Shown: piece by piece, positions 1 to 64,000 of the stretch
How the letters are laid out: the number at the start of each line of letters is the position of its first letter
Numbering within the stretch: position 1 is the first letter of the stretch
Source: Pelagibacteraceae bacterium AG-470-E16
GTDB taxonomy: Bacteria; Pseudomonadota; Alphaproteobacteria; Pelagibacterales; Pelagibacteraceae
NCBI GenBank assembly: GCA_003209195.1
Contig: QCSF01000002.1
Location: 1 to 64,000 of the forward strand
Reading direction: 5' to 3'
Length of the DNA: 64,000 bases
Made by a program: the position numbers and the translations under genes
Notes under the pieces: generated by a model
What the model was told of the DNA's origin: nothing
Seen by the model: only the letters and a program-made list of their open reading frames with translations
Database searches by the model: none

Positions 1-1
1 T

Positions 2-934
2 AAAACTTTAAATTTTTATAACGGTTTTGCATTTGACAATTTAAAAAATGTTCCTGGTGTTACAGCTTATCCTCACCTTGGTTCCTATGTTTGGGCTTTT
101 TTTTGGGATATTGGTATGTTTAATAAAGAATATACTGGAAGAATATTTTTTTTAATTTTATTTATTTTTTCAATAATTTTAAACTCATTTAATCCTAAGA
201 ACAATATTTTATGGAATTTTTTTATTATTCTAATTTTAACAACTATCTTTTTTGACCAGAATGCATTTACTGGATATCAAGAAGGCTTTATGTTTAGCTT
301 AATAGCAATATTATTTTTTTTAATCAATAAAATTAAAAAAGAAAAAAAAATAAATTTTAAATTTATTATCTTATTACTTTTAAATTTTAATCTTTTACTT
401 TGGGTAAAAAATGAAGGATATATCTGGTCAATATTAATTATTATTTTTTTTGTTTATTCAATTAAAAATAATTTTTATAATAAAATAGTGATATTTATCG
501 GATTTTCATTACTTTTAACTATTAAATCTTTTATTTTTTTTAAATTTTTCGGTGAAAACCTTATAGGGTGGAAAGGATATACTTTTTTGCCATTAGATGA
601 AAATTTTTTATCTACCATTTTTGAAAGATTACCTTTTATTATATTTAGTATTGTCAAAGTTTTTTTTAAATACCCTTTCTTAATAATAGCGGTATTAATT
701 TTGGCAATTAAACTCCGAGAAAAAAAGAATTACGATTTGTTACTTTTTCTAATGGTAAATATAATAGTTACATCATCGATATTTATACTTGCTGATAATT
801 CTAATTGGAAATTTCACACTAATGTTGGTTTAGATAGAATGTTATATCAGACATCTGGATTTTATATTTTCTTGATTGCTAAATTTTTTCACGAAATAAT
901 ATTTAAATATATTAAGATTAATGGCAAAAATTAA
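2..934 (+). CDS. Polytopic membrane protein, GT-C-like (5' end outside window)
   Basis: The reading frame is open from the first bases of the window to a TAA at 932-934, so the gene starts upstream; the ATG at 116 is internal. The visible part is about 310 residues and is dominated by hydrophobic segments separated by short Lys/Asn-rich loops. The stretch before residue M116 contains aromatic and proline-rich residues (PGVTAYPHLGSYVWAF), and a later loop has DQNAFTGYQEGF and WVKNEGY. Acidic and aromatic loops between membrane helices are typical of GT-C glycosyltransferases that use polyprenyl-phosphate sugars, but the diagnostic N-terminal loop is not in the window. Function is therefore inferred from topology and neighbourhood only. 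It lies 85 bp upstream of kdsA on the same strand. Confidence 0.6.
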   Translation, partial: KTLNFYNGFAFDNLKNVPGVTAYPHLGSYVWAFFWDIGMFNKEYTGRIFFLILFIFSIILNSFNPKNNILWNFFIILILTTIFFDQNAFTGYQEGFMFSLIAILFFLINKIKKEKKINFKFIILLLLNFNLLLWVKNEGYIWSILIIIFFVYSIKNNFYNKIVIFIGFSLLLTIKSFIFFKFFGENLIGWKGYTFLPLDENFLSTIFERLPFIIFSIVKVFFKYPFLIIAVLILAIKLREKKNYDLLLFLMVNIIVTSSIFILADNSNWKFHTNVGLDRMLYQTSGFYIFLIAKFFHEIIFKYIKINGKN

Positions 935-1019
935 ACTAATATTCTCTACTGTGTCAATATAATGGCAAATGAGTATTCTACTCTTTTGATAAAAATGTAT
1001 TAATATAGAATTAATTTTA

Positions 1020-1910
1020 ATGTCAAAAAATCACACTGTAAAAATAGGTTATGGAAAAGTAGAAAAAGTTCCTATTTCAAAAAAAAATCCACTAGTTTTT
1101 ATTGGTGGACCATGCGCAATTGAATCAAGAGAGCATACATTCGTAATGGCTGATAAAATTTCTAAAATTTGTGATAAATTAAAAATAAAATGGATATTCA
1201 AATCTTGTTATAATAAAGATTCAAGATCCTCTGAAAAAAGTTTTAATGGAATAGGAATTGATAAAGGTTTAAAAATTTTATCTGAAGTAAGAGATAATTT
1301 TGGAGTACCTGTGGTATCTGATTTTTCAGATCCTTCCTGGGCCAAACAAACTGGTGAGATATGTGATTTGGTGCAAGTTCCGGCATATTTATGTAGACAA
1401 ACTAGTATACTAAAGGCGGCAGCAAATACTGGAAGACCAGTTTTATTGAAAAAAGGACAATTTATGAGTCCCTGGAATATGAAAAATTCTGTAAAAAAAC
1501 TAGAAGAATTTGGGTGTAGACAAATCATACTAACCGATCGTGGGACATTTATGGGGTACAACATGCTCGTAAATGACATGACATGCTTCCCAATAATGGG
1601 TGAAACAGGGTATCCAGTTTGTTTTGATGCTACACACTCAGTGCAATTACCTACATCCATGGGTAATATTTCTGGTGGTCAACGAGAGTTTATTCCAAGT
1701 TTAGTAAGGGCCGCCGTAGGATGTGGTGTTGAAGCTTTATTTATGGAGGTTCATGATAACCCAAAAAAAGCGCTATCTGATCCAAACACAGTATTAGATA
1801 TTAAATATTTAAATTCTATTTTAATTCAAGCTATTACGATTCACGAGGTTAAAAAAACTTTGTATACAAAATTTGGAGAGGATAATATACATAAAGATGA
1901 CGAAAAATAA
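1020..1910 (+). CDS. kdsA: 3-deoxy-8-phosphooctulonate synthase (Kdo-8-P synthase)
   Basis: This enzyme condenses phosphoenolpyruvate with arabinose-5-phosphate to Kdo-8-phosphate in the cytoplasm, the first committed step to the inner-core LPS sugar Kdo. The protein (296 aa, slightly longer than the usual ~280) shows the family blocks in order: GPCAIES at residues 30-36, FKSCYNKDSRSS at about 60-71 (canonically FKSSFDKANRSS), CRQT at 125-128, KKGQF at 144-148, FDATHSVQLP at 202-211, SGGQRE at 218-223 and MEVH at 242-245. It starts with ATG and is the first gene of a six-gene plus-strand run ending in kdsB. Its 3' end overlaps the following CBS gene. The assignment is strong; the aldehyde substrate could differ if the operon makes a Kdo variant. 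Confidence 0.93.
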   Translation: MSKNHTVKIGYGKVEKVPISKKNPLVFIGGPCAIESREHTFVMADKISKICDKLKIKWIFKSCYNKDSRSSEKSFNGIGIDKGLKILSEVRDNFGVPVVSDFSDPSWAKQTGEICDLVQVPAYLCRQTSILKAAANTGRPVLLKKGQFMSPWNMKNSVKKLEEFGCRQIILTDRGTFMGYNMLVNDMTCFPIMGETGYPVCFDATHSVQLPTSMGNISGGQREFIPSLVRAAVGCGVEALFMEVHDNPKKALSDPNTVLDIKYLNSILIQAITIHEVKKTLYTKFGEDNIHKDDEK

Positions 1911-2295
1911 GGATATAATGTTAACGTTAAATCAGTTTCCTGTTGTTCAATATGATATAATTTTTAAAGAAACTCTTGAAGAAATGTCAAAATTTAATTT
2001 AGGAATTGCATGTTTAGTAGACAAAGAAAATAATTTAAAAGGAGTAATAACAGACGGTGATATTAGGAGAAAAATATTAAATATACAAAAACCATTTTCT
2101 GCTTTTTTTGTCGATGACGCAATTGTTCATGCTGTAAAAGAACCTATTTGCTCTAATCCAGAAACAAATATAAATGAAACATTAAAAATAATGAATACAA
2201 ATCAAATTTGGGACTTGCCAGTTATTAACAATAAAAAATTAGTAGGACTTGTACACTTACATCCTGCTTTAAACAAACTTATCAATAAAATTTAA
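1897..2295 (+). CDS. Stand-alone CBS-domain pair protein
   Basis: This small protein (about 132 aa from the ATG at 1897; a TTG at 1873 is the only longer option) consists of two CBS motifs and nothing else. The segment GVITDGDIRRKIL is the hallmark also seen in the CBS tail of KdsD/KpsF arabinose-5-phosphate isomerases and at the N-terminus of the PtmE-like enzyme at 51900-52982 of this window. CBS pairs usually bind adenine nucleotides or CMP/CTP-like ligands and regulate a partner. No SIS isomerase domain is present here. It overlaps the 3' end of kdsA by 14 bp and is followed 2 bp later by the aldolase gene, so it is probably translationally coupled. A regulatory role for the Kdo-type pathway is an inference. 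Confidence 0.75.
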   Translation: MTKNKDIMLTLNQFPVVQYDIIFKETLEEMSKFNLGIACLVDKENNLKGVITDGDIRRKILNIQKPFSAFFVDDAIVHAVKEPICSNPETNINETLKIMNTNQIWDLPVINNKKLVGLVHLHPALNKLINKI

Positions 2296-2296
2296 T

Positions 2297-3082
2297 TTGA
2301 GACATTTAGATAATATCAAAAAAAAAATTAAATTAAAATTTAAAAAAAGAGAAAAAATGTTTGGTGGATGGATTTCTTTTAACGAACCTAACATTGCAGA
2401 ATTATTCTCAAGTATAAATTTTGATTTTATAGCAATTGATATGGAACATACAACAATTTCAAACTCAGATGCAAAAAGTATAATTGTAAGCTGTAATTCA
2501 ATGAATAAGCCTTGTTTTCCAAGACCTGTATCATTTGACAAGAATTATTTGAAACCTTTATTAGACGCTGGGTGTGACGGCATTATTGCATCAACAGTTA
2601 ACTCAAATAATGATGTAAGTACATTTATTGATAATATGAAATATCCAAATAAAGGCAAAAGATCATTTGGCGTCAATAGAGCACAACTTTATGGATTAAA
2701 CGAAAAAGAATATTTTTCAAATTGGAATAATCTTTCTACTAGTATTATTCAAATCGAGACATCTGAAGCCGTGAACAATCTAATAGAAATTTTAGAAAAT
2801 CAAGAAATAGACGGAGTAATGGTTGGACCGTATGATCTTGCAGGATCACTTGGAGTTCCTGGTGATACAGATCATAAACTGGTACAAGAGGCTGTTAAAT
2901 ATATCGTCTCAATTTGTAAAAAAAAGAAAATAAGCTGCGGAACACAGTTAGCAAAATTCGATAGAAATATGATAAAAAATAAATTTTCATTAGGGTTCAA
3001 CTTTTTAATTTTAGGATCTGATCTGTTTGCTCTAAAAAATTGGTCAATAGATTGTAACAATTTAATTAACGAAATTAAATAA
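2297..3082 (+). CDS. HpcH/HpaI-family class II pyruvate aldolase
   Basis: The family performs divalent-metal-dependent aldol cleavage or condensation of 2-keto-3-deoxy acids with pyruvate. Visible motifs are FGGWISF at residues 22-28, IDMEH at 47-51 (catalytic His), an Arg at 76, QIE at 152-154 with the metal-ligand Glu154, and GPYDLAGSLG at 177-186 containing the second metal ligand Asp180. Length (261 aa) is normal. The chosen start is TTG at 2297, 1 nt after the upstream stop, because it supplies the N-terminal helix seen in the family; an ATG at 2357 would begin only at FGGW. Its position between kdsA and kdsB suggests it makes or breaks an ulosonic acid, but the substrate cannot be read from sequence. 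Confidence 0.88.
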   Translation: MRHLDNIKKKIKLKFKKREKMFGGWISFNEPNIAELFSSINFDFIAIDMEHTTISNSDAKSIIVSCNSMNKPCFPRPVSFDKNYLKPLLDAGCDGIIASTVNSNNDVSTFIDNMKYPNKGKRSFGVNRAQLYGLNEKEYFSNWNNLSTSIIQIETSEAVNNLIEILENQEIDGVMVGPYDLAGSLGVPGDTDHKLVQEAVKYIVSICKKKKISCGTQLAKFDRNMIKNKFSLGFNFLILGSDLFALKNWSIDCNNLINEIK

Positions 3083-3087
3083 AAGTG

Positions 3088-3867
3088 ATGAATAAATATA
3101 ATCAGTTGTTTGATCTAAAAAATAAAGTAGCAGTTGTAATTGGTGGAGCTGGATATCTGTGTAGTAGTATGGTGAAGGCTTTATATCACAATGGATGCAA
3201 AGTGGTTATTATTGACTTAAGAAAAAAAAAAATTGAAAAATTACTTAAGGAGATACCAGAATATGAAAAAGAAAGATTAATTTATTTTACTCTAGATGCT
3301 TTAAACAAAAAAAAATTAATAGAAACAAGGAATAAAATTATAAAAAAGTTTAAAATGGTAAATATTTTAATTAATGGTGCTGGAATAAATGCTCCAACTG
3401 ATTTTTTTAATATAAGTTATATGGAATGGAAAAATATTATCGACTCTCATATTACAACTACTCTATACGGATGTCAGGTATTTGGTTTAGATATGATTAA
3501 AAAAAAAGAAGGTTCAATCATTAATATATCGTCTGCATCTGCTGGTCCCCCTTTATCCAAAGCTTTTGCATACTCTGCAGCTAAATCAGCAGTTAAAAAT
3601 ATCACTCAAAATCTCGCAAGAGAATGGGGTACTAAAGGAGTTAGAGTAAATTGTATTAGGCCTGGTTTTTTTCCAACAGAGTGGAATAAAAAACATTTTC
3701 TCGATAAAAAAAGGATTAAAAATATTTTTAATCATACCCCTATGAGAAGATTTGGAGACCCATATGAGCTTGTTGGTGCAATTATATGGCTCTCCTCAAA
3801 CTCTTCAAGTTTTGTAACAGGTGCAGAAATTAATGTTGATGGGGGTTTTTCATGCATGACAATTTAA
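3088..3867 (+). CDS. Short-chain dehydrogenase/reductase (SDR), first of two
   Basis: This is a classical SDR NAD(P)-dependent oxidoreductase of about 259 aa. The Rossmann nucleotide motif appears as VIGGAGYLCS at residues 17-26, the NGAG motif at 96-99, the catalytic Ser in ISSASA near 148-151 and the catalytic pair Tyr162/Lys166 in YSAAK. The C-terminus GAEINVDGG is typical of the family. The start is ATG 3088 (a GTG immediately precedes it). It belongs to the kdsA-kdsB operon and its 3' end overlaps the next SDR by 16 bp, pointing to a coupled pair acting on the same carbohydrate intermediate. Family members include gluconate/2-keto-gluconate and sugar-alcohol dehydrogenases; the true substrate is unknown. 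Confidence 0.88.
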   Translation: MNKYNQLFDLKNKVAVVIGGAGYLCSSMVKALYHNGCKVVIIDLRKKKIEKLLKEIPEYEKERLIYFTLDALNKKKLIETRNKIIKKFKMVNILINGAGINAPTDFFNISYMEWKNIIDSHITTTLYGCQVFGLDMIKKKEGSIINISSASAGPPLSKAFAYSAAKSAVKNITQNLAREWGTKGVRVNCIRPGFFPTEWNKKHFLDKKRIKNIFNHTPMRRFGDPYELVGAIIWLSSNSSSFVTGAEINVDGGFSCMTI

Positions 3868-4610
3868 GAAAAACTGCGATCATAACCGGTGGAAATAAAG
3901 GTATCGGTTTTGAAATTACCAAAAAATATCTTAAAGAAAACTATAATGTATTTGTGGGAGCAAGGACAAATATTAATTACAAGGGAATAAATTCAAAAAA
4001 TTTATATTTTCTAAAAATCGATGCTGAAAAATATGCTCCTCACCTTAAACTGGCAAAATATGCAATATTTAAAACAAAAAGATTAGATGTATATATTAAT
4101 AATGTAGGGTTGTCAGAGTGGTCGCCATTGCACAAAATTGATGGAAAATTTATTGATAAAATGATTGACTCAAATCTTAAAAGTGTAATTTGGGGTGCGA
4201 AAGCTGCCTATGTTAGTGGAAAAAAAAATTTCTCTATTATTAACATATCTAGTTTAGCTGGAAAAAGAGGAAGTGTGAATAATTCAATATACTGTGCTAC
4301 AAAATTTGGTGTTAATGGTTTAACACAATCACTAGCTAAAGAACTGGGTAACAAAAATATTAGAGTCAACGCAATATGTCCTGTCTTAATCAAAACATCA
4401 GGTCTTGTAAAAGCTTTAAAAAATAAATATTCCCCGTCATCTAAAAATATCAATTTTTTTTTAAATAGTTTTAAAAAAAATAATTCAGCTCTCAACAAAC
4501 TTCCAACATCAGAAGATGTGGCTAATTTGTGTTTTTTTTTATCTTCAGAGGCTTCTTGTTCAATCACAGGACAATGCATAAATCTTGATTGTGGTGTTTT
4601 TCCGCAATGA
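3852..4610 (+). CDS. Short-chain dehydrogenase/reductase (SDR), second of two
   Basis: This is a second classical SDR of 252 aa. The cofactor motif TGGNKGIG is at residues 12-19, NNVG at 83-86, ISSLAG at 132-137, and the catalytic Tyr147/Lys151 in YCATK. The C-terminus ITGQCINLDCG is family-typical. It starts at ATG 3852 inside the end of the previous SDR and its TGA (4608-4610) overlaps the ATG of kdsB (4607), so all three genes are likely translated as a coupled block. Two unlike SDRs in tandem often perform an oxidation and a reduction, hence an epimerisation, of one sugar hydroxyl. That is an inference here. Confidence 0.88.
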   Translation: MHDNLRKTAIITGGNKGIGFEITKKYLKENYNVFVGARTNINYKGINSKNLYFLKIDAEKYAPHLKLAKYAIFKTKRLDVYINNVGLSEWSPLHKIDGKFIDKMIDSNLKSVIWGAKAAYVSGKKNFSIINISSLAGKRGSVNNSIYCATKFGVNGLTQSLAKELGNKNIRVNAICPVLIKTSGLVKALKNKYSPSSKNINFFLNSFKKNNSALNKLPTSEDVANLCFFLSSEASCSITGQCINLDCGVFPQ

Positions 4611-5371
4611 TGATTGTAGGAGTAATTCCATCACATTTAAATTCTAAAAGGTTTAAAAAGAAAATTCTTTACAAAATTAAAGGATTACCAATGATCGAAC
4701 ATGTTAGAAGAAGAGCTATGCTCTGTAAAGAACTAAAGAAAAAAATTATAGTATGTTCATGTAATAAAATAATTGAAAAGACAATTAAAAAATTTAATGG
4801 CTCAATCATTATGACTTCTAATCGACACAAGAATGGAACATCTAGAGTAATTGAGGCACTTAATAAGATTAAAGCAACTCATATAATAATTATTCAAGGT
4901 GATGAACCACTTTTGGATCCAACCTATTTGACTAAATTAGTAAAAATTATGTATCAAGACAAAAATAACAAAAAAATACATGCTTGGAATTTAATTTCAA
5001 GAATAACAGAGGAAAAACATATAAGTGATAAGACCTTTGTAAAGTGTTTTTTAAATAATGACCTTATTACAAATTTATTCAGATATGAAAAATCTTTTAA
5101 AAAAACAAAAAAAATTTACAAGATCTTAGGATTAATTGCTTTTAAAAAAAGAACTCTTTTAAAGCTGAAGAAATTAAAACCATCAAAAAAAGAAAATCAA
5201 ATATTAATAGAGCAATTAAGAATAATTGAGAATGGAATGAATTTACGTGGCGTTAAAGTTAAAGTACCATTGCCATCTGTTAATCAACCAAGGGATATAA
5301 AAATCGTAGAAAATTTCTTAAATGTAAACAAAAAACAAAAAGAGCTACTATCAAAAATTAACAAATTTTAA
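4607..5371 (+). CDS. kdsB: 3-deoxy-manno-octulosonate cytidylyltransferase (CMP-Kdo synthetase), divergent
   Basis: The enzyme transfers CMP from CTP to Kdo, giving the activated sugar for LPS inner core. Visible are the N-terminal nucleotide loop IPSHLNSKRFKKK at residues 7-19 (canonically IPARxxSTRLPGK), SNRHKNGTSRVIE near 71-83 (canonical SxxHxSGTDRIAE), IQGDEP at 96-101, and a C-terminal block resembling LEQLRALENG followed by VNQPRDI. These place it in the KdsB family rather than the NeuA family. Several consensus residues differ (SH for AR, S for D in GTDR), so a Kdo-like acid other than Kdo itself is possible. ATG 4607 overlaps the TGA of the upstream SDR. It is the last gene of the operon, 40 bp before the convergent tRNA-Val. 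Confidence 0.85.
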   Translation: MMIVGVIPSHLNSKRFKKKILYKIKGLPMIEHVRRRAMLCKELKKKIIVCSCNKIIEKTIKKFNGSIIMTSNRHKNGTSRVIEALNKIKATHIIIIQGDEPLLDPTYLTKLVKIMYQDKNNKKIHAWNLISRITEEKHISDKTFVKCFLNNDLITNLFRYEKSFKKTKKIYKILGLIAFKKRTLLKLKKLKPSKKENQILIEQLRIIENGMNLRGVKVKVPLPSVNQPRDIKIVENFLNVNKKQKELLSKINKF

Positions 5372-5411
5372 ACTTTCTTTTGCTAATATATACAATATAA
5401 AATTTAGTTAA

Positions 5412-5486
5412 TGGTGGGAATGGCAAGAATTGAACTTGCGACCTCTACGATGTCAACGTAGCGTTCTACCACTGAACTACATTCCC
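5412..5486 (-). tRNA. tRNA-Val (anticodon GAC)
   Basis: On the minus strand a complete 75-nt cloverleaf can be folded. The acceptor arms are GGGAATG and CATTCCC, the D-arm is GTTC/GAAC, the anticodon stem is CTACG/CGTAG around the loop TTGACAT, and the T-arm is GCAAG/CTTGC around TTCAATT. The discriminator is A and the CCA end is encoded. The anticodon GAC reads valine codons. It is transcribed away from tRNA-fMet with a 48-bp A+T-rich spacer that must hold both promoters. Confidence 0.95.
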
Positions 5487-5534
5487 TAATAAAGTTGATT
5501 AATATTTTATATTAAGATAAACAACAACCTTTAT

Positions 5535-5611
<77 letters not shown>

Positions 5612-5648
5612 AGGATACCAATTTCACTTTCATAAAATATTAAAGTTT

Positions 5649-5669
5649 CTCCTGCCGAACTCCTGCCGA
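5649..5669. repeat. Tandem decamer CTCCTGCCGA (two copies, 11-bp period)
   Basis: Two exact copies of CTCCTGCCGA lie at 5649-5658 and 5660-5669, between the tRNA and its degenerate copy, in a patch more G+C-rich than the surroundings. Short direct repeats near a core attachment site resemble the arm-type binding sites of tyrosine integrases. That role is an inference. Confidence 0.6.
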
Positions 5670-5769
5670 TTGCAAATCTGGGGTTGAAAACTTATGTTTT
5701 TGATTAAATTGGTTTCGACGTAGAAATTAGGGTTTTAGATAGTTAAACAAGTCAGTTAGTCATATGGTA

Positions 5770-5815
5770 CAGGCTCATAACCTAAAGGTCCTTGGTTCAA
5801 ACCCATGCCCCGCAA
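5770..5815 (+). pseudogene. Degenerate 3' fragment of tRNA-fMet (candidate attachment-site remnant)
   Basis: The 46 bases match positions 5563-5608 of tRNA-fMet at 43 positions (differences G to A, T to C and A to T). The upstream half of the tRNA is not recognisable, so this cannot form a cloverleaf. Together with the intact tRNA it brackets about 160 bp carrying the decamer repeats, as expected for the residue of an excised or decayed element that had integrated into tRNA-fMet. It overlaps the 3' end of the antisense VTC-domain gene and supplies that gene's last codons and stop. Confidence 0.85.
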
Positions 5816-6404
5816 TTAAATTATTAGTTGTTAATTTTATACCTTCGCAATATTTTGAATACCTTGTAATTCTTGCTCCAAATAAAGATTGATAAATTGT
5901 TGAATTATCATTTATATTTTTTTTAATTTCTAAAACACTAATATTAGATTTATATGAGTTTAAAATTTTAGTCGCTCTGTTTAACGCGGAGTATTTTATG
6001 TTTGTATCCAATGTAAATCTTGAATTATTTTTGTAGGCAAAATATTGTCTTTTATAAGTTACAAACAATGTTGGTATCAATTTCTCTTTTGATATTTTGT
6101 ATATAATTTTAGATAACAAAGACTTATCTTTTACATTTACCTCAATTATTTTTTTTTTTGAGAAGAAAGTATTCTTATTCTTAATTTCTAATTTACCTTT
6201 GTTGAAATCATCGTCATACCACCTAAATCTTATTTTTTTTCTTGGAGTTATACCTTCTTCACTAAACATAAAAAATTCTAAATTACTTTTATCAAAATAG
6301 ATAGAATTTATAATTCTACTTTTATAAATTTTTACTAAATCTAAATTTTTAGTATTTCGATAATGATCTAATACAGAACCCAACACTTTAATTTCATTTC
6401 TCAC
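5775..6404 (-). CDS. VTC-domain protein (CYTH-like polyphosphate-polymerase fold) with tRNA-derived C-terminus
   Basis: VTC domains form a basic tunnel that, in yeast Vtc4, synthesises polyphosphate from ATP. This 209-aa protein shows the expected alternating charged strands: RNEIK at the N-terminus, Arg30 with Tyr36-Phe-Asp38, KIRFRWY at 57-63, LEIKNK at 72-77, TYKRQYF at 116-122, TLDTNI at 131-136, LEIK at 158-161, and SKYC at 183-186, which closes the domain. The start is GTG at 6404. Residues from about 198 onward (HGFEPRTFRL-like tail) are the antisense translation of the tRNA-fMet fragment, so the natural C-terminus was probably lost there. It is the last gene after DUF4956 and CotH-like genes, a trio known from many bacteria. 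Its product's reaction in bacteria is not established. Confidence 0.8.
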   Translation of the reverse strand: MRNEIKVLGSVLDHYRNTKNLDLVKIYKSRIINSIYFDKSNLEFFMFSEEGITPRKKIRFRWYDDDFNKGKLEIKNKNTFFSKKKIIEVNVKDKSLLSKIIYKISKEKLIPTLFVTYKRQYFAYKNNSRFTLDTNIKYSALNRATKILNSYKSNISVLEIKKNINDNSTIYQSLFGARITRYSKYCEGIKLTTNNLIAGHGFEPRTFRL

Positions 6405-6417
6405 TAGATATCACTTT

Positions 6418-8517
6418 CTAATTATAAATAATTCTTGAATATTTATCATGATAATTATTAATACATTGATTAAAATTACTAATATAAATTGATCCGCCAT
6501 CAAATTCTTGTTTTTTTTTATAGCTTGATAAGCATTTTTTTATATTAAAATTAATCAAGTTTTTTATTTTTGTTGAAGAAGAGTCTTTTGTTGCTATTGC
6601 CAAGTTAGAATCTTTAACGTTAATATTAATTGCCTCTAATACAGATTTTTCGCCAACAGATATAGCCTTATCACCACAACCTGCTAAAAAAGAACTATTA
6701 ATTTTGTAGTGACCATATGAAAAATCTACGCAATCATTTTTAGCATTTATAATTGATAAATTTTTTATGTTAATTCTCGAAAAATCAATATCTAATGCAT
6801 CAGATATTGCATTTTTAATAATAATATTTTTTATAGAGCCTTCAGAACGAATAATATTTAATGAATCTTCACATTTTAAATTTGAAATATTAAAGTCTAT
6901 ATTTTGAAAATTAGAATCCAAAAAAGTTATACATCCTGTTAAGTTGTTTTCATCTAATCTATCGAAATTTTTTTTATAAGACTTTTCTTTATCATTAGCA
7001 AATATTTTCAAATTTTTTGGGATATCACCAAGAAAAATAATTTTTCCATTTGCGCTGTTAGCAAATTCTAAATTAATAAATTTTACGTTTGGTGTGATTT
7101 TAGCGAATACGATTGTATTTTCTTCAATTTTATAAAATATTTTATTATTATTAAATATAGTTTTAATTTTATTTTTTTTATCGAGATTATAATTATTATC
7201 GTAATGTACAATGTCATAAATATAATTTTTTGGTTTATTGGACGCTCCAAGAATTTTTTTCAAATTCTTAAAGTTTTCATTAATATAACAATTGGTTTTA
7301 AAATTTGTATTCTCGCAATATTTAAATTTATATTTATGAATATCAAAAGATAGGAAATTTTGTTTATATTCAAATTTATTATCATTTATTTTAGTATTAT
7401 TATAAAAACCATTAAAGGGATATTTTCTTTCAAAACTATAAGTTAAGTCAATATCTTCAAACGTTGGTTTTGTAAAAAAAAGATCTGGTTGATTTAGATA
7501 TTCTTTAGCAACGCACTTTTGTATTTTGCTTAGGCTGTAACCAGCTCTATATTTGTAAATTCTACTTAAATAATTTTCATAATCGCTCACGTTAAAATTT
7601 ACGTTATTACATTTTTTATGATAATTTTTATTAATATTTACATCACCATCATAATAAATTGGAATTTTTATATTATAAATTGGGTCATATACAAACTTTG
7701 AATTTTTATGATGTAATCCATGCCCAGCAAGTGTTTTATTAAGTTCGAAGAATTTTTTATAATTATAATAATTATTTGAAACTATACCTTTAAATCCGAT
7801 TACTGCTGAATTAAAATCTTTTATAAATTTTTGATTATCAACTTTGCTTGAATAATAAATTGAGTTAATAAATTTTTGAAAACATACTGAAACATTATTA
7901 TTTTTTTTTACACAATTACCTTGTAATTTTTTAAACTGATCAAAATTTCCCTCAATAATTGGTGCATCTTTCATCGACCATCTTTCAAGAAATTCTTTTG
8001 CTACTTTTTCCTGAAATATCATAGGATAATATTCTTGATTTATTTTAACATTTACAATGCTTGTGTGTGGTGTGGGGTAATTCATTGTTTCTAGAAGAGA
8101 TGTCCAAAAAATTTCATTTTCAAAACCTTTAGAAACTAGTTTTAATAATCTAAATCTTGTAATATTTTCAATATGACCATTTTTTAGTTTAATAACTAGT
8201 GAGGAAAATCCCCTTCTAAAATCAATATGATCTACACTATGTGATGCAATTTTTGCTACAGCATTTATTTTTTTGCCTTTATAAACTACTGTTACATCAA
8301 ATTTTTTTTTATCTTCTAAAAAAACTTTATCTCTACCTGATATATTAGATAAATGTTTGTAATATTTTTTTAAATTATTTCTATCAAAGTGAATTTCAAT
8401 TTTTTTTTCTAATTTAGTATCATACCTTTTGTCGTAAATTTCAGCATTTAATTGAAAAATAAATGTTAAAAAAATAATTAAATTAAATAATGCTATTTTG
8501 TTTATTTTATCTATCAT
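6418..8517 (-). CDS. Secreted CotH-like protein with C-terminal parallel beta-helix
   Basis: The 699-aa protein begins with a Sec signal peptide (hydrophobic residues 8-22, likely cleavage after LNA at 25). Residues about 60-330 resemble CotH-family atypical kinases: HIDFRRGFSSLVIKL around 97-111, FQEKVAKEF around 168-176, HGLHHKNSKFVYDP near 266-279 and IYYDGDVN at 287-294, matching the position of the family's catalytic acidic loop. Residues about 480-690 consist of short repeating strands rich in Ile, Asn and Ser (IKNIIIKNA, IKNLSIINA, LEAININV), as in right-handed beta-helices. Known CotH proteins phosphorylate secreted proteins; whether this one does is unknown. It overlaps the DUF4956 gene by 11 bp. 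Confidence 0.72.
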   Translation of the reverse strand: MIDKINKIALFNLIIFLTFIFQLNAEIYDKRYDTKLEKKIEIHFDRNNLKKYYKHLSNISGRDKVFLEDKKKFDVTVVYKGKKINAVAKIASHSVDHIDFRRGFSSLVIKLKNGHIENITRFRLLKLVSKGFENEIFWTSLLETMNYPTPHTSIVNVKINQEYYPMIFQEKVAKEFLERWSMKDAPIIEGNFDQFKKLQGNCVKKNNNVSVCFQKFINSIYYSSKVDNQKFIKDFNSAVIGFKGIVSNNYYNYKKFFELNKTLAGHGLHHKNSKFVYDPIYNIKIPIYYDGDVNINKNYHKKCNNVNFNVSDYENYLSRIYKYRAGYSLSKIQKCVAKEYLNQPDLFFTKPTFEDIDLTYSFERKYPFNGFYNNTKINDNKFEYKQNFLSFDIHKYKFKYCENTNFKTNCYINENFKNLKKILGASNKPKNYIYDIVHYDNNYNLDKKNKIKTIFNNNKIFYKIEENTIVFAKITPNVKFINLEFANSANGKIIFLGDIPKNLKIFANDKEKSYKKNFDRLDENNLTGCITFLDSNFQNIDFNISNLKCEDSLNIIRSEGSIKNIIIKNAISDALDIDFSRINIKNLSIINAKNDCVDFSYGHYKINSSFLAGCGDKAISVGEKSVLEAININVKDSNLAIATKDSSSTKIKNLINFNIKKCLSSYKKKQEFDGGSIYISNFNQCINNYHDKYSRIIYN

Positions 8518-9166
8518 GAAATGAATAGCTCTTGATAATTATGGATGAAAATTGAGTTAATTTTTTTTTAAAAGTTTTCGCTTCATCTTTATTGTTAAAT
8601 TTTAAATATATATTTGTATCAAAATCGTCGTTATTTCTTTCTTCATCATAGCTTATTAAATTTTTATCAATATTTATTTCGTTTGTTAACTTTTCAAATT
8701 TTCCATTTATTTTTAAAATAACCTCAATATATTTTTGATCGTAAGAATAATCACTTAAAAAAATGTTTAATTTTAGAGATGAAATTAATTTAGTAAAAAA
8801 ACCAATAAATATTATGAACAAAGTTAACCCAATAGAATATTTTATATTCACACCTGCAGAAATTCCAATCGTAATTAAAGCAAATAGTAATGATAGTTCA
8901 TAAATACTTTTTACTGGAGTCCTGTAACGTATAATTGATAATGCTCCTATCATGCCTAATGACAGAACTATATTCTTAGAAATTACAGTAGTTATCACTA
9001 AAGCAATCGGTGGTAACATCATTGACGTAACAATAAAACTTCTGTTTCTTAAATATTGATGCAGAAAAAAACTGTGAGATAAAAAGATTAATGTTCCCAT
9101 AGTTGAAACTAATAAAAGTTTTAAAATAATAAGTTCTTGAATTTTTTCAAAAATAACTGTCAGCAT
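8507..9166 (-). CDS. DUF4956 integral membrane protein
   Basis: The protein has several transmembrane helices in its first ~125 residues followed by a soluble, charged C-terminal domain of about 90 residues. The hallmark of DUF4956 is present at residues 71-86 (GMIGALSIIRYRTPVK), in the loop after the third membrane segment. The start was set at ATG 9166; a TTG at 9184 would add six residues. DUF4956 genes habitually sit beside VTC-domain and CotH genes, exactly as here, but no biochemical function is established. Its end overlaps the CotH-like gene by 11 bp, implying translational coupling. Confidence 0.85.
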   Translation of the reverse strand: MLTVIFEKIQELIILKLLLVSTMGTLIFLSHSFFLHQYLRNRSFIVTSMMLPPIALVITTVISKNIVLSLGMIGALSIIRYRTPVKSIYELSLLFALITIGISAGVNIKYSIGLTLFIIFIGFFTKLISSLKLNIFLSDYSYDQKYIEVILKINGKFEKLTNEINIDKNLISYDEERNNDDFDTNIYLKFNNKDEAKTFKKKLTQFSSIIIKSYSFHDR

Positions 9167-9193
9167 ACTATTAAAATAATACAATATATTTTA

Positions 9194-10054
9194 TTAAATG
9201 GGTAATTCTTTTTTACTTTTTAAAAGTATTTTTCTTTTAAATTTAAATATTTTTTTATGGAAATTCAGACTTTCTATTTGTATTTTTTCACTTCTTTTAT
9301 TTCTTAATTTAAAGAAATTTTCTATAGAAGTGGTATTTGCCTTATAAAATAATTTTTTATTTTTGAAAATTTTATTTTTTGAAAAATCATAAATTATCTT
9401 CTCATTTGTTTTGGTAATTAACGTTATTAATCTTTTTTTTACCAAATTAGTTTTTAAGGATATTTTAATATTTAAATTATTATATTTTAGTATTGCTTCA
9501 AAAATGTTTAATTTTTTAACTCTATCAATTTTAAAAGTTTTAATTTTTTTTAATTGTATTTTATTAAAAATACAAAATAATAATGACAATGGATGATCAA
9601 GCCACTCGTCTAAAAAAATATATTGATCATGAAAAAAATATTTACCACAATAATCTAAATTTATAGTTGTTATTTTTTCTTCTTTGACATTTTTAAAAAA
9701 AAATTTTGTTATAGGATTGTATAAGTCAGTATAGTTTACTTTAATAGTTTTCTTTTTCAGTTTTTTAAAAAATTTTAGCTGATTAAATAGTGGTTTCTCA
9801 ATACTTAAATTTTTAATATTTATATAATTTTGTAATACAGAGTAGTGCTGATTTGTAGGAACGCAGATATGTACCCGATCATATTTTTTTAAAGGGATGT
9901 CTATAGAAGTTTTTTTTTTAATTAGCCTAAAATCACATTGATAATATGCATTTTTAGTCTTAATATAAATTTCGTTATAAACTTTTGCATTAATTAAATT
10001 CTTTACTATTTTTTTTCCCCATTTTCCATAACCTATGATAAGAAGTTTTTTCAT
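9194..10054 (-). CDS. Gfo/Idh/MocA-like NAD(P)-binding oxidoreductase, short form
   Basis: This 286-aa protein starts with a Rossmann motif (LLIIGYGKWGKKI, residues 3-15), followed by VHICVPTNQHY and the family hallmark LSIEKPL, which carries the active-site Lys of the EKP motif. At 286 residues it is shorter than most family members (330-390), with a reduced C-terminal domain. It is the first gene of the minus-strand run leading to the DUF4956/CotH/VTC genes. Its ATG (10054) is separated by a single base from the divergent ATG of the GT2 gene at 10056. Substrate unknown; family members act on sugars, inositols and nucleotide-sugars. Confidence 0.75.
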   Translation of the reverse strand: MKKLLIIGYGKWGKKIVKNLINAKVYNEIYIKTKNAYYQCDFRLIKKKTSIDIPLKKYDRVHICVPTNQHYSVLQNYINIKNLSIEKPLFNQLKFFKKLKKKTIKVNYTDLYNPITKFFFKNVKEEKITTINLDYCGKYFFHDQYIFLDEWLDHPLSLLFCIFNKIQLKKIKTFKIDRVKKLNIFEAILKYNNLNIKISLKTNLVKKRLITLITKTNEKIIYDFSKNKIFKNKKLFYKANTTSIENFFKLRNKRSEKIQIESLNFHKKIFKFKRKILLKSKKELPI

Positions 10055-10055
10055 A

Positions 10056-10760
10056 ATGAAAAAGTTAACTATAATTGTTCCTGTTTACAATGAAATTAAC
10101 ACACTTCACGTAGTATTAGATAAATTAATATCAATGAAATTTTACAATAATATAGAAAAAGAAATAATTATTATTGATGATGCTTCGACCGATGGATCAA
10201 AAGAAAAAATAAAAGAATATAAGAATAAGTATGAATTTATTAAAACTATATATAAAAAAAAAAATAAAGGTAAAGGAGATTCTCAAAAACTAGCAAAAAA
10301 AATATTCTCTGGTGATTACGTTATAATTCAAGATGCAGATCTAGAATATGACCCTGAAGATATCAATAGTTTACTCAAAATCGCTATTCAGGAAAAAAAA
10401 GATTTTGTAATTGGATATAGAAAAATGAGGACTAATCTAAAACATCCATATTTTTTTTTTAGAGAAATGGCTGTTAATTTCCTAACTTTGACAATGAATA
10501 TTTTATATGGAACTAAAATTAAGGACTGCGCATGTTGTTATAGGTTATTTAGCAAGGATTTATGGACAAGTATAAACGGAAAATCAAATAAGTTTGAATA
10601 TGACTTTAGTATAATTTGCCAAGCCATAAAAAAAACAAAAAAAATTGGCCAATGCGTAGTTTATTATAAATCACGTAGTTATGATGATGGAAAAAAATGC
10701 ACATGGGATGTGGGTATTCATGCTTTTAAAAGAATAATATTAGATAGATTCATAAATTAA
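10056..10760 (+). CDS. Glycosyltransferase family 2 (dolichol-phosphate-mannose-synthase-like)
   Basis: This is a GT-A fold enzyme of 234 aa. The N-terminus LTIIVPVYNE, then IIIDDASTDGS, and IIQDADLEYDPED carrying the DxD metal-binding site are characteristic of the DPM1/GtrB-like subgroup of GT2. Such enzymes move a sugar from a nucleotide carrier to polyprenyl phosphate or to a glycan. There is no C-terminal membrane anchor. ATG 10056 is used; an in-frame upstream extension to 10035 overlaps the divergent gene and is unlikely. The 3' end overlaps the convergent C-methyltransferase gene by 11 bp. Confidence 0.88.
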   Translation: MKKLTIIVPVYNEINTLHVVLDKLISMKFYNNIEKEIIIIDDASTDGSKEKIKEYKNKYEFIKTIYKKKNKGKGDSQKLAKKIFSGDYVIIQDADLEYDPEDINSLLKIAIQEKKDFVIGYRKMRTNLKHPYFFFREMAVNFLTLTMNILYGTKIKDCACCYRLFSKDLWTSINGKSNKFEYDFSIICQAIKKTKKIGQCVVYYKSRSYDDGKKCTWDVGIHAFKRIILDRFIN

Positions 10761-11994
10761 TAATCCTTAATTTAGGAAATGGAACAATTACTTTCACATT
10801 TTTTTTTCGAAAAAATTTCCGAAGTTTTTTTATTATAGATTCAGCAAAATTCCACGCAAAGATAATTATAACTTTACATTGAGATTTTTTTAACTTTTCA
10901 TAGCTAATAATTGGAAATTTTTGACCTGGAGAAAATCTTTTTTGCTTTAACTTATTATCATCAACAATAGAATTAATTTGATTGCGATCTATTCTAAAAA
11001 AATGCGAAAAGGTTGTGAGTTTTGCAGGAGCTCCAAAACCAAACACAAATTTACTATCATATTTACAAATATATTTTTGAAACTTAATTTTCTCTTGCGT
11101 CATTCTTTTATAATATTTTTCGTATAATTTTTTTTTAAATAAGCCTCTCTTAAATTCTTTTATTATTTGATTATTAATTTTATTTTTAAAAATTCTTCTC
11201 TGACCTGCATGACAGACATAAACTCTAATTGATCCTCCTTGAGAATCTATTAAATCGAAATCAAAAACATTCATTCCTAAACTATTAAAAAAAGGAATTA
11301 ATGGTTTTAAAGCATGATATGACATATGTTCATGATAAATGGTATCAAAACTTAATTTATTAATCACATCTAATAAATATGATACTTCAAAAACAAATAC
11401 TCCTTTATTGTCCAAGATATTTTTTACTCCTAATGCAAAAGATTTCAAATTAGGAACATGAGCGAAAACATTATTAGCCGATATCAATTTAAATTTTTGA
11501 TATTTTTTTTTTAAAGTGAAACTACTTGTTTCATTAAAAAAAATTGTATTAATTTTTATTTTTTTTCTAATATTTATATTTCTTAAATTTTTAGCTGGCT
11601 CAACACCAACAATATTCATAAATTTTTTTTTTACAAAAAATTCTAAAAAAGTACCATCATTACATGCTATATCTAATATAAAATCTTTTTTTTTTAATTT
11701 AAATTTAGAAATCATTTTATTGCAATATTTATTGAAATGTCTGATAAGAACCTTTGAGGTGCCACTAACATATAAATAATTTGAAAACATTTTTTTGGGA
11801 CTTACAACTTGCTTTAACTGTAAGTGTCCACATTTATTACACAAAGATGTTGTTAGAGGGAAATACTGTTCTTTAATATTTTTTCTTATTGGATATGAAT
11901 TTGCTAAAGGTGTTTCCTCTAGTTTCAAAACATCTATTATTTTTTTACTATTACAAAGAATACAGTAGTTACGTGTAAGAAAATTTCTTTTCAA
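10750..11994 (-). CDS. Sugar C-methyltransferase, TylCIII/NovU type
   Basis: The 414-aa protein has the three-part layout of NDP-4-keto-6-deoxysugar C-methyltransferases. First comes an N-terminal zinc ribbon (Cys11/Cys14 and Cys52/Cys55). A class I SAM-binding domain follows, with LDIACNDGTFLEFF at about 107-120 and NVFAHVPN. A C-terminal domain comes last, containing GFGAPAKLTTFSHFF, VDDNKLKQKRFSPG and the IFAWNF motif. Between the domains is YHEHMSYH, the family's proposed catalytic Tyr/His/Glu segment. It would methylate carbon 3 or 4 of a keto-sugar, producing a branched sugar. It follows the cupin gene by 1 bp, and the pair probably act on the same nucleotide-sugar. Confidence 0.9.
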   Translation of the reverse strand: MKRNFLTRNYCILCNSKKIIDVLKLEETPLANSYPIRKNIKEQYFPLTTSLCNKCGHLQLKQVVSPKKMFSNYLYVSGTSKVLIRHFNKYCNKMISKFKLKKKDFILDIACNDGTFLEFFVKKKFMNIVGVEPAKNLRNINIRKKIKINTIFFNETSSFTLKKKYQKFKLISANNVFAHVPNLKSFALGVKNILDNKGVFVFEVSYLLDVINKLSFDTIYHEHMSYHALKPLIPFFNSLGMNVFDFDLIDSQGGSIRVYVCHAGQRRIFKNKINNQIIKEFKRGLFKKKLYEKYYKRMTQEKIKFQKYICKYDSKFVFGFGAPAKLTTFSHFFRIDRNQINSIVDDNKLKQKRFSPGQKFPIISYEKLKKSQCKVIIIFAWNFAESIIKKLRKFFRKKNVKVIVPFPKLRIINL

Positions 11995-11995
11995 T

Positions 11996-12421
11996 TTAAA
12001 ATCTATTATTGTCGTTCATAAAATCAATTCTAACTGTATCCTCTTCGTATGTTTTTTGGTCTCTTGGATTTTTACTAACAACTAAAATCTCAGTTTCCTC
12101 TATATAATACATGGCGTGATCAATTAAATTTCCAGTATAAAGAAGATCCTTTTCGTTAACTATTTTTTTATTTGGCTTTTCTTTATTTCCAGTTTTTCTG
12201 TAATAATATTCAAACGATCCTTTTAAAACGAAAATAAAATGCCAATCTTCTTTATGATAATGATTCGCTCTCCATTTATTTGATTTTGTATAAATTATCG
12301 AAGCACTTTTCATTTTTAAATCACATAGCGGCTGAATGAATCCTCTCTCATCTTGTATGTTCTTAGGTAAAGTTATAAGATCTTTATTTTTAAAATTTTC
12401 TTCCTTATTTTCTACACTCAT
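11996..12421 (-). CDS. RmlC-like cupin (sugar epimerase/isomerase-like)
   Basis: This single-domain cupin of about 141 aa contains DERGFIQPL, RANHYHKEDWHFIFVLKGSFEYYYR and LIDHAMYYIEETEILV, matching the dTDP-4-dehydrorhamnose 3,5-epimerase / WxcM-C style of cupin. The conserved His pair lies in HYHKEDWH. The start is ATG 12421 (a GTG at 12424 directly precedes it), overlapping the upstream gene's end by 17 bp. The gene sits directly upstream of the C-methyltransferase, as in deoxysugar operons, so it likely epimerises or isomerises the same keto-sugar. Substrate is inferred only. Confidence 0.78.
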   Translation of the reverse strand: MSVENKEENFKNKDLITLPKNIQDERGFIQPLCDLKMKSASIIYTKSNKWRANHYHKEDWHFIFVLKGSFEYYYRKTGNKEKPNKKIVNEKDLLYTGNLIDHAMYYIEETEILVVSKNPRDQKTYEEDTVRIDFMNDNNRF

Positions 12422-14123
12422 CACTTATATTTAATATCTTGCTTATAATTTTTTTTTTTGGTTTTTCATTTTTTAAAAAATTTCTTATAGCAACTTTTGT
12501 GTAAATTTCATCAACTTTAACAGTTTTAATGCATTTTATTACAAAAGAGTTATTTTTATCATGTATTAAATAATCAATTTGGTTTTTTTCTAAAAAATTA
12601 ATAATAACGCTATTTTTTTTATTTTTAATTAAATTTAAACTATTAACAAGTCGCATTGAATATATATTATTATTAAAATAAATACTTCCTCTATCTAGAT
12701 TTAATCCTAAAACTTTGTAGTTAATATTTTTTAACTTTTGTGAATTGTAATAAGAGTAAGAAAATTTACTTTGAAAATTATTTTTCATAAATTTATTTTG
12801 TACAATTTCATAATATGCAAAAATCAAAAAAACAAAGCCAAAGCAAAAAATTACTGAGGATTGAAAATAACACAAATATTTAACAATATTTCTTGATCTA
12901 GAAAAATAAGCAAATAATAAAAAAGCCTCTAAATAATACCTTGGTAGTAATTGTCCAATAGCTAACACGGAAAAAATAATGATGTATGGAATATAATGGA
13001 CAGTTTTATAATTTTTAATATCAAACAATAAAAGTAAAAATATCAAACCAAAACCACTTGATAAAGTATAAAGATCTAAAGGAAAAAATGGTTTTAAAAT
13101 ATCTCTTATATTAATAGAGCTATACCAGCCTTCTGAGGATCTTAATGATACTTCAAAAGCTTTAAAATTTTCCCTATTATAGAAAAATTCGTCAAAAAAT
13201 GGTGATATTGGATTGCCAATATTTATAAATTTTATAACTAAAATGGGTAATAAAAACAAAACAAAATTTATCAAAGAAAATGAGGTTATTAATTTGAAGT
13301 ACCTTTTGCTTTTTAAACATAAAAATATGTAAATTATCAGACCAAAAATTATATAATTAATTTTTCCAGAGCAGAAAAATAACAGCAAATATGAGAAAAT
13401 AAAAAAATCGATCTTATTTTTTAAAAGATTTTCTTTACTCAAAATAAATATAGATAAAAAAATAAGGCCAAAAAATAATTGTAATTTTTGTGTCGATATA
13501 AAAAAAATAATTAAAGGAATTGAAAATATAATAATTCTAAAATCTTCATTTTTTTTATAAGTGTATAAAAATAGTAATAATGAAAAAAAATTTAATTGAG
13601 ATCCAAAATTATCACTTTTGAATATGAAAGATAGCTGCAATAATATTTCATTTCCAAAATATAACATACCCTCAATATTAAAGTTTTCATCAAAGTTTAA
13701 TGATCCGTAATTATTGAAATTTTTTGCTACAAATAAATGAGTAGCTATAGAATCGGCATCTGACAATGGCAATATAGATAATAAAAAAAATAAAATTATA
13801 AAAATATTATATTTTCCAATTTTTTTAAAAAAAAAATAAATATCTTTATATTGTAAATATTTTTGAAACTTTAAGGTTAAGATTACTTTGATAAAAATGA
13901 TTATATATATAATATATTCAGATATAAAATTTAATTTAAATAAATTACTAATATTTATTATTAAGTAATAGAAAGAGACTAGTATTATGAATATATTAAA
14001 CTCATTGACAAATAAATTAAATTTACTACGATATTTATTATGTAGTTGAACCGATAAACATGAATTTAAAACTAAAAAAGCAAAACTAAAAAAAAAGTTT
14101 AAGAAGAAAGAAGAGAAAAACAT
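12405..14123 (-). CDS. Polytopic GT-C-like membrane protein (first of three)
   Basis: This is a protein of about 572 aa with roughly a dozen hydrophobic segments and a short soluble C-terminal tail. After the first helices a loop reads LPLSDADSIATHLFVAK; an acidic D-x-D-like motif in the first extracytoplasmic loop is the signature of GT-C glycosyltransferases (PMT/ArnT and relatives), which take sugars from polyprenyl phosphate. Similar placed loops occur in the genes at 15733 (FDEDTLRYHLPIAK) and 19666 (FSDDLNHYH). The start was set at ATG 14123; a longer TTG start at 14165 would overlap the divergent methyltransferase gene. Function as a polymerase or periplasmic transferase is an inference. 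Confidence 0.72.
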   Translation of the reverse strand: MFFSSFFLNFFFSFAFLVLNSCLSVQLHNKYRSKFNLFVNEFNIFIILVSFYYLIINISNLFKLNFISEYIIYIIIFIKVILTLKFQKYLQYKDIYFFFKKIGKYNIFIILFFLLSILPLSDADSIATHLFVAKNFNNYGSLNFDENFNIEGMLYFGNEILLQLSFIFKSDNFGSQLNFFSLLLFLYTYKKNEDFRIIIFSIPLIIFFISTQKLQLFFGLIFLSIFILSKENLLKNKIDFFIFSYLLLFFCSGKINYIIFGLIIYIFLCLKSKRYFKLITSFSLINFVLFLLPILVIKFINIGNPISPFFDEFFYNRENFKAFEVSLRSSEGWYSSINIRDILKPFFPLDLYTLSSGFGLIFLLLLFDIKNYKTVHYIPYIIIFSVLAIGQLLPRYYLEAFLLFAYFSRSRNIVKYLCYFQSSVIFCFGFVFLIFAYYEIVQNKFMKNNFQSKFSYSYYNSQKLKNINYKVLGLNLDRGSIYFNNNIYSMRLVNSLNLIKNKKNSVIINFLEKNQIDYLIHDKNNSFVIKCIKTVKVDEIYTKVAIRNFLKNEKPKKKIISKILNISDECRK

Positions 14124-14142
14124 CCTATAATTATTATATATA

Positions 14143-14718
14143 ATGAAATATAAAAATTCATACAATATTCTTGATAAATTTATTGCTTATTTAAGATTTA
14201 GGGAAGTTTTGAAAAAAAATGATTTTGATGGAAAAAAAATTATTGATTTTGGATCCGGGTCAAATTTTGATGTTTTAAAAAAAAGATATTCTAAAACAAA
14301 AAAAGCAATTTTTATAGATAAGCACGGATATCCCTTCAAAAATAACCAATTTTCCTTTTTAAAATATGAAGATAAAATTAATGAATTAGAAAATGATTTA
14401 AAAAATGAAAAATTTGATATAATTTTGATGTGTGCTGTAATAGAGCATTTGGATAATCCAGAAAATATTTTTAATTTCTTAAAAAATTATCTCAATAAAA
14501 ATGGTTATTTTTTTATTACTGCTCCATCAAAATTTTCGAAGCCATTATTAGAGTTTTTGGGTTTCAAATTAGGTATTATAAATAAATTTTTACTAGCTGA
14601 ACATAAAAGATACTATAATTTAGATGCTTATGAAGAATTGGCTACTAGGACTAACTTAAAATTAATAAATTTCAAATACTTTGAATGTATGATGAATACT
14701 TCAGCCATATTAAAATAA
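14143..14718 (+). CDS. Class I SAM-dependent methyltransferase
   Basis: This small methyltransferase of 191 aa has a SAM motif IIDFGSGSNFDVL at residues 33-45, a motif II-like acidic residue in FIDKHGYP, and FDIILMCAVIEHLDNPENIF, the usual Methyltransf_11 post-motif segment. The C-terminus FITAPSKFS and EHKRYYNLDAYEEL match family members in glycan clusters. It is divergent from the GT-C-like gene with about 20 bp between ATGs, and its end overlaps the convergent epimerase gene by 9 bp. It may methylate a sugar or glycan end; the acceptor is not determinable. Confidence 0.82.
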   Translation: MKYKNSYNILDKFIAYLRFREVLKKNDFDGKKIIDFGSGSNFDVLKKRYSKTKKAIFIDKHGYPFKNNQFSFLKYEDKINELENDLKNEKFDIILMCAVIEHLDNPENIFNFLKNYLNKNGYFFITAPSKFSKPLLEFLGFKLGIINKFLLAEHKRYYNLDAYEELATRTNLKLINFKYFECMMNTSAILK

Positions 14719-15687
14719 CTTCTTATAAAATTTCATCCTAATTGTAGTATTATTTTTTTTAATACGGTTTTTTATAATACCTTTTTTTAAATCAATTAAT
14801 TCTGTTCGAAAAGAACAAAATTTATAATTCTTGAATAATTTTCTAAAATTTTTTGATCCTACATTATAATTTCTTTTATCATTATTATCTTTATTGAAAT
14901 TAATCTTATTTTTAAATGGAATTTTTAAACTTTTACAAATTTTCTTTGTTAAATCTTTTATTGTCATATTAAAATGTACCAAATTAGTTATAAAGGAGTT
15001 ATGATTACTATTAATTAATTTATAGTAAATTTTACAAATGTCCCTTAAGCAAATAAATGGTCGATATTGTAATCCATCACCGTCAATGATAATTTTTTTA
15101 TTATTTACAATATTGTAAACAAATATATTTATTACTAAATCAAGTCTTAAATTATTTGAAAAACCAAATAATGTGGAATTTCTCAAAATATTAACCTTAA
15201 AGTTTTTATTTTTAAGATCATAAATATATTTTTCTGACATTAAATTTGCTTTAGCGTACGTACTTATTGGGTTTGTTTTTGAGTTTTCATAAACAATTTT
15301 TTTGTTAAAACCGTAAACAGAACAAGTCGAATTAAAAATATACCTTTTTACACCAGTATGTTTTGCCTTTAGTGCAAAATTTCGTCTTCCTATATTGTTG
15401 ATATTCCAAGTATATTTTTTATTTATTTCAGAAGCTGGATCATTTGGTATTCCATTTAAATCACAAACTGTATCAATTCCAATAAAATCTTTTTTTTCGA
15501 CCTCTGTAATATTTTTTTTTATAAATTTTAATTTTTTATGATTTTTTATTTTTTTTCTATTTTTATATAACCATGGAAAATATAATTTATCATAAACCGT
15601 AACGCTGAAACCTTTTTGTAATAAATATTGAGTTAATATAGTACCAAGATAACCTGCTCCGCCTGAAATTAGTATATTTTTACTCAT
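14710..15687 (-). CDS. NAD-dependent epimerase/dehydratase (extended SDR) with Lys-to-Asn change in YxxxK
   Basis: The 325-aa protein starts with ILISGGAGYLGTILTQYL (Gly-rich NAD motif) and continues with NGIPNDPASE, NSTCSVYGFN and a C-terminal substrate domain with GDGLQYRPFICLRDI, all typical of nucleotide-sugar epimerases. The active-site segment reads STYAKANLMSEK: the Tyr is present but the residue four positions later, normally Lys, is Asn (codon AAT confirmed on the minus strand near 15260). A Lys at Tyr+2 might not substitute. It resembles the intact paralogue at 58435-59415. It could be an altered epimerase or a catalytically impaired one. Confidence 0.85.
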   Translation of the reverse strand: MSKNILISGGAGYLGTILTQYLLQKGFSVTVYDKLYFPWLYKNRKKIKNHKKLKFIKKNITEVEKKDFIGIDTVCDLNGIPNDPASEINKKYTWNINNIGRRNFALKAKHTGVKRYIFNSTCSVYGFNKKIVYENSKTNPISTYAKANLMSEKYIYDLKNKNFKVNILRNSTLFGFSNNLRLDLVINIFVYNIVNNKKIIIDGDGLQYRPFICLRDICKIYYKLINSNHNSFITNLVHFNMTIKDLTKKICKSLKIPFKNKINFNKDNNDKRNYNVGSKNFRKLFKNYKFCSFRTELIDLKKGIIKNRIKKNNTTIRMKFYKKLF

Positions 15688-15732
15688 TGATCTTATTAAT
15701 GTATTAATTATTAAATTTTGATAATTTAATAT

Positions 15733-17463
15733 ATGCTTTATTTATTTTTTCCAACAATAATAAGTTGCATTTATTGTCTATGCGATGACCTAAATAAGAA
15801 AATTTTACCTAAATCAGTTAACCCAATAAATAATAGTTTTATTTTAATTTTTATTTTATCACTTATATATGTTTTTGAGTCCTTTATTAACTTAATACCT
15901 ATCAAGAGTTTTTTCTTATTAGTAATTATATCGTTGATTTTTCTAATATATTTTTTTTTAAATATAAAAAAAATTTTTATTAAAAAAATATTTTTTTTAA
16001 AAAAGCTATATAACCATAAATTAATCTTCTATTTGATACTTTGTTATTTTATTTTAATTTTATTTCCTGCCTTTGATGAAGACACTTTAAGGTACCACTT
16101 ACCAATTGCAAAATTAATTAATGAAAAAAAATTTTTTGATTTTTACTGGTTTGATCACCTTACAATTGGGACACAAGAATTTTTAAATTCCTTTTTTTTA
16201 AAATTTAATTTTGAGTTTGGTTCAAGTTTTTTAAATTTTTTATTTATAATATATTTAATTCTATCTTTAAACTATTTAAATGAGAAGTTTTTTAAAAAAA
16301 CAATTAATCCGAACAATATTTTAATATTATTGTCAGCTCCCTATTTTATGTCATTAATGTTAAGTCAAAAACTATATTTAATAGCATGTTATATTAGTGT
16401 AATTTCTATAACCTACGTATTTCTTAAAAAAAATAAAATATTATATCAGGAATTGATTTTAATATCTTTCAGTGGTGTTTTTATGTTTATAACAAAAGCA
16501 ATCTTCTTTCCTTATATTATTTTATTTTTCTTTTTAATTTTATTTTATATAGATATAAAAAAAGCTATTAGTTTATATTTTTTAAATTTTTTAATTTTAG
16601 TTTTATTTTATTTTCCTATCGCGTATTTTAAATTACAATTTTTTGGTGACCCATTACTGCCAATGATACAACTAAATGAAACTAACTACTCTTGGTTTCC
16701 AGGTTACAAATATTACCTGACAGAAATGCAAATGGATTATACGCAAAAATTTGATAATTTATTTATTAAATTTATTTTAACACCAATTAAATTAATTCTA
16801 CCATTAACACCGAGTGATGTATTAAAATGCTTTGGAGCAAGTTTTTTATTAATATTCACTATAAATTATAAAAATAGAAAGATTATTTTTTTAACATTAT
16901 TTATGTTTATAAATATTTTTGTATTATTAAACACACAAACGAGATGGTTTTTGCCATTATTAGTTTTTCTCACTATATTTGCAAATACAAACAAGTTTAT
17001 TTTGTTTAAAATATTATTAATAATGCAATCTATTGTAGTTTTAATTACATTGATCCCACTTTCTTTTGCGACACTTCTCGGGAATATTAAAATCATTAAT
17101 AATGATGAAATTATAAATAAATTTCAAAGTTCAAATAAGGTTATTTTAGATGTAAATAAAATAACAAAAGATAAAAAAGTAATTACCGATTTTAATTTTT
17201 GGTACAATTTGAATAATTTTTATCCTGTTTATTATCCTTTTCTTTCAACTGTACAAAACAAAAATATATACATTTTAAATAGAAAAAACGATGATTATAT
17301 TTTATGGGATTCGAAATATACTGATATAAAATCTTTTGTTAAAAATAGTTTAAAGTGTAAAGAATACCAATTAGTAGAATCTTACGTTTTTAATAATACC
17401 AGGTTATTTTTTATTAATAAAAAATCTACAGTTAAATTGTACCAAATTAATCAGTGTGGTTGA
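15733..17463 (+). CDS. Polytopic GT-C-like membrane protein (second of three)
   Basis: The 576-aa protein has about twelve predicted membrane segments and a soluble C-terminal stretch of about 100 residues. The first large loop reads LFPAFDEDTLRYHLPIAKLI, an acidic motif followed by Tyr-His-Leu-Pro as in many GT-C type glycosyltransferases and bacterial DUF1420-like polymerases. A second loop contains PMIQLNETNYSWFPGYKYY. It starts at ATG 15733, 45 bp from the divergent epimerase start, and its 3' end overlaps the convergent O-antigen-ligase gene by 17 bp. A role in periplasmic glycan assembly is likely but not demonstrated. Confidence 0.72.
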   Translation: MLYLFFPTIISCIYCLCDDLNKKILPKSVNPINNSFILIFILSLIYVFESFINLIPIKSFFLLVIISLIFLIYFFLNIKKIFIKKIFFLKKLYNHKLIFYLILCYFILILFPAFDEDTLRYHLPIAKLINEKKFFDFYWFDHLTIGTQEFLNSFFLKFNFEFGSSFLNFLFIIYLILSLNYLNEKFFKKTINPNNILILLSAPYFMSLMLSQKLYLIACYISVISITYVFLKKNKILYQELILISFSGVFMFITKAIFFPYIILFFFLILFYIDIKKAISLYFLNFLILVLFYFPIAYFKLQFFGDPLLPMIQLNETNYSWFPGYKYYLTEMQMDYTQKFDNLFIKFILTPIKLILPLTPSDVLKCFGASFLLIFTINYKNRKIIFLTLFMFINIFVLLNTQTRWFLPLLVFLTIFANTNKFILFKILLIMQSIVVLITLIPLSFATLLGNIKIINNDEIINKFQSSNKVILDVNKITKDKKVITDFNFWYNLNNFYPVYYPFLSTVQNKNIYILNRKNDDYILWDSKYTDIKSFVKNSLKCKEYQLVESYVFNNTRLFFINKKSTVKLYQINQCG

Positions 17464-18676
17464 TTAATTCATTATTAAAACTAAAAAAAATGGCATAAAA
17501 ATACACATAAAATATACTGCTAAAAGATGAGAAAAATGCTCCAGTTGTTTGTAGTGGTGAAAATAAAATAAAAAAATTACAAAAAACTATAAGAATAATT
17601 TGTTTTAAATATTTGCTTTTCTTTCTGAAGAAATTTTTTATAAGATTAATTAGAATATATAAATTAAGTGTAAAAATCATCATAAAACCAAACACACCAC
17701 TTTCTGAGAGTATTTCTAAATAAATATTATGTGGATGTGTTGTGCATCTTTTATTAGCATAAATAGTTTTAATATTGCTATACTTTTCTTTTCTACATTC
17801 TATTCGAAAAGTCCTAATACCTGAACCAAAAATAATGTTATTTTTAAAAATTTCTATTGCAGCTAAAAAATGTGCTTTGTGATGATTATCTTTAAAATAT
17901 TTTACTGGTATTGTAATAAAATGGTTCTTTAAATTTTCATTATATGAAAAAATACTTAACAAAAAAACGAACATTGCAATAAAAGCAAATAATTTATTTC
18001 TAATATTTATGTTACAAAATAAAAAATAAATGAAAATTCCACAGAACAACATAATACTTGCAGATCTTTCATTTGAAAAAATAACAAGACCAAACGTCAA
18101 AAACATTAATATATAAAAATATTTACTCTTATAGAAAATTATTAATAAAAGAGATGTCAGAAAGAATAATTTAGATAAGTATGCGCCGACTACAAATTCA
18201 TCTCCAAAAGGACCAGAAAGTCTTCTACCATTTGAATAGCCTACTTCATAACCAAATATATCTTTTTCAAAAAAATGTTGAAAATAAGTATCACAAACAA
18301 CAAAAATAAAAGTAAAGAATAAAATTATAAAAAAATTTTTTTTAAAATTTTTTAAATTAATAATACAATAATATAATGCTAAAAATGTTAAAAAAGACTT
18401 CATTAAGTTCAATGATGGTGGTATAGATGTTTTTATATCTATTGAAAAAACATTGTTTAAAATCAAAAAAATTACTAATATTGAAATTGATAAATTCAAA
18501 TACTTAATGTTGACTGATATTTTTTTTGAAATAAATAGAAATAAAAAAATTACAGATGAAATTATAGTAAATATGTTTAGAACGAATGTACCTAACAGAA
18601 TGCTAAATGGTATAAAGTATAAAAATATATCCAAAAAAAATATATTTTTCGATGACTTAAAATTTAATGAAAACAT
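17447..18676 (-). CDS. O-antigen ligase / Wzy-type polymerase family membrane protein
   Basis: The 409-aa protein has about ten to twelve membrane helices. A large extracytoplasmic loop near the C-terminus carries the Wzy_C/WaaL hallmark: GSGIRTFRIECR, then TTHPHNIYLEILSESGVFG, in which the His-Pro-His-Asn segment precedes the next helix. RRLSGPFGDEFVVGAYL in the middle is also typical (Arg-Leu-Ser-Gly-Pro). These proteins attach undecaprenyl-linked O-antigen to lipid A-core or polymerise repeat units in the periplasm. Its ATG at 18676 lies 10 bp from the divergent WecA-like gene, linking ligation with initiation of the same polymer. Confidence 0.88.
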   Translation of the reverse strand: MFSLNFKSSKNIFFLDIFLYFIPFSILLGTFVLNIFTIISSVIFLFLFISKKISVNIKYLNLSISILVIFLILNNVFSIDIKTSIPPSLNLMKSFLTFLALYYCIINLKNFKKNFFIILFFTFIFVVCDTYFQHFFEKDIFGYEVGYSNGRRLSGPFGDEFVVGAYLSKLFFLTSLLLIIFYKSKYFYILMFLTFGLVIFSNERSASIMLFCGIFIYFLFCNINIRNKLFAFIAMFVFLLSIFSYNENLKNHFITIPVKYFKDNHHKAHFLAAIEIFKNNIIFGSGIRTFRIECRKEKYSNIKTIYANKRCTTHPHNIYLEILSESGVFGFMMIFTLNLYILINLIKNFFRKKSKYLKQIILIVFCNFFILFSPLQTTGAFFSSFSSIFYVYFYAIFFSFNNELINHTD

Positions 18677-18686
18677 ATACTGATAA

Positions 18687-19673
18687 ATGCAAATTTATTA
18701 TCACATAAGTTTATTAATCTTAACACTTCTTTTAATAAATTTCAGAATAAGTATATCAAAGAGACTTGGTATAGTGGATAAACCAGATAATTTTAGAAAA
18801 TTACATGAGAACCCTACTCCATCAATAGGTGGGTTATTAATTCTTATTAATTTTATCATTTCTATAATTTTTTTATCTACTGATGGAGATCTAAGATTTA
18901 AAATTCTTTTAATATGGTGTTTTTTAACAATATTTTTTTGCTCATTGGGTTTTCTAGATGATCGTGTTCAATTGAAACCTCTTGTAAAAACCTTTCTTAT
19001 TTTAAGCATGTTGTTAATTACTCTTCCTTTGGATGAAAGTTTAAAATTTAATAATTTAATTTTCACTGACATAAAATATATAATTGTTTTAAAACAGAGT
19101 GCTCTTTTTTTTACAATATTCGCAATATTTTTATTATTTAATGCAATAAATTTTTCTGATGGTCTAAATGGTGTTCTTCCCTGTCAAACTATTTTTTGGC
19201 TTATAGTCTTAATAGATATTGACGGCCAAAATTTTTTTTTAATATCTTTGCTTATTTGTTTAATTATAATTTTTCTCTTTAATATTAACGGAAAATTGTT
19301 TTTAGGAAATTCTGGATCTAGCATAATATCAATAATATTATCGCTTTATTTTATTAAGATATACAATGAAAATTTAATTAAATTTGACGAAATTGTACTA
19401 ATATTTTTTCTAGTGATAATTGACACAATAAGGATAATTATAGAACGGGTTATTAATAATCAATCTCCTTTTTCTGGTGATAACAATCATTTTCATCATT
19501 TATTAGCTAAAGTATTTAAAAAACAATTGGTCTTTATACCTTATCTATTTTTAACTATTACGCCGTACATAACTTTTATGATATTTAAAATTGAAACCTA
19601 CTATATTTTATTTTTGAATATTGTAGTTTATTTTTTGTTATTATTATTCTTAAAAAAAATTCAAAATGATTGA
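18687..19673 (+). CDS. WecA/MraY-like polyprenyl-phosphate sugar-1-phosphate transferase
   Basis: The family transfers a HexNAc-1-phosphate from a UDP-sugar to undecaprenyl phosphate on the cytoplasmic face, starting O-antigen or related polymers. This 328-aa protein has about ten helices. Visible motifs are DKPDNFRKLHENPTPSIGG at 31-49, the Asp pair Asp91-Asp92 in GFLDDR, NAINFSDGLNG at 152-162, LGNSGSS at 206-212, and GDNNHFHHLL near the C-terminus with the HxHH motif of WecA. Two positions usually Asp are Asn: Asn161 (DGLNG for DGxDG) and Asn208 (GNSGS for GDxGS). Its 3' end overlaps the next gene by 8 bp. UDP-GlcNAc-type donor specificity is inferred. Confidence 0.88.
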   Translation: MQIYYHISLLILTLLLINFRISISKRLGIVDKPDNFRKLHENPTPSIGGLLILINFIISIIFLSTDGDLRFKILLIWCFLTIFFCSLGFLDDRVQLKPLVKTFLILSMLLITLPLDESLKFNNLIFTDIKYIIVLKQSALFFTIFAIFLLFNAINFSDGLNGVLPCQTIFWLIVLIDIDGQNFFLISLLICLIIIFLFNINGKLFLGNSGSSIISIILSLYFIKIYNENLIKFDEIVLIFFLVIIDTIRIIIERVINNQSPFSGDNNHFHHLLAKVFKKQLVFIPYLFLTITPYITFMIFKIETYYILFLNIVVYFLLLLFLKKIQND

Positions 19674-21285
19674 AATAACTTTCACATTTTTATTTTTTTT
19701 AATTGTATTGTATGGCAATGGTCTAATATTTAGTTTTTATTTCAATAAAGGAGTCTATATCAAAGAAAATATTATTTTTCATTCTATTTTAGGATTAATT
19801 ATAACAGGTTTTTTGGCTCAGATTTTAAGTTTTTTTTTTCCTTTAAATACTATACTTTTATTTTTAAATTTTATTATAGTTTTTATTTTTATTTATAAAA
19901 AAATCTTATTTAAAGACAAGCTAATTTTAAAAGTTAGTCTTAAAAACGTTTTGTTTTTATTTGTATTTTTTCTAAGCATTGTTAAAATTTACGGCAGTGG
20001 TTTCTCTGATGATCTCAATCATTACCATGGATCATTTATAGGTAATACCGATAATAAAAAAATTATAATAGGAATGAATTTCCTACATAATCACTTTGGT
20101 TTTAACTCACTTTGGCTAATATTAAATTCATATTTTAATTTTGATCAAATTTATCTTCAGCAGATACATATTTTTAATTCACTTATTTTTTTTTTGGTTT
20201 GTACCTTTTTAATTAATGAAATAATAAATTATAAAGAAAAAAAAAATATAGATATTTATATTCTTTGGTGCTCTGTTGCTATAATCTTTCTTTTCTTAAA
20301 ATTTACGAGATTAAAAGAATTTGGAATAGACCGTGGAGCTGTTTTAGTGTTTATTTTTTTAATATCTTACACCATTAAATATTTTTCAAATGAAAACAAA
20401 TTTATTTTTATATCTTCCTTGATCTGTTTATTTTTAACTTTAGTTAAAATATTTTATATATTTTCATTTGTTATACCAACCTTAGCTGTTATTAATTCAA
20501 AAAATTTAAATTTTTTTCATAGTAGATATTTTTTAATAATTTCGTTTTTATTTTTTTTGTCTTTATTTAAAAGTTTATTAATTAGCGGTTGCATAATTTA
20601 TCCATTTGAATTCACCTGCATCAAATCTCTACCGTGGTATGATGCTATATCTGTAAATAATTTAATTTTAAAAATTGAAGCATCAGCTAAAAATTTTAAC
20701 GAATATACAGGTATATTGCACATGGAAGAGTATATAAAAAATTTTCATTGGTTTCAAACATGGTTTAACAGAAATGCTGAAGAACTTCTGAATATAACAT
20801 TGACATCAATTTTGATAGTTTTGCTTACAAAGTTGTTTATAAAAAATAACAAAAATAAAAAATTACAAATAAAAAGAGGCAAAATTGAAACTATAATTTT
20901 AATTCTTTTTCTAGCAAATTTACTTTTTTTCCTAAAGTCTCCAGTTATAAGATATCATCAAACGCTATTTATTTTGCTGGCCCTCAACATTAGTTTACTG
21001 ATAATAAAACCAAAAATATTTAATTTTAATTTATTTCTTATATTTTTCGTTATCTCTTTGATATTTAACTTTTCAAAAAATATAAATCGAATTAAAAATG
21101 AAAACTTTATAAATGACCCATATAAACATATAAAAGAAATTAATTGGTATCATAAACCTCAAGAAAAATATTTAGGAGACTTTAAATATTATATTGGTTG
21201 GATAGATTCTCATCCAAGTACCCATCGTTCCCTCAAAGGCTTGAAACATAAGAAAATTTTTTTTACCGATATTTTATATAAATAA
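19666..21285 (+). CDS. Polytopic GT-C-like membrane protein (third of three)
   Basis: The 539-aa protein has numerous hydrophobic segments. The first large loop contains GSGFSDDLNHYHGSF, an acidic Asp-Asp followed by His-Tyr-His, in the place of the D-x-D/E motif of GT-C enzymes. A later loop contains CIIYPFEFTCIKSLPWYD with two Cys residues that might form a periplasmic disulfide. ATG 19666 overlaps the end of the WecA-like gene, so the two are probably translated together. It ends exactly adjacent to the convergent GT4 gene. Most likely a periplasmic glycosyltransferase or polymerase; not proven. Confidence 0.7.
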   Translation: MIEITFTFLFFLIVLYGNGLIFSFYFNKGVYIKENIIFHSILGLIITGFLAQILSFFFPLNTILLFLNFIIVFIFIYKKILFKDKLILKVSLKNVLFLFVFFLSIVKIYGSGFSDDLNHYHGSFIGNTDNKKIIIGMNFLHNHFGFNSLWLILNSYFNFDQIYLQQIHIFNSLIFFLVCTFLINEIINYKEKKNIDIYILWCSVAIIFLFLKFTRLKEFGIDRGAVLVFIFLISYTIKYFSNENKFIFISSLICLFLTLVKIFYIFSFVIPTLAVINSKNLNFFHSRYFLIISFLFFLSLFKSLLISGCIIYPFEFTCIKSLPWYDAISVNNLILKIEASAKNFNEYTGILHMEEYIKNFHWFQTWFNRNAEELLNITLTSILIVLLTKLFIKNNKNKKLQIKRGKIETIILILFLANLLFFLKSPVIRYHQTLFILLALNISLLIIKPKIFNFNLFLIFFVISLIFNFSKNINRIKNENFINDPYKHIKEINWYHKPQEKYLGDFKYYIGWIDSHPSTHRSLKGLKHKKIFFTDILYK

Positions 21286-22395
21286 CTACAAATTATTAAT
21301 AATTTTTAATGTTTGAGAAGCTGATTTCATCCAGGAAAATTTTATTAGATGTTGTTTGGACTTCTTCTTAAGAGCTATTCTTAATTTTTTATCTGTAATA
21401 AATTTAATCAATTTAGTTTCAATTTCTTTTTCATCATCAGGATTAAAATATTCTGCTGCATCACCATTAATTTCATTTAATGAGGACATATTAGATACTA
21501 AGACTGGGCAATTATAAGACATTGCTTCTAAAGTAGTCAAACCAAAACTTTCACAGTATGATGTAAATATATAAAATTTCGCGTTCAAATACATAGCGGG
21601 AAGTTTGTTACTTGGTAAGTTAGTAAAAACTTTTATTTTTTTTGTTAGATTATTAACATATATAAAATTTTTAATTTCGTTATAATATTCTTTATCTAGT
21701 ATTTGCATTACGAGATAAAAATTAATATTGTAAGTTTTTCTAACTTTTTTATATGCTTTAAGCAGGCTAATTATATTATGATATCTAACACATGATATAA
21801 CTGATAAAAAATAATTTATCTTTGTTTTTTTCGCTTTTTTAATTTTGTTATTATAGCCTAAATATATTACTTTAATTTTCTTTTTATTAATTTGCAAAAT
21901 CTCCGCTATTTCATTCCTTACAAAATACGAGTCAACAATTAAAACTTTGCAATATTTAATTGATAATTCCATCATTTTTTTGGTTAAAGATTTTTTAAAA
22001 TAATTTCCAGGCATTAGCTGAAAATATTTCCATGGTAAATTTGAATGTAATCCTAGGTAAATTTTAATATTTATAAAATATGCAATAATAGGACAAATGT
22101 TCATTGGCGAAAAGAGTTTGTTTATTCCTCTTAATTTCAGTTCAAATGGTAGTATAATTTGCATCCATAAAAATCTAATGTATACATTAGAATATAAATT
22201 AGATTTTATTATAAATTTAATTTGACTTTCAATATTATTTTTATTTTTTTTTATTTCTTTAAAATATTCTTTAGTAATAAATATATAAACTTTATTTTTA
22301 AATTTAAAATTAAATAAATGCTCAAGAATATTTATGTTATATGTTTTTGTACCACTCCCTAAATTTGTACTTACGAAGTCAATGGCTATTTTCAT
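21286..22395 (-). CDS. Glycosyltransferase family 4 (GT-B)
   Basis: The 369-aa enzyme has the two-lobed GT-B layout. The N-terminus MKIAIDFVSTNLGSGTKTYN resembles GT4 acceptor domains. The C-terminal donor domain has YLGYNNKI, SVISCVRYHNIISLLKAY, and the diagnostic SYCESFGLTTLEAMSYNCPVL followed by GDAAEYFNPDD; the E-x7-E-type motif provides donor-phosphate and sugar contacts. It transfers an NDP-hexose to a growing glycan in the cytoplasm. Its ATG overlaps the stop of the upstream SDR gene (ATGA), indicating an operon with 22392-23405 and 23409-24122. Confidence 0.9.
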   Translation of the reverse strand: MKIAIDFVSTNLGSGTKTYNINILEHLFNFKFKNKVYIFITKEYFKEIKKNKNNIESQIKFIIKSNLYSNVYIRFLWMQIILPFELKLRGINKLFSPMNICPIIAYFINIKIYLGLHSNLPWKYFQLMPGNYFKKSLTKKMMELSIKYCKVLIVDSYFVRNEIAEILQINKKKIKVIYLGYNNKIKKAKKTKINYFLSVISCVRYHNIISLLKAYKKVRKTYNINFYLVMQILDKEYYNEIKNFIYVNNLTKKIKVFTNLPSNKLPAMYLNAKFYIFTSYCESFGLTTLEAMSYNCPVLVSNMSSLNEINGDAAEYFNPDDEKEIETKLIKFITDKKLRIALKKKSKQHLIKFSWMKSASQTLKIINNL

Positions 22396-23405
22396 TTTAT
22401 TTTAAAGTATTGTTGATACCATTTTATTGTCTCTACCATGCCAGATCTTAACGAATATTGTGGTTTCCATTTGAAAAATTTATATAATTTTTTGTAATTC
22501 ATGTATTGAACAGAAATTTCACCTTTGGTTTTGTTTTTCTTTATGTTTTTTAAAGTCATTTGTAAAAGTGTGTTTTCATTTCGATATTTGTAAACCATCG
22601 ATACAATATCTTTTACTTTATAAGGTTTATTTGTACCTGCATTAAATACTTCTCCTTTATATTTTTTTTGATTAATACTTAATTGTTGTGCTAACAACAT
22701 ATAAACATTAGTTATGTCCTTGATATAAATAAAATCTCTAACACTTTTTCCATCGCTTCTAAGTTTAAAAATTTTTTTAGTTAACGCACATTTTATCAAA
22801 TCTGGAAATAGTGCTGTAAAATTTAATTGTCCTGGACCATAAATATTACAAAACCTTGTTACTATTACCGGTAAATTATATAATTCTGATGAATAAGATA
22901 AAGATATCATGTCAGCACACGCTTTCGAGACATCATACGGATATTTTGGTTTTAATTTGTAATCTTCATTATAAGGCATAAATTTTATGCCATATTCACC
23001 ATAAGCTTTATCAGATGATGCGACAATAATTGATTTTACCTTCTTACCATATAACCTAATTGATTCCATTAAATTATATGTGCCTTCAATATTTGTTTTC
23101 CAAGTTACATAAGGATTTTTTTTTGCAAAACCAACTTCAACTTGAGCAGCAAGATGAAAGCATATTTCTATTTCACACTTTAAAATTATCTTGTCTAAAA
23201 GATTTTTATCTAATACACTTCCATAAAATATGTTAATTTGTTTATCTATTTTTTCTAAATAAAGCATTGAATTTTTATTTTTACTTTGTGTAATTCCGGT
23301 AACTATAGCGCCATACTTTTTTAATTCTTTAGTAAGGTTTGACCCAACAAATCCAGATACGCCAGTAATTAAGATTTTTTTATTTTTCCAAAAATTTTTA
23401 TTCAT
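22392..23405 (-). CDS. Nucleotide-sugar dehydratase/epimerase, extended SDR (CDP-glucose 4,6-dehydratase-like)
   Basis: The 337-aa protein has the NAD motif ILITGVSGFVGSNL at about 10-23, ICFHLAAQVEVGFAKKNP, VASSDKAYGEYG, and the catalytic YDVSK in KYPYDVSKACADM. The C-terminal domain shows RFCNIYGPGQ and SVRDFIYIKD. The SSDKAYG and GPGQ segments place it nearest to the RfbG/GDP-mannose dehydratase branch. It is followed by a GT4 and preceded (3 bp) by an RmlA-like nucleotidyltransferase, giving a compact activate-modify-transfer operon. Whether it is a 4,6-dehydratase or a 4-epimerase cannot be decided by eye. Confidence 0.85.
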   Translation of the reverse strand: MNKNFWKNKKILITGVSGFVGSNLTKELKKYGAIVTGITQSKNKNSMLYLEKIDKQINIFYGSVLDKNLLDKIILKCEIEICFHLAAQVEVGFAKKNPYVTWKTNIEGTYNLMESIRLYGKKVKSIIVASSDKAYGEYGIKFMPYNEDYKLKPKYPYDVSKACADMISLSYSSELYNLPVIVTRFCNIYGPGQLNFTALFPDLIKCALTKKIFKLRSDGKSVRDFIYIKDITNVYMLLAQQLSINQKKYKGEVFNAGTNKPYKVKDIVSMVYKYRNENTLLQMTLKNIKKNKTKGEISVQYMNYKKLYKFFKWKPQYSLRSGMVETIKWYQQYFKIK

Positions 23406-23408
23406 TTT

Positions 23409-24122
23409 TTAAATTTTTTTAATTTGTTTTTTTGCTTTTTCTAATTCAGTCAAAGTATTCACAGTAATATGTTTCCCTCTGTGTTTATGATTAATCATAT
23501 TTTTACTATTTGAAAGTAAGTATAAAAATTTTTCAAATGTTTTATTTTTATTTTTAATTAATATATCTTTTTTTACTAATATATATCCAATATTAAACCA
23601 TATATCTAAGCTAGGTTTTTCTTTAAAACTATAAACTATATTTGATCTATTTGATTTAATTACACCAAAATTAGATTTCATTTCATAACTACAAATAACT
23701 GTTTTATAATTTGATTTTAAGAATTTTTTAATTACTGAATTAATCTTAATGTCAGCAATAGTATCACCATAACAAATCAAAATGTATTCATTGCAAAAAG
23801 ATAAACATCTTATTATTCGTTTCATTATTTTTTGATTTTCACCTGTATTAATAACTTTGATATTTTTATTAAATTTTTTTCTAAAGTTTAAAAATGCTTT
23901 AAATTTATAACCTCCTGCAATAATAATTTTATTAATTTTATTCTTAGAAAAAAAAAAAATTATATGCTCAATTATAGTCCTGCCTTCAAGTTTTATTAAT
24001 GGTTTAGGAAGTGATTTTGTTAAAGGTTTTAATCTTTCACCTTTGCCGCCAGCTAAAATTATTACTGATAGATTTTTTTTAAAAACTGATATATTGAAAT
24101 TCATAGTTTTAAATGAATACAT
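23409..24122 (-). CDS. Sugar-1-phosphate nucleotidyltransferase (RmlA/RfbF-like)
   Basis: The 237-aa protein has the signature AGGKGERLKPLTKSLPKPLI near the N-terminus (nucleotide-binding G-G-x-G-x-R-L and the PKP Lys), GDT in ICYGDTIADI for metal binding, and FKEKP. It activates a hexose-1-phosphate with a nucleoside triphosphate in the cytoplasm. It is shorter than RmlA (about 290) and closer in length to RfbF or Gcd1-type enzymes. The first ATG is at 24122; a second at 24104 is also possible. It is the first gene of a three-gene minus-strand operon and is divergent from GDP-mannose 3,5-epimerase with 30 bp between starts. Confidence 0.88.
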   Translation of the reverse strand: MYSFKTMNFNISVFKKNLSVIILAGGKGERLKPLTKSLPKPLIKLEGRTIIEHIIFFFSKNKINKIIIAGGYKFKAFLNFRKKFNKNIKVINTGENQKIMKRIIRCLSFCNEYILICYGDTIADIKINSVIKKFLKSNYKTVICSYEMKSNFGVIKSNRSNIVYSFKEKPSLDIWFNIGYILVKKDILIKNKNKTFEKFLYLLSNSKNMINHKHRGKHITVNTLTELEKAKKQIKKI

Positions 24123-24152
24123 TATTTTGATTAATATAAATAGAGAGTTATT

Positions 24153-25127
24153 ATGACGAAAATATTAGTTACAGGTGCTGGTGGGTTTATAGGTGGTCAT
24201 ATAACCAAAGAGTTGCTTAAAAGAGGTCATGTCGTGAGATGCGTAGATATAAAGCCTCTAAGTGAATGGTACCAAACATTTGATAATTGTGAAAATTTTG
24301 AAATGGATATGACAATTAAAGAAAATTGTTTCCAAATGGTCGATGGAATGAATGATGTAATTAACATGGCCTGTAACATGGGTGGCATGGGTTTTATAGA
24401 GAATAATAAAGCTTTGTGTATGTTGTCAGTTTTGGTCAATACTCATATGTTAATGGCATGTAAGGATAATAATATTGAAAGATATTTTTTTTCTTCATCG
24501 GCATGTGCATATAATACTGAACTTCAAAAAAACTCTGATATTAAAGGTTTAAGAGAAATAGATGCTTATCCGGCAATGCCAGAAGACGGGTATGGTTGGG
24601 AAAAGTTATTCAGTGAGAGAATGTGTAGGCATTTTTTAGAAGATTATGGATTAGATGTTAAAGTTGCAAGGTATCATAATATTTATGGTCCAAACGGAAC
24701 TTTCGATGGAGGTAGAGAGAAAGCACCTGCAGCACTCTGCCGTAAAACAATTGAATGTAAATTAAATGATGTGGACACAATTGATGTGTGGGGTGATGGA
24801 AAACAAACAAGATCATTCCTATTTATAGATGACTGCGTTGAAGCTACACTTAAACTTTTTGACTCTGAATTTCATGGCCCAATAAATATTGGAAGTGAAG
24901 AACAAGTATCCATTAATCAAATGCTTGACAAAATTGAAAAGATTTCTAACGTAAAGCTCAAAAGAAATTATCAATTAGATAAACCTAAAGGTGTCAATGG
25001 AAGAAATAGCGATAATACATTAATTAGAAAAATATTAGGTTGGGACTCTAAAATAAGTTTATATGAGGGCTTAGAAAAAACTTATAATTGGATAGATAAC
25101 GAAATCAAAAAAAAACATAATCAATAA
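24153..25127 (+). CDS. GDP-mannose 3,5-epimerase-like enzyme
   Basis: In plants this family converts GDP-D-mannose to GDP-L-galactose and GDP-L-gulose. Clear motifs in this 324-aa protein: VTGAGGFIGGH at 6-16, NMGGMGFIENN at 75-85, SSSACAY at 114-120 with the candidate catalytic Cys118, DGYGWEK at 145-151 giving Tyr147 and Lys151, ARYHNIYGPNGTFDGGREKAPA (extending over about 22 residues) and WGDGKQTRSF. These are specific to GDP-mannose 3,5-epimerases rather than to general epimerases. A purine-rich GAGAG lies upstream of ATG 24153. It is followed after 7 bp by a carbamoyltransferase gene. GDP-hexose is therefore the probable substrate. Confidence 0.92.
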   Translation: MTKILVTGAGGFIGGHITKELLKRGHVVRCVDIKPLSEWYQTFDNCENFEMDMTIKENCFQMVDGMNDVINMACNMGGMGFIENNKALCMLSVLVNTHMLMACKDNNIERYFFSSSACAYNTELQKNSDIKGLREIDAYPAMPEDGYGWEKLFSERMCRHFLEDYGLDVKVARYHNIYGPNGTFDGGREKAPAALCRKTIECKLNDVDTIDVWGDGKQTRSFLFIDDCVEATLKLFDSEFHGPINIGSEEQVSINQMLDKIEKISNVKLKRNYQLDKPKGVNGRNSDNTLIRKILGWDSKISLYEGLEKTYNWIDNEIKKKHNQ

Positions 25128-25134
25128 TATTTGA

Positions 25135-26868
25135 ATGAGTATTATAATTGGTTTAAATAGTTTTCATGCAGATTCTTCAGCATGTTTGATTAAAAATAAT
25201 GAAGTAAAATTTGGTGTTGAAGAAGAGAGAATTAACAGAATTAAACACTGGGCAGGATTTCCAAAGGAGTCTATTAAACTGTGTTTATCCTCTGAAAATA
25301 TTAATTTAAATGAAATAAGCGATATATGTATAAATACTAACCCAATATCAAATTTAGATAAAAAAATATTTTATTTTTTAAAAAATTATACATTTGGGAA
25401 AAAAAAATTTGAAATTATTAAACGTTTAAAAAATAAAATTTCTTTAAGAGAAAATTTTAATAGACTATTTGAAAGTCAACGATTAAATAAAAATGTTAAA
25501 ATTCACTTTATTGATCATCACTTAGCTCATATATCGTCATCCTTTTTTGCTTCTGGTTTTGAGAATTCAATAGGACTGTCTATTGACGGGTTTGGTGACT
25601 TTTGCAGTATTGCAGTAGCAAGATGTAATAAAGAGAATATAAAGATTATTAAAAAAGTTTATTTTCCAAATTCTTTAGGGGTATTTTACGAAGCTTTTAC
25701 ACAGTTAATTGGATTTAAGAATTATGGTGATGAATATAAAATGATGGGTTTGTCTAACTATGGCGAAAGTGGTTTAGAAAAAAAAATTGAAAAAGTTTTT
25801 GAAAAACTTGAGGATATTCGGCTGAACCTCAATTTTTTTAATCATACAAGTAATAATTTTGAGTATAAATTTCAAGGAACTCCAAACCAAAATTTTATAT
25901 TTACAGAAAAAATATTTGAATTACTTGAAATTAAAAATAGAGTAATAAATGATGAAAAAAAAGCTAATATTGCTTTTGCTGCACAAAAAATATATGAGAA
26001 AATTTTTTTAAAAATTTGTAATGATATATCTCATGATAGTTTTTCAAACAATTTAGTCTTGTCGGGTGGGTGCGCCTTAAATTCTTTAGCTAATAAAAGA
26101 TTACATGATAATGGTTATTTTAAAAATATATTTGTTCCATACGCTCCTGGTGATGCGGGAGGTGCAATTGGTTCAGCGCTGTATACTTCAAATTTAATTT
26201 TAAAAAATAAAGTTTATAATCTCAAGTCACCCTATATTGGTCCAAATTACTCTAATGACTACGTTAAAAACATGCTTGAAAATGATCATGATCAAAATAA
26301 ATTTAAAATAACATTTAACAAAAATAAGGATGAATTATTAAAAATTTTAGCGCAAAAAATTTTTAATAATTCTGTTGTAGGTCTTTTTAACGGGAAAATG
26401 GAATTTGGTGCAAGAGCACTAGGCAATAGATCAATTGTTGCAAATCCCTGTAGCACGAATATGAAGGAAATATTAAACTCAAAAATAAAGAAAAGGGAAA
26501 AATTTAGACCTTTTGCACCCGCAATCTTAGAAGATCAGAAAAAGGATTGGTTTAACAATATGAGAGAAAATTTTTATATGTCTTCAGTTGAATTAATAAA
26601 TACCAATAAAAGACACCTTATACCAGCTGTTACGCACATTGATGGTACAGGAAGAGTTCAAACTGTTAATAAAAAAATGAACTCCGATTTTTATAATTTG
26701 ATTTATTATTTTAGCAAAATATCTAAAGTGCCTATTTTATTAAACACGTCTTTTAACGAAAACGAACCAATTGTAATGAAACCTGAACATGCATTGAATT
26801 GTTTTAAAAGAACTAAAATGGATTGTCTTTTAATAGAAAACTATTTAATAGAAAGGTTAAAAAATTGA
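25135..26868 (+). CDS. Carbamoyltransferase, NodU/CmcH family
   Basis: The 577-aa enzyme transfers carbamoyl from carbamoyl phosphate, through a carbamoyl-adenylate, to a sugar hydroxyl. The N-terminal Kae1/ASKHA-type domain has NSFHADSSACLIK at 8-20, EEERINRIKH at 29-38, the metal-binding HHLAH at 128-132 and SIDGFGD at 149-155. Downstream are LVLSGGCALNSLAN and APGDAGGAIGSAL. The C-terminal YrdC-like domain has GKMEFGARALGNRSI, KKREKFRPFAPA and LLNTSFNENEPIV. Length and motif order are normal. It probably carbamoylates the hexose made by the preceding epimerase; the acceptor is an inference. Confidence 0.93.
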   Translation: MSIIIGLNSFHADSSACLIKNNEVKFGVEEERINRIKHWAGFPKESIKLCLSSENINLNEISDICINTNPISNLDKKIFYFLKNYTFGKKKFEIIKRLKNKISLRENFNRLFESQRLNKNVKIHFIDHHLAHISSSFFASGFENSIGLSIDGFGDFCSIAVARCNKENIKIIKKVYFPNSLGVFYEAFTQLIGFKNYGDEYKMMGLSNYGESGLEKKIEKVFEKLEDIRLNLNFFNHTSNNFEYKFQGTPNQNFIFTEKIFELLEIKNRVINDEKKANIAFAAQKIYEKIFLKICNDISHDSFSNNLVLSGGCALNSLANKRLHDNGYFKNIFVPYAPGDAGGAIGSALYTSNLILKNKVYNLKSPYIGPNYSNDYVKNMLENDHDQNKFKITFNKNKDELLKILAQKIFNNSVVGLFNGKMEFGARALGNRSIVANPCSTNMKEILNSKIKKREKFRPFAPAILEDQKKDWFNNMRENFYMSSVELINTNKRHLIPAVTHIDGTGRVQTVNKKMNSDFYNLIYYFSKISKVPILLNTSFNENEPIVMKPEHALNCFKRTKMDCLLIENYLIERLKN

Positions 26869-27716
26869 GATTTTATATAAAAAACTAAAATTTTAATTTT
26901 TTTTTCAAAATTTAAAAATAAAAAAAAATAAAATATCTTATGATATTTTTTTTTTAAAATTAAATATTTCAATAAATTATACCTATAATTAATTTTAAGT
27001 TTTTTATAATTTTTAAAATTTTGAAATTTATTTTGATTTTTATTAATCCAAACTTTATTCTCAAATATATTTTTTAAAAAATATTTTGAAGTCTCGTTAT
27101 TATCGTGAAATCTTATAAAAGCTAAAGGTTCATTGTAACCAAGTGTTAATTTATGTAAAATATTTCTCATTAATAAATCATAATCACCAATAAGATGAAA
27201 TTTTTCATCAAAATACATATCTTCAATTTTTTTTTTTTTAAATATTACAGTCGAAATACTTATGAAGTAATTTCTAAGTAAATTTTCAATTAAATTTTTT
27301 TTTGGAAAAACTTTATAGTATTTTTTTATATTAATATTATTTTTTTTTTCAATTCTTAAAAAATAATTTGTAAAACTTATATCAAGATTATATTTTTTCA
27401 TAAATTTAATTTGCTTTTCAAGTTTATTTTTTAACCAAATGTCATCTGTATCCAAAAAAGCAACATAATTCCCAGACGCAAAGTTTAATGCCATATTTCT
27501 TGCTTGTGATAAATTTGTAAATTTATTTGAGAGATAATATTTAAATTTAGAATTACTGTATTTATCAAAAATTTCTTTGCTGTTATCAGTTGATTTATTA
27601 TCCCAAAAAATAACTTCAAAATTTTTATAGGTCTGTTTTTCAACACTATCTAAACATTCTTTTAAATATACTCCTCCATTGTAACAATTTATAATAATAC
27701 TGATTTTATCTGACAT
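26841..27716 (-). CDS. Glycosyltransferase family 2
   Basis: This is a GT-A enzyme of 291 aa: ISIIINCYNGGVYLKECLDS at the N-terminus, FEVIFWDNKSTDNS, and AFLDTDDIW carrying the DxD metal site, with the acceptor-side D in GDYDLLMRN. The C-terminal 60 residues are Lys/Tyr/Phe-rich and may associate with the membrane. Its stop codon lies inside the convergent carbamoyltransferase gene (28-bp overlap). Its start overlaps the end of the upstream SDR gene by 11 bp, so it belongs to the rfbG-rfbF-SDR-GT2 operon and probably transfers the resulting deoxysugar. Confidence 0.9.
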   Translation of the reverse strand: MSDKISIIINCYNGGVYLKECLDSVEKQTYKNFEVIFWDNKSTDNSKEIFDKYSNSKFKYYLSNKFTNLSQARNMALNFASGNYVAFLDTDDIWLKNKLEKQIKFMKKYNLDISFTNYFLRIEKKNNINIKKYYKVFPKKNLIENLLRNYFISISTVIFKKKKIEDMYFDEKFHLIGDYDLLMRNILHKLTLGYNEPLAFIRFHDNNETSKYFLKNIFENKVWINKNQNKFQNFKNYKKLKINYRYNLLKYLILKKKYHKIFYFFLFLNFEKKIKILVFYIKSQFFNLSIK

Positions 27717-28617
27717 TTTTTTTATAAAATTTATAAGTTTTTACTAAGCCAGTATTTAAATCTATTTTTGGCACCCATTTTAAAAACTTCTCTAATTTTG
27801 ATGTTGACGCATAAGAAATCATTGATTCATCAGGTCTAGATTTAATTGCACCAAAATTAGGTTTGCCACTTTTTGATATGAAAATAATTTGGTTAATTAT
27901 TTTTTTTATTTCAATAGGCTTTCCGCTTCCGGCATTGAAAATTTGAAATTTTATGTTTTTACAATTAATTATTTTAATTAGTAATCCGATGAAATCTGAA
28001 ATATATAAAAAATCTCTTTTTTGTATTCCGTCTGAACAGTCGAATTTAAGATTTTTAATAGCTGACCGCATAACAATTGGGATAATTCTATTAAACTCTT
28101 GTCCGGGTCCATAAATTAAATAGGGCCTTACTACACAAACATTCATTAAATTATTCTTAGATATCTTTTGTAGATATTTCGTAGCCATAAGTTTTGATTT
28201 TGAATAATGTGATTTCATTTCACTAATCTCAGTTTTTAAATTTTCTTTGTGTGGAGACTTTTTATAACCATACTCTAATGAACTTCCCATTTGCAGAAAT
28301 AATTTGATTTTTTTATTTGAAAAAAAATCAGCTAAATTTTTACATCCATTATAATGAGATTTAATAGTTTTGTTTTTGTTTTTGTGATTTACGTAACCTG
28401 CAAAATTAATGATATAATCATAATTCGTTCCTAACCTATAAATATCCTTTTTTTTTGTAATATCGCATTTCACATATTTTACACCGCTGAATTTTTTAAA
28501 ATTTTTTTTTGAATAATATGTACTGGTAATTTTAATATTTTTCTTTTTTTTTAAAAAACTAATTAAATTTTTTCCTAAAAAACCTGTGCCACCTAATATT
28601 AAAAAATTTTTGTTCAA
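27706..28617 (-). CDS. NAD-dependent epimerase/reductase (RfbJ/RfbE-like extended SDR)
   Basis: The 303-aa protein has the cofactor motif LILGGTGFLGKNLI, FAGYVNHKN, MGSSLEYGYK, the active-site HYSKSKLMATK (Tyr and Lys of YxxxK), RPYLIYGPGQEFNRIIP, and the C-terminal DFLYISDFIG. The start is TTG at 28617, 1 nt after the rfbF stop; no ATG fits. Coming right after rfbG and rfbF, it probably reduces or epimerises the CDP-4-keto-6-deoxyglucose they produce, as abequose or paratose synthases do. No RfbH-type C3 dehydratase is seen, so the product may stay a 6-deoxyhexose. Confidence 0.85.
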   Translation of the reverse strand: MNKNFLILGGTGFLGKNLISFLKKKKNIKITSTYYSKKNFKKFSGVKYVKCDITKKKDIYRLGTNYDYIINFAGYVNHKNKNKTIKSHYNGCKNLADFFSNKKIKLFLQMGSSLEYGYKKSPHKENLKTEISEMKSHYSKSKLMATKYLQKISKNNLMNVCVVRPYLIYGPGQEFNRIIPIVMRSAIKNLKFDCSDGIQKRDFLYISDFIGLLIKIINCKNIKFQIFNAGSGKPIEIKKIINQIIFISKSGKPNFGAIKSRPDESMISYASTSKLEKFLKWVPKIDLNTGLVKTYKFYKKNVR

Positions 28618-28618
28618 T

Positions 28619-29299
28619 TTATTTTTTTTTAAATTTTTCCTCTAACAAATCTCTATCCCTTTTCGTATCGATGCACTGCCAAAATCCTTCGTGTTTATAT
28701 GCTTTCAATTTTTTATTTTTTGCTAATTTTTCCATAGGTTCCCTCTCTAGAAAAGTTTTATCTGATTTTATTAAATCAAAAATATTTGGCTCAAAAACGA
28801 AAAAGCCACCATTTATCCATCCTTCATCTAATTTAGATTTTTCTCTGAAATATTCGACATTACTTTTTTTAAGTTTAATTGCTCCGAATCTTGCTGGTGG
28901 CCTTACAGCTGTTAATGTTGCAAAACCCTTCTCTTTTTTATGAAATTGAATAAGTTTTTTTATATTAACATCAGACACTCCATCACCATAAGTAAGTAGA
29001 AAAGTCTCTTTTTTTAAATATTTTTTTAATCTTTTCAGCCTACCTCCAGTCATAGTTTTTAAACCTGTGTTAATCAAATTAACTTTCCATGAATATTTAT
29101 TTTTTTTAAAATGTTTTTTTATTTGGGATCCTTTATAACCTAATGCCACATAGAATTCTTTTACTCCAAAATTATAATAATGCTCCATAATATAAATTAA
29201 TATTGGCTTGTTATTTAGGGTGACCATAGGTTTAGGTATAGTTTTGGTTAATTCAGACATTCTTGTACCGAGACCTCCTGCTAATATTACTGCTTTCAT
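28619..29299 (-). CDS. rfbF: Glucose-1-phosphate cytidylyltransferase
   Basis: The enzyme makes CDP-glucose from CTP and glucose-1-phosphate. The 226-aa sequence follows RfbF closely: MKAVILAGGLGTRMSELTKT, PKPMVTLNNKPIL, EFYVALGYKGSQIKKHF, INTGLKTMTGGRLKRLKKYL, LTYGDGVSDV, FREKSKLDEGWINGGFFVF and EGFWQCIDTKRD. The TGGRLKR and WQCIDT blocks distinguish it from RmlA. It is a little shorter than the usual ~257 aa, with a compact C-terminus. Its stop overlaps the start of the next gene region tightly, and the ATG at 29299 overlaps the rfbG stop, so it is coupled with rfbG. Confidence 0.93.
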   Translation of the reverse strand: MKAVILAGGLGTRMSELTKTIPKPMVTLNNKPILIYIMEHYYNFGVKEFYVALGYKGSQIKKHFKKNKYSWKVNLINTGLKTMTGGRLKRLKKYLKKETFLLTYGDGVSDVNIKKLIQFHKKEKGFATLTAVRPPARFGAIKLKKSNVEYFREKSKLDEGWINGGFFVFEPNIFDLIKSDKTFLEREPMEKLAKNKKLKAYKHEGFWQCIDTKRDRDLLEEKFKKK

Positions 29300-30366
29300 T
29301 TTATTTTTTCATATTGCCTAATTTGCTCTGATGATAATTTACAAATATTAATTTTTTGTTTTCTATCATAAAAACTTTTATACCACTCTGTTACATATCT
29401 GATATTATCTGAAAAAGACAATTTGCATTCCCAATTAAGTTTTTTTTTTGCTTTTTTGCTATTTAACTTCAGCAAATTAGATTCATGAAATTTTTTATTT
29501 TTTCTAATATTCCATTTTGCAGCAGGATAAAAAGATTTTATTTTTTTTAATACTTTCAATACAGAATTATTATCAAAATTTTTTGGTCCAAAATTAAAAA
29601 CTTCACCATGAAAATTTCTGGGTCTAATTGTCATTTTTTTTGCTAATATTAAATAGCCATTAAGTGCTTCCAAAACGTGTTGCCATGGTCTGGTTGAGTT
29701 TGGGTTCCTAATATCAACAAATCTGTTTTTAGACCATTTTTTAAAACAATCAGGCACCAGTCTATTTTCAGACCAATCTCCACCTCCGATGACATTTCCG
29801 GCTCTTGCAACTGATATGAATACTTTGTTATTTTTATGTGAAAAAAATGAATTAATATAGGATTGAATTGCTAATTCAGCAGATGCTTTTGAAGCACTAT
29901 ACGGATCTTTGCCTCCTATTAAATCATCTTCTTTATACCCTCTATCTAATTCTAAATTTTTGTAACTTTTGTCACTTGTTATTAAGATAACAAAAGTTTT
30001 TTTTTTTACTTTTCTAAGAGCTTCTAATAAATGAATTGTACCTATTGAATTAGATGACCAAGTTTCAATTGGATTATCATAAGAATTTTTTACTAACGCT
30101 TGAGCGGCAAGATGAAAAATATAATCCGGTCTTGAATTATTAATTATTTTTTTTATTTTTGATAAATTTTTTAGATCTACTTGATAATGCTTTATTTTTT
30201 TTTTAATATTTAATAGCTGAAAATGTGACGGCCTTGTATTTATATTTTTTGATAATCCAATAATTTTCGCGCCTTTTAGCAACAGCCATAATGTTAACCA
30301 ACTTCCTTTAAAACCTGTGTGACCTGTAATTAAAATTTTTTTTTCTTTAAAAATATTTTTTTTCAT
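29296..30366 (-). CDS. rfbG: CDP-glucose 4,6-dehydratase
   Basis: The enzyme converts CDP-glucose to CDP-4-keto-6-deoxyglucose, using bound NAD. The 356-aa protein has ILITGHTGFKGSWLTLWLL near the N-terminus, FHLAAQALVKNSYDNPIETW, LITSDKSYKNLE, GGKDPYSASKASAEL with the YxxxK pair, RAGNVIGGGDWSENRLVPD and RPWQHVLEALNGYL. These blocks are diagnostic for RfbG. Length is normal. It is the first gene of rfbG-rfbF-SDR-GT2 on the minus strand. It begins at ATG 30366, 26 bp downstream of the cupin-like gene's end. Confidence 0.94.
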   Translation of the reverse strand: MKKNIFKEKKILITGHTGFKGSWLTLWLLLKGAKIIGLSKNINTRPSHFQLLNIKKKIKHYQVDLKNLSKIKKIINNSRPDYIFHLAAQALVKNSYDNPIETWSSNSIGTIHLLEALRKVKKKTFVILITSDKSYKNLELDRGYKEDDLIGGKDPYSASKASAELAIQSYINSFFSHKNNKVFISVARAGNVIGGGDWSENRLVPDCFKKWSKNRFVDIRNPNSTRPWQHVLEALNGYLILAKKMTIRPRNFHGEVFNFGPKNFDNNSVLKVLKKIKSFYPAAKWNIRKNKKFHESNLLKLNSKKAKKKLNWECKLSFSDNIRYVTEWYKSFYDRKQKINICKLSSEQIRQYEKIK

Positions 30367-30392
30367 TTTAATTTCTATTAGAGTGATATTTG

Positions 30393-31325
30393 CTAATTGT
30401 AATTTAAAGCATCTAGGATTTGATTTTTAGAAAATCTTCTTCTAGCATCTCCGCTGATTCCATTGTCTTGAAGAGGCTCACCTTGAATTAGGTTATTACA
30501 TAAATTTTGAACATCTTGTGTGTTATCATTCAGAATTTTATCAAAATATTTTTTATCATTGAATTGTATTTGCTCAAAAAATTTAAACATACAGGGCACT
30601 ATTTCATTTACTGATCCATCATGTGGTTTGCTATAATTTCGAGTTTCAACGATTATTCCACCTTCCGGATGAAAATAATTACCCTTTGTAGAGTTTAAAC
30701 CAAATAGATCGCTTAATCCCATTGATCTTGCGGTGTATGATAGATATTTATTAATCATAGGGAAACGTTTAAACATTTTTTTTATCTTTTGAGTTTTAAT
30801 GGGGTGATCAGCACTCCATATAGCAAGTGTAGCTGCAGTAGATTTTGGATGAAAAACCACGTGTGCCTGTTCAGAATCTAAAAATTTAGTTCCACCTTTA
30901 GTATGAGTATAATTTTCCTCAACTTCGAGTAATACTCGATTTTCGTCTCTATTTTCATGAGATTTTTTTTTAAAACTAATTGTATCATAACCTTGCCCAG
31001 ATATTACTGAAGTCGATAAAAGTCTCCATCCATGGTGATGGATATTATCATGAGTAATATCGTTCATATTATTAGAATTTGGTGGAAAAATATTTATTGC
31101 TATGATCACATCGCCTTCAATTAGTAAATAGAAGAATAGATTTGTAGCATTACTAAAGAATTTTTTTGTTGAAATACAATTTAATAACGACTCATGTATG
31201 AATTTTTTGTCATTCGATAACTGATCAATTCTTTCATGCATTTTAAAATGCGTTTTCTTTCTGTCTCTAGAATTATGTAATTCATCAGCAATTTCTCTTA
31301 AAATTTTTTCTGAATTCATGTTCAT
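30393..31325 (-). CDS. Unrecognised protein with cupin-like metal-ligand pattern
   Basis: I do not recognise this 310-aa protein as a named family. Residues 1-60 are charged and probably helical. Residues about 62-175 look like a beta-rich cupin: LFFYLLIEGDVIIAINIF, then THDNIHHHGW with His92, His96, His97 and His98, then SGQGYDTISF, and AHVVFHP with His155 and His159, followed by AATLAIWSADHP. That His spacing could bind a metal ion, as in cysteine-dioxygenase-like or RmlC-like cupins. The last 130 residues have no obvious motif. It lies between an FkbM methyltransferase (4-bp overlap with its end) and rfbG. No signal peptide is visible, so it is cytoplasmic. Confidence 0.7.
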   Translation of the reverse strand: MNMNSEKILREIADELHNSRDRKKTHFKMHERIDQLSNDKKFIHESLLNCISTKKFFSNATNLFFYLLIEGDVIIAINIFPPNSNNMNDITHDNIHHHGWRLLSTSVISGQGYDTISFKKKSHENRDENRVLLEVEENYTHTKGGTKFLDSEQAHVVFHPKSTAATLAIWSADHPIKTQKIKKMFKRFPMINKYLSYTARSMGLSDLFGLNSTKGNYFHPEGGIIVETRNYSKPHDGSVNEIVPCMFKFFEQIQFNDKKYFDKILNDNTQDVQNLCNNLIQGEPLQDNGISGDARRRFSKNQILDALNYN

Positions 31326-32092
31326 AAATTAAATTTTTTTTTATTAAAATACATCACATCTCCAAAAAATGTTAGGCCTGAGAATAAATTATTATTTATC
31401 ATATTAATACCTACCATCCTAAAATTATTTGGCAAAAGATACCTTTCTATATCGCTAAAATTAAGGTATTTTTCGTAAACATTATCCAACATTATTTCAC
31501 ATTCAATTGCAGAAACTACATTATTTGATAATATTTCTTGAGCACCTAGTAGTATCTTATCTTCATAACCCTGAGTATCAATTTTAATTATATCAATTTT
31601 ATTAACATTATTATCTTTGCAATACTTATCTAATGTTAAAATTTTAACACTTTCAATTTTTTTAACATACTCACTTTCATTTGTATTGAACTGTTTACTC
31701 CGTACCTGTAACCATTTTGTATTAGCATTAATTTTATTAAAAGAGGAATTTCCAGTCTTCGCAGTCACATGAAAATCTCTCTTTCCTGATGTTTCCGCAA
31801 TAGCGAAATTATTTAAAATTATATTTTCATTTGTGCCATATTTTTCGTTTAATTTCTGAAACTCAAAACTGATTGGTTCAAAAGCATGAATTTTAGCATC
31901 AGGGAATAATTTTTTAAATCTCTCAATAGATTGACCTTGATTTGCGCCAATATCAAAAACTACTTTTGAATTTGAAAGCTTTGACAAATAAATTTCGTCG
32001 AATGATTTAAAAGTTACTTCTTTATTTATTCTTTTTACCTCTACACCTATAAACCATAAAAAATTTTTTATAATGTTTTTTAATATTTTCAT
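31322..32092 (-). CDS. FkbM-family SAM-dependent methyltransferase (first)
   Basis: The 256-aa protein carries VVFDIGANQGQSIERF at about 44-59 (SAM motif I), IHAFEPISFEFQKL (acidic motif II), LNNFAIAETSG, SSFNKI and LDKYCKDNNVNKIDIIKIDTQGYEDKIL, where the IKIDTQGYE block is diagnostic for the FkbM family of O-methyltransferases. The start was set to ATG 32092; a TTG at 32098 overlaps the stop of the upstream gene. FkbM enzymes in glycan clusters methylate sugar hydroxyls. It precedes the cupin-like gene with a 4-bp overlap. Confidence 0.9.
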   Translation of the reverse strand: MKILKNIIKNFLWFIGVEVKRINKEVTFKSFDEIYLSKLSNSKVVFDIGANQGQSIERFKKLFPDAKIHAFEPISFEFQKLNEKYGTNENIILNNFAIAETSGKRDFHVTAKTGNSSFNKINANTKWLQVRSKQFNTNESEYVKKIESVKILTLDKYCKDNNVNKIDIIKIDTQGYEDKILLGAQEILSNNVVSAIECEIMLDNVYEKYLNFSDIERYLLPNNFRMVGINMINNNLFSGLTFFGDVMYFNKKKFNL

Positions 32093-32094
32093 TA

Positions 32095-33312
32095 TCAACT
32101 AAAAATTTTTTCAATTAAATTAATTTTAGGTTTTTCATAATAATTTTTTGCAAATAAAGATAGATGTTTTCTTTCAGATATAAGTGATTTTTTATTGGAT
32201 ATATTTAAAAAATCACTAAATTTATTATCTTCATTTATTATGTGATGCTTATTGATTTGAAAAAGTGGATCAACAGATAACTCATTAATTTTGTTGAGAT
32301 AAACAGGTATTAAATTGAAATTTATTGCCTCAATTATTGTCGATGTACCTCTATATAAAACATAGTTATTTTCTTGCAAATCCTTGATTAGAGAATTACG
32401 GGAAAAATTTATATTATGACTTATTTTAACTGAAATTTTTTTTAAATAATTGTTATTTTTCAAAATAGGATGTAACCTAATATTAAATTTAAAATTATTA
32501 TTCATTTCACTACCACAGAAATTAAGAAATATATTCATCTCTTCTGGAATACCCTCTGGTAATACAAGAATTTTTTTTTCTTTTTTCGATTTTTTTCTTT
32601 TTCTAGAAAAATAAATTTTTTTTGGTATTTTCAAAGAACCGATATTTATTATTTCAGACCTTTTACCAATAGATTTGTTAAGTAGCTTTTCATTATATTT
32701 ATTAATAGTAAGGATTTTTTTTGCAATAAATTTTTTATTTAATGTTTTAAAATTTAAAATTTGTTTTTTTTTAATTACACCAAATTGATACCCTATAGTT
32801 TCAAAATTTAAATTATTTATTTTTGAACTATTTACTAGTAACCTTTCATACTCATTACCTTCAAATGTAAAAATTACTTTTTTTGGTTTATAAGATATTA
32901 TTATTTTTTTTAATTGTTTAAAAATTCTTTCGTTATCAACTAAATTTATATATTCAATTAACGTTATTTTATTTTTTGACTTAAACATTATTTTAAATAA
33001 GCAAATTGAATGAACTCTTATTTCTTCAAAAAAACTTAGATTTTGACTTAATATTATGAAATTTTCATTTAAATTTTGTTTTATTTTGTTTTTTTGAGAC
33101 TTAATATGATCAATAAAAATTAGAAGTGTGCTACTTCTATTTAACATAGAAGCTAATTCACCAAAATAAAAATCATTTTTGAAATTAATATTGTCGTAAT
33201 TGACAAGATGAGAAATGATTATGTTCTTAATTTTGCAATTATTCTCAAGTATAGCATAATTTTTCTCAAAATTAAAAAATTTATCTTTAATGTATAAAAT
33301 ATATCTTAACAA
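32095..33312 (-). CDS. GT-B-like surface-carbohydrate biosynthesis protein (first of three)
   Basis: The 405-aa protein lacks a clear named signature. A C-terminal block is GT-B like: KILVLPEGIPEEMNIFL, FKFNIRLHPILKNNNY, and NNYVLYRGTSTIIEAINFNLIPVYLN, where a Gly-Thr/Ser-Ser-T-x-x-x-E-A pattern matches CDP-glycerol-phosphotransferase-like and capsule-type GT-B enzymes. The larger proteins at 35840 and 44977 show an equivalent ST-x-x-E-S/A-L/I segment. The start is TTG at 33312, with no upstream alternative. It likely transfers a sugar or polyol phosphate; donor and acceptor are unknown. It begins the minus-strand run that leads to rfbG. Confidence 0.68.
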   Translation of the reverse strand: MLRYILYIKDKFFNFEKNYAILENNCKIKNIIISHLVNYDNINFKNDFYFGELASMLNRSSTLLIFIDHIKSQKNKIKQNLNENFIILSQNLSFFEEIRVHSICLFKIMFKSKNKITLIEYINLVDNERIFKQLKKIIISYKPKKVIFTFEGNEYERLLVNSSKINNLNFETIGYQFGVIKKKQILNFKTLNKKFIAKKILTINKYNEKLLNKSIGKRSEIINIGSLKIPKKIYFSRKRKKSKKEKKILVLPEGIPEEMNIFLNFCGSEMNNNFKFNIRLHPILKNNNYLKKISVKISHNINFSRNSLIKDLQENNYVLYRGTSTIIEAINFNLIPVYLNKINELSVDPLFQINKHHIINEDNKFSDFLNISNKKSLISERKHLSLFAKNYYEKPKINLIEKIFS

Positions 33313-33345
33313 GTTATCAAACCTTTTTTATTTAAATGAAAAATA

Positions 33346-33374
33346 TTGTCAAAATTTAAATTAAATAATATGAA
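33346..33374 (+). promoter_or_regulatory. Candidate sigma-70-type promoter
   Basis: In the 115-bp divergent spacer, TTGTCA (33346-33351) and TATGAA (33369-33374) are 17 bp apart and 53 bp upstream of the ATG at 33428. In DNA this A+T-rich such matches arise often by chance, so this is tentative. The same spacer must also hold the promoter for the minus-strand gene starting at 33312. Confidence 0.3.
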
Positions 33375-33427
33375 TATCTAAATATAAAAATGTACAATCT
33401 AATGACTTTTTTTGGTATTTATTAGAA

Positions 33428-34189
33428 ATGAATTTCTTTTTTTGCTTAGATGACACAAATATTAATAGTAAACTTACTATACCAAAGTTTCAAAATGAGC
33501 AAAATCTTAAGCAATCTATTTTACTTTTTTCACTTCATTCTCAAAATAACAAATGGATTCTTAATAAAACAGAGTGTGATAGTGATTGTGATTTTTTTTA
33601 TATAAAAGATAAAGATCATATACATAACACAATTTACTTTTTAGCTCAGGAAAATGATGCTCATAATATAATAAAAAATAATGTGATTTCAAATATAAAT
33701 AAATTGACTGATACCAATCCTGCATTTAGAGCAAATTTAGAAATAGAAAATGAAATGGGTGGATTTTCATCTTATCAATCAGATTATCCATTTGATATGA
33801 TTAAAATATCCAATGGTATTTTGAGCCCATTGAGTATCTTGTTAACCGAAAATGCTGATATAAATAAAATATATTTTAGAAATATTTTTTTTAAACCAAC
33901 AGCTCATAATGGGAATTATTATATTATTAATAAAAAACAAAAAAAAATTTTAGAACAAGGTATAATCGAAACGAATAAAACTAATATTATTCATATAAAA
34001 AACGATTTCATAAATGAAGAAAATTATTTCTTTACTTCAAATATTTCAGGTATACCAATTTATTTTTCTCAAAAAAATAATCATATTAGCTTTGAACATA
34101 CGCATCCACCTCATCAGTATATCTTAAGTGAGGATAAATATTCTTTGGTCAAAAATTTAAAGAAAAATTTTAATGAAATTATTAATTAA
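33428..34189 (+). CDS. Unrecognised protein A of a conserved-looking pair
   Basis: I do not recognise this 253-aa soluble protein. It has no signal peptide or membrane helix. Noticeable segments are NPAFRANLEIENEMGGFSSY (around 98-117), YPFDMIKISNGILSPLSILL, KIYFRNIFFKPTAHNGNYYI and FEHTHPPHQY near the C-terminus. The beta-rich pattern with Asn/Gly turns and the His-rich end suggest a sandwich-like ligand-binding or enzyme domain, but this is only an impression. Its 3' end overlaps the next gene by 17 bp, which in turn is 3 bp from an FkbM methyltransferase, so the three are probably one operon acting on the same glycan. Confidence 0.72.
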   Translation: MNFFFCLDDTNINSKLTIPKFQNEQNLKQSILLFSLHSQNNKWILNKTECDSDCDFFYIKDKDHIHNTIYFLAQENDAHNIIKNNVISNINKLTDTNPAFRANLEIENEMGGFSSYQSDYPFDMIKISNGILSPLSILLTENADINKIYFRNIFFKPTAHNGNYYIINKKQKKILEQGIIETNKTNIIHIKNDFINEENYFFTSNISGIPIYFSQKNNHISFEHTHPPHQYILSEDKYSLVKNLKKNFNEIIN

Positions 34190-34931
34190 AAAAATTTATA
34201 ATCATCCTAATTTTGTATTTTTAAGAAATTTATTAGACTTTAATCCTATAAAGATAAATACATCTCACATTAGTCCAAATCTATCGGTATCTGATGGATT
34301 TTTATGGAGAACAGAAAAAAATTTTAGAACAATTTTTAAATTCACAGATTTATATAAGTTATTTTTCGGTGAATTAAGTAAAGTAAAAATAGTATTTTAT
34401 GACAAAAATTTTAAACAATTAAAAAGTTTAAATTTTTCAGATCTGAATTTATACAATAATTTAACTATAGATAAAAATTTTATGCATGGCATAGAAGACT
34501 ATGGTACTTTCTATATTTTTCATGAAACAGAAAAAAATATTGACTCTATAATTAGAAATAGTTGTTACACAGGTTATCAAAAAAATAATAAAATATTCTC
34601 TTTTGTTCATGGTAATTTACCTACTTTAGTAAACACAAAGAACAGAAAAATACAAAAAAATATTATTGGCAAATCTTTATTTTTTTATAAGAATTATAAA
34701 ATTCAAAAAAATTTTTTTAATTATGATTTTTCTGAAATTTTTTTACAAAATCCAACTAATTCGAAAATTTTTTTCTTTTTAAATAATACTAAATATTCAT
34801 TAAACAAATATTGCTCAATCATTTTAAAAATAAAAAAAGAGAAAATTATTAATTTAAAATCAAAATGTTTTATTTTTAGACCTATAGTTTTTAGTTATAA
34901 GAATAATTATATAGATGTTCACCATGGGTAA
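34173..34931 (+). CDS. Unrecognised protein B of a conserved-looking pair
   Basis: This is a 252-aa protein without a recognisable family signature. Beta-rich segments include SPNLSVSDGFLWRT (34-47), KIVFYDKNFKQLKSL, HGIEDYGTFYIFHE, SCYTGYQKNNKIFSFVHGNLPTL and FIFRPIVFSYKNNYIDVHHG at the very C-terminus. YGTFYIFHE and the VHGN/VHHG histidines could be binding or active-site residues. No membrane segment. It begins within the end of protein A (ATG 34173) and is followed 3 bp later by an FkbM methyltransferase. It might be a distant relative of protein A, since both have a short SxS/Y-rich block and a His-containing end, but this was not established. Confidence 0.72.
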   Translation: MKLLIKKIYNHPNFVFLRNLLDFNPIKINTSHISPNLSVSDGFLWRTEKNFRTIFKFTDLYKLFFGELSKVKIVFYDKNFKQLKSLNFSDLNLYNNLTIDKNFMHGIEDYGTFYIFHETEKNIDSIIRNSCYTGYQKNNKIFSFVHGNLPTLVNTKNRKIQKNIIGKSLFFYKNYKIQKNFFNYDFSEIFLQNPTNSKIFFFLNNTKYSLNKYCSIILKIKKEKIINLKSKCFIFRPIVFSYKNNYIDVHHG

Positions 34932-34934
34932 ATA

Positions 34935-35813
34935 ATGTTTCGAAAATTTGTTAAAATTATATTTAATTTACTTAAAATAATTGATTTTTTATTTAAAAAA
35001 TTCTTCAAGAAAAATTTTTTTTTAATATTTAAAGAATTAATTGAAGAAAACTCTTATGAAAAAATAAAAATTAATAAAAACGATATTTTTTTTTTCTGTC
35101 CTAATGATTTAATATCATGGAGAATTAAAACCTTTTTTTCTAAAGAACCAGAAACTTTAAAGTGGATAGATGAATTTAATCATCAAAATAAACATGAAAG
35201 TCTTGTTTTTTGGGATATTGGAGCAAACATTGGCTTATATTCCATTTATGCAGCTATAAAATGGAAGAATATTAAGATCCATTCATTTGAACCCTCCTCT
35301 AGTAATCTGAGAGTGCTCAGTAGGAATATAAGTATAAACAACTTAAATGAAAAAATTTTTATAAATCAGTTTGCATTATGTGATGATAATCAGAAAAAAT
35401 TTCAATCAATGAATGAGTCTTCTTTCCTTGAAGGTTCAGCTCTACATTCTTATGGTTCAGAATTAAATTTTGAAGGAAAACAAATTTCAACAAAAAATAA
35501 ATATAAGATAATTGGATTATCAATAAACTTTTATACAAATCACCTAAATAACGAGACTCCGAATTATATGAAAATTGATGTTGATGGTATAGAACACTTA
35601 ATTTTACATGGCGGAACGAAAATTTTACAAAGCAATTCACTTAAAGAAATATGCATCGAACTAAATGAGAATTATATTAAACAAACCGATACAGCTATTA
35701 AAATTATGACAGATAATAATTTCACTTTTATGAAAAAAGAAAGATCTAAATATATTTTAGTCTCAAAAGAATTTGATAAGAGTTATAATTATTTTTTTGT
35801 TAAAAAAATTTAA
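34935..35813 (+). CDS. FkbM-family SAM-dependent methyltransferase (second)
   Basis: The 292-aa protein has a hydrophobic/basic N-terminus (residues 5-35) that may lie on the membrane, then LVFWDIGANIGLYSIYAA at about 90-107 (SAM motif I), IHSFEPSSSNLRVLSRNI, INQFALCDD and NYMKIDVDGIEHLILHGG, the diagnostic FkbM block. A run of Ser-rich residues (SSFLEGSALHSYGSE) precedes the last block as in relatives that methylate sugars. It is the third gene of the plus-strand operon 33428-35813 and ends 26 bp before a convergent gene with no obvious terminator hairpin. Confidence 0.9.
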   Translation: MFRKFVKIIFNLLKIIDFLFKKFFKKNFFLIFKELIEENSYEKIKINKNDIFFFCPNDLISWRIKTFFSKEPETLKWIDEFNHQNKHESLVFWDIGANIGLYSIYAAIKWKNIKIHSFEPSSSNLRVLSRNISINNLNEKIFINQFALCDDNQKKFQSMNESSFLEGSALHSYGSELNFEGKQISTKNKYKIIGLSINFYTNHLNNETPNYMKIDVDGIEHLILHGGTKILQSNSLKEICIELNENYIKQTDTAIKIMTDNNFTFMKKERSKYILVSKEFDKSYNYFFVKKI

Positions 35814-35839
35814 ATTTAAATTTTATTAATCCCCCTTTA

Positions 35840-37516
35840 TTACCAATTAATTTTGTAATCGATTGTCTCACTAATATTAATATTGCGAATATCATTCTTA
35901 ATTGAATTTTTATTCGAATAAATAATTTTATTTTTTTTAAATTTGTAATTTATATGCTTATAATTTTTGTAATCTGAATAAATAATTATAGGTTTATTAT
36001 AAATCAATGACTCTTCAATAGCTGTAGATGAATAACTAATCAGAACATCATTTACTAATAATTCGTCTATAAAACACTTATTTTTTGAGAAATTAATATA
36101 TTTATTTTCAACATTTATAATTTTCTTAAAAGTTTCTAATTCACATTCTGGACCTTCTCTAAATCTTATAGTTAATTTATGTTTATTTTGATTTGAAAAA
36201 TAATTAATTAAATTTTTTAAATTATAAACATACTCATTAAAATCTTCATAAATCCATGGCCATTTTGAAAGCGACTTAGGCGAACTAACGTGTAAAAAAT
36301 TAAAGTTATCTGAACTACTTTTAATTTTTCTAATTTTAATTTTTTTTTCGCCATATAATAAAGGTTGACTTCTAATTATTTTCTTTGAATGTTCATGAAA
36401 AGATATTGCATGTGCAGAGATTTTTGTCTGAGCATAGATTTTATCGGCCAAAGGGGAAAAAATCATACCACGACCACTAATTTTATTTACAAAACTTGCA
36501 TATTCATCACTCGGTGTAGACATTGAACCATGTGGAACTAGAAAAGTTTCAAAATCAATTTCTTTTGAGATATCAGCAATTATAGTCGGAATATCGTACC
36601 TCAACTGATCAGTATAAAATTTGATAATATTAATTCTAGACAGAAAGTTATAGTAACTTTTTCTACTTTTATATTGTTGGATGCAGTAATTTACTATTAT
36701 TTCTTTAAAATGTTTCTCAAGATACAAAAAATTATTATCAAGTAGATCCTTAAATATATTATTTATTAAATACTCAATTTCTTTAATATTTATTTTTTCT
36801 GCTGGATAACATGTAAAATAATAATGTTTTTTTTTATTAAAAATTTTTAATATATTAATAATGTTTAAAAATATGTGATATAAATTAAAATCAGAATGCC
36901 TGATTACCTCTAATATTCTTCTTTCTTTATCTGATGAAATTTTTAAAGATAATTTTTTACCGTATACTAATAAAGAGGGGGGGCCCTTCTTTAAAAAAAA
37001 ATTATTTAAGCAGATAAGAGTTTTTTTAAAAAAGGAAATTTTTTTTTTTTTTAAAAATAAGAAAAAACCTTGGTTTTTTTTATTTATTATTTTTTCTATA
37101 AAAAAACTTAAGAAAATCTTCTTGTCATTAAAATGTTGAACTTGATTATTATAAATTAATGCGTAATTTTTTGAGTCTATAGAATTATAATGAATGTATA
37201 AAAAAGAAAAAAGACTTATAAAAAAAACGCTATAAATATCTTCTCTTAATCCTCTACGTAAATTTTCTAATTCTTTAATATTTTTTTTGAATTTAGAGTA
37301 AATGTTTTGTGAAACTATAATAGTTTTTTTCTGATTCTGAACTAATTGATGTATATCAATTTTAATGATTTCGATATTATTTTTAAAATGAATAAACTTT
37401 TCAATACCAGGGCTAAAAATAAATATTTTATTTATATTAGTTATTTTTAATTTATTAAATTCTTCAACATCAGCTTTGTCGTAAAGGAAAATTATAATGT
37501 CTTTTTGATTTGACAT
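35840..37516 (-). CDS. GT-B-like surface-carbohydrate biosynthesis protein (second of three)
   Basis: The 558-aa protein has an N-terminal Rossmann-like stretch (IIIFLYDKADVEEFNKL), a long central domain, and a C-terminal GT-B-like half: FLVPHGSMSTPSDEY, FNFLHVSSPKSLSKWPWIYEDF, LTIRFREGPECE and DVLISYSSTAIEESLIYNKPIIIY. The S-S-T-A-x-E-E block matches the donor-binding part of capsule and surface-carbohydrate transferases. A run of seven G followed by three C at 36977-36986 encodes Pro-Pro near residue 178 and is unusual for this DNA. It begins the operon 37516-35840 downstream of the PglD-like gene, with no gap. Precise reaction unknown. Confidence 0.68.
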   Translation of the reverse strand: MSNQKDIIIFLYDKADVEEFNKLKITNINKIFIFSPGIEKFIHFKNNIEIIKIDIHQLVQNQKKTIIVSQNIYSKFKKNIKELENLRRGLREDIYSVFFISLFSFLYIHYNSIDSKNYALIYNNQVQHFNDKKIFLSFFIEKIINKKNQGFFLFLKKKKISFFKKTLICLNNFFLKKGPPSLLVYGKKLSLKISSDKERRILEVIRHSDFNLYHIFLNIINILKIFNKKKHYYFTCYPAEKINIKEIEYLINNIFKDLLDNNFLYLEKHFKEIIVNYCIQQYKSRKSYYNFLSRINIIKFYTDQLRYDIPTIIADISKEIDFETFLVPHGSMSTPSDEYASFVNKISGRGMIFSPLADKIYAQTKISAHAISFHEHSKKIIRSQPLLYGEKKIKIRKIKSSSDNFNFLHVSSPKSLSKWPWIYEDFNEYVYNLKNLINYFSNQNKHKLTIRFREGPECELETFKKIINVENKYINFSKNKCFIDELLVNDVLISYSSTAIEESLIYNKPIIIYSDYKNYKHINYKFKKNKIIYSNKNSIKNDIRNINISETIDYKINW

Positions 37517-38134
37517 TTATGGACGTTTATAACGATTTTTTTTGTATTTTGCGGGAACTCCATAGTATAAACCCTTTAAGCTTATATTTTTTACAACTGC
37601 TGTATTAATACCAGTCATAATTTTATCGCTAATTTTTATTTTTTCCCTAACAATAGTTCCAGATCCAATATAACATTCAGAACCGATAATTGAATTTCCT
37701 AAAATAGTACTATTTGGTGCAATATCCGTTAATAAGCCTATTTTAACACCATGATGAATATTTGATCCAACATTAATTTTACAACAATAGCCAATTTTAA
37801 CGTTATTTCCTAAAAAACAAAAACTTTGCACAAATGAACCTTCTCCAATTTTTATTTTCTCTCCCTTTAACGATCTGTTTGAAACATATGTTAAAACATT
37901 TTTTTTATATTTTTTTAAAAACTTCTTTCTAATCTGGAGCGGTCCCATAGCTATACAAATTTTTACATTCGGATTTTTTTTAATAAAGGCATCTATCTTT
38001 GAAAAAGTTCCCAAATATTTAATATTTGTTTTTTTTTTATTTCCAAAAAAACCTAAGATTTTGTGTTCAGAATTGTTTAACTCTAAAATTATGTCTTCTT
38101 CAGCGCCAATTAAAATAATTTCATTGCTTATCAT
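37517..38134 (-). CDS. PglD/NeuD-type sugar O- or N-acyltransferase (left-handed beta-helix)
   Basis: The 205-aa protein has an N-terminal Rossmann-like PglD domain (EIILIGAEEDIILEL) followed by hexapeptide repeats: SFVQSFCFLGNNVKIGYCCKINVGS, IAPNSTILGNSIIGSECYIGSGT and the closing MTGINTAVVKNI. The conserved catalytic His may be His128-129 in SNIHHGVKIG, equivalent to NHD/HHD in PglD. Such enzymes acetylate amino-sugars using acetyl-CoA. It overlaps the upstream GT2-cytidylyltransferase fusion gene by 14 bp and the downstream GT-B-like gene starts 1 bp before its stop region, so all three are in one operon. Confidence 0.85.
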   Translation of the reverse strand: MISNEIILIGAEEDIILELNNSEHKILGFFGNKKKTNIKYLGTFSKIDAFIKKNPNVKICIAMGPLQIRKKFLKKYKKNVLTYVSNRSLKGEKIKIGEGSFVQSFCFLGNNVKIGYCCKINVGSNIHHGVKIGLLTDIAPNSTILGNSIIGSECYIGSGTIVREKIKISDKIMTGINTAVVKNISLKGLYYGVPAKYKKNRYKRP

Positions 38135-39473
38135 AAAAAAAATTTTGGTATTTTTTGAAAGTGCTTTCGCTTCTTATTTCAAGCCAGCTTAAGTGATTAT
38201 CAACTCTTAATAATCCAACTTTTTTTCCTAATAAATTACCTTCTCTAATATATTCAGGATAAGTAATACAACATAGTCCGTGCAAACCTATATAGGTTTT
38301 TTTTTTTATTATTCTTGGAACATCGCCTTCATCAATTCTATTTATGTTTTTTTTTTCATCTTCTTTCCATAACCACCCATTTTCCTCCCGAGCAGCTAAG
38401 ATCGTATCATAACCGTGTTTCAATAGCTCTTCTATAGCATTATCAATTAAATCTGTATCTCTAAAAGGAAAAGTTTCTTCCAAATGTACTATTAAATCAG
38501 GAAATATTTTTAATTTCTCTAATTCATTCATTGAAAATTTTTGAACCATCTCCAAATTAGTATTCGGATCTGACAGATTTTGAGGTCTTGCAAATGGACA
38601 TTTTGCACCAAGATCTTGAGCTATTTTTTTAGTTAAATCATTATCAGTTGAAACGATTACATCTTTTATATATTTTGATTTTTTTGCAACATTAATGGTG
38701 TATGCAATAAGATAATCATTATTGTTCTTTATAGGCATGCCTTTTGATGGAATTATACAATATATATCTAAATCGTCTGGTTTTATATTTCCCTCAATAA
38801 AGTTTTTGTCTTGTTTTTTAATTATATTAACCACATTTTTAAGTCTTGTGACATTACCGTCCTGATGAATTCCATGAAAATGATACACTGGAGCACTTGG
38901 CTCATAAACTAATTTATAGCCAGCATCAATGATTTTTTGACCCCATATCCTATCTTCTATATTTGAGATTCTCTCATCAAATTTAATTTTTTTCCAAATT
39001 TCTTTTCTAATCATTGAATTTGCGTTATGAAAAAAACTATCCTTAACCTGAATCTTTTTATCCAAACCAAAAACAAGAAATAAATCTCTTTTGTCACTAT
39101 CTTTTGAAAATTCCATCGGTACTTGTCTTCCATATGTGCCAGCAACATCTTTATTTTTAAAATTATTAAGTAATCTTTCTAACCAATCTTCCTCTATAGG
39201 TATGCAATGGGCTGATAAACAGACAATAAATTCTCCTGAACTTTCTGCGATACCTTTGTTTAAGGCATAACCAGGCAAATAATCATCAATTAATACTATC
39301 TTCTTTACTCCATGTATTTTCGCTTTCTCCACAGTTTTATCGTCGCTTTTGTTATCAACTAATATTATTTCATAATCTTTGTTATTTTGCTTCTTAATAG
39401 CGTTTAAACATCTAGATATCCATCTTTCCTCATTTTTAGTCCTTATAATTATTGATACTTTAATGTTCTTCAT
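38121..39473 (-). CDS. Fusion: GT2 glycosyltransferase plus CMP-sugar-synthetase-like domain
   Basis: This 450-aa protein joins two cytoplasmic domains. Residues 1-225 are GT2: VSIIIRTKNEERWISRCL, IILVDNKSDDKT, GYALNKGIAESSGEFI, LSAHCIP in the DxD position, MIRKEIW and NIEDRIWGQKI. Residues about 237-450 resemble NeuA-type acylneuraminate cytidylyltransferases: IYCIIPSKGMPIKNNN, AKKSKYIKDVIVSTDND, RPQNLSDPNTNLEMVQ, HLEETFPFRDTDLID and LLRVDNHLSWLEI. The consensus IPARGGSKGxPxKN is shortened and the Arg missing, so catalytic competence is uncertain. A single start at ATG 39473 overlaps the neighbouring dehydrogenase stop. Activation and transfer could be coupled in one chain. Confidence 0.85.
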   Translation of the reverse strand: MKNIKVSIIIRTKNEERWISRCLNAIKKQNNKDYEIILVDNKSDDKTVEKAKIHGVKKIVLIDDYLPGYALNKGIAESSGEFIVCLSAHCIPIEEDWLERLLNNFKNKDVAGTYGRQVPMEFSKDSDKRDLFLVFGLDKKIQVKDSFFHNANSMIRKEIWKKIKFDERISNIEDRIWGQKIIDAGYKLVYEPSAPVYHFHGIHQDGNVTRLKNVVNIIKKQDKNFIEGNIKPDDLDIYCIIPSKGMPIKNNNDYLIAYTINVAKKSKYIKDVIVSTDNDLTKKIAQDLGAKCPFARPQNLSDPNTNLEMVQKFSMNELEKLKIFPDLIVHLEETFPFRDTDLIDNAIEELLKHGYDTILAAREENGWLWKEDEKKNINRIDEGDVPRIIKKKTYIGLHGLCCITYPEYIREGNLLGKKVGLLRVDNHLSWLEIRSESTFKKYQNFFYDKQ

Positions 39474-40507
39474 AATAAACCTATGCCAATGTTTTTAGAT
39501 ATTTCTCTTAATTTTTTATACAAATCTTTATCTACAGGAATTCCGGATACTCTCCTTTTTCTTTCAGTTTCGTATTCAACATCATTTGGTAAATAAATTT
39601 TACCTTTATTTTTAATAGTTTTTTGATTTTTTATCTCTAAAGACATTTTTTTTAAATTTTGAACAAATTTTTTTTTACTTACGAATTGATCAGTTTTCAA
39701 AATAATATAATATTGTCCTAATCTTCTAGGTTGTTTTATACTACTATTATACATCGGGGGTATATTTGATCCATAATTCATACCTAAAAAAATTGAACAT
39801 AAAATCTCTATCATTGCAGCTAAACCAAAACCTTTATACCCACCGATTGAAGTTAGACATTCTGCGTTGCTTGGGTTAGTTGTATATTTTCCGTGTTTGT
39901 CAACCGCAAGACCAGATGGTAATTTCTTTCCTAATCTTTTATAATTTAATAATTTGTTCCAATTTATATTAGTTGTTGCCATATCTAAACAAAATGGTTT
40001 TTTTGAATTTCCTGGAACTGCAAAACATAATGGGTTTGTGCCAAAATAAGGTTTTTTAGCACCATATGTTAATTGTAATGAATCTGCGTGCGTAAATGCA
40101 AAGATTATAAATCCTTTTTCTACACCGTGCAATGCGATGCTTGCTAAGGCGCCTGGATGACTAGAATTAACTACTCCAACAGAACAGATTCCATTTTTTT
40201 TTGCAATTTGACAGCCTTTATCAATTGCTTTAATTCCAGCTGAGATACCATAACCATTATCTGCATCTAATAAATAACTTGAATTAAATTTTTTATAGAA
40301 TTTAAATTTAGGTTTTGGATTTTTTCTCCCATTTAATACTGAAGAAACATAATGAGGAAAAAGATTTATACCGTGCGAATCAGTTCCTCTTAAAGAGGCT
40401 TTGCACAGACCTTCTGCAACATATTTTCCACAAAAATTATTAACTCCTATTTTTATTAAACTTTTTTTACAAAATTTCAATAAATCATTATATTTTATAA
40501 ACCTCAT
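39470..40507 (-). CDS. Ldh2-type malate/L-lactate dehydrogenase family oxidoreductase
   Basis: The family catalyses NAD(P)H-dependent reduction of 2-keto acids or cyclic imino acids and has its own fold unrelated to Rossmann LDH. The 345-aa protein shows CKASLRGTDSHGINLFPHYV (substrate His and Arg), YLLDADNGYGISAGIKAI, GICSVGVVNSSHPGALASIAL, GTNPLCFAVPG and SIGGYKGFGLAAMIEILCSI. Length and motif order are normal. It starts at ATG 40507, 2 bp after the Gfo/Idh gene. Members occurring in glycan loci probably reduce the 2-keto group of a sugar acid; here that is an inference. Confidence 0.9.
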   Translation of the reverse strand: MRFIKYNDLLKFCKKSLIKIGVNNFCGKYVAEGLCKASLRGTDSHGINLFPHYVSSVLNGRKNPKPKFKFYKKFNSSYLLDADNGYGISAGIKAIDKGCQIAKKNGICSVGVVNSSHPGALASIALHGVEKGFIIFAFTHADSLQLTYGAKKPYFGTNPLCFAVPGNSKKPFCLDMATTNINWNKLLNYKRLGKKLPSGLAVDKHGKYTTNPSNAECLTSIGGYKGFGLAAMIEILCSIFLGMNYGSNIPPMYNSSIKQPRRLGQYYIILKTDQFVSKKKFVQNLKKMSLEIKNQKTIKNKGKIYLPNDVEYETERKRRVSGIPVDKDLYKKLREISKNIGIGLL

Positions 40508-40509
40508 TA

Positions 40510-41643
40510 TTATATATTTATCATTTTACCATTGTATTTAATACTTTGGTTTACGGCTTCTATGACTTTTGTTGTTACAAGTGAATCAATGAAAGTTTTA
40601 TTAAGTACTTTAAAATTTTTATTTTTATTATTAATGGATTCAAAAAAGTTCAATATACTTTTGATACCATACCCACCAAAATAAAAATCTTCAGAAAAAA
40701 ATAAATTTGTAAAATATGGATTTATATGTCTAGCATCTTTTCCTTCTTCAGTTGATAGAATTCCTCTATTTTTTTGATCAGAAAAATATTTTGATCTATC
40801 CCCTACAAAATGAATTTTTTGATCCGAAGTTGCTGTAGAAGAATTGGGATCTATCCAACTCGTAATAATATATGAATTAAATCTTAAATTACTTTTTCTC
40901 CATTCAATATTAGCCTGAACACAATCGCAAGAATTTATTTTTCTTTTCTTTAAATATCCTGATTGTTGCCAAGCCCATACTTTTGTTGGAACAAATCCTG
41001 TTAAATAATAAATTAAATCAACATAATGAATTCCCAAATATTGAAAACTATTACTCTTTGAAGACCAATTTTTAAAATATTTTTGTGGAATAATTCTTTT
41101 TTGACTATATTCGACAGTGCAATATTTTAATATACCAAGTTTTTTTTCATTCAAAAATTTTTTAAGTATTAAATTTGCCTCATCAAACCTCTTATGAAAT
41201 TCTACCTGAAAAACTCTGTTTTTACCTCTTGTATAATAAATTAATTTTTTTGCATCTTTATATGAAGTCACTAAAGGCTTAACAACTAGTAAATGTTTAT
41301 TTTTTAGGATAACATTTTTACAAATTTCAAAATGTGTGTGGTCAGGTGTAGCTACAATAACAGAATTAGGGTTAAATTTGGTTAATGCTAACTTATATAA
41401 TGATGACCCATTACCAGGAAAATACTTAACAGAATTTTTTTTTAATTTTATTTTTAATTTTTTTGCTAAACTTAAAAATTTTATTACACATTGTTTTGAA
41501 CTTTTATTCTTTGTTGATACAAAACATACATTATTAATAAAATTTTTTTTATGAGCTTCCAAGATACCTGGTATAATAGTTCCATAATCGTTTTCTGTTG
41601 ATCCCTGAACGTACATTCCACTTCCTATAACCAATAAATCCAT
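40510..41643 (-). CDS. Gfo/Idh/MocA-family oxidoreductase
   Basis: This 377-aa NAD(P)-dependent oxidoreductase has LLVIGSGMYVQG at 3-14 (Rossmann glycine motif), VIVATPDHTHFEIC, LLVVKPLVTSYKDAKKL (the usual EKP read as VKP), FQVEFHKRF, and FQYLGIHYVDLIYYLTG with the family's catalytic His-x-x-D. The start was set to ATG 41643, just outside the upstream flavoprotein gene; a TTG at 41676 would overlap it. The EKP Glu is replaced by Val but the Lys is retained. It is part of the run 44970-38121 on the minus strand, whose combination of enzymes suggests processing of a keto-sugar acid. Confidence 0.88.
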   Translation of the reverse strand: MDLLVIGSGMYVQGSTENDYGTIIPGILEAHKKNFINNVCFVSTKNKSSKQCVIKFLSLAKKLKIKLKKNSVKYFPGNGSSLYKLALTKFNPNSVIVATPDHTHFEICKNVILKNKHLLVVKPLVTSYKDAKKLIYYTRGKNRVFQVEFHKRFDEANLILKKFLNEKKLGILKYCTVEYSQKRIIPQKYFKNWSSKSNSFQYLGIHYVDLIYYLTGFVPTKVWAWQQSGYLKKRKINSCDCVQANIEWRKSNLRFNSYIITSWIDPNSSTATSDQKIHFVGDRSKYFSDQKNRGILSTEEGKDARHINPYFTNLFFSEDFYFGGYGIKSILNFFESINNKNKNFKVLNKTFIDSLVTTKVIEAVNQSIKYNGKMINI

Positions 41644-41644
41644 T

Positions 41645-42712
41645 TTATAAATATTTCCTAACAATATATTTAGCAATTGAAAAACATGACGTTAAACCTG
41701 GTGACTCTATACCAAACAAATTGATCCAATTATAATGTTTAACTTTTTTAATGTAGAAGTCAGTATATGATTTAGAGAACGTCTCAATTTTAGGTCTTAG
41801 TCCTTTTTTCAAAAATCTTATTTTTTTTATGTCTATGTTTGAATGTATTTGTCCTAAGAATTTGACGAATTTAAGTTTAACGTCATCCACATTAATTTTA
41901 GCTTTTTTTTCAACACTAGGACCTAGCAAATAACCCCCTGAAATTATTGGAGAAATATCTACTCTTTCCATATTTTTTCCTGGGCTCATAGCTGGATATA
42001 TAATTCTATTAACTCTGAGATCTTGTTTTGTTTTAAAATACATTCCCCATACCGGTTTATCGATAGGAAAATTTGCAGTTTTAAATGTAGAGTTTGCTAT
42101 TTTAATAGCTCCAACACCGGCTGCATTAATAACTAAATCATACTGATGATGTTTAGTATTTTTAAACATAAATTTATTTTTTTTAAAAAAACCTTTGCTA
42201 ATTTTAGTATTAAAAACAAATTTTACATTATTCTTTCTACATAAATAATAAAGTTTTTTTAAAAAACTTTTTACATCAAAAATACCAGAAGATTTCGATA
42301 ATAAAGCATATTTAGCTTTAATAGAGGGCTCTAATTTCATAATTTTATTTTGTTTAATAATCTTTACATCTTTAACATTATTTTTTTTTGCATTTTTATG
42401 CATTCTTTTAATTAATTTAAAATCTTTTGATGAATTACCAATAAAAAGTTTTTGTGTTTTTTTAAATAGGATTTTATATTTTTTACAAAACTTATATATT
42501 AATACTTTACCCTCCACACATAGTTTTGCTTTTAAAGAATTATTTTTGTAATAAACACCTGAGTGTATTACTTCCGAATTTTGATTAGTTGCACCTAAAC
42601 CTAAATTTTTATTTTTTTCAAATAATATAACTTTAAATTTTTTTTTTTGTGAAATTTCGTATGCTAAACTTAGTCCAATCACGCCACCGCCAATTATTAA
42701 AATATTTTTCAT
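41645..42712 (-). CDS. FAD-dependent 2-hydroxyacid oxidase/dehydrogenase (LhgO-like, DAO superfamily)
   Basis: The 355-aa flavoprotein has the dinucleotide motif ILIIGGGVIGLSLAYEI at residues 4-20, GLGATNQNSEVIHSGVYY at 38-55 (Ser/His segment of the L-2-hydroxyglutarate oxidase subgroup), LVINAAGVGA, GMYFKTKQDL, SPGKNMERVDISPIISGGYLLGPS and LFGIESPGLTSCFSIAKYI at the C-terminus. The last block is the FAD-ribityl part conserved in LhgO. It presumably oxidises a 2-hydroxy acid to a 2-keto acid, complementing the Ldh2-type reductase two genes downstream. Its ATG overlaps the end of the aminotransferase gene by one base. Confidence 0.88.
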   Translation of the reverse strand: MKNILIIGGGVIGLSLAYEISQKKKFKVILFEKNKNLGLGATNQNSEVIHSGVYYKNNSLKAKLCVEGKVLIYKFCKKYKILFKKTQKLFIGNSSKDFKLIKRMHKNAKKNNVKDVKIIKQNKIMKLEPSIKAKYALLSKSSGIFDVKSFLKKLYYLCRKNNVKFVFNTKISKGFFKKNKFMFKNTKHHQYDLVINAAGVGAIKIANSTFKTANFPIDKPVWGMYFKTKQDLRVNRIIYPAMSPGKNMERVDISPIISGGYLLGPSVEKKAKINVDDVKLKFVKFLGQIHSNIDIKKIRFLKKGLRPKIETFSKSYTDFYIKKVKHYNWINLFGIESPGLTSCFSIAKYIVRKYL

Positions 42713-43776
42713 TAAATAATTTTCTTTAAATTTCTTATAAAAAATTTCATTTCTTTTTTTGGACCAATTGTAACTAATAAAGAACTTTTAAATATATTTT
42801 TAAAGCCATAACGTACAGAAATTTTATTTATTAATAATTTTTTATAGATTTGTGTTGCTATTTTTTTTGATTTAAAATTAATCAATATATAATTTCCATT
42901 AATACCTCCGTAAAATGTCAAATTTAATTTATTTAATTCATTTTTCACATATTTTACTCCAGATTTTACATTAGAAACATACTCTTCTACAATCATCTTA
43001 TTTTTAATTATAAATTCAGCAGCCGAAACAGATAAAATGTTAGTTTCATATCCTCCTTTACATAAATTTAAAACTTTAATATTATTTTTTGAGGAAACTA
43101 AATATCCAATTCGTGCTCCTGCAAGTCCATAAGCTTTTGAAAAAGACCTCATTATAATTAAATTCTTATATTTTTTAATTAAGTTTAAACTCTTACTTTG
43201 TCCAAATGGAAAATAAACTTCATCAATTGCAACCATGATATTTTTAGAATCTAATTTATTAATTAGTGAATTGATTTGTTCTTCTTTAATTTCACCTTCA
43301 ATTGGAATATTAGGCAATGGTAAAAAAACGATAACTGTATTCTTATTAATTAAATCGTAAATTTTATTGTAATCTAATTTAAAATTTTTATTATAACTAT
43401 AGACTCTGCCTCTAACATTGTAAATTTTAGTATAAATTTCGTAAAGAGCAAAGCTGGGGTTTGGATAAATAATTTCACTTTTTCTATTTAATTCAAGTGA
43501 GTCCATTATATTTTTTATCGCTCCTGATACTCCTTCTGTAAATAATATATTTTCTTTTTTTACTTTGATAGATTTTGATAATACATGGTATTGCTCCTTT
43601 AAATTTGGATAATAATTGATTTTTTTTTTTAACAAAAATTTGTAAAGTTTTTTATTTTGAGCCTTTGAATACCCAGTTATATTTTCATTTCTATCTAAAT
43701 TTAAAACATAATTCGATCTATTAGAAAAATTATCTTTTCTTTGAAGTTTTTTCAAATGTTTTTTAAATTTAGCCAA
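42712..43776 (-). CDS. Class I/II PLP-dependent aminotransferase, HisC-like
   Basis: The 354-aa protein has LNLDRNEN at 26-32 (usual LxxNEN), FTEGVSGAIKNI at 79-90, PNPSFALYEIY, LPLPNIPIEG at 152-161 in the place of NPNNPTG, MVAIDEVYFPF with Asp185, and SFSKAYGLAGARIGY with the PLP Lys214. These place it in the HisC/CobD branch of fold type I. In this neighbourhood it would aminate a keto-sugar or keto-acid rather than make histidine. The start is TTG at 43776, since no ATG fits the family N-terminus. It lies 1 bp after the CMP-sugar synthetase gene. Confidence 0.88.
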   Translation of the reverse strand: MAKFKKHLKKLQRKDNFSNRSNYVLNLDRNENITGYSKAQNKKLYKFLLKKKINYYPNLKEQYHVLSKSIKVKKENILFTEGVSGAIKNIMDSLELNRKSEIIYPNPSFALYEIYTKIYNVRGRVYSYNKNFKLDYNKIYDLINKNTVIVFLPLPNIPIEGEIKEEQINSLINKLDSKNIMVAIDEVYFPFGQSKSLNLIKKYKNLIIMRSFSKAYGLAGARIGYLVSSKNNIKVLNLCKGGYETNILSVSAAEFIIKNKMIVEEYVSNVKSGVKYVKNELNKLNLTFYGGINGNYILINFKSKKIATQIYKKLLINKISVRYGFKNIFKSSLLVTIGPKKEMKFFIRNLKKII

Positions 43777-43777
43777 C

Positions 43778-44464
43778 TTATTTATAATATCTTAATTTAT
43801 ATTTGGTTTTTTTTAATAATATAGAAGCTAATTTTAGATCACTTTCATATTTTATTATCATACCGGAATGTTTACTGACTTCAAAATAACCAACCTTACC
43901 ATGCAAAATACCATTCCCATTTTCTTCGTATGACTTAATAAAACTTTTTGAGTTCCATATCATTTGAGTATAAACCATAAGTTCTATAGGTATCAAATTT
44001 TGAGTTTTTTCAAACTTACTATTTGTTTGAAAATTTAAAGGTTTTTTATTTTTTATTGCATGATTAAAAAATTTATTCGTTGTAATCAAGCTATTAAATT
44101 TTTTTTTTTTAAAGTAATTAACTGCATTTTTAATCTCATCAAATGATTGAAGAGGTGCAATAGAGTTAACCCAAACAAGTATATCGCAAAAATTTTTTTT
44201 TAGAAAATCATAAACAACCTCGTCAGATTTTGTTGCAGAAGAACCTAATTTTTTTGGTCTTAAATAAAAATTAATTTTATTGTTTATTGAAATTTTTTCA
44301 AAAATTTCACTATCAGAATTTATAAAAATTTTATCAAATACTTTTGATTTTTTTGCTGCATTAATTGCGTATGAAATTAGTGGCTTATTGTTCAATAATG
44401 CTAAATTTTTTCTTTTTAATCTCTCACTACCAATTCTTGCTGGTATCATTGCAAATATTCTCAT
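43778..44464 (-). CDS. CMP-sugar synthetase, NeuA-like (acylneuraminate cytidylyltransferase family)
   Basis: The 228-aa enzyme activates an ulosonic-type acid with CTP. It has FAMIPARIGSERLKRKNLALLN at the N-terminus (IPAR-x-GSxRLxxKN nucleotide loop), LISYAINAAKKSKVFDKIFINSDSE, FYLRPKKLGSSATKSDE, LVWVNSIAPLQS and a C-terminal half that keeps the family fold but lacks the usual LDIDxxxD ending. ATG 44464 overlaps the stop of the acyltransferase gene by one base. It is separate from the nonulosonic-acid synthetase at 60146 and has no NeuB partner nearby, so its substrate is probably the acid produced by the neighbouring aminotransferase and dehydrogenases. Confidence 0.88.
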   Translation of the reverse strand: MRIFAMIPARIGSERLKRKNLALLNNKPLISYAINAAKKSKVFDKIFINSDSEIFEKISINNKINFYLRPKKLGSSATKSDEVVYDFLKKNFCDILVWVNSIAPLQSFDEIKNAVNYFKKKKFNSLITTNKFFNHAIKNKKPLNFQTNSKFEKTQNLIPIELMVYTQMIWNSKSFIKSYEENGNGILHGKVGYFEVSKHSGMIIKYESDLKLASILLKKTKYKLRYYK

Positions 44465-44970
44465 TATCGCTCCCTAATTACTTTACACGGAGCCCCAGCA
44501 GCAACTACATTTTCTGGTATATCTTTATTGACTAAAGAATTTGCTCCTATCACAGTGTTTTTTCCAATTTTAACTCCTTGTAAAATTGTCACGTTTGAAC
44601 CAATCCAAACATTATCGTTAATTTTAATTGGTTTACAAATTACTCCCTGATCTTTTATAGCTTGATCTTTTTTCATAAAATTATGACTGGATGTGATCAT
44701 TGTAACTCCACATCCTATTGAAACATCATCTCCAATATCAATTTCAGATTGAGCATCAAAATAACAAAATTGATGTATCGAAACCCTATTACCAATAGAG
44801 ACGTTCTGTGGGTGATTAATTACCACTGAATCTAAAATATTGAATTTACCAGAACTGCTCTTAAAAATTCTTCTATATATAAAACTTCTGATTTTTATAA
44901 ATAAATCAAACGGGAAATATCTTAATAATAATACAATTTTAGTGAAAACTTTTTTAATTACTGTACTCAT
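44464..44970 (-). CDS. Hexapeptide-repeat acyltransferase (WcaF/Maa-like)
   Basis: This is a left-handed beta-helix protein of 168 aa: VVINHPQNVSIGNRVSIHQF, IDIGDDVSIGCGVTMITSSHNF (His of the catalytic SSHNF), then KINDNVWIGSNVTILQGVKIGKNTVIGANSLVNKDIPENVVAAGAPCKVI. The NVWIGSNV and GAPCKVI blocks are diagnostic for the NodL/WcaF/maltose-acetyltransferase group. A short basic and hydrophobic N-terminus may lie on the membrane. It starts the minus-strand run toward the fusion gene. Acetyl or other acyl transfer to a sugar hydroxyl is likely. Confidence 0.9.
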   Translation of the reverse strand: MSTVIKKVFTKIVLLLRYFPFDLFIKIRSFIYRRIFKSSSGKFNILDSVVINHPQNVSIGNRVSIHQFCYFDAQSEIDIGDDVSIGCGVTMITSSHNFMKKDQAIKDQGVICKPIKINDNVWIGSNVTILQGVKIGKNTVIGANSLVNKDIPENVVAAGAPCKVIRER

Positions 44971-44976
44971 TATAAT

Positions 44977-46740
44977 TTATAATTCATGTCTAATAAAATC
45001 TTGAAATCTTTTATTAGTTTTACCATCCATAAATTTATCAAATTTATTTAGAATTTTTGACCAATCTCCAATATCTGAGTCTTGTTTTTTATTTTTATAT
45101 TCAATAAGAGAATTCCAAAGTTTATCCCAATTATCAAATACAATATTTAAATTATTTTTTTTAAATATGTAATTACTATTAGTGTTATAATAATCAAATA
45201 ATACTGATCTTTTTCCAACTAAAGCGGATTCAAATCCAGCAGTTGCCGCGATCATTGTATCATGAATTGTTATATCTGACGCCTTTGCAATTTTTGCAGG
45301 AATATCTTTAAAATTTTTGACATGATCTTTGTCATAATCATTAAAAATAATACATCTCTTAGTCTTTAAAGCTTGATGCAATAAATCGTAAGTTATTTTA
45401 TTTTTGTCTTTCAAAAATTTCATTAATAATTTTGGTTTTTTAGGTTTAATTAATAATCCAAAATTCTTATTTTCGATTAATTTTCTTAATAAAAAAACAT
45501 AACCTTGCATTTGAGCGTTTTCAAATGTTAAGCCAAACCTTTTATCGTCAAAAAATCCCTGATCAAAAAAACCTATAACAAAATTTACTTTCATTTCCTC
45601 TAATTGATTACGGATTTTACTAACTTCCTTGACTACATTTTTAAATTTATAATCTCCAATATATCCAAATTCTTTATAATTTAATTTATTTTTATCAAAT
45701 TCATCTTGTAACGCTGAATAATTTACAAAAGTATCAAAAGATTTTAATCCTAGATATTCTGTGTAGTATACTAACAAAGAGCAGCTGAAACCTATGCTCT
45801 TAATTTTTAGAAAATTAGCTGCGGAGTTTGCGCATGTTATATATTTTTGTGCTATGCTAGAAGAAATAAAAATTTTAGTTTTATACTTTTTAAAAAAAAA
45901 AATATATAATTCTTTATTTAGGCAATAATCAATATATTGCAAACTAAAAAATTTATTTTCTGACAATAAATTACTTTTTTTAATTTTTTTAAAAAAATTG
46001 TATAATACGTGATGATTAAGTTCTTTGAGGATACAAGCAAATTTTTTATCAAAAAAATTATGTGAAGCAAATATAATTTTTTTAAATAAAATTTTATCAT
46101 CAAATATTTCCTCTGGTTTATTAATTTGATAAGAGTCTATTACACATATAGATTTATTATGATTTTTAATCTCTTGTTTTTGTTTTTTCAAAAAAGAATA
46201 TTTAATAATTTTTAAAATTAATTTTAAATAATCAAACCTTAAAATATTTTTTAGCGAGTCATAGAAAATAAAAAAGTTATTATTGTCACCAAAACTTTTA
46301 ATTATTACATCAGAAAAAATATTTTTTTCAAAATAAAAAATTTTTTTATTTTTATTAATTATATTTATTTTATACACTAAAATTAAAAATTGATTTAGTG
46401 AAAGATTGCCAATTAAATTATTAGTAAAATTAAAATGAATTTTTAAATATTCTTTGAAATAAAAAGAATCATTTTTACTCATAAATTGAAAAGCATTTTT
46501 TTCTTGATTAAAAAAAATTTTTGATAATTTATCAACTTTTCTATCTTCTATAATTTGTGTAACATAATTTTGGAACTCGTTATTTTTATCATTAATATCC
46601 CAATCTAATTTTTCAATATTAAATTTACGTAGCAATTTTGAATATAAATTTTCTGTTAGGTAATAAATTTTATATTTTAAAATATATAAAAAAATAATTT
46701 TAAGATTTAACTTTTCAACAATTAAATTATTTTTTGACAT
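44977..46740 (-). CDS. GT-B-like surface-carbohydrate biosynthesis protein (third of three)
   Basis: This 587-aa protein is of the same general type as those at 32095 and 35840. The first half is a hydrophobic-aromatic, Lys-rich region with IDSYQINKP and FISSSIAQKYITCANSA. The C-terminal half contains VNFVIGFFDQGFFDDKRFGL, NFGLLIKPKKPKLLMKFL, RCIIFNDYDKDHVKNF and ASDITIHDTMIAATAGFESALVGKRSVLFDYYN, where E-S-A-L-V-G matches the donor-binding S/G-T-x-x-E-A pattern. No membrane helix or signal peptide. Likely a transferase of an unknown surface-glycan unit. It starts at ATG 46740, 5 bp after the GT-A gene. Confidence 0.68.
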   Translation of the reverse strand: MSKNNLIVEKLNLKIIFLYILKYKIYYLTENLYSKLLRKFNIEKLDWDINDKNNEFQNYVTQIIEDRKVDKLSKIFFNQEKNAFQFMSKNDSFYFKEYLKIHFNFTNNLIGNLSLNQFLILVYKINIINKNKKIFYFEKNIFSDVIIKSFGDNNNFFIFYDSLKNILRFDYLKLILKIIKYSFLKKQKQEIKNHNKSICVIDSYQINKPEEIFDDKILFKKIIFASHNFFDKKFACILKELNHHVLYNFFKKIKKSNLLSENKFFSLQYIDYCLNKELYIFFFKKYKTKIFISSSIAQKYITCANSAANFLKIKSIGFSCSLLVYYTEYLGLKSFDTFVNYSALQDEFDKNKLNYKEFGYIGDYKFKNVVKEVSKIRNQLEEMKVNFVIGFFDQGFFDDKRFGLTFENAQMQGYVFLLRKLIENKNFGLLIKPKKPKLLMKFLKDKNKITYDLLHQALKTKRCIIFNDYDKDHVKNFKDIPAKIAKASDITIHDTMIAATAGFESALVGKRSVLFDYYNTNSNYIFKKNNLNIVFDNWDKLWNSLIEYKNKKQDSDIGDWSKILNKFDKFMDGKTNKRFQDFIRHEL

Positions 46741-46745
46741 TTTCT

Positions 46746-47681
46746 TTACGTATTTTGTGGTAAAACCCTTTTTTTTGCTTTGGCAACAACTTTTTTATTA
46801 AGATATCTATTTAATTTTACGTATCTAAACAAATCTGACCTCTTTAGTTTTGACTCGTAGAGCAAATTTGACTCATACCAACTTCCTGCAAAGTGAAGAA
46901 AATAATTATTAAATAATGAATTTAACAAACACTCTTTTATAATTTTTGGTGTTTTGTAATTTTTTGAATATAAAAAGGGATAATAATTGGCCATTTCATA
47001 ATTCCAAATACATTGAAATTTGTAATTAATCCAATTAACCTCAAAATTACTTTGAATTTCATAATTAAAATGTATCTGATCACCGCCACCAGTAAAACTT
47101 TTTATATTTGATTTATACTTAAAAAACCAATCCTTCATTTTTTTTGAGTGATTTTTGAGATTAAATATAAATAGTCCCATACATGCCTCATCTGGCATGA
47201 CTTTTAAATTATGAAATTTATAAGTTTGCTCATTTGTAAATAATAACGCGGAATTTAGTGGATATTTTTTATAATAATTTTTTTTTCTGTAATATGATAT
47301 CTTTTTTACTGTTGAGTAATATTCATATGGAATATTCAATCTACAAGATACTAATGAAAATTTTTTTTCTATATGAAAATTAAAAATATTTGGAGAATTT
47401 GGATTTATTAATATATCAGCATCAAGATAACACACATTTTTCACTGATAATTTTGAATCTAGTAGCCTTGAACCTATTAATAACTTTTGCCATGTAGCTT
47501 TTTTCCAATATAGATTTTTTTTAGATATTAAATCATCTCTAAAAATAATAAGTCCTAGTTTATTTTTTTTACAATAAATTTCCCATGACGGATATACATT
47601 TTTTTTCCATTTGTTAAAAAATTTTTTTCCTATTAAAATTGAAGTCAAATAGTTTTTTTTGCTCTTAATAAGAATTTCCAT
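46746..47681 (-). CDS. GT-A glycosyltransferase-like protein (DxD present)
   Basis: The 311-aa protein carries VCYLDADILINPNSPNIF at about 83-100, in which Asp87-x-Asp89 is the metal/nucleotide site of GT-A glycosyltransferases, and WKKATWQKLLIGSRLL before it, a pattern also seen in GT8-type and galactosyl-transferase-like proteins. Downstream, DEACMGLFIFN and SFTGGGDQIHFNYEIQ match the second half of such enzymes, followed by FLHFAGSW. No transmembrane segment. The family is not identifiable by eye beyond the fold. It sits between a methyltransferase and a GT-B-like gene, with 0-5 bp spacing. Confidence 0.75.
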   Translation of the reverse strand: MEILIKSKKNYLTSILIGKKFFNKWKKNVYPSWEIYCKKNKLGLIIFRDDLISKKNLYWKKATWQKLLIGSRLLDSKLSVKNVCYLDADILINPNSPNIFNFHIEKKFSLVSCRLNIPYEYYSTVKKISYYRKKNYYKKYPLNSALLFTNEQTYKFHNLKVMPDEACMGLFIFNLKNHSKKMKDWFFKYKSNIKSFTGGGDQIHFNYEIQSNFEVNWINYKFQCIWNYEMANYYPFLYSKNYKTPKIIKECLLNSLFNNYFLHFAGSWYESNLLYESKLKRSDLFRYVKLNRYLNKKVVAKAKKRVLPQNT

Positions 47682-48401
47682 TTATACTATTTCTATTAGA
47701 TAAAAATGATGAATTATATTCGAACCATTAGAAATTATATTAAAGTCTTTATTATATACATGTGACCATGATCGAAAAGGATCTTTTTTATTTTGTAAAA
47801 TTCTTATTTTTAAATTAAATTTGAATACTTTCTTTTTCAATTTTATTTTTCTTAAAGTTGCAGATAAAGAACTTAACGAAAAAACATTCCACCCCTTCTC
47901 TAATATTTTGCTATTTTTTCTTTTTAATCTTACTATAACATCTACATCATACGGATTCCAAATCCCAAAAATAAAAATTTTACTTTTTTTATTTTTTTTC
48001 AAACTTTTTAGTTTTTTTAGAATTGGTAGTAACTCATCAAAAATAGAGTGAACACCTAACATGAATATATAGTCAAATTTTCCAATTTTATTTTTTCCTA
48101 AAATATCGCACTTAAAAACTTTATTCATAAACTCTTCTTTTTTTACTTTATTAAATAACTTAGAATTAATTTCTACTCCATTTAGATTTGAGGAAGGGTA
48201 AAGTGTTTTAATATATCTTAAAAAATCACCAGTAGCACACCCCACGTCAAGAATATCTTTGTGATTTAAATTTTCTTTAACTTTTGATATTATAAACTTA
48301 TAATATTCCTTAACCTTTGTTTTTTCTTTAAGATAAAAATTATCATGTACTCTTTTTTCCTTGAATGCGTTGCTAATCATCGATACCTGTTCCGTTAACA
48401 T
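47682..48401 (-). CDS. Class I SAM-dependent methyltransferase
   Basis: The 239-aa protein shows KDILDVGCATGDFLRYI at about 47-63 (SAM motif I), LNGVEINSKLFNKV (acidic motif II) and GKFDYIFMLGVHSIFDE (motif IV). It lacks further specific blocks. The start is ATG 48401, overlapping the WbpG-like gene by 29 bp; a second ATG at 48380 would overlap by 8 bp. It is the first of a run together with the GT-A and GT-B-like genes. The methyl acceptor is unknown. Confidence 0.84.
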   Translation of the reverse strand: MLTEQVSMISNAFKEKRVHDNFYLKEKTKVKEYYKFIISKVKENLNHKDILDVGCATGDFLRYIKTLYPSSNLNGVEINSKLFNKVKKEEFMNKVFKCDILGKNKIGKFDYIFMLGVHSIFDELLPILKKLKSLKKNKKSKIFIFGIWNPYDVDVIVRLKRKNSKILEKGWNVFSLSSLSATLRKIKLKKKVFKFNLKIRILQNKKDPFRSWSHVYNKDFNIISNGSNIIHHFYLIEIV

Positions 48402-49587
48402 TGTGTCTCAAATACCACTGCCCTTTATATTTTTTCCATAAATGTGGAGATCTAAATTTGTTAAGGTTTTTAAAAAAAATTTTTTTAGGTATATCCAAGT
48501 ATTTTAATATTTCATTAAAGTACCTTGATGGAAATTCACCGTCATATTTAGCAATTAATTTTTTTCCTTCCTCAATCGTCAAATGATCATTACGAAGTTC
48601 TTGTGAAACATCATAAGTTGCTCTTCCAATTCCAAACTTAGTGAACAAAGTATAAAAGTGAAGATCATCTATTTTGTCGTCTATACTATTGTATTTGCTA
48701 TACGTACCTTGAGTTCTGAACGGTCTCGGTTGGAATTTACAATTTTCAACAGAATAGTAATAGGTTTCTTGAGGTACCCAATTTAAATAGTATCCCAAAT
48801 AATGTATTTCTAGGGGAAAATTACCTAGTTCTTCTTTTGTTGGCGGTAAATAATTTTTAAGACTTTCATATTTCATATTATATTTTTTGTTAAGTTCAAC
48901 GTATTTAACACCACCCAAATATACTTCATCAAGATTTTCAAAGGTATATTGAGATTTTGATTTTAATGAAGTGTTATTATCACCTATAGGATTTCCATGT
49001 TCAGCTTCATTTTCGCCGTAAAAAATCAGAGGTATCTTATACTTCAAAGCAATTCTTATTGGAAAGTTTTTTTGACCTAAAATAAAAGATTGAAACGGAT
49101 GCATTAAATTTAAAATTGCCAATTTAGTCAAAATTTTTGTGTCACGTTCATTTCTCTTAGCAGCTATATTTTTAAATTTTCCACATTTTATCCAATTATG
49201 AAAATTTTTATATCCATATGTGGTATACAAAATTGGAGGCCAAGTAACTGTTAAAGGGTTCATACCGTATTTATATTTTAATATATGAGAAGCGTAACAA
49301 CTATCTTTCCCACCACTTCCGGGTACAATACAATCGTAATTATTGTATTTTCCTCTGTGTAATTTTAAAAGTTTTAAAAGTTTTTTTTCTCTTTGATCAA
49401 AATCAATTAATTTTTTTTTTCTTGAGTATTTCCACGCATCAGAAATCATTTCTTTATCAATATTAATTGTTTTTTTTACAGAATTAAATTTATGTTTAAA
49501 TTCAATAATTGAATTTGGTCTTTGATTAGAGATCAAAGATTTTTTACAAAATATTACTTTTTTAGGTAGTCCAAATAAAGTTTTCAT
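48373..49587 (-). CDS. wbpG: N-acetyl-sugar amidotransferase (WbpG/PseA-like PP-loop enzyme)
   Basis: The family installs an amidino group on an acetamido-sugar, using ammonia from HisH/HisF-like partners. This 404-aa protein has IVPGSGGKDSCYASHIL with the PP-loop SGGKDS at 91-96, TVTWPPILYTTYGYKNFHNWI, PLIFYGENEAEHGNP and YYSVENCKFQPRPFRTQGTYSKYNSIDDKIDDLHFY split over two blocks, all characteristic. The N-terminal zinc-ribbon region is altered: Cys14 is present, but the expected second Cys is Ser17 and the second CxxC pair reads Ser49-x-x-Trp52. It overlaps the HisH-like gene by 4 bp. Confidence 0.92.
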   Translation of the reverse strand: MKTLFGLPKKVIFCKKSLISNQRPNSIIEFKHKFNSVKKTINIDKEMISDAWKYSRKKKLIDFDQREKKLLKLLKLHRGKYNNYDCIVPGSGGKDSCYASHILKYKYGMNPLTVTWPPILYTTYGYKNFHNWIKCGKFKNIAAKRNERDTKILTKLAILNLMHPFQSFILGQKNFPIRIALKYKIPLIFYGENEAEHGNPIGDNNTSLKSKSQYTFENLDEVYLGGVKYVELNKKYNMKYESLKNYLPPTKEELGNFPLEIHYLGYYLNWVPQETYYYSVENCKFQPRPFRTQGTYSKYNSIDDKIDDLHFYTLFTKFGIGRATYDVSQELRNDHLTIEEGKKLIAKYDGEFPSRYFNEILKYLDIPKKIFFKNLNKFRSPHLWKKYKGQWYLRHNVNGTGIDD

Positions 49588-50213
49588 ACCTTCAAATCCA
49601 AAATTTTCTTAATTAATTTAACACCATCCATATGACTTTTTTCAGGGTGAAATTGAATACCAAAAATATTATTATCTACAAATGAAGAGCAAATTTTTTT
49701 GTCATCATGACAGATATAGGATGTGATTATCTTTTTTTCTTTGGGAATTCCGTAAAATGAATGAGAAAAATAAAAAAATTTTTTATTAAAATTTGAAAAT
49801 AATTTTTTTTTTACTCCGTTTAATTCTCTCCATCCTATATTTGGAACTAAGGAATTTTTATTAGAAAGTTTATCTACTTTTCCTGGAACCAAACCTAGAC
49901 CTTTATAAAATCCAAACTCAGAACTACTATCAAATAACATTTGCATTCCAAGACAAATGCCAAGTAATTTCTTTTCTTTTATCTTTGAATAGCTTATAAT
50001 TTCGCTAGCTAAGTTAATTTTGAATAATCTTTTCATACCTTCTTTATAGGTGCCATCTCCTGGAAGAACAACTAAGTCAAATTTTTTTAAATTTGTATAA
50101 TTGTCAATTATAGAAATTTTTAAATTTAGGTATTTAAATAATTGACAAATGCTGAAAATATTATTTAATTTTAAATTAACTATCCCAATTTTAAGATTTT
50201 TATAATCTGACAC
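49584..50213 (-). CDS. HisH-like glutamine amidotransferase (glutaminase subunit)
   Basis: The 209-aa protein is a class I glutaminase: LVVLPGDGTYKEGM, LLGICLGMQMLFD with the nucleophile Cys87, and FGIQFHPEKSH with His189 and Glu191. It would hydrolyse glutamine and pass ammonia to the HisF-like partner encoded just downstream of it in the same operon. The start is GTG at 50213, overlapping the HisF-like gene's end by 14 bp. Placement between the HisF-like and WbpG genes identifies it as the surface-glycan paralogue (as in Pseudomonas O-antigen loci), not the histidine pathway enzyme. Confidence 0.9.
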   Translation of the reverse strand: MSDYKNLKIGIVNLKLNNIFSICQLFKYLNLKISIIDNYTNLKKFDLVVLPGDGTYKEGMKRLFKINLASEIISYSKIKEKKLLGICLGMQMLFDSSSEFGFYKGLGLVPGKVDKLSNKNSLVPNIGWRELNGVKKKLFSNFNKKFFYFSHSFYGIPKEKKIITSYICHDDKKICSSFVDNNIFGIQFHPEKSHMDGVKLIKKILDLKV

Positions 50214-51039
50214 AAATTTTATTTCTTTTTAAAAATTTTTTGAGTTTGACTAAATTATTATTAAATTTTTTTTTTTGAAAATTTTTTAAAAAAAAATAAT
50301 TTCCAATTTTTTTTTGTTTTGTTTTACTTTTTATAAAATTTAAGGCATCATAGTGTAGTAAACTAGATAATGATACTCCTGAAATATTTGAAGATCTGAT
50401 TACATCGTAAACATGTTTAAAATTACCTGCTCCACCATGTGCAATTATCGGTATCTTTGTAAATTTTGATATTTTTTCATAAAGCTCCAAATCAAACCCA
50501 TTTTGCAAACCTTCACTATTTATACTTGAAATTGTTATTTCCCCGGCTCCAAAATCTTGCAACCTTTTGAACCAATCCACAGGATTTAAGGATGTCATGT
50601 TTCTTCCATTTTCTGTAGAAACATAATACTTATTTTCAAACTTAATACTTTCAATAGAGCAATTAATAGTCGATGAACCAAATCTTTTTACAGCTTTTTT
50701 TAAAAAACTCAAATTTTTAACAATAGCTGAGTTTATAGAAACTTTATCAGCACCAGAATATAAAAACTTTTCTATAGCTTTGATATCCCTAATACCTCCA
50801 CCAACCGTTATAGGTATAAAAATATTTTTAACTGTTTCTGTTATAAACTTAGACAGATTATTAGTTCCATATAGTGAAGCAACTACATCAATATAGGAAA
50901 TCTCATCAGCGCCCTTATCAAAATAACATTTTACAAATGCGGAGGGATCACCTAAAATTCTTAATCCTTCAAAGTTAATTCCTTTTATCAAAAAGCCGTT
51001 TTTAATTTCCAATCTTGGTATAATTCTTATTGGCACCAT
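50200..51039 (-). CDS. HisF-like (beta/alpha)8 protein with both catalytic Asp replaced by Glu
   Basis: The 279-aa TIM barrel follows HisF: IRIIPRLEIKNGFLIKG at 4-20, DEISYIDVVAS, ITVGGGIRDIKAIEKF, SGADKVSINSA, GAGEITISSINSEG and IPIIAHGGAGNFKHVYD. At the positions of the two catalytic aspartates of histidine-pathway HisF (Asp11 and Asp130 in Thermotoga numbering) this protein has Glu11 (PRLEIKN) and Glu130 (CSIESIK). The C-terminal 50 residues are unusually basic. Together with HisH and WbpG it forms the ammonia-delivery triad for amidino-sugar synthesis, so it is unlikely to cyclise the histidine intermediate. Confidence 0.9.
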   Translation of the reverse strand: MVPIRIIPRLEIKNGFLIKGINFEGLRILGDPSAFVKCYFDKGADEISYIDVVASLYGTNNLSKFITETVKNIFIPITVGGGIRDIKAIEKFLYSGADKVSINSAIVKNLSFLKKAVKRFGSSTINCSIESIKFENKYYVSTENGRNMTSLNPVDWFKRLQDFGAGEITISSINSEGLQNGFDLELYEKISKFTKIPIIAHGGAGNFKHVYDVIRSSNISGVSLSSLLHYDALNFIKSKTKQKKIGNYFFLKNFQKKKFNNNLVKLKKFLKRNKICVRL

Positions 51040-51043
51040 TCTT

Positions 51044-51895
51044 TTAATATTCTTCGCCGATGGACCTTAACCAATTTATTGCCTCTCCATCACCTTTTTT
51101 TGCCAATTTCTTGTAATCGGATAATTTTTTTGTTGGTATGTATAATTTTTCTGGTGGATATGTATTGTTTATATATGAAACTAAATAAGGACTATCTTTT
51201 TGATCAAGATTATATTGATAATAATACTTAAATTTTTTATCAGATTTCTTTCTAAAAACATAAGAAATATGTACATTAAACACTTTTGATAAATCCAAAA
51301 TGTCAAATAAATTTTTATCACATGGAACAACTATTTGATTATACTCATCTATATTTATTATATAGCAAGAATGTACAATACTAAGGTTATTTGCAGCAGC
51401 ATAACCCTCAAAAAAACTTTGATCATAATGAAAAAATCCATTACCCTTAAAAACAGCTTGAAATATCCAGATAAAACCGTTCTTTTTACAAAGATTATAA
51501 AGTGTCCTATAAGACTCTCCTACATTAAAAACATGTTCATTATTTCCAAAGTCAATTACTAAATCAAATTTTTTTAAATATTGTCTGTCTGTCATTGGAT
51601 AATTTAAATCGAAATAAATACTATTTTGAGATTTATTAATATCAAATGATTTGTAATTTTTAATACCCATATCATTCCAAAAGTTTTTGGTTGAAATTCT
51701 TTTACCTTTAGGAAATTTCTTTAAAATATTATATTTTTTTTCATTAAACTTTACTCCAGCTTGGTTAAATGAATTTTTCATTTTATCAAAATGAATTCTT
51801 ATTTCTTTAGATCCCATATCAACAACACTTTCAATTTTACTAAATTTTCTATTTTTGAATAATTCTAAAGCAATATTTAAAAGACCAATTTTCAT
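51044..51895 (-). CDS. Methyltransferase-like protein of unknown specificity
   Basis: The 283-aa protein (ATG 51895; a TTG at 51997 would overlap the PtmE gene) shows IESVVDMGSKEIRIHF (a degenerate SAM motif I), KSFDINKSQNSIYFDLNYP, FDLVIDFGNNEHVFNVGESYRTLYNLCKKNGF and GNGFFHYDQSFFEGYAAANNL. The N-E-H-V and H-Y-D-Q blocks resemble motifs IV and post-IV of class I methyltransferases found in glycan and secondary-metabolite loci. The C-terminus GDGEAINWLRSIGEEY is unusual. Motif I lacks the usual GxGxG, so catalytic activity is not certain. It lies 4 bp from the HisF-like gene. Confidence 0.68.
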   Translation of the reverse strand: MKIGLLNIALELFKNRKFSKIESVVDMGSKEIRIHFDKMKNSFNQAGVKFNEKKYNILKKFPKGKRISTKNFWNDMGIKNYKSFDINKSQNSIYFDLNYPMTDRQYLKKFDLVIDFGNNEHVFNVGESYRTLYNLCKKNGFIWIFQAVFKGNGFFHYDQSFFEGYAAANNLSIVHSCYIINIDEYNQIVVPCDKNLFDILDLSKVFNVHISYVFRKKSDKKFKYYYQYNLDQKDSPYLVSYINNTYPPEKLYIPTKKLSDYKKLAKKGDGEAINWLRSIGEEY

Positions 51896-51899
51896 TTTT

Positions 51900-52982
51900 T
51901 TATATGATTTTTTTACTATTAGGTAAAAATATTTTATTTTTAATTTTATTATAATCTTCCCAATTACCAGCGTCAAACCAAGATGGTTTTTGGACAAGAA
52001 AAGTATTTATTAAAATTTCCTTTTTTTTTAATATTTGAATCAAATCTAAAATTGTAAAATATTTTTTAGGAATAATGCTTAATATTTCTCTAGATATTAC
52101 ATATATTCCAACATTAAAAAGATAACTGTACTTTGGTTTTTCTTCAATTTCTAGCAAGAATTTTTTCTTATTATCCAAAACACAATGACCATATTTTGAT
52201 TTTGTAGTATTTTTGGAAATTACTACAGTACATTTTGAATTAGAAGAATTATGATTGTCGATTAATTTATTTATATCAAAATCGAAATACGTATCACAAT
52301 TAGTAATTAAAAAATCGTTTCTATTTTTTTTTAGTTTAGATAGAGCACCAAGAGGGCCTAATGGTTTATTTTCCTCAATAAACTTAATGCCTTTGATTTT
52401 TTTTTGCTCAAAAAAGCTTTTAAGAATAAAGTCATTTTTATTAATTGATATGTAAATTTTATAAAAACCATTTTTTCTCAAATTTTCGATAATTAATTCA
52501 ATTATAGGTTTACCATTAAGTGGGATCAATGATTTTGGTAAAACATTTGTGAAAGGCTTCAGTCGACTACCTACACCTCCGGCCATTATAATGGCTGAAA
52601 AATTTTTTTTATTTTTTGTTCTGACATTAATGAATCTCTTAATATTGGACTTCATTACAACGTCAATTAGATTAAAACTTTTATTTAGAACGGGTATTAA
52701 ATCTATACCGTTGTTCATTTTTTTTTCTATTTCAAATGATGAGTATCTATCTTTATTAATATAATAAGCCTTCTTATTATAAACATCTGTAATCTTATTA
52801 TGAAGTGTGTACCCATCTAATATTTTTTTTCTAATATCACCGTCGGAGCAGGTACCTAGAAAATTGTTTTTACTATCGGTTACAATTAAGCACCTAGTTC
52901 CAGAAATTTTTAATTTTTTCAAAGCAAATTTTATAGCACTTTTTTCATTGATTATAATTTTTTTTAAATTTTTAGAAATCAT
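51900..52982 (-). CDS. ptmE: PtmE-like sugar-1-phosphate nucleotidyltransferase with N-terminal CBS pair
   Basis: Residues 1-112 form two CBS motifs (FLGTCSDGDIRRKILDG at 41-57, with the IDLIPVLN end). Residues about 127-360 are a nucleotidyltransferase: FSAIIMAGGVGSRLKPFT, LPKSLIPLNGKPIIEL, FLITNCDTYFDFDIN (metal Asp) and EIEEKPKYSYLFNVGIYVIS. In Campylobacter the legionaminic-acid enzyme PtmE, a GTP:glucosamine-1-phosphate guanylyltransferase, has this same layout. Its position before NeuC/NeuB-like genes supports a role in making the GDP-linked starting sugar. It starts at ATG 52982, overlapping the deacetylase stop. Confidence 0.87.
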   Translation of the reverse strand: MISKNLKKIIINEKSAIKFALKKLKISGTRCLIVTDSKNNFLGTCSDGDIRKKILDGYTLHNKITDVYNKKAYYINKDRYSSFEIEKKMNNGIDLIPVLNKSFNLIDVVMKSNIKRFINVRTKNKKNFSAIIMAGGVGSRLKPFTNVLPKSLIPLNGKPIIELIIENLRKNGFYKIYISINKNDFILKSFFEQKKIKGIKFIEENKPLGPLGALSKLKKNRNDFLITNCDTYFDFDINKLIDNHNSSNSKCTVVISKNTTKSKYGHCVLDNKKKFLLEIEEKPKYSYLFNVGIYVISREILSIIPKKYFTILDLIQILKKKEILINTFLVQKPSWFDAGNWEDYNKIKNKIFLPNSKKII

Positions 52983-53641
52983 TAAGTATTCTTACTAAAA
53001 TATGTTTCAAAACTTTCAGCAAACATAAAACTAGATTGTGACCCTCTTAATTTAGCCAAAGAGATTACACTATCTATACTACGCGGAAATGGATGCTTTT
53101 TAATTTCTGATTTAAATATTTTTAGAATTTTAATTTTTGTTCTTATTTCATTTGAAATATTTTCAAAATGATTTGGTTTAAAAGAATATTTAAAGTTCAA
53201 ATTTGTTTCTGACAAAATTTCATACGAATAAACTTTTTGTATAAAATCAAATCTAAATGATTTTACGTTACTTAAAAAACATCTAGATACTTTATTATGA
53301 TCAGAATGTATATCGTATTCACATGGATAAAAAACAATATTTGGCTTAGATTTTTTTAATACATTATTAATTTTTGAAATTAATTCATAATCTGGTATTT
53401 GACTCAATGAGGTTGTTGGATAATCAAAATTATAAATTTTATTAAATTTATATAATTTTGATATTTTTGAAATTTCAATATTTCTTCTAATTATTTCTTT
53501 TTTACTATAAAGGCACGTGGTCATTTTTGTAAAAAAAATAATATCAATCTTCCATCCTTTTTTTTTATATTTTATTAATGTTCCGCCACACCCTAGAGTT
53601 TCATCATCGGGATGAGGAGACAAAACTAATATTTTATTCAT
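52982..53641 (-). CDS. PIG-L/LmbE-family deacetylase
   Basis: The 219-aa zinc hydrolase has ILVLSPHPDDETLGCGGTL at 4-22 with His10, Asp12 and Asp13 (metal and general base) and YDIHSDHNKVSRCFL near 112-126 with the second zinc His. YPTTSLSQIPDYELI matches LmbE-like members. Such enzymes remove acetyl groups from GlcNAc-linked substrates. In this operon it is flanked by PtmE-like and formyltransferase genes, so it plausibly frees an amino group that the next enzyme formylates. Start and stop overlap neighbours by one base, indicating coupling. Confidence 0.92.
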   Translation of the reverse strand: MNKILVLSPHPDDETLGCGGTLIKYKKKGWKIDIIFFTKMTTCLYSKKEIIRRNIEISKISKLYKFNKIYNFDYPTTSLSQIPDYELISKINNVLKKSKPNIVFYPCEYDIHSDHNKVSRCFLSNVKSFRFDFIQKVYSYEILSETNLNFKYSFKPNHFENISNEIRTKIKILKIFKSEIKKHPFPRSIDSVISLAKLRGSQSSFMFAESFETYFSKNT

Positions 53642-54531
53642 TACAAATAACTATCATTTATTTTTATTTTTGGTTTAGTTTTTTTTATTAGAATTGAATC
53701 CTTGCCTGTTTTTATTAAAAATTCTCCATTCCGTTTCACTTTTAAAACTTTTCCGGGCTCTAAATTTAGGTCATTATTTTTAACAATTTTTGCGTTTAGA
53801 ACTCTAACTGATTTATTCTTATAAATCATTTGTGCACCAGGATATGGATGAGCCAGAGATTTTATTAAATTTAGGATATTAATTGCATTCATTCTCCAAT
53901 CAATAATCCCATCTTTGAAATTTCTTTTTCTCCAAAAATTACCTTTTGTGATTACATATTTATTTTTATTTAAATTATGAAATTTATTTAATTTTATTTT
54001 TTTCATCAAATTTATTATTTGAATAGACGCAACATTATTTAGCTTCTTATATAAATTTCCTGCATTATCATTTTGGTTGATTGAAACTACTTTTTTGTCT
54101 AATATATATCCAGCATCTGCATGTTTTGTCATAGTAAAAAAACATGAATAACTTTTTTTTAAACCAAGAGCTAACGTCCAAATAATTGGATGTCTTCCGC
54201 GATTGTTTGGAAGGTCTGAGGGATGGTATCCAATTGAAAATTTGTTTGGAATTTTTAATATTTTTTCTGATATAAGCTGTGACCATCCACAACACAAAAT
54301 TAAATCAGGTTTCTTATTTCTGATCCAATTGATAACTGAATTATCATTTATATTTTTTGTTATTAAACAATCAATCTTATATTTAATAGATATTTGTTTT
54401 AAATTATAAAAATCAGAATTAACACTTGATTTTCTTTTTGTTATAATTCCACAGATTTCATATTTTTTTTTTATCAATGACAAAAGTATTTTTTTTGAAA
54501 AAATTACTGATCCAATAAATAATATTTTCAT
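53641..54531 (-). CDS. Formyltransferase-family protein (sugar N-formyltransferase-like)
   Basis: The 296-aa protein has the 10-formyl-THF-transferase fold: KILFIGSVIFSKKILLSLI at the N-terminus, KPDLILCCGWSQLIS, FSIGYHPSDLPNNRGRHPII, and FTMTKHADAGYILDKK, in which His and Asp of the family's catalytic triad (N-x-H...D) are present; the first residue of the triad is Gly in IGYHPS, a common variant outside Met-tRNA formyltransferases. A C-terminal OB-like part follows. It probably formylates an amino-sugar, using the free amine left by the adjacent deacetylase. It is distinct from housekeeping Fmt by context and motif. Confidence 0.88.
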   Translation of the reverse strand: MKILFIGSVIFSKKILLSLIKKKYEICGIITKRKSSVNSDFYNLKQISIKYKIDCLITKNINDNSVINWIRNKKPDLILCCGWSQLISEKILKIPNKFSIGYHPSDLPNNRGRHPIIWTLALGLKKSYSCFFTMTKHADAGYILDKKVVSINQNDNAGNLYKKLNNVASIQIINLMKKIKLNKFHNLNKNKYVITKGNFWRKRNFKDGIIDWRMNAINILNLIKSLAHPYPGAQMIYKNKSVRVLNAKIVKNNDLNLEPGKVLKVKRNGEFLIKTGKDSILIKKTKPKIKINDSYL

Positions 54532-54532
54532 T

Positions 54533-55693
54533 TTAATTATAATCGAAAAACTCTTTATATTTATTGTCTTTGAATATTTTTTTCTTAAAAATTTTTATAA
54601 TTTTTTTTGCGGTATTTCCTCTTCCATAAAAATTATTTCTAAAAGAATTAGTGAAAATTTTTTTTTCATTTTTAATAACCCACCTTAAATTATTTTTTAA
54701 TTTATTATGAGATATTTTTTTTAAATTGATAATATTTGGGTCTTTAATCCTTCCATCTTGTCTACTGCCAATATTTATTATTGGTAATCCTAAAAAAGGT
54801 AATTCAATAATTCCACTTGATGAATTTCCAATTATAGCAGAAGCGAATTTAGCTAAAGATATATAGCGCAAATGTCCTAAGGATTTAAATACGAATATAT
54901 TTTTATATTTTTTTTTGTATTTAAATAATTTATTAATAATTTTGTCACTACCAATATCAATATTGGGAAATGTGAAAATAAGATCAAACTTTTTAAAACT
55001 TATTAAAGATTTAAGCAGTATATTAAATTCTTTTTCTGAAAGTTTCGGATACATAGATAGAGGCTGATAAGTAATTAAAAAAAACGGATTATCCAAGTGA
55101 ATTTTTAAATTCTTTTTAAGTTCATCTTTTTTTAAAAATTTCATTTTTAAGATACCATCAATTGCCAGCGACCCTACATTAAAAATATTTGAGGGATTTT
55201 CCCCCAATTGATTAACTCTTCTCTTATAATTTATATTTGAAACAAAATGATAATTTGACATTTTTGTTATAGAATGACGTATATGATCATCAACTAAATA
55301 TTTAGTTAGTTCCCCGCCATGTAAATGACATATCTTAATACCTTTTAATAATGATGCATAAGCTATTGGAATAAGATCAATCCTATCACCTAGAATAATC
55401 AAATAATCTATTTTTTTTTTTTTAAGATATTTTGAAAATTCAATCTGTAAATTTGATAAACTAACATTCAGTTTTAAAAAATCATCTGATTCAAATTTAC
55501 ATTTTAATTTATCATATTTAATATTATCGTTTTTTACCTCCTTATATGTATAACCATATTTTTTTGAAAAATGAGTTCCTGATAATAACAATGTAAATTT
55601 AATTTTTTCTTTCTTAAACTCAGGAATTAAATACTTTAAAAAACTATAATCACTTCTTGATCCTGAATAAATTAAAATTTTATTTTTTTTCAT
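54533..55693 (-). CDS. legG: UDP/GDP-N-acetyl-hexosamine 2-epimerase, hydrolysing (NeuC/LegG)
   Basis: The 386-aa protein has ILIYSGSRSDYSFLKYLI at the N-terminus (the SGSRSDY/GTRSDY motif of NeuC), YLIILGDRIDLIPIAYAS, ICHLHGGELTKYLVDDHIRHSITKM, FVSNINYKRRVNQLGE, FNVGSLAID, and FASAIIGNSSSGIIELPFLGLPIINIGSRQDGR. These define the hydrolysing 2-epimerase that gives the 6-carbon amino-sugar acceptor for NeuB/LegI. Length is normal. It overlaps the neuB-like gene by 14 bp, indicating an operon. Confidence 0.93.
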   Translation of the reverse strand: MKKNKILIYSGSRSDYSFLKYLIPEFKKEKIKFTLLLSGTHFSKKYGYTYKEVKNDNIKYDKLKCKFESDDFLKLNVSLSNLQIEFSKYLKKKKIDYLIILGDRIDLIPIAYASLLKGIKICHLHGGELTKYLVDDHIRHSITKMSNYHFVSNINYKRRVNQLGENPSNIFNVGSLAIDGILKMKFLKKDELKKNLKIHLDNPFFLITYQPLSMYPKLSEKEFNILLKSLISFKKFDLIFTFPNIDIGSDKIINKLFKYKKKYKNIFVFKSLGHLRYISLAKFASAIIGNSSSGIIELPFLGLPIINIGSRQDGRIKDPNIINLKKISHNKLKNNLRWVIKNEKKIFTNSFRNNFYGRGNTAKKIIKIFKKKIFKDNKYKEFFDYN

Positions 55694-56690
55694 AAAAATA
55701 ATCTCTTAAAATTGGATCACCTTTTCTAATTTTTCGTTTAACTCTTCGCCCAAGAATTTTATACCAATTATTTGCTGGTAAATATGTTTCGGGTCTTTTT
55801 GTACAAATATTGTGAATGTTCAATTTTTCATTTTTGTTAATATTTTTTGATGCAAAAATTGATTTTCTTATAACTTTTTTATTTCTTAATTCTTCATTTG
55901 ATCTCTCAAATCTTTTATTTCCAAAAATAAATTTTGTTTTTTTAAGTGAAAAAACATAAGACTTGAATTCATTAGGTTCCATACTTGAAGAATGATCAGG
56001 CCCTAAAAATTTTTTGCTTAACGTAATATGCTTTTCAACTAAACTTACACCATAAGCTAAACTTATTTGACCTGCTATTTGTCCAACCGTATGATCGGAG
56101 AACCCTAAATCACAATTCAAAAGCTTTAAATCATTTAAAAAATTTAGATTCACTTTATCTAAACTGGTTGGATATAATGACGTGCAATGCATGAGAGTTA
56201 TTCTTTTTTTTTTATTTTTTTTTAAAATTTTTAAAGCAGATTTAATTTCGTCTAATGTTGCCATGCCTGTTGATAAAAAAATTTCTTTAAAATTTTGTGA
56301 AATTTTTTCTAACATAGGAAAATTGGTAATTTCTCCTGATGGAATTTTAACTCTAGATAATCCTAGTTTTTTAAGATTTTGACAACTCTTTATATCAAAC
56401 GGAGAACTTAGAAATTTTATTTTTTTTTTTTTAGAATAATCCAATAATTTTTTCTGCTGATCGAAACTTAATTCATATTTTTTTAATAATTCATATTGTG
56501 TTTTACTGTTATTTTTTTTTTGATACCCAGCAAGCTTCGCTTTTCGGTGTACTAGATCACTTGTTATGTATGATTGAAATTTAACGTAATCGGCTTTTGC
56601 GTTTGATGCATGATCAATTAATTTTTTTGCATATTCTAACCTTCCATTATGATTAACGCCAATTTCGGCAATAATTTTTATTTTAGACAT
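55680..56690 (-). CDS. legI: Nonulosonic-acid synthase (NeuB/LegI)
   Basis: The enzyme condenses phosphoenolpyruvate with a hexosamine to form a 9-carbon ulosonic acid. The 336-aa sequence has IIAEIGVNHNGRLEYAKKLI, ADYVKFQSY, KFLSSPFD, VKIPSGEITNFPMLEKI, FLSTGMATLDEIKSAL, LMHCTSLYPTS, LGFSDHTVGQ, LVEKHITLSKKFLGPDHSSSMEP, and a C-terminal SAF domain KSIFASKNINKNEKL with KRPETYLPANNW. Motif order is complete. It belongs to the legionaminic or sialic-acid type group; the exact product depends on the upstream enzymes. Confidence 0.94.
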   Translation of the reverse strand: MSKIKIIAEIGVNHNGRLEYAKKLIDHASNAKADYVKFQSYITSDLVHRKAKLAGYQKKNNSKTQYELLKKYELSFDQQKKLLDYSKKKKIKFLSSPFDIKSCQNLKKLGLSRVKIPSGEITNFPMLEKISQNFKEIFLSTGMATLDEIKSALKILKKNKKKRITLMHCTSLYPTSLDKVNLNFLNDLKLLNCDLGFSDHTVGQIAGQISLAYGVSLVEKHITLSKKFLGPDHSSSMEPNEFKSYVFSLKKTKFIFGNKRFERSNEELRNKKVIRKSIFASKNINKNEKLNIHNICTKRPETYLPANNWYKILGRRVKRKIRKGDPILRDYFYEKK

Positions 56691-56694
56691 TATT

Positions 56695-57282
56695 TTATAA
56701 ATCGTTTTTTCCTAAAATTACTCTTCCAGCCTGTACTATAGTGAATGGAGGTATTGTAATCTGTTGCTTAATAACTGCACCACTCCCAATAAAACAATTA
56801 TTTCCAATCTTTACACCTCCGTTTATTATGGCGCCTGGCGCAATGTGAACATCATCGCCAATTATACAATCATGCTCAACTATTGCTCCATTGTTAATAA
56901 TTACATTATTACCTAATGAGACGTTAGTATTAACAATTGCATGGTTCATAATTATAGATCCATCACCAATTATCGATGATTTAGATAAATAAGAACTCTT
57001 TGAAACAATTTTTGGTAAATTAAATCTTAAATCTATAAGTTCACTATATATTTTTGATCGTAATCTTAAATTCGTTATTTGTCCTATTCCGATATGAGCT
57101 AATTTAATATTTTTGTTAAATATTTTTATTAAGTTTTTCCTATCATAAAATAGCACTGAGGCAGAAATATCTTTCTTCTCTTTTGTTAAATAATAAGAAA
57201 TTTTATACTTTTTTAAATTATTTATAACCTCTACACATGATTTGGAATGGCCACCAAATCCTACTATTAAAATTTTTTTCAT
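56695..57282 (-). CDS. PglD/NeuD/LegH-type acyltransferase
   Basis: The 195-aa protein combines an N-terminal Rossmann-like segment (ILIVGFGGHSKSCVEVI) with a left-handed beta-helix: GDGSIIMNHAIVNTNVSLGNNVIINNGAIVEHDCIIGDDVHIAPGAIINGGVKIGNNCFIGSGA (given as two halves). The EHDCIIG His and the HIAPGA block are diagnostic of PglD/NeuD. It would transfer acetyl (or another acyl) to the C4 amine of the UDP- or GDP-4-amino-4,6-dideoxy sugar, the LegH step. It lies 4 bp after the aminotransferase gene's end. Confidence 0.9.
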   Translation of the reverse strand: MKKILIVGFGGHSKSCVEVINNLKKYKISYYLTKEKKDISASVLFYDRKNLIKIFNKNIKLAHIGIGQITNLRLRSKIYSELIDLRFNLPKIVSKSSYLSKSSIIGDGSIIMNHAIVNTNVSLGNNVIINNGAIVEHDCIIGDDVHIAPGAIINGGVKIGNNCFIGSGAVIKQQITIPPFTIVQAGRVILGKNDL

Positions 57283-57286
57283 ATAA

Positions 57287-58438
57287 CTAAGAGATATTAT
57301 TAATCTCTTCTATAATGTACTGTAATTCTTTTTTTGTTAAATCATAACCTGAAGGCAAACAAAGAACATTTTTTATTATTTTTTTAGTATCTTGGGTTTT
57401 AAATCTTTGAAAGTTTTTGTTATACGTTTGTAAACTAAGCGGAAACCAAATGGGTCTAGCAATAATATTTCTCCTTTTAAGTTTTGAAATTATATTATTC
57501 AAATTTAGGCTTTTATTTTTAAATCTAACTAAATTTAACCAGAAATTACTAGAATAATTTTTTTGGTCTACTGAAATAAATTCAATTTTTTTATTTTTTG
57601 AAAATTTACTTAAGTAGTATTTATAAATTCCTTTTTTTAATTTTAAGATAGTATTAATTTTTTTAATTTGTCCAATTCCAATAGATGCATTAATGCTTGG
57701 CATAGAATAATTAAATCCAATTTGGTCATGTATAAAATTAATTGGATCTAACTTGCTTTGATTTGCTAAGTGTTTTATGATTTTATATGTTTTCAAATTT
57801 TTTGTTAAAATCATCCCACCGCCACCAGTAGTAATAATTTTATTTACATTAAAAGATAAACAGCCAATGTCACCCACAGTTCCTGAGTGTGTTCTTTTTT
57901 TGTTTTTTAAGTAAAAGCTTCCTAAGCTTTCAGCCGCATCTTCAATAATTTTTATATTTTTTCCTTTTAATATTTTTTTTATTTTAAAAATATTTGGCAA
58001 ATTTCCAAAAACATTTACTACTATCAAAGCTAAAATTTTTTTTTTGGTAATTTTATTATAAGTGTAGCCATTTTTGAAAAAAGTTTTCTCATTTATAAAA
58101 TTTTTGAGTGCATTTTCTGAAATCATGAAATCTGGGTTTATACCCAAAAAAACTGGCTTACAAAAATTATAATGAACTGCATTAACAGTCGATATAAAGC
58201 TTAAATCAGGTATTAAAATTTCTTCTGACTTTTTAGGGTACAGACATGCAATTGATAGTTGCAATGCTGCTGTCCCGTTGATCGTAGCTACAACATATTT
58301 GCTTTTAGTATATTTTTTAATATACTTTTCAAATGTCTTAGTACCTGGGCCAATTGATGAAAGCCAGCCATTGTTGATAGAATATTTTAATTCGTTAAAA
58401 CCTATATATTTTGTGCTTGGTGAATGAAGTCCGATCAT
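57287..58438 (-). CDS. legC: DegT/DnrJ/EryC1 aminotransferase (LegC/PseC-like)
   Basis: This PLP enzyme of 383 aa has IGPGTKTFEKYIKKY at 29-43, VVATINGTAALQLSI at 49-63, ILIPDLSFISTVNAVHYNFCKPVF, KIIEDAAESLGSFY with Asp167, and IGCLSFNVNKIITTGGGGMIL with the PLP Lys200. These are the family blocks for sugar 4-amino or 3-aminotransferases. It would aminate the 4-keto-6-deoxy hexosamine; in C. jejuni this is the LegC step. Start at ATG 58438. It is followed by the acyltransferase and preceded by an epimerase gene with a 4-bp overlap. Confidence 0.92.
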   Translation of the reverse strand: MIGLHSPSTKYIGFNELKYSINNGWLSSIGPGTKTFEKYIKKYTKSKYVVATINGTAALQLSIACLYPKKSEEILIPDLSFISTVNAVHYNFCKPVFLGINPDFMISENALKNFINEKTFFKNGYTYNKITKKKILALIVVNVFGNLPNIFKIKKILKGKNIKIIEDAAESLGSFYLKNKKRTHSGTVGDIGCLSFNVNKIITTGGGGMILTKNLKTYKIIKHLANQSKLDPINFIHDQIGFNYSMPSINASIGIGQIKKINTILKLKKGIYKYYLSKFSKNKKIEFISVDQKNYSSNFWLNLVRFKNKSLNLNNIISKLKRRNIIARPIWFPLSLQTYNKNFQRFKTQDTKKIIKNVLCLPSGYDLTKKELQYIIEEINNIS

Positions 58439-59415
58439 ATTTTTAATCTAAAATTTCCCATTTCAAATAATTTCATCGATTTATTTTTTTCAATAAATTT
58501 TTTTATTTCTATAAAAGCTTGCTTTGTATTCACTGTTGATTTAATTTTTAGCTTTGTTTTTAATTTTGTAAAATCTACTTTGTAATTTCTCTTATCTTTG
58601 GAATAATTTGCAAAATTAACAGAAAATTTCAACTTAAGGTTTTTTTTTATAAGATTTATAATCTGATATTTTGAATAATTTGATCTATTAAAACCACAGT
58701 TAAAAACTTCAAAATTAGTAACTTTATTTCTAGCCTTTATTACTTTATAAATTATGTTAGAAAAGTCTTTTACATGACAATAAGGTCTTATAGTACTTTT
58801 GTCATATATGACTAAGTCTTTTTTTTTAATAGCCTCCAATATAAATTGATTAATAGTTAAATCAAATCGCATTCTACCCTCTGATAATCCATAGGCTGTT
58901 GCAAATCTTAAGATTGTAAATGGCGTAAGTGAAATTTTTTTTAGAGATAATATCAAACTTTCAATTTCTACTTTTGCTTTAGCATACAGTGACAATGGCT
59001 TTAATTTAGCGCTTTCTTTCAACAAAATTCTACTTCTACTTATTCCGTAATTTGAGCATGTGGAAACAAAAATCACTTTTTTGACTATTATTTTTGATAT
59101 TTTTATAATTAATTTTTTCATATCCGAAACATCATTCTGTTTGCTTATCCTAGAATATTTTTTTGAGACTGGATCTCCAACTAATCCTGCTAAAATAACA
59201 ATATAATCAAATGATGATAAAAGATCAGGCGTTAACTCCTTAAAATTTCTAATCATTAAATTTTTATATTTTTTTTTAATTTTTTCTCTTTCGCCATAAT
59301 CTGAATATAATAACAAATCGCATGATTTTACTGTGTAATATAGCTTAAGTTTCTTTTGAACTTCATGGCCAATATAGCCGTTACCACCTATGAGTAACAC
59401 TTTATCTTTCTTCAT
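58435..59415 (-). CDS. NAD-dependent epimerase/dehydratase (extended SDR)
   Basis: The 326-aa protein has VLLIGGNGYIGHEVQKKL at the N-terminus, YIVILAGLVGDPVSKKY, IFVSTCSNYGISR, PLSLYAKAKVEIESLIL with an intact Tyr-x-x-x-Lys, ILRFATAYGLSEGRMR and RPYCHVKDFSNII. It resembles the gene at 14710, whose Lys is missing. Although placed in the legionaminic-acid-like operon, it lacks the TDKAV/FGT-type signatures I associate with the LegB/PseB 4,6-dehydratases, so it may reduce or epimerise a side-branch sugar. Its ATG is coupled to the PtmA-like stop. Confidence 0.85.
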   Translation of the reverse strand: MKKDKVLLIGGNGYIGHEVQKKLKLYYTVKSCDLLLYSDYGEREKIKKKYKNLMIRNFKELTPDLLSSFDYIVILAGLVGDPVSKKYSRISKQNDVSDMKKLIIKISKIIVKKVIFVSTCSNYGISRSRILLKESAKLKPLSLYAKAKVEIESLILSLKKISLTPFTILRFATAYGLSEGRMRFDLTINQFILEAIKKKDLVIYDKSTIRPYCHVKDFSNIIYKVIKARNKVTNFEVFNCGFNRSNYSKYQIINLIKKNLKLKFSVNFANYSKDKRNYKVDFTKLKTKLKIKSTVNTKQAFIEIKKFIEKNKSMKLFEMGNFRLKI

Positions 59416-60149
59416 AAAGACCAGCCATCATCTATTACAATATTTTGTCCATTTACCATTTTTGAATCTTCGCTCATTAAAAAATCTAAAGCACTATTTA
59501 AATCACTAGGATTTAGCATACCCTTTGTGAGACAATCTTTTTTATAATTTTTAAGGAAAATATTTGTTTGATTATTTAATATCCCTCCTGGGCTTATACA
59601 ATTAATATTTATATTATTTTTTCCATAAAATTTTGCAAAATATTTAACTATTCCAACAATCCCAAATTTTAATACTGTATACTCTACCGGAGAATTCATG
59701 TCTGTTTTTTTGTAGTGATCAAACTTAGGAGCCATTATACCTTGTATAGAACCCATTAATATAATATTTCCAATTTTTTTTTTTTTTTTAAAATACTCGC
59801 AAAACATTTCACAAATCATTATAGGGTTTGTAATATTTACCGCTAAATTTTTTCTTAAAATTTTGATATTTTTGCTACTTAAATTTTTTCTTAATTTCAT
59901 ATACGGATAAGAACAATCAATAACATAATCAGCTCCAAAAAAAAATTTTTCCGCTATTTTTACTGCATCATTTATAGTCTTTGGCTTGGATATATCTTTT
60001 TTTAAATATATGAAGTTACCTTTATTGGTATTTTGTCTATTTTTAACGTCAACTGCTAATACATTTAAATCCTTTCTTAATAGAAAATTTTTAAAATTAT
60101 TTCCTATTAACCCTTCACTTCCAATTAATATGACAGTTTTTCTTTTCAT
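59412..60149 (-). CDS. ptmA: PtmA-like short-chain dehydrogenase
   Basis: The 245-aa SDR has VILIGSEGLIGNNF near 6-19, ILMGSIQGIMAPKFDHYKKT at 130-149 (Ser134), EYTVLKFGIVG at 156-166 (Tyr157, Lys161), and INCISPGGI. The SIQGIMAPKF-type insert followed by EYTVLK matches PtmA-type SDRs of the Campylobacter legionaminic-acid pathway. PtmA contributes to forming glucosamine phosphate in that pathway; in this organism the role is inferred. It overlaps the CMP-synthetase gene by 4 bp and the epimerase by 4 bp. Confidence 0.88.
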   Translation of the reverse strand: MKRKTVILIGSEGLIGNNFKNFLLRKDLNVLAVDVKNRQNTNKGNFIYLKKDISKPKTINDAVKIAEKFFFGADYVIDCSYPYMKLRKNLSSKNIKILRKNLAVNITNPIMICEMFCEYFKKKKKIGNIILMGSIQGIMAPKFDHYKKTDMNSPVEYTVLKFGIVGIVKYFAKFYGKNNININCISPGGILNNQTNIFLKNYKKDCLTKGMLNPSDLNSALDFLMSEDSKMVNGQNIVIDDGWSL

Positions 60150-60829
60150 CTTCTCATTAGTTTTTCTGCAATTTTAAGATCAAACTTATCATCAATATCT
60201 ATAGATCTTTCAAGAGGTGTACAATTAACTTGAACTCTTCCATCAAAGATTGATTTTGAGTTTAAAATATATTTTGGGGTAGATACAAATGCCACTGTAT
60301 TAAGATCATAAGTAGTGGGTGCATCCTGTCTTCTAAAAATATTTTTTTTCTTTGTTACCACGTCATAAAAACCGTTTTTTTTCTTTTCGACAATATTAAA
60401 ATACGGATTTCTTGATGATTTGGTAGCAGTCAACACTATATCTATTTTTTTATTAAGTTTATTTATGGTTTTTAATACATCTGTTTTATTTCTTAACGGT
60501 GACGTGGTTGGTAAACTTACAAAAATATCAAAATTAATATTTTTATTTTTAAGTTCATTAATTGCGTGTTTCCATGACAAATATTCAGGAGAATTTGAGG
60601 TTGCAAGATATTTTGGTCTTTGTATAAAATTTATACCATATTTTAATGCAAACTTCTCTAACTTTTGATTGTCAGATGAAATATAAATATTTTCTTTTTT
60701 AACAATTTTTTTAGCTATATTAATAGAATAAAATAATAATGATTTTGATTTTAATTTGACTAAGTTTTTATTTTTAATACCTCTAGAGTTTTTTCTGGCA
60801 AAAATAAATATCTTTATTTTTTTTTTCAT
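60146..60829 (-). CDS. legF: CMP-nonulosonic acid synthetase (NeuA/LegF-like)
   Basis: The 227-aa enzyme activates the 9-carbon acid with CTP. Visible are IFIFARKNSRGIKNKNLVKL at the N-terminus (IPARxxSKxxxxKN variant), LLFYSINIAKK, IYISSDNQKLEKFALKYGI, FIQRPKYLATSNSP, DIFVSLPTTSPLRNKTDVLKTI, and the closing ERSIDIDDKFDLKIAEKLM. The last block (R-S-I-D-I-D-D-x-x-D-L) is a hallmark of the family. It lies next to the Gfo/Idh gene with 4-bp overlap. This is the partner of LegI in the operon. Confidence 0.92.
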   Translation of the reverse strand: MKKKIKIFIFARKNSRGIKNKNLVKLKSKSLLFYSINIAKKIVKKENIYISSDNQKLEKFALKYGINFIQRPKYLATSNSPEYLSWKHAINELKNKNINFDIFVSLPTTSPLRNKTDVLKTINKLNKKIDIVLTATKSSRNPYFNIVEKKKNGFYDVVTKKKNIFRRQDAPTTYDLNTVAFVSTPKYILNSKSIFDGRVQVNCTPLERSIDIDDKFDLKIAEKLMRR

Positions 60830-61746
60830 CTTATATGTGAAATTTTGTTTAGAGTGTATACTGCGTCTTCATAAGAATTCTTGAAATTAACTGTTTTAAG
60901 AAAATAATCTATTTGTTTTTCAAACATTTTATTTTTTGTATTTTTAAGTTTTATAATTGAATTTTTTAATCCATTATTTTTTTCCAATGTTTGTTTTAGG
61001 AAATCTAGTTGATATACGTTTTTTTGAAAGTTTATCGTAATTATTCTCTCTTCTTTTTTAGAGCTGAAGTCTAATAATAAATTTATTGGAACAGATTTTT
61101 TATCCAATAATATCAAATCTGCCCTTTCTTCTACATCAATGTTCAAAGATCTAAGATTTGTCAATTTCGAAAATTTAATTTCAAAATTTCCAAATAAATA
61201 TTTGATTAAGTCTAGTTCATGACTTAGTTCTAACAAAACTCCCCCTCCTTTATTACGACTTGCTGAAACAGATTTTTTAAACTCTATATGTTTTCTCCAA
61301 TTTGGCAAATAACTGCGTGAAATGAATTGTGCACCAATGAATTTCCCATTTGACCTTAATTTACAAAAACTTAATAAACTTTTCACTAGAGGATTATGCC
61401 TAAGAACATATCCTACATAAATCTTTTTTTGGAAATAAGGACTAAAATTCATTTTTTTCAAATTTGTCATTTTATCTGAAATTGGTTTCTCCAAGAAGAA
61501 TTTTTTTCCATTATTTTTTAGATTTTTCAAATAATATATTCTCTCATTAGCGGGACAACATATAAAAATAAAATCAAAAAATTTTTTTTTTGCATTTTCT
61601 AAACAAATTAATTTATAAAATTTACTTACTAATCCGTGTTTGCTTATAAAATATATCTCTTTGTATCCTTTTTTTCTTAAAATCATCATATGTCTTAAAG
61701 AAATAGAGCTCATTCCAATAATTAATATTTTTTCCTTCTTTTTCAT
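60826..61746 (-). CDS. Gfo/Idh/MocA-family oxidoreductase at head of the nonulosonic-acid operon
   Basis: The 306-aa protein has KILIIGMSSISLRHMMILRKKG at the N-terminus (Rossmann glycine region partly replaced by Ser), FDFIFICCPANERIYYLKNL, KKFFLEKPISDKM (EKP motif), VGYVLRHNPLVKSLL, and GGGVLLELSHELDLIKYLFG with the family's His-x-x-D. In Campylobacter legionaminic-acid loci the PtmF gene occupies a similar place next to ptmA and ptmB, though I cannot confirm orthology. It is 13 bp from the ABC exporter gene and is the likely first enzyme gene of the operon. Confidence 0.85.
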   Translation of the reverse strand: MKKKEKILIIGMSSISLRHMMILRKKGYKEIYFISKHGLVSKFYKLICLENAKKKFFDFIFICCPANERIYYLKNLKNNGKKFFLEKPISDKMTNLKKMNFSPYFQKKIYVGYVLRHNPLVKSLLSFCKLRSNGKFIGAQFISRSYLPNWRKHIEFKKSVSASRNKGGGVLLELSHELDLIKYLFGNFEIKFSKLTNLRSLNIDVEERADLILLDKKSVPINLLLDFSSKKEERIITINFQKNVYQLDFLKQTLEKNNGLKNSIIKLKNTKNKMFEKQIDYFLKTVNFKNSYEDAVYTLNKISHIR

Positions 61747-61759
61747 AATATTTTTTGAA

Positions 61760-63466
61760 CTATTTAATTAGTATTCTCTTATTAAAAATATTTTTCAAAT
61801 CCTTATTGTGAGAAATCACAATATAGGTTTTTTCATTATTTAAATCTTTTATAAGATTGTTATAAATTTCAAACTCAAGTTCAGAATGAATTTCAGAAGT
61901 TGACTCGTCCATAATATTAAATTCTCTGTCTTCAAATATCATTCTTGCTACACAAATCCTTTGCTTTTGACCGCCTGATAAATGATTACCTGAATCTCCA
62001 ATCAAATATTCTTCTCTTTCTGGTTTTGACGTTATCATTTCCTCTATATTAGAAATAGCTATCGCTCTTTTATAAAGTATTTTTTGATTATCATTCAAAT
62101 CAATATATGAATTTATATTTTTATCTAAGATAATATTTTTAAATATTGTTTCATTGAATAAAAGTTTATTTTGAGAGAGATAATAAGAATTATTTCTTAT
62201 ATTGTCGTAATTGTTTATATTTCCATTAATTAATATATCACCATGAGTTGGCATATAAAAACCTAATGATAAATCAGCTATAGTTGATTTGCCAGAACCA
62301 GAATCGCCTAAGAGTAAAACTTTATCCCCCCTATTAATTTCAAAATTTAATTTGTTTAAGAAAATATTTTTATTTGAATAACCGAAAGAAACGTTGTTAA
62401 ATTTTATTTGCTTAAAACTCCAATTAACTGATTTGTTAAGATTAAAATTTGATAATATATTTTTATTTTGATACAAATCTTCAAATAATATATTTGTTGC
62501 TATTACAGAATTGTTCATAATAGTTAGCGATCTAGACACTACTGATAATGAAGGTATTATTCTAAATGCCGCATATAAAAATGTCGAAATAATGTAAATA
62601 ATATTTATGTCAGTATTTTTTAAAGTATTGAGATTAAAAAATATAAAACCAAAGAAAAATATCACAAAGAAACTTTCAATTAAATATCTTGGTGAAAAAG
62701 TAATAATTTCACTAATTAGATTATTTTTTGCAAGATTTTTAGCTTTTTGAGAAACAAGACCTTCAAAATATTTTTGTTTTTTTGCAATTTTTATTTCTTT
62801 GATACCCATCACCATATCTTTAATAGTTTGTATAAGACTTTTTGAGTCAATATTTATTTTTTTAGCAATATTTAAAATTTTATTTTTAAATAAAAGTTGA
62901 TAAATCAAAACAATAAAAAATGAAATTAATAAAAAAGGAATTATTTTTAATCCAAAAATAATAATAAAATACAACATTATAGTAATAACTATTAATGACT
63001 CGGTTATCAGTCTTAATAATCCCAGTAAACCGTTTGAATAAATTGTAACCAAATTTGTAATATTGTGAATATAATATGATGTTTCTTTTGATATGAAATC
63101 AGAATGAGTTATGTGTTGATATTTTTTTAAAAGATCAATTCTTAACTTTGCTTGCAAGTTCACTTTTACCTCAACAATTTTTTTATAAATATAAATTGCA
63201 AAAAATGATTTTAATAAAAAAAATATTACAAATAATAATATAATTTGTTCACCATTAAATAAAATTTCTACAGAGTCTAATATTGGTAAATTAAAATTAT
63301 TTTGAGTTTTATCGCCGAGCACTACTCCTACTATCGGAATTATTAGGGCTAGGTTAACTATATCTATGAATGAAGCCAAAATTGTAAGAAACAAAAATAG
63401 AAAAAATCTATATTTTAGCTCTGAAATTATAAATATTTTTTTTAAATAAGTTGAAATGTTATTCAT
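61760..63466 (-). CDS. ABC transporter, fused permease and ATPase (MsbA/PglK-like exporter)
   Basis: The 568-aa half-transporter has about six membrane helices in residues 20-315 and an ATPase domain in residues 355-568. Walker A is GDSGSGKST at 387-395, the Q-loop is in YLSQNKLLFNETIF, the signature LSGGQ is at 496-500, Walker B is FNIMDE ending Asp520-Glu521, and the His switch is in YIVISHNKD. The D-loop reads STSEIHSE instead of TSALD. Homologues flip lipid-linked sugars or lipids across the inner membrane. It is plausibly the flippase for the glycan built by this cluster. It is 13 bp upstream of the Gfo/Idh gene and 30 bp downstream of the sulfatase-like gene. Confidence 0.88.
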   Translation of the reverse strand: MNNISTYLKKIFIISELKYRFFLFLFLTILASFIDIVNLALIIPIVGVVLGDKTQNNFNLPILDSVEILFNGEQIILLFVIFFLLKSFFAIYIYKKIVEVKVNLQAKLRIDLLKKYQHITHSDFISKETSYYIHNITNLVTIYSNGLLGLLRLITESLIVITIMLYFIIIFGLKIIPFLLISFFIVLIYQLLFKNKILNIAKKINIDSKSLIQTIKDMVMGIKEIKIAKKQKYFEGLVSQKAKNLAKNNLISEIITFSPRYLIESFFVIFFFGFIFFNLNTLKNTDINIIYIISTFLYAAFRIIPSLSVVSRSLTIMNNSVIATNILFEDLYQNKNILSNFNLNKSVNWSFKQIKFNNVSFGYSNKNIFLNKLNFEINRGDKVLLLGDSGSGKSTIADLSLGFYMPTHGDILINGNINNYDNIRNNSYYLSQNKLLFNETIFKNIILDKNINSYIDLNDNQKILYKRAIAISNIEEMITSKPEREEYLIGDSGNHLSGGQKQRICVARMIFEDREFNIMDESTSEIHSELEFEIYNNLIKDLNNEKTYIVISHNKDLKNIFNKRILIK

Positions 63467-63495
63467 AAACTTTTTTAATTTTTAAAATAAAAAAA

Positions 63496-64000
63496 TTAAT
63501 TAAAGAAATTTAAATTGTAATTTTTCTTAAAATCACAATATATTTGGTAATCTTGATCAGGAACATCATTAATTAAATCTTTTTTTTGAATTAATTTTAA
63601 AGAATTAATATTATCAGATTTATTAACTTTTAAGTGAATTTCTTTATCGCGTTTTCTTATTACACATTCACCAAAATCAAATCTTGTATCGTTAATTTCT
63701 GAAATGACAAATTCATTTATAGCATTTTTGGAAAAAATAGTTTCATTTTCATAATTATATTTTTTTGGATTTATCAAATGAAGTATAGATTTATAAAAGT
63801 TTACATGTGAAGTATAATTTGTAATATTTTTATTATTATGAATAATTTTTTTTTTCAATTTTTCGTCAAATGAAATTACACTAAGTGGTATGTGAGTAGA
63901 ATTTTTAGATAATAATCCGTTTTTTTTCTTTATTTCAGGAGATATAATACCGTTATTTCCATGATCAGAAGATATAAAAATTAAAGTGTTATCGCTATGA
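63496..64000 (-). CDS. Sulfatase/alkaline-phosphatase-superfamily protein, 5' part outside window
   Basis: The reading frame is open from the stop at 63496 through to the window's last bases; a TTG at 63858 is internal. Near the window edge the translation reads SDNTLIFISSDHGNNGI, matching the metal-binding S-D-H-G block of arylsulfatases and related phosphoglycerol/phosphoethanolamine transferases, then STHIPLSV and TSHVNFYKSILHLI (usual TSHxDxxPTLL). About 165 residues are visible, ending with an Asp/Asn-rich tail. The catalytic Cys/Ser/Thr, which lies toward the N-terminus, is not in the window, so sulfatase versus phosphotransferase cannot be decided. Confidence 0.78.
   Translation of the reverse strand, partial: HSDNTLIFISSDHGNNGIISPEIKKKNGLLSKNSTHIPLSVISFDEKLKKKIIHNNKNITNYTSHVNFYKSILHLINPKKYNYENETIFSKNAINEFVISEINDTRFDFGECVIRKRDKEIHLKVNKSDNINSLKLIQKKDLINDVPDQDYQIYCDFKKNYNLNFFN

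Follow-up and report, generated by a model that had tools for sequence, protein, structure and literature searches.

What do three tightly packed genes, for a VTC-domain protein, a CotH-like protein and a DUF4956 protein, do in a SAR11 cell? We followed up this question in a 64,000-nucleotide stretch of Pelagibacteraceae bacterium AG-470-E16 (contig QCSF01000002.1; here called the window), in which a sequence-only reading had placed the trio and described it as tightly coupled. The trio lies on the minus strand at the coordinates first given, 5775-9184, and comprises genes for a 209-amino-acid VTC-domain protein with a GTG start (5775..6404), a 699-amino-acid secreted CotH-fold/beta-helix protein defined by its open reading frame and an AlphaFold model (6418..8517), and a 225-amino-acid DUF4956 protein (8507..9184). 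The DUF4956 and CotH-like genes overlap by 11 bp, and a gap of 13 bp separates the CotH-like gene from the VTC gene. Among 287 SAR11-family genomes, every VTC-positive genome was also CotH-like positive, and 55 of the 57 VTC matches shared their contig with a CotH-like match no more than 4 kb away. Complete trios were found at 40 of the 42 loci examined, the two exceptions (L060 and L063) ending at a contig edge, and the trio is also present in two lineages outside SAR11. The coupling of these genes is not due to chance. None of the three proteins matched a PADLOC or PHROGs profile at E 0.01, and the 699-residue protein had no homologue among plasmid or phage records; two weak matches of its beta-helix to viral contigs (26%, E 2e-5) were read as generic beta-helix similarity.

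The VTC protein, a putative cytosolic polyphosphate polymerase, matched PF09359 with an E value of 7.2e-24 (85.1 bits against a cut-off of 23), and a profile of 22 SAR11 copies matched yeast Vtc4 (3g3q) at E 6.5e-12. Fifteen positions are invariant in these 22 copies (R2, E4, K6, K57, R59, R61, E73, K75, K84, R119, R129, D133, E159, K161 and K184). When aligned with 3g3q and 5iiq, the SAR11 proteins keep the basic tunnel residues, the metal Glu and, as the Lys of an SK(Y/F) motif, the equivalent of Lys-458, which is named as catalytic in Vtc4 (PMC4641920), so the VTC assignment that had been made from the sequence is borne out. The protein is a tunnel domain alone, with no hydrophobic segment in its 209 residues and neither an SPX domain nor a Vtc1-type membrane domain. 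The end of its gene overlaps a 46-bp copy of the 3' half of tRNA-Met that has 3 mismatches (5770..5815, plus strand), and the final 12-13 VTC residues (AGHGFEPRTFRL) read through this copy; it gave 2 matches in the window and 0 in 100 shuffles. An intact tRNA-Met gene lies beside the trio at 5535..5611 on the plus strand (ARAGORN, Rfam RF00005).

The membrane partner was confirmed as DUF4956 by a PF16316 match above the cut-off (E 1.9e-9; 37.9 bits against 30.6). Its membrane part (residues 2-136; 8777-9181, minus strand) contains an invariant GALS..R.R motif in alignment A3, and its model (pLDDT 80) predicts a C-terminal ACT/Lrp-like alpha-beta domain (residues 150-225; 8510-8737, minus strand) that scores Z 7-8 against ACT, Lrp and NikR domains. 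The membrane helices had no informative match in the PDB, the Foldseek list being filled by the C-terminal domain. The yeast channel has a Vtc1-type membrane part, to which we detected no similarity in DUF4956, and similarity to MgtC reached only E 0.21 in Pfam.

The CotH-like protein begins with a signal peptide of about residues 1-25 (8443..8517, minus strand), with a hydrophobic segment at residues 4-25 and likely cleavage near LNA|E. Nearly all homologues have a comparable segment, in agreement with its description as a secreted protein. Direct scans with E values of up to 1 gave no Pfam family, so that the PF08757 cut-off was not reached, and nothing usable in NCBIfam; the CotH assignment therefore rests on fold and profile-profile comparison. 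PDB sequence searches with alignment A1 or A4 also returned no meaningful match. In the AlphaFold model (mean pLDDT 75.6, pTM 0.78), the CotH kinase fold that had been anticipated was found at residues 36-345 (7483..8412, minus strand), with 5jda as the best PDB match (Foldseek E 4.5e-6), a VIA Z of 16.6 over 263 residues against 5jd9, and an hhalign link to CotH of 98.4% (E 1e-14). Three trio homologues (L059, L104 and L108) exceed the Pfam CotH cut-off. The window protein thus shares with the spore-coat kinases the fold and an Asp at the position of CotH D251 (Asp290; 7648-7650, minus strand), which is invariant in 28 sequences; E170, K174 and E175 are also invariant. It differs from those kinases in not reaching their Pfam model, in its added beta-helix of about 250 residues and in carrying a His at the position of Bacillus subtilis CotH D228, as placed by sequence and profile alignment (His266; 7720-7722, minus strand; conserved in at least 90% of homologues in alignment A1). 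Since D228 is the catalytic Asp, and its replacement in D228Q abolishes the activity of B. subtilis CotH (PMC7821199), the alignment makes the label "secreted kinase" doubtful.

The C-terminal part of the same protein forms a right-handed parallel beta-helix (residues 446-699; 6421..7182, minus strand), identified by AlphaFold and by structure matches with Z scores of 17-19 to tailspikes and to enzymes of this fold. Model pLDDT exceeds 90 over most of the core, residues 520-690 (6448-6960, minus strand), which bears a charged ladder made up of D551/D573/D595/D616, N554/D576/D598/S620, D578, K617, E623, K644, D645, K668 and K669. The helix is carried by the CotH-like protein of SAR11 trios in three divergent subfamilies and of both lineages outside SAR11, the ladder residues are kept across all of these, and PF13229 was above its cut-off in one trio homologue (L108). 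Of the 41 invariant residues of the protein, 32 lie in the beta-helix, and invariant residues per 100 number 2.9 in the CotH half versus 18.7 in the beta-helix core. The helix is thus the constant and most conserved part of the trio CotH-like protein and not a feature peculiar to the window, where it had been read as a possible local polysaccharide-binding accessory. Carbohydrate enzymes with right-handed beta-helices (alginate epimerases, polygalacturonases and pectate lyases) are alike in fold and in their stacked charged residues on successive turns, but the window protein has no sequence family match to them, and the ladder D..D.D, ND..D.S, GDK..S.GE, KD.S, KK is common only to the trio-linked proteins found here. 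The order SD..D.D/ND/GDK/xxK loosely resembles the GH28 motif order, NTD/DD/GHG/RIK; as key residues differ, we do not place the helix in GH28.

Evidence for the chemistry comes from genes that accompany the trio. Of 297 SAR11-family genomes, 5 have a soluble pyrophosphatase (PF00719), in every case at the trio, where it forms one polypeptide with the beta-helix protein in two genomes (G212 and G067; locus L053 has such a fusion), directly follows VTC in two (G262 and G109) and lies between CotH and VTC in one (G077). The three separate enzymes have signal peptides and the two fused ones lie behind one; the DGDPxD site is intact in the copy at locus L052, which aligns with solved enzymes along its length. 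Since about 56 genomes bear the trio and 5 of them have a pyrophosphatase, this enzyme is optional to the trio. Secreted calcineurin-like phosphoesterases (PF00149) flank the trio at L064 and L052 and, outside SAR11, at L106; beside L060, L061 and L066 a phosphoesterase has lost the canonical metal ligands (GNHD to GNNE, GHxH to GNSK). The window genome has neither enzyme. Trio genomes also tend to be without PPK1, which is found in 9 of 51 of them versus 118 of 236 others; for VTC and PPK1, with kinship ignored, the 287 genomes divide into 9 with both, 42 with VTC only, 118 with PPK1 only and 118 with neither (p 1.9e-5), and the near-complete genomes into 4, 12, 67 and 39, respectively (p 0.006). 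The secreted or fused pyrophosphatases, found in these genomes only at the trio, and the secreted phosphoesterases that recur beside it give new evidence pointing to phosphoanhydride chemistry outside the inner membrane. The sequence-only reading is upheld in its VTC fold, membrane partner, secreted CotH-fold/beta-helix protein and link to phosphate polymers, and not in its kinase or its local polysaccharide-binding helix.

Two explanations other than polymer synthesis and export draw on the same genes. In the first, which we consider unlikely, the CotH fold would use polyphosphate rather than ATP as the donor for phosphorylating a glycan or protein that the beta-helix grips, with VTC and DUF4956 delivering the chain and the pyrophosphatase clearing short leftovers and pulling the reaction forward. 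The retained Asp290, E170, K174 and E175, the export of the protein to an ATP-poor compartment, the pyrophosphatase within the same polypeptide in two genomes and a helix of a type known from polysaccharide enzymes are consistent with this, but the near-invariant His266 and the sparse invariants of the CotH half argue against it. In the second, a signalling module that we judge quite improbable, VTC would be a tripolyphosphatase or nucleotide-binding sensor acting with the ACT-like domain on DUF4956 and a pseudokinase receptor outside, in envelope control. The functional plasticity of tunnel enzymes (PMC4641920), the ACT/Lrp-like domain and the divergence of the kinase-like domain would suit such a module; however, SAR11 VTC has RxExK where tunnel hydrolases have the complete acidic motif ExExK, its polymerase Lys is conserved, and the pyrophosphatase link and PPK1 anti-association fit a polymerase better.

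The trio had been said to have no assigned function, which is nearly right. In streptococci, clostridia and bifidobacteria, genes of the three families lie next to pelDEADAFG (PMC7112168), and Streptococcus intermedius strains with the DUF4956 or CotH homologue (SIR_1592 or SIR_1594) deleted differ in Pel amount and aggregation, whereas with the VTC homologue deleted alone aggregation persists and no effect on Pel amount is singled out (PMC12345266). These clusters (S. intermedius SIR_1594, SIR_1593 and SIR_1592) hold the same secreted CotH-fold, VTC-type and DUF4956 families together, the last with a putatively MgtC-like membrane part and an ACT domain in both, but their CotH protein ends in FN3 where the SAR11 one has the conserved beta-helix, and pyrophosphatase and phosphoesterase links are not described for them. 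The same 2025 paper did not find the synteny outside Pel loci (PMC12345266); SAR11 and the two other lineages appear to be counter-examples. A trio of this kind is thus known from Gram-positive Pel loci, and the SAR11 form with a beta-helix is new. By analogy, the trio might tune exopolysaccharide synthesis or retention, the helix binding or processing a glycan and VTC and DUF4956 supplying or regulating it, an idea that we hold as rather unlikely. The window trio does lie among glycosyltransferase, sugar-epimerase and DAHP-synthase-type/cytidylyltransferase genes, and several other loci have glycosyltransferase-like neighbors. Many SAR11 trios, however, lie among housekeeping genes, including nadA-type and fumarase (L003), ketol-acid reductoisomerase and isopropylmalate-synthase-type (L067, L069 and L071) and pnp-type genes (L036); no pel gene was among the Pfam-typed neighbors of the window and several other loci, where flanking genes were for the most part clustered or inspected by eye; and the exclusive pyrophosphatase link would be left unexplained.

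We favor, at slightly less than even odds (about 0.45), a membrane-bound unit for polyphosphate synthesis and export whose secreted partner works on the exported chain, because the VTC tunnel residues are kept, the coupling is strict, the pyrophosphatase is exclusive, phosphoesterases recur and PPK1 is anti-associated. The polymerase activity, the export through DUF4956 and the action of the secreted protein are what we infer. On the cytosolic side of the inner membrane, VTC would build polyphosphate by polymerizing ATP's gamma-phosphate, and DUF4956, with four to five membrane helices and a cytosolic ACT/Lrp-like domain, would be its channel or ligand-gated regulator. In the periplasm, the CotH-fold/beta-helix protein would bind the chain, act on it or hand it to an envelope acceptor, with the charged ladder as its principal surface for activity or binding, partnered by a phosphate-binding CotH fold; in some lineages, periplasmic pyrophosphatases and phosphoesterases would clear breakdown products. 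Yeast VTC offers a precedent, in that polyphosphate is made at the cytosolic face and passed into a lumen holding polyphosphatases (PMC12668673, PMC10657179). The SAR11 trio is like that complex (Vtc4 tunnel domain, luminal Ppn1/Ppn2) in its tunnel polymerase residues, a membrane partner and far-side phosphate-polymer hydrolases, and unlike it in having no SPX or Vtc1-like part, another membrane protein and an added CotH-fold/beta-helix protein; by this analogy, it would work like yeast VTC without being a member. Counted against the polyphosphate unit are that tunnel enzymes sharing this core may act as tripolyphosphatases (PMC4641920), the missing Vtc1-type similarity and PDB match of DUF4956, the optional pyrophosphatase, absent like the phosphoesterase from the window genome, the altered metal ligands at L060, L061 and L066, a PPK1 anti-association that ignores phylogeny and has nine genomes carrying both, and the persisting aggregation of the S. 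intermedius VTC-homologue mutant (PMC12345266).

A periplasmic phosphate buffer has been reported in SAR11, with its mechanism unexplained (PMC4525184, PMC7250820). A bolder and tentative form of the export reading, which we would not expect to hold in full, makes the periplasm acidocalcisome-like, with VTC polyphosphate driven through a DUF4956 channel and the secreted protein and its helpers holding, anchoring or releasing phosphate. To our knowledge, there is no established machine for bacterial polyphosphate export. If true, such a unit would stand in for PPK1 in some SAR11 and would be a molecular candidate for the phosphate buffer, at least in trio-bearing lineages. This widespread trio is seen here, with one conserved secreted partner and no Pel gene among its typed neighbors, in bacteria that rank with the ocean's most abundant, and its exclusive tie to a periplasmic pyrophosphatase turns a vague guess about phosphate into concrete, testable hypotheses that, if true, would bear on how SAR11 cells starved of phosphorus keep phosphate beyond the inner membrane.

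In the window, the sequence-only reading had placed genes for a VTC-domain protein, a CotH-like protein and a DUF4956 membrane protein at 5775-9184, and we found three ORFs exactly there on the minus strand, two of them sharing 11 bp and the remaining one separated by 13 bp. The VTC and DUF4956 proteins score above their own Pfam cut-offs. The genome assembly is 969 kb and incomplete, and Pelagibacter single-cell-type genomes (L002 and L003) contain the nearest named relatives of the secreted CotH-like protein, which places the source genome in SAR11. Across SAR11-family genomes, the CotH-like protein is present in 56 of 297 and VTC in 51 of 287, with all 51 VTC-positive genomes also containing the CotH-like protein. 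Of 57 VTC matches, 55 have a CotH-like match no more than 4 kb away; of the two exceptions, one stops at the end of its contig, and for the other no CotH-like partner was detected. Among 42 loci, the commonest order is DUF4956, CotH-like, VTC, while some have DUF4956, VTC, CotH-like and one is divergent; DUF4956 is missing in two because they end at a contig edge. A third trio subfamily has one additional gene in the locus, between DUF4956 and CotH, encoding a membrane-anchored protein of 340 to 349 aa (L065, L070, and L073) with no clear Pfam match for the L070 member scanned. Locus L052 also encodes a second secreted CotH-like protein (10682-12292, 536 aa), without a beta-helix, directly upstream of DUF4956.

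Phosphate enzymes are linked to the trio. Soluble family-I pyrophosphatase (PF00719) was found in 5 of 297 SAR11-family genomes sampled, in all five at the trio and in none away from it. In G212 and G067, which belong to different genera, the CotH-fold/beta-helix protein carries the full-length enzyme as a C-terminal fusion (L052 7023-10025 and L053 6122-9109); the enzyme gene lies directly 3' of VTC in G262 and G109 and between CotH and VTC in G077. Since each stand-alone enzyme carries a signal peptide and those in fusions follow the secreted protein's own, the pyrophosphatases are expected outside the inner membrane. L017 and L044 have a short C-terminal stretch resembling a pyrophosphatase remnant. 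A secreted calcineurin-like phosphoesterase adjoins the trio in L064, where a pyrophosphatase is the last gene of the operon, in L052 and, outside SAR11, in L106, and a degenerate form neighbors the L060, L061, and L066 trios. The L061-type protein was found in 4 of 12 genomes searched, each time trio-linked, and not in the other eight, which include trio carriers and trio-less genomes. In two non-SAR11 genomes, an Apyc1/metallo-beta-lactamase-type phosphodiesterase gene lies directly 3' of VTC (L104 12106-12906 and L105 1075-1872).

We modeled the secreted protein with AlphaFold using 28 homologues (mean pLDDT 75.6; >90 over most of residues 520-690). Its best two PDB matches by Foldseek are the Bacillus cereus CotH kinase structures 5jda and 5jd9 (E 4.5e-6); residues 36-345 align with 5jd9 (VIA-align Z 16.6 across 263 residues), hhalign also gives the CotH relationship (98.4%), and some trio homologues exceed the Pfam CotH cut-off. 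The proposed kinase-like fold was borne out. The catalytic Asp of CotH, D228, whose change to Gln inactivates the Bacillus subtilis protein (PMC7821199), aligns with His266, and the D251 position retains Asp (Asp290), assignments that we infer from alignment because the motifs NFD and WD, 23 residues apart, served to locate D228 and D251 in the B. cereus chain. With this fold and this His in view, phosphorylation fed by polyphosphate seems an unlikely role. The suspected beta-helix was confirmed, as residues 446-699 match alginate epimerases, polygalacturonases, and tailspikes (Z 17 to 19). It holds 32 of 41 columns invariant in 28 SAR11 sequences, the CotH part holding 9. Across SAR11 subfamilies and two non-SAR11 lineages, the same residues recur at equal places on successive turns (D551/D573/D595/D616, N554/D576/D598/S620, D578, K617, E623, K644, D645, K668, and K669), a putative signature of a working surface.

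The Vtc4 tunnel residues are retained in the trio VTC, among them a Lys matching catalytic Lys-458 of yeast Vtc4. VTC and the polyphosphate kinase PPK1 avoid each other across SAR11-family genomes (both 9, VTC alone 42, PPK1 alone 118, neither 118; P = 1.9e-5) and across near-complete ones (4, 12, 67, and 39; P = 0.006), both uncorrected for descent. As modeled, DUF4956 consists of four to five membrane helices bearing an invariant GALS..R.R stretch, followed by an ACT/Lrp-like domain at the C terminus, in agreement with the MgtC-plus-ACT description of the Streptococcus intermedius homologue (PMC12345266). DUF4956 may be a channel. We consider a signaling role for the trio improbable.

Yeast VTC synthesizes polyphosphate on the cytosolic side and delivers it to a lumen that contains polyphosphatases (PMC10657179, PMC12668673). 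The SAR11 unit is arranged in the same way, with a putative polymerase inside, a membrane partner, and phosphate-polymer hydrolases outside. Because of this shared layout, we favor polyphosphate synthesis and export over the phosphorylation, polysaccharide, and signaling readings, with a probability of roughly 0.45. Our data establish the genetic coupling, the folds, the retained residues, the signal peptides, and the gene associations, and from these we infer every enzymatic step: VTC would make polyphosphate on the inner side of the inner membrane, the polymer would be exported past DUF4956, and the CotH-fold/beta-helix protein would handle it in the periplasm.

The same three families adjoin Gram-positive pel operons (PMC7112168), and S. 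intermedius mutants deleted for either the DUF4956 or the CotH gene were altered in Pel amount and aggregation (PMC12345266). The surroundings of the trio vary greatly: polysaccharide genes flank it in the window and at several loci, housekeeping genes at many others. A polysaccharide accessory role appears rather doubtful. The S. intermedius study found the synteny nowhere beyond Pel loci (PMC12345266), whereas our data show it in SAR11 and other loci, where the CotH-like protein has a C-terminal domain that is highly conserved and differs from that of the Pel-linked trio. Two families outside SAR11 also carry the trio, likewise with this beta-helix, one in three genomes (L104 to L106) and the other in a single genome (L108). 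The L108 genome has a second trio (L107, contig G333:C8, 1839-7566) comprising CotH with lamin-tail and chitobiase-C-like domains, VTC, DUF4956, and an HlyD-type membrane-fusion protein gene.

Various tRNA genes are found close to the trio, no more than 300 bp away, in nine of 42 loci, which fits an accessory cassette entering at tRNA sites. In the window, a tRNA-Met gene (5535-5611) and a 46-bp copy of its 3' half (5770-5815), 160 bp downstream and overlapping the VTC stop region, look like a remnant island attachment site.

A periplasmic phosphate buffer has been reported for SAR11 in work stating that bacteria make no polyphosphate in the periplasm (PMC4525184, PMC7250820). Because of that statement, and because the trio is present in only about one in five SAR11 species, its connection with this buffer is limited but possible.

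Follow-up and report, generated by a model that had tools for sequence, protein, structure and literature searches.

The window, a stretch of 64,000 nucleotides of DNA from a SAR11 bacterium, carries seven genes at 38121-44970, all on the minus strand and separated by gaps or overlaps of -32 to +2 bases. Pfam and NCBIfam profiles name them as a hexapeptide acyltransferase, a CTP_transf_3 protein, a HisC-like aminotransferase, a DAO/LhgO-like oxidase, a Gfo/Idh oxidoreductase, an Ldh_2 dehydrogenase, and a GT2 glycosyltransferase fused to a CTP_transf_3 domain. The open reading frame positions and the profile matches thus bear out the seven coupled genes of the initial annotation, under the names given there. 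The features considered here are as follows:

35840-37516, minus strand: GT-B-fold protein, frequent partner of the core (no Pfam match; hhalign and AlphaFold2)
37517-38134, minus strand: NeuD/PglD-like N-acyltransferase, probably part of the SAR11 add-on (TIGR03570 121.6 bits, below the cut-off of 160.8)
38121-39473, minus strand: GT2 glycosyltransferase fused to a degenerate cytidylyltransferase domain, core (PF00535 and PF02348)
39470-40507, minus strand: Ldh2-type (malate/L-lactate/ureidoglycolate family) dehydrogenase, core (PF02615 313.2 bits)
40510-41643, minus strand: Gfo/Idh/MocA-family NAD(P) oxidoreductase, core (PF01408/PF02894)
41645-42712, minus strand: LhgO/type-2 GlpO-like FAD oxidase, SAR11 add-on (PF01266 146 bits)
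42712-43776, minus strand: HisC-like PLP aminotransferase, SAR11 add-on (TIGR01141, below cut-off)
43778-44464, minus strand: divergent CTP_transf_3 (cytidylyltransferase-like) protein, 228 aa, core (PF02348 80.7 bits)
44464-44970, minus strand: WcaF-like hexapeptide acyltransferase, variable neighbour (profile match)
48373-51039, minus strand: WbpG/HisH/HisF-like trio for amidino-group installation (blast mapping and neighbourhood clusters)
55680-56690, minus strand: NeuB-type PEP-condensing nonulosonate synthase (TIGR03569 368 bits, cut-off 399.65; PF03102)
60146-60829, minus strand: canonical CMP-synthetase (DID motif)
54533-61746, minus strand: remainder of a CMP-legionaminic-acid-type set, with NeuC, NeuD, LegC-like, LegB-like, PtmA-like, CMP-synthetase and Gfo/Idh (profile matches)

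The gene set consists of two parts: a four-gene core, formed by the cytidylyltransferase-like protein (43778), Gfo/Idh (40510), Ldh2 (39470) and the GT2 fusion (38121), and a SAR11/alphaproteobacterial add-on. Of 31 cytidylyltransferases of the 43778 clade, 24 have a Gfo homologue close by, and the count is again 24 for Ldh2 and for the GT2 fusion; among 49 other CMP-synthetases in the same scan it is 0 for each, and all three partners are present at 21 loci. The core is found in very diverse, distant phyla, often together with the GT-B protein. Every locus compared comes from a single cell or a metagenome bin. Only 4 of the 148 searched genomes, the window genome included, carry the clade cytidylyltransferase, and the region is therefore patchy, as a random neighbourhood in a hypervariable glycan island would be; for the core, however, this explanation, which the initial annotation had itself raised, is contradicted by the co-occurrence across phyla, and its probability is very small. 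The same set, sought in other islands, thus recurs as a unit in its core, but HisC and LhgO were found only in six SAR11/alphaproteobacterial loci, and the reading of all seven genes as a single pathway does not hold.

The remaining neighbours vary. The WcaF-like acyltransferase is also present in L045, and is replaced in L044, L046 and L048 by a family that matches GDSL hydrolases weakly and in L047 lies two genes upstream. The WbpG/HisH/HisF-like trio is likewise close to the cassette in L049, L053, L060 and L065. A phage origin of the cassette was dropped because phage and viral collections held no convincing relative, and a literature search found nothing on this gene set.

The stand-alone core protein is a member of PF02348 with a CTP-binding P-loop, matches NeuA from N. 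meningitidis (1eyr; phmmer E 5e-10), and falls within a clade with support of 97/86. The P-loop residues that bind CTP (R12, S15, K21 and N22) are invariant in all 32 clade members. Conversely, both Mg2+ ligands are gone in 31 of the 32, where Asp209 (NeuA numbering) has become Ile, Leu or Val and Asp211 has become Lys; the first position is changed in every member and the second in 31. The window protein has I203 and K205 here (IxK for DxD), and so lacks the catalytic Asp209 and Asp211 of the CMP-nonulosonate and CMP-Kdo synthetases, while canonical CMP-synthetase neighbours have Asp at both positions in 11 cases out of 11. In N. meningitidis NeuA, the D209A mutation kills activity and D211A reduces kcat by 15,000-fold (PMC2901514). 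The position of Arg165, which binds the carboxylate in NeuA, is Thr in 32/32 clade members, although PseF-type neighbours are also variable there, and Gln104 is replaced by Asn. The protein scores below all curated cut-offs (PseF, 73.3 against 205.7 bits; PRK05450.1-5, 52.7 against 193; kdsB, 27.1 against 155.2). What is new here, then, is a core cytidylyltransferase in which the CTP-binding residues checked are kept and both Mg2+ ligands are lost. Since the residues holding the catalytic magnesium are missing, this "CMP-synthetase" probably works in an unfamiliar way, as judged from its sequence, in modifying or activating an acidic surface sugar.

In the second domain of the GT2 fusion the P-loop is gone, and E-x-R (Glu/Arg) stands where DxD is expected. 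Because neither CTP_transf_3 domain retains the catalytic Asp pair, the ordinary role of CMP activators that had been proposed for them is doubtful. One explanation is that the two are non-catalytic subunits, binding a CMP-sugar or serving as a scaffold in a glycosyltransferase complex, with the dehydrogenases making an acyl precursor or an ordinary sugar acid. Their degeneracy and their joint occurrence in 24 of 31 loci would fit this, but the invariant CTP-contact residues of the stand-alone protein argue for purposeful nucleotide binding, and the neighbourhood clusters show no acyl-carrier or ligase genes that repeatedly accompany the core; the explanation is considered unlikely. A basic residue occupies the Asp211 position in both members of the pair (Lys in the stand-alone protein, 31/32; Arg in the fused partner, 24/27). 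It is somewhat more doubtful still that members of the clade are cytidylyltransferases that need no metal, this residue standing in for the catalytic Mg2+, and that, paired with the GT2 fusion, they activate an acidic unit supplied by Ldh2 and Gfo (plus LhgO and HisC in SAR11) without PEP condensation.

Relatives of the GT2 fusion in G042, G073 and G077 were considered as the same cassette and rejected. They are accompanied by a canonical-looking CMP-synthetase, with DxD kept in the alignment, and by a DAHP synthase, to which L040 adds AroE-like genes, and hence represent a sister module. The GT-B protein at 35840-37516 has homologues in 17 loci among those examined, and is probably the glycosyltransferase for the unit. 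It aligns with neighbour family c7 (hhalign E 7e-49), and its AlphaFold2 model (pLDDT 84) has a GT-B fold (Z 13.8). VIA-align returned chiefly UDP-sugar epimerases and GT-B enzymes, and a polysialyltransferase appeared only in the Foldseek list; with matches so mixed, no donor type can be assigned.

Of the two core dehydrogenases, Ldh2 belongs clearly to its superfamily (313.2 bits against a gathering threshold of 38.8), has the SHG histidine motif, with DSHG invariant in four homologues, and gives alignments along its length with sulfolactate and ureidoglycolate dehydrogenases. The start of Gfo/Idh is probably the ATG at 41643, taken from homologues and sequence, and not the listed TTG. The subfamily scores of Ldh2, Gfo and LhgO point to no substrate, since none reaches a curated cut-off. 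Characterised Ldh2 enzymes use 2-oxo or 2-hydroxy acids. In a nonulosonate only C2 suits such an enzyme, and its reduction would block glycosidation.

The add-on enzymes are similarly divergent. The HisC-like protein keeps the PLP-lysine motif SFSK, but at 197.6 bits misses the TIGR01141 cut-off (276.55) and is not assignable as a histidinol-phosphate aminotransferase. The LhgO-like protein matches NF033460 over its full length, below cut-off, and NF008726 only over N-terminal residues 3-266 (175.7 against 299 bits), and is not assignable as an L-2-hydroxyglutarate oxidase. In the HisC loci L044, L045, L046 and L048, the core is followed by an acyltransferase or formyltransferase, the latter replacing the NeuD/PglD-like enzyme in L045 and L036/L048 (PF00551 in L045 and L036). 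A contig scan of genomes with HisC alone found nothing, and among plasmids LhgO had only generic matches at 25-30%. LhgO and HisC might instead supply serinol phosphate for an amide decoration unrelated to the core, from glycerol-3-phosphate via dihydroxyacetone phosphate. The full-length match of LhgO to type-2 glycerol-3-phosphate oxidase is consistent with this, as is C. jejuni Cj1436/Cj1437, which uses transamination or decarboxylation steps in capsule decoration, Cj1437 converting dihydroxyacetone phosphate to (S)-serinol phosphate (PMC11800397). Yet that amino-alcohol phosphate route needs an amide ligase and a phosphatase, neither of which is recognised in the window run; both matches fall below curated cut-offs; and other SAR11 HisC relatives lie within CMP-synthetase/aldolase cassettes (L151, L154) or adjoin a partial CMP-synthetase-like frame (L152). 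Serinol phosphate supply is accordingly regarded as improbable.

The initial annotation had noted that the operon contains no PEP-condensing enzyme. The same-strand run, however, reaches 61746 and includes NeuB, 11 kb upstream of the seven genes, together with NeuC, LegC, LegB, PtmE, PtmA and the canonical CMP-synthetase. LegB, LegC, a NeuC-type hydrolase, a NeuB-type synthase and a CMP-synthetase are thus present together, as for a CMP-legionaminic acid pathway; the exact nonulosonate is not proven, because only NeuC exceeds its cut-off. A legionaminic-acid-type set also accompanies the cassette in L155/G015, a canonical CMP-synthetase shares the island with it in the window and ten other loci, and at its far end the window has a KdsB-like gene with a DAHP_synth_1/KdsA-like enzyme and an HpcH/HpaI aldolase next to it. 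NeuB is present in 25 of 26 genomes carrying the clade cytidylyltransferase, the exception being a contig that ends just beyond the site equivalent to that of NeuC and NeuB in the window. The base rates, taken from lineages other than those of the carriers, are 113/299 in the phylum (Fisher p 2e-9) and 82/148 among relatives (p 2e-5), for carriers that are not independent. On carrier contigs longer than 40 kb, NeuB is found in 13 of 14, at 5.5-55 kb (median 9.7 kb); L074, a 162-kb contig, is without it. Linkage to one nonulosonate type was dropped once PseI-type synthases were seen beside the cassette in Desulfobacula. As PseI-type and NeuB-type synthases alike accompany it, no single nonulosonate is the obvious substrate.

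These observations bear on a PEP-independent ulosonate or keto-acid unit, which is close to the initial annotation. Here a 2-keto acid would arise when Ldh2, with LhgO in SAR11, oxidises an existing aldonic or uronic-type acid at its C2 hydroxyl. Another carbon would be adjusted by Gfo/Idh (and HisC), and the cytidylyltransferase pair would activate the product, a basic residue replacing Mg2+. That both oxidising families use 2-hydroxy acids, that the core itself is without NeuB, that the accompanying nonulosonate types differ, that the long L074 contig has none of this synthase, and that the CTP-binding and basic residues are so well kept all suit such a unit. The presence of NeuB in nearly all carriers, the mutant phenotypes of NeuA, and a Thr at the Arg165 position, which is odd for an acid activator even if PseF-type neighbours vary, argue against it. 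It is a possible route, less favoured than tailoring.

The reading tentatively preferred, at somewhat less than even chances, is that the cassette is auxiliary, moves horizontally, and serves to tailor or build an acidic-sugar unit of surface glycans rich in nonulosonates, with an N-acylated amine added in SAR11. In the proposed chemistry, the cytidylyltransferase-like protein would bind a CMP-sugar or a cytidine nucleotide. Oxidation followed by reduction, carried out by the two dehydrogenases, would alter a stereocentre or substituent of an acidic sugar; judging from where the cassette lies, this would be a nonulosonate or some other ulosonate made in the island. Transfer onto the glycan would be the task of the GT2 fusion and the GT-B protein. 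The LhgO-like enzyme of SAR11 may oxidise a hydroxyl, the HisC-like enzyme aminate the ketone, and the NeuD- or formyltransferase-like enzyme N-acylate the amine. Co-conservation of the core, its linkage to NeuB, the canonical CMP-synthetase in the same island, the acyl- or formyltransferase following the core in HisC loci, and the sister module's own DAHP synthase speak for tailoring, as do, by analogy, the Acinetobacter precedents below. Against it stand the restriction of Ldh2 chemistry to C2, the want of a single nonulosonate partner and the L074 contig; moreover, the NeuB linkage may come from glycan islands gathering many pathways, and the loss of DxD could mean a dead domain. From the initial annotation, a real recurring unit with intact redox and amination genes survives, separate from the standard sialic-type pathway and that pathway's own nearby CMP-synthetase; the absence of NeuB, the CMP activators and the single seven-gene pathway do not.

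The cassette is a small, widely transferred unit for a surface sugar; its carriers include SAR11, the dominant group of the surface ocean, as well as many uncultured phyla. The cytidylyltransferase of the cassette departs from its family's catalytic rule with the nucleotide site kept. If nonulosonate tailoring is correct, new sialic-acid-like residues are predicted in ocean bacteria, with a bearing on phage receptors and cell-surface diversity.

Among known systems, the clade shares the PF02348 family and CTP-binding residues with NeuA, LegF and PseF, but differs by Asp209/Asp211 to Ile/Lys, Arg165 to Thr and Gln104 to Asn. In the Shewanella Kdo8N pathway, KdnA/KdnB with KdsB, a ulosonate is oxidised and transaminated alongside a CMP-synthetase; its enzymes are of other families, while the window has an FAD oxidase and a HisC-like enzyme. 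The Acinetobacter aci modules extend CMP-Leg (PMC5595891), and both aciABCD/aciE and elaABC on the lga pathway place extra oxidoreductases beside a legionaminic-acid pathway to make epimers; AciB and AciE are SDRs, and the available portions of these reports list no Ldh2, LhgO, HisC or GT2 fusion in the modules (PMC5595891, PMC9676051). By gene content, the locus shares with Epa/Ela/Aci-type modules auxiliary oxidoreductases and a divergent CTP_transf_3 protein beside a complete nonulosonate pathway, and the cassette appears analogous to such Leg/Pse-tailoring redox modules. EpaA/EpaB from Acinetobacter prophages, for example, combine two oxidoreductase activities with a CTP_transf_3 domain that has no significant identity to known Acinetobacter nonulosonate enzymes, and convert Pse to 8-epiPse atop a full Pse pathway (PMC12053666). 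Compared by description, EpaA is a fusion with an aldo-keto reductase and EpaB belongs to the SDRs, whereas the cassette employs Gfo/Idh, Ldh2 and the GT2 fusion.

The seven adjoining genes that the initial annotation placed on the minus strand at 38121-44970 are present, and they overlap or abut. Family scans describe them as follows:

38121-39473, minus strand: GT2 protein with a C-terminal CTP_transf_3 domain
39470-40507, minus strand: Ldh_2 dehydrogenase
40510-41643, minus strand: Gfo/Idh oxidoreductase (start probably at 41643)
41645-42712, minus strand: DAO-family oxidase near LhgO and type-2 GlpO
42712-43776, minus strand: HisC-like aminotransferase
43778-44464, minus strand: CTP_transf_3 protein
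within 38121-44970, minus strand: WcaF-like acyltransferase

Because none of the seven reached an NCBIfam functional cut-off in these scans, the names give no substrates. In the window the cassette is adjoined by two proteins without a Pfam match (44977-46740 and 46746-47681), as it is in the compared loci L044 and L036/L048.

With four SAR11 cytidylyltransferases as queries against one genome per species, 31 loci were retrieved at 39-64% identity, the next-best matches being sister groups at about 33-38%. The hosts are Pelagibacterales and other Alphaproteobacteria, Desulfobacula, Deltaproteobacteria, Planctomycetes, Omnitrophota, Bdellovibrionales, Aminicenantes, Saganbacteria, Legionellaceae, Parcubacteria and others; close relatives of the window cassette belong to Pelagibacteraceae or Pelagibacterales, in line with the SAR11 origin of the window. 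Together with the window protein, the 31 loci form one group in the tree (32 rows, support 97/86). Homologues of Gfo, Ldh2 and the GT2 fusion each occur in 24 of the 31 loci, with all three together in 21, and in the same scan they were found at 0/12 sister-clade loci and 0/37 other CMP-synthetase loci (Fisher p 2e-14 for a single partner, a value that ignores kinship among loci). Core gene order differs between lineages, and a Parcubacteria member lies very close to an alphaproteobacterial one in the tree; these observations suggest that the cassette moved by transfer, although errors in MAG binning may have contributed. Seventeen loci encode a 550-690 aa homologue of the 35840-37516 protein, whose model has a GT-B fold (pLDDT 84); aligned by hhalign, the two groups match at E 7e-49. 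The proposed gene set thus contains a recurring core, wider than the window could reveal, but it consists of two modules. New here are the cassette spanning phyla and a cytidylyltransferase clade without metal ligands; no description of the gene set was found in the part of the literature that was searched.

The second module is narrower. Cassettes with both HisC and LhgO are limited to the window and L044-L048, every one of them SAR11 or alphaproteobacterial. The gene following the core is a NeuD-like acyltransferase in the window, L044 and L046, and a formyltransferase in L045 and L036/L048; neither was recognised after the core in L047. Genome G022 carries the core without HisC and LhgO, and a close LhgO relative about 26 kb from it. 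Judged by family and position, the add-on genes would fit oxidation, amination and N-acylation.

In NeuA numbering, the CTP contacts R12, S15, K21, N22 and R71 are invariant in the 32 clade members. Both aspartate metal ligands of canonical CMP-synthetases, in contrast, have been lost: position 209 is Ile, Leu, Val or Glu in 32/32 and position 211 is Lys in 31/32, while the 11 canonical enzymes of the same loci all have Asp/Asp. Arg165 is replaced by Thr and Gln104 by Asn in 32/32, and profile-profile alignment gave the same register for these positions. In N. meningitidis NeuA, D209A abolishes activity and D211A cuts kcat 15,000-fold (PMC2901514). The clade proteins may be inactive, metal-independent or altered in reaction. 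The sole member with Asp at 211, L073, is without any cassette partner. The lysine is not unique to the cassette, since the sister-group proteins L075, L076, L077 and L080 share it with no cassette partners nearby. In the fused domain of the GT2 protein the P-loop is gone, with Glu at the 209 position in 27/27 and Arg at the 211 position in 24/27.

NeuB (PF03102) was found in 25 of the 26 genomes tested that carry a clade member, base rates being 113/299 for genomes of the phylum and 82/148 for relatives (E 1e-40). In the exception, G154/G062, the contig ends just upstream of the formyltransferase, where the window has NeuC and NeuB. Of the 14 carrier contigs of >40 kb, 13 have a NeuB at a distance of 5.5-55 kb from the cassette (median 9.7 kb). 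The window, L060 and L037 have a NeuB-type synthase, and L049, L050 and L065 have a PseI-type one that scores well above its cut-off; since both types occur with it, the cassette accompanies nonulosonate islands generally rather than one sugar. As glycan islands gather pathways, this association denotes linkage, not substrate.

The window itself runs counter to the proposed lack of a PEP-condensing synthase, as NeuB (55680-56690) sits upstream on the same strand. Between lie two unknown proteins, a methyltransferase, WbpG/HisH/HisF-like genes, a PtmE-like gene and NeuC; NeuB is followed by NeuD, LegC-like, LegB-like and PtmA-like genes and a CMP-synthetase. A second, CMP-ulosonate-like set lies on the plus strand at the opposite end of the window. 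The coordinates of this CMP-synthetase and of the second set are:

60146-60829, same strand as the cassette: CMP-synthetase with canonical DID motif
1020-5371, plus strand: DAHP_synth_1/KdsA-like enzyme, CBS protein, HpcH/HpaI aldolase, two SDRs and KdsB-like cytidylyltransferase in a row

With these genes, routes to CMP-activated ulosonates are already present in the island. A PEP-condensing enzyme also accompanies the GT2 fusion in a sister module, since the fusion relatives of L039, L040 and L041 (genomes G042, G073 and G077) stand beside a Gfo/Idh gene, a CMP-synthetase that looks canonical and a DAHP synthase above the TIGR01361 cut-off; AroE-like and carbamoyltransferase genes were recognised in L040.

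Further cassettes in SAR11 relatives resemble NeuB-free sets for CMP building blocks. They combine a HisC-like aminotransferase with an SDR (L151:4404-7923, L154:7488-11018, L152:3-2625, L153:141-3716, L149:1510-6503), most with a CMP-synthetase-like gene; L151 and L154 have an HpcH/HpaI-type aldolase and L153 an HMGL-like open frame. In L061:2401-4710 and L068:13103-15462 an HMGL-type aldolase-like protein adjoins a cytidylyltransferase, that of L061 being above the kdsB cut-off.

The initial annotation, largely right in observation, was half right in interpreting the genes as making a 2-hydroxy/2-keto acid unit. Characterised Ldh2 enzymes work next to a carboxylate, which favours that idea and leaves only moderate confidence in the reading preferred here, that the cassette would tailor a nonulosonate-type unit or make a companion to one. 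For such tailoring, the nearest working analogy is provided by the modules EpaA/EpaB and aci. EpaA, a fusion of CTP_transf_3 and aldo-keto reductase, acts with the SDR EpaB to convert Pse to 8-epiPse atop a complete Pse pathway (PMC12053666), and the Leg pathway is extended by the aci genes (PMC5595891).
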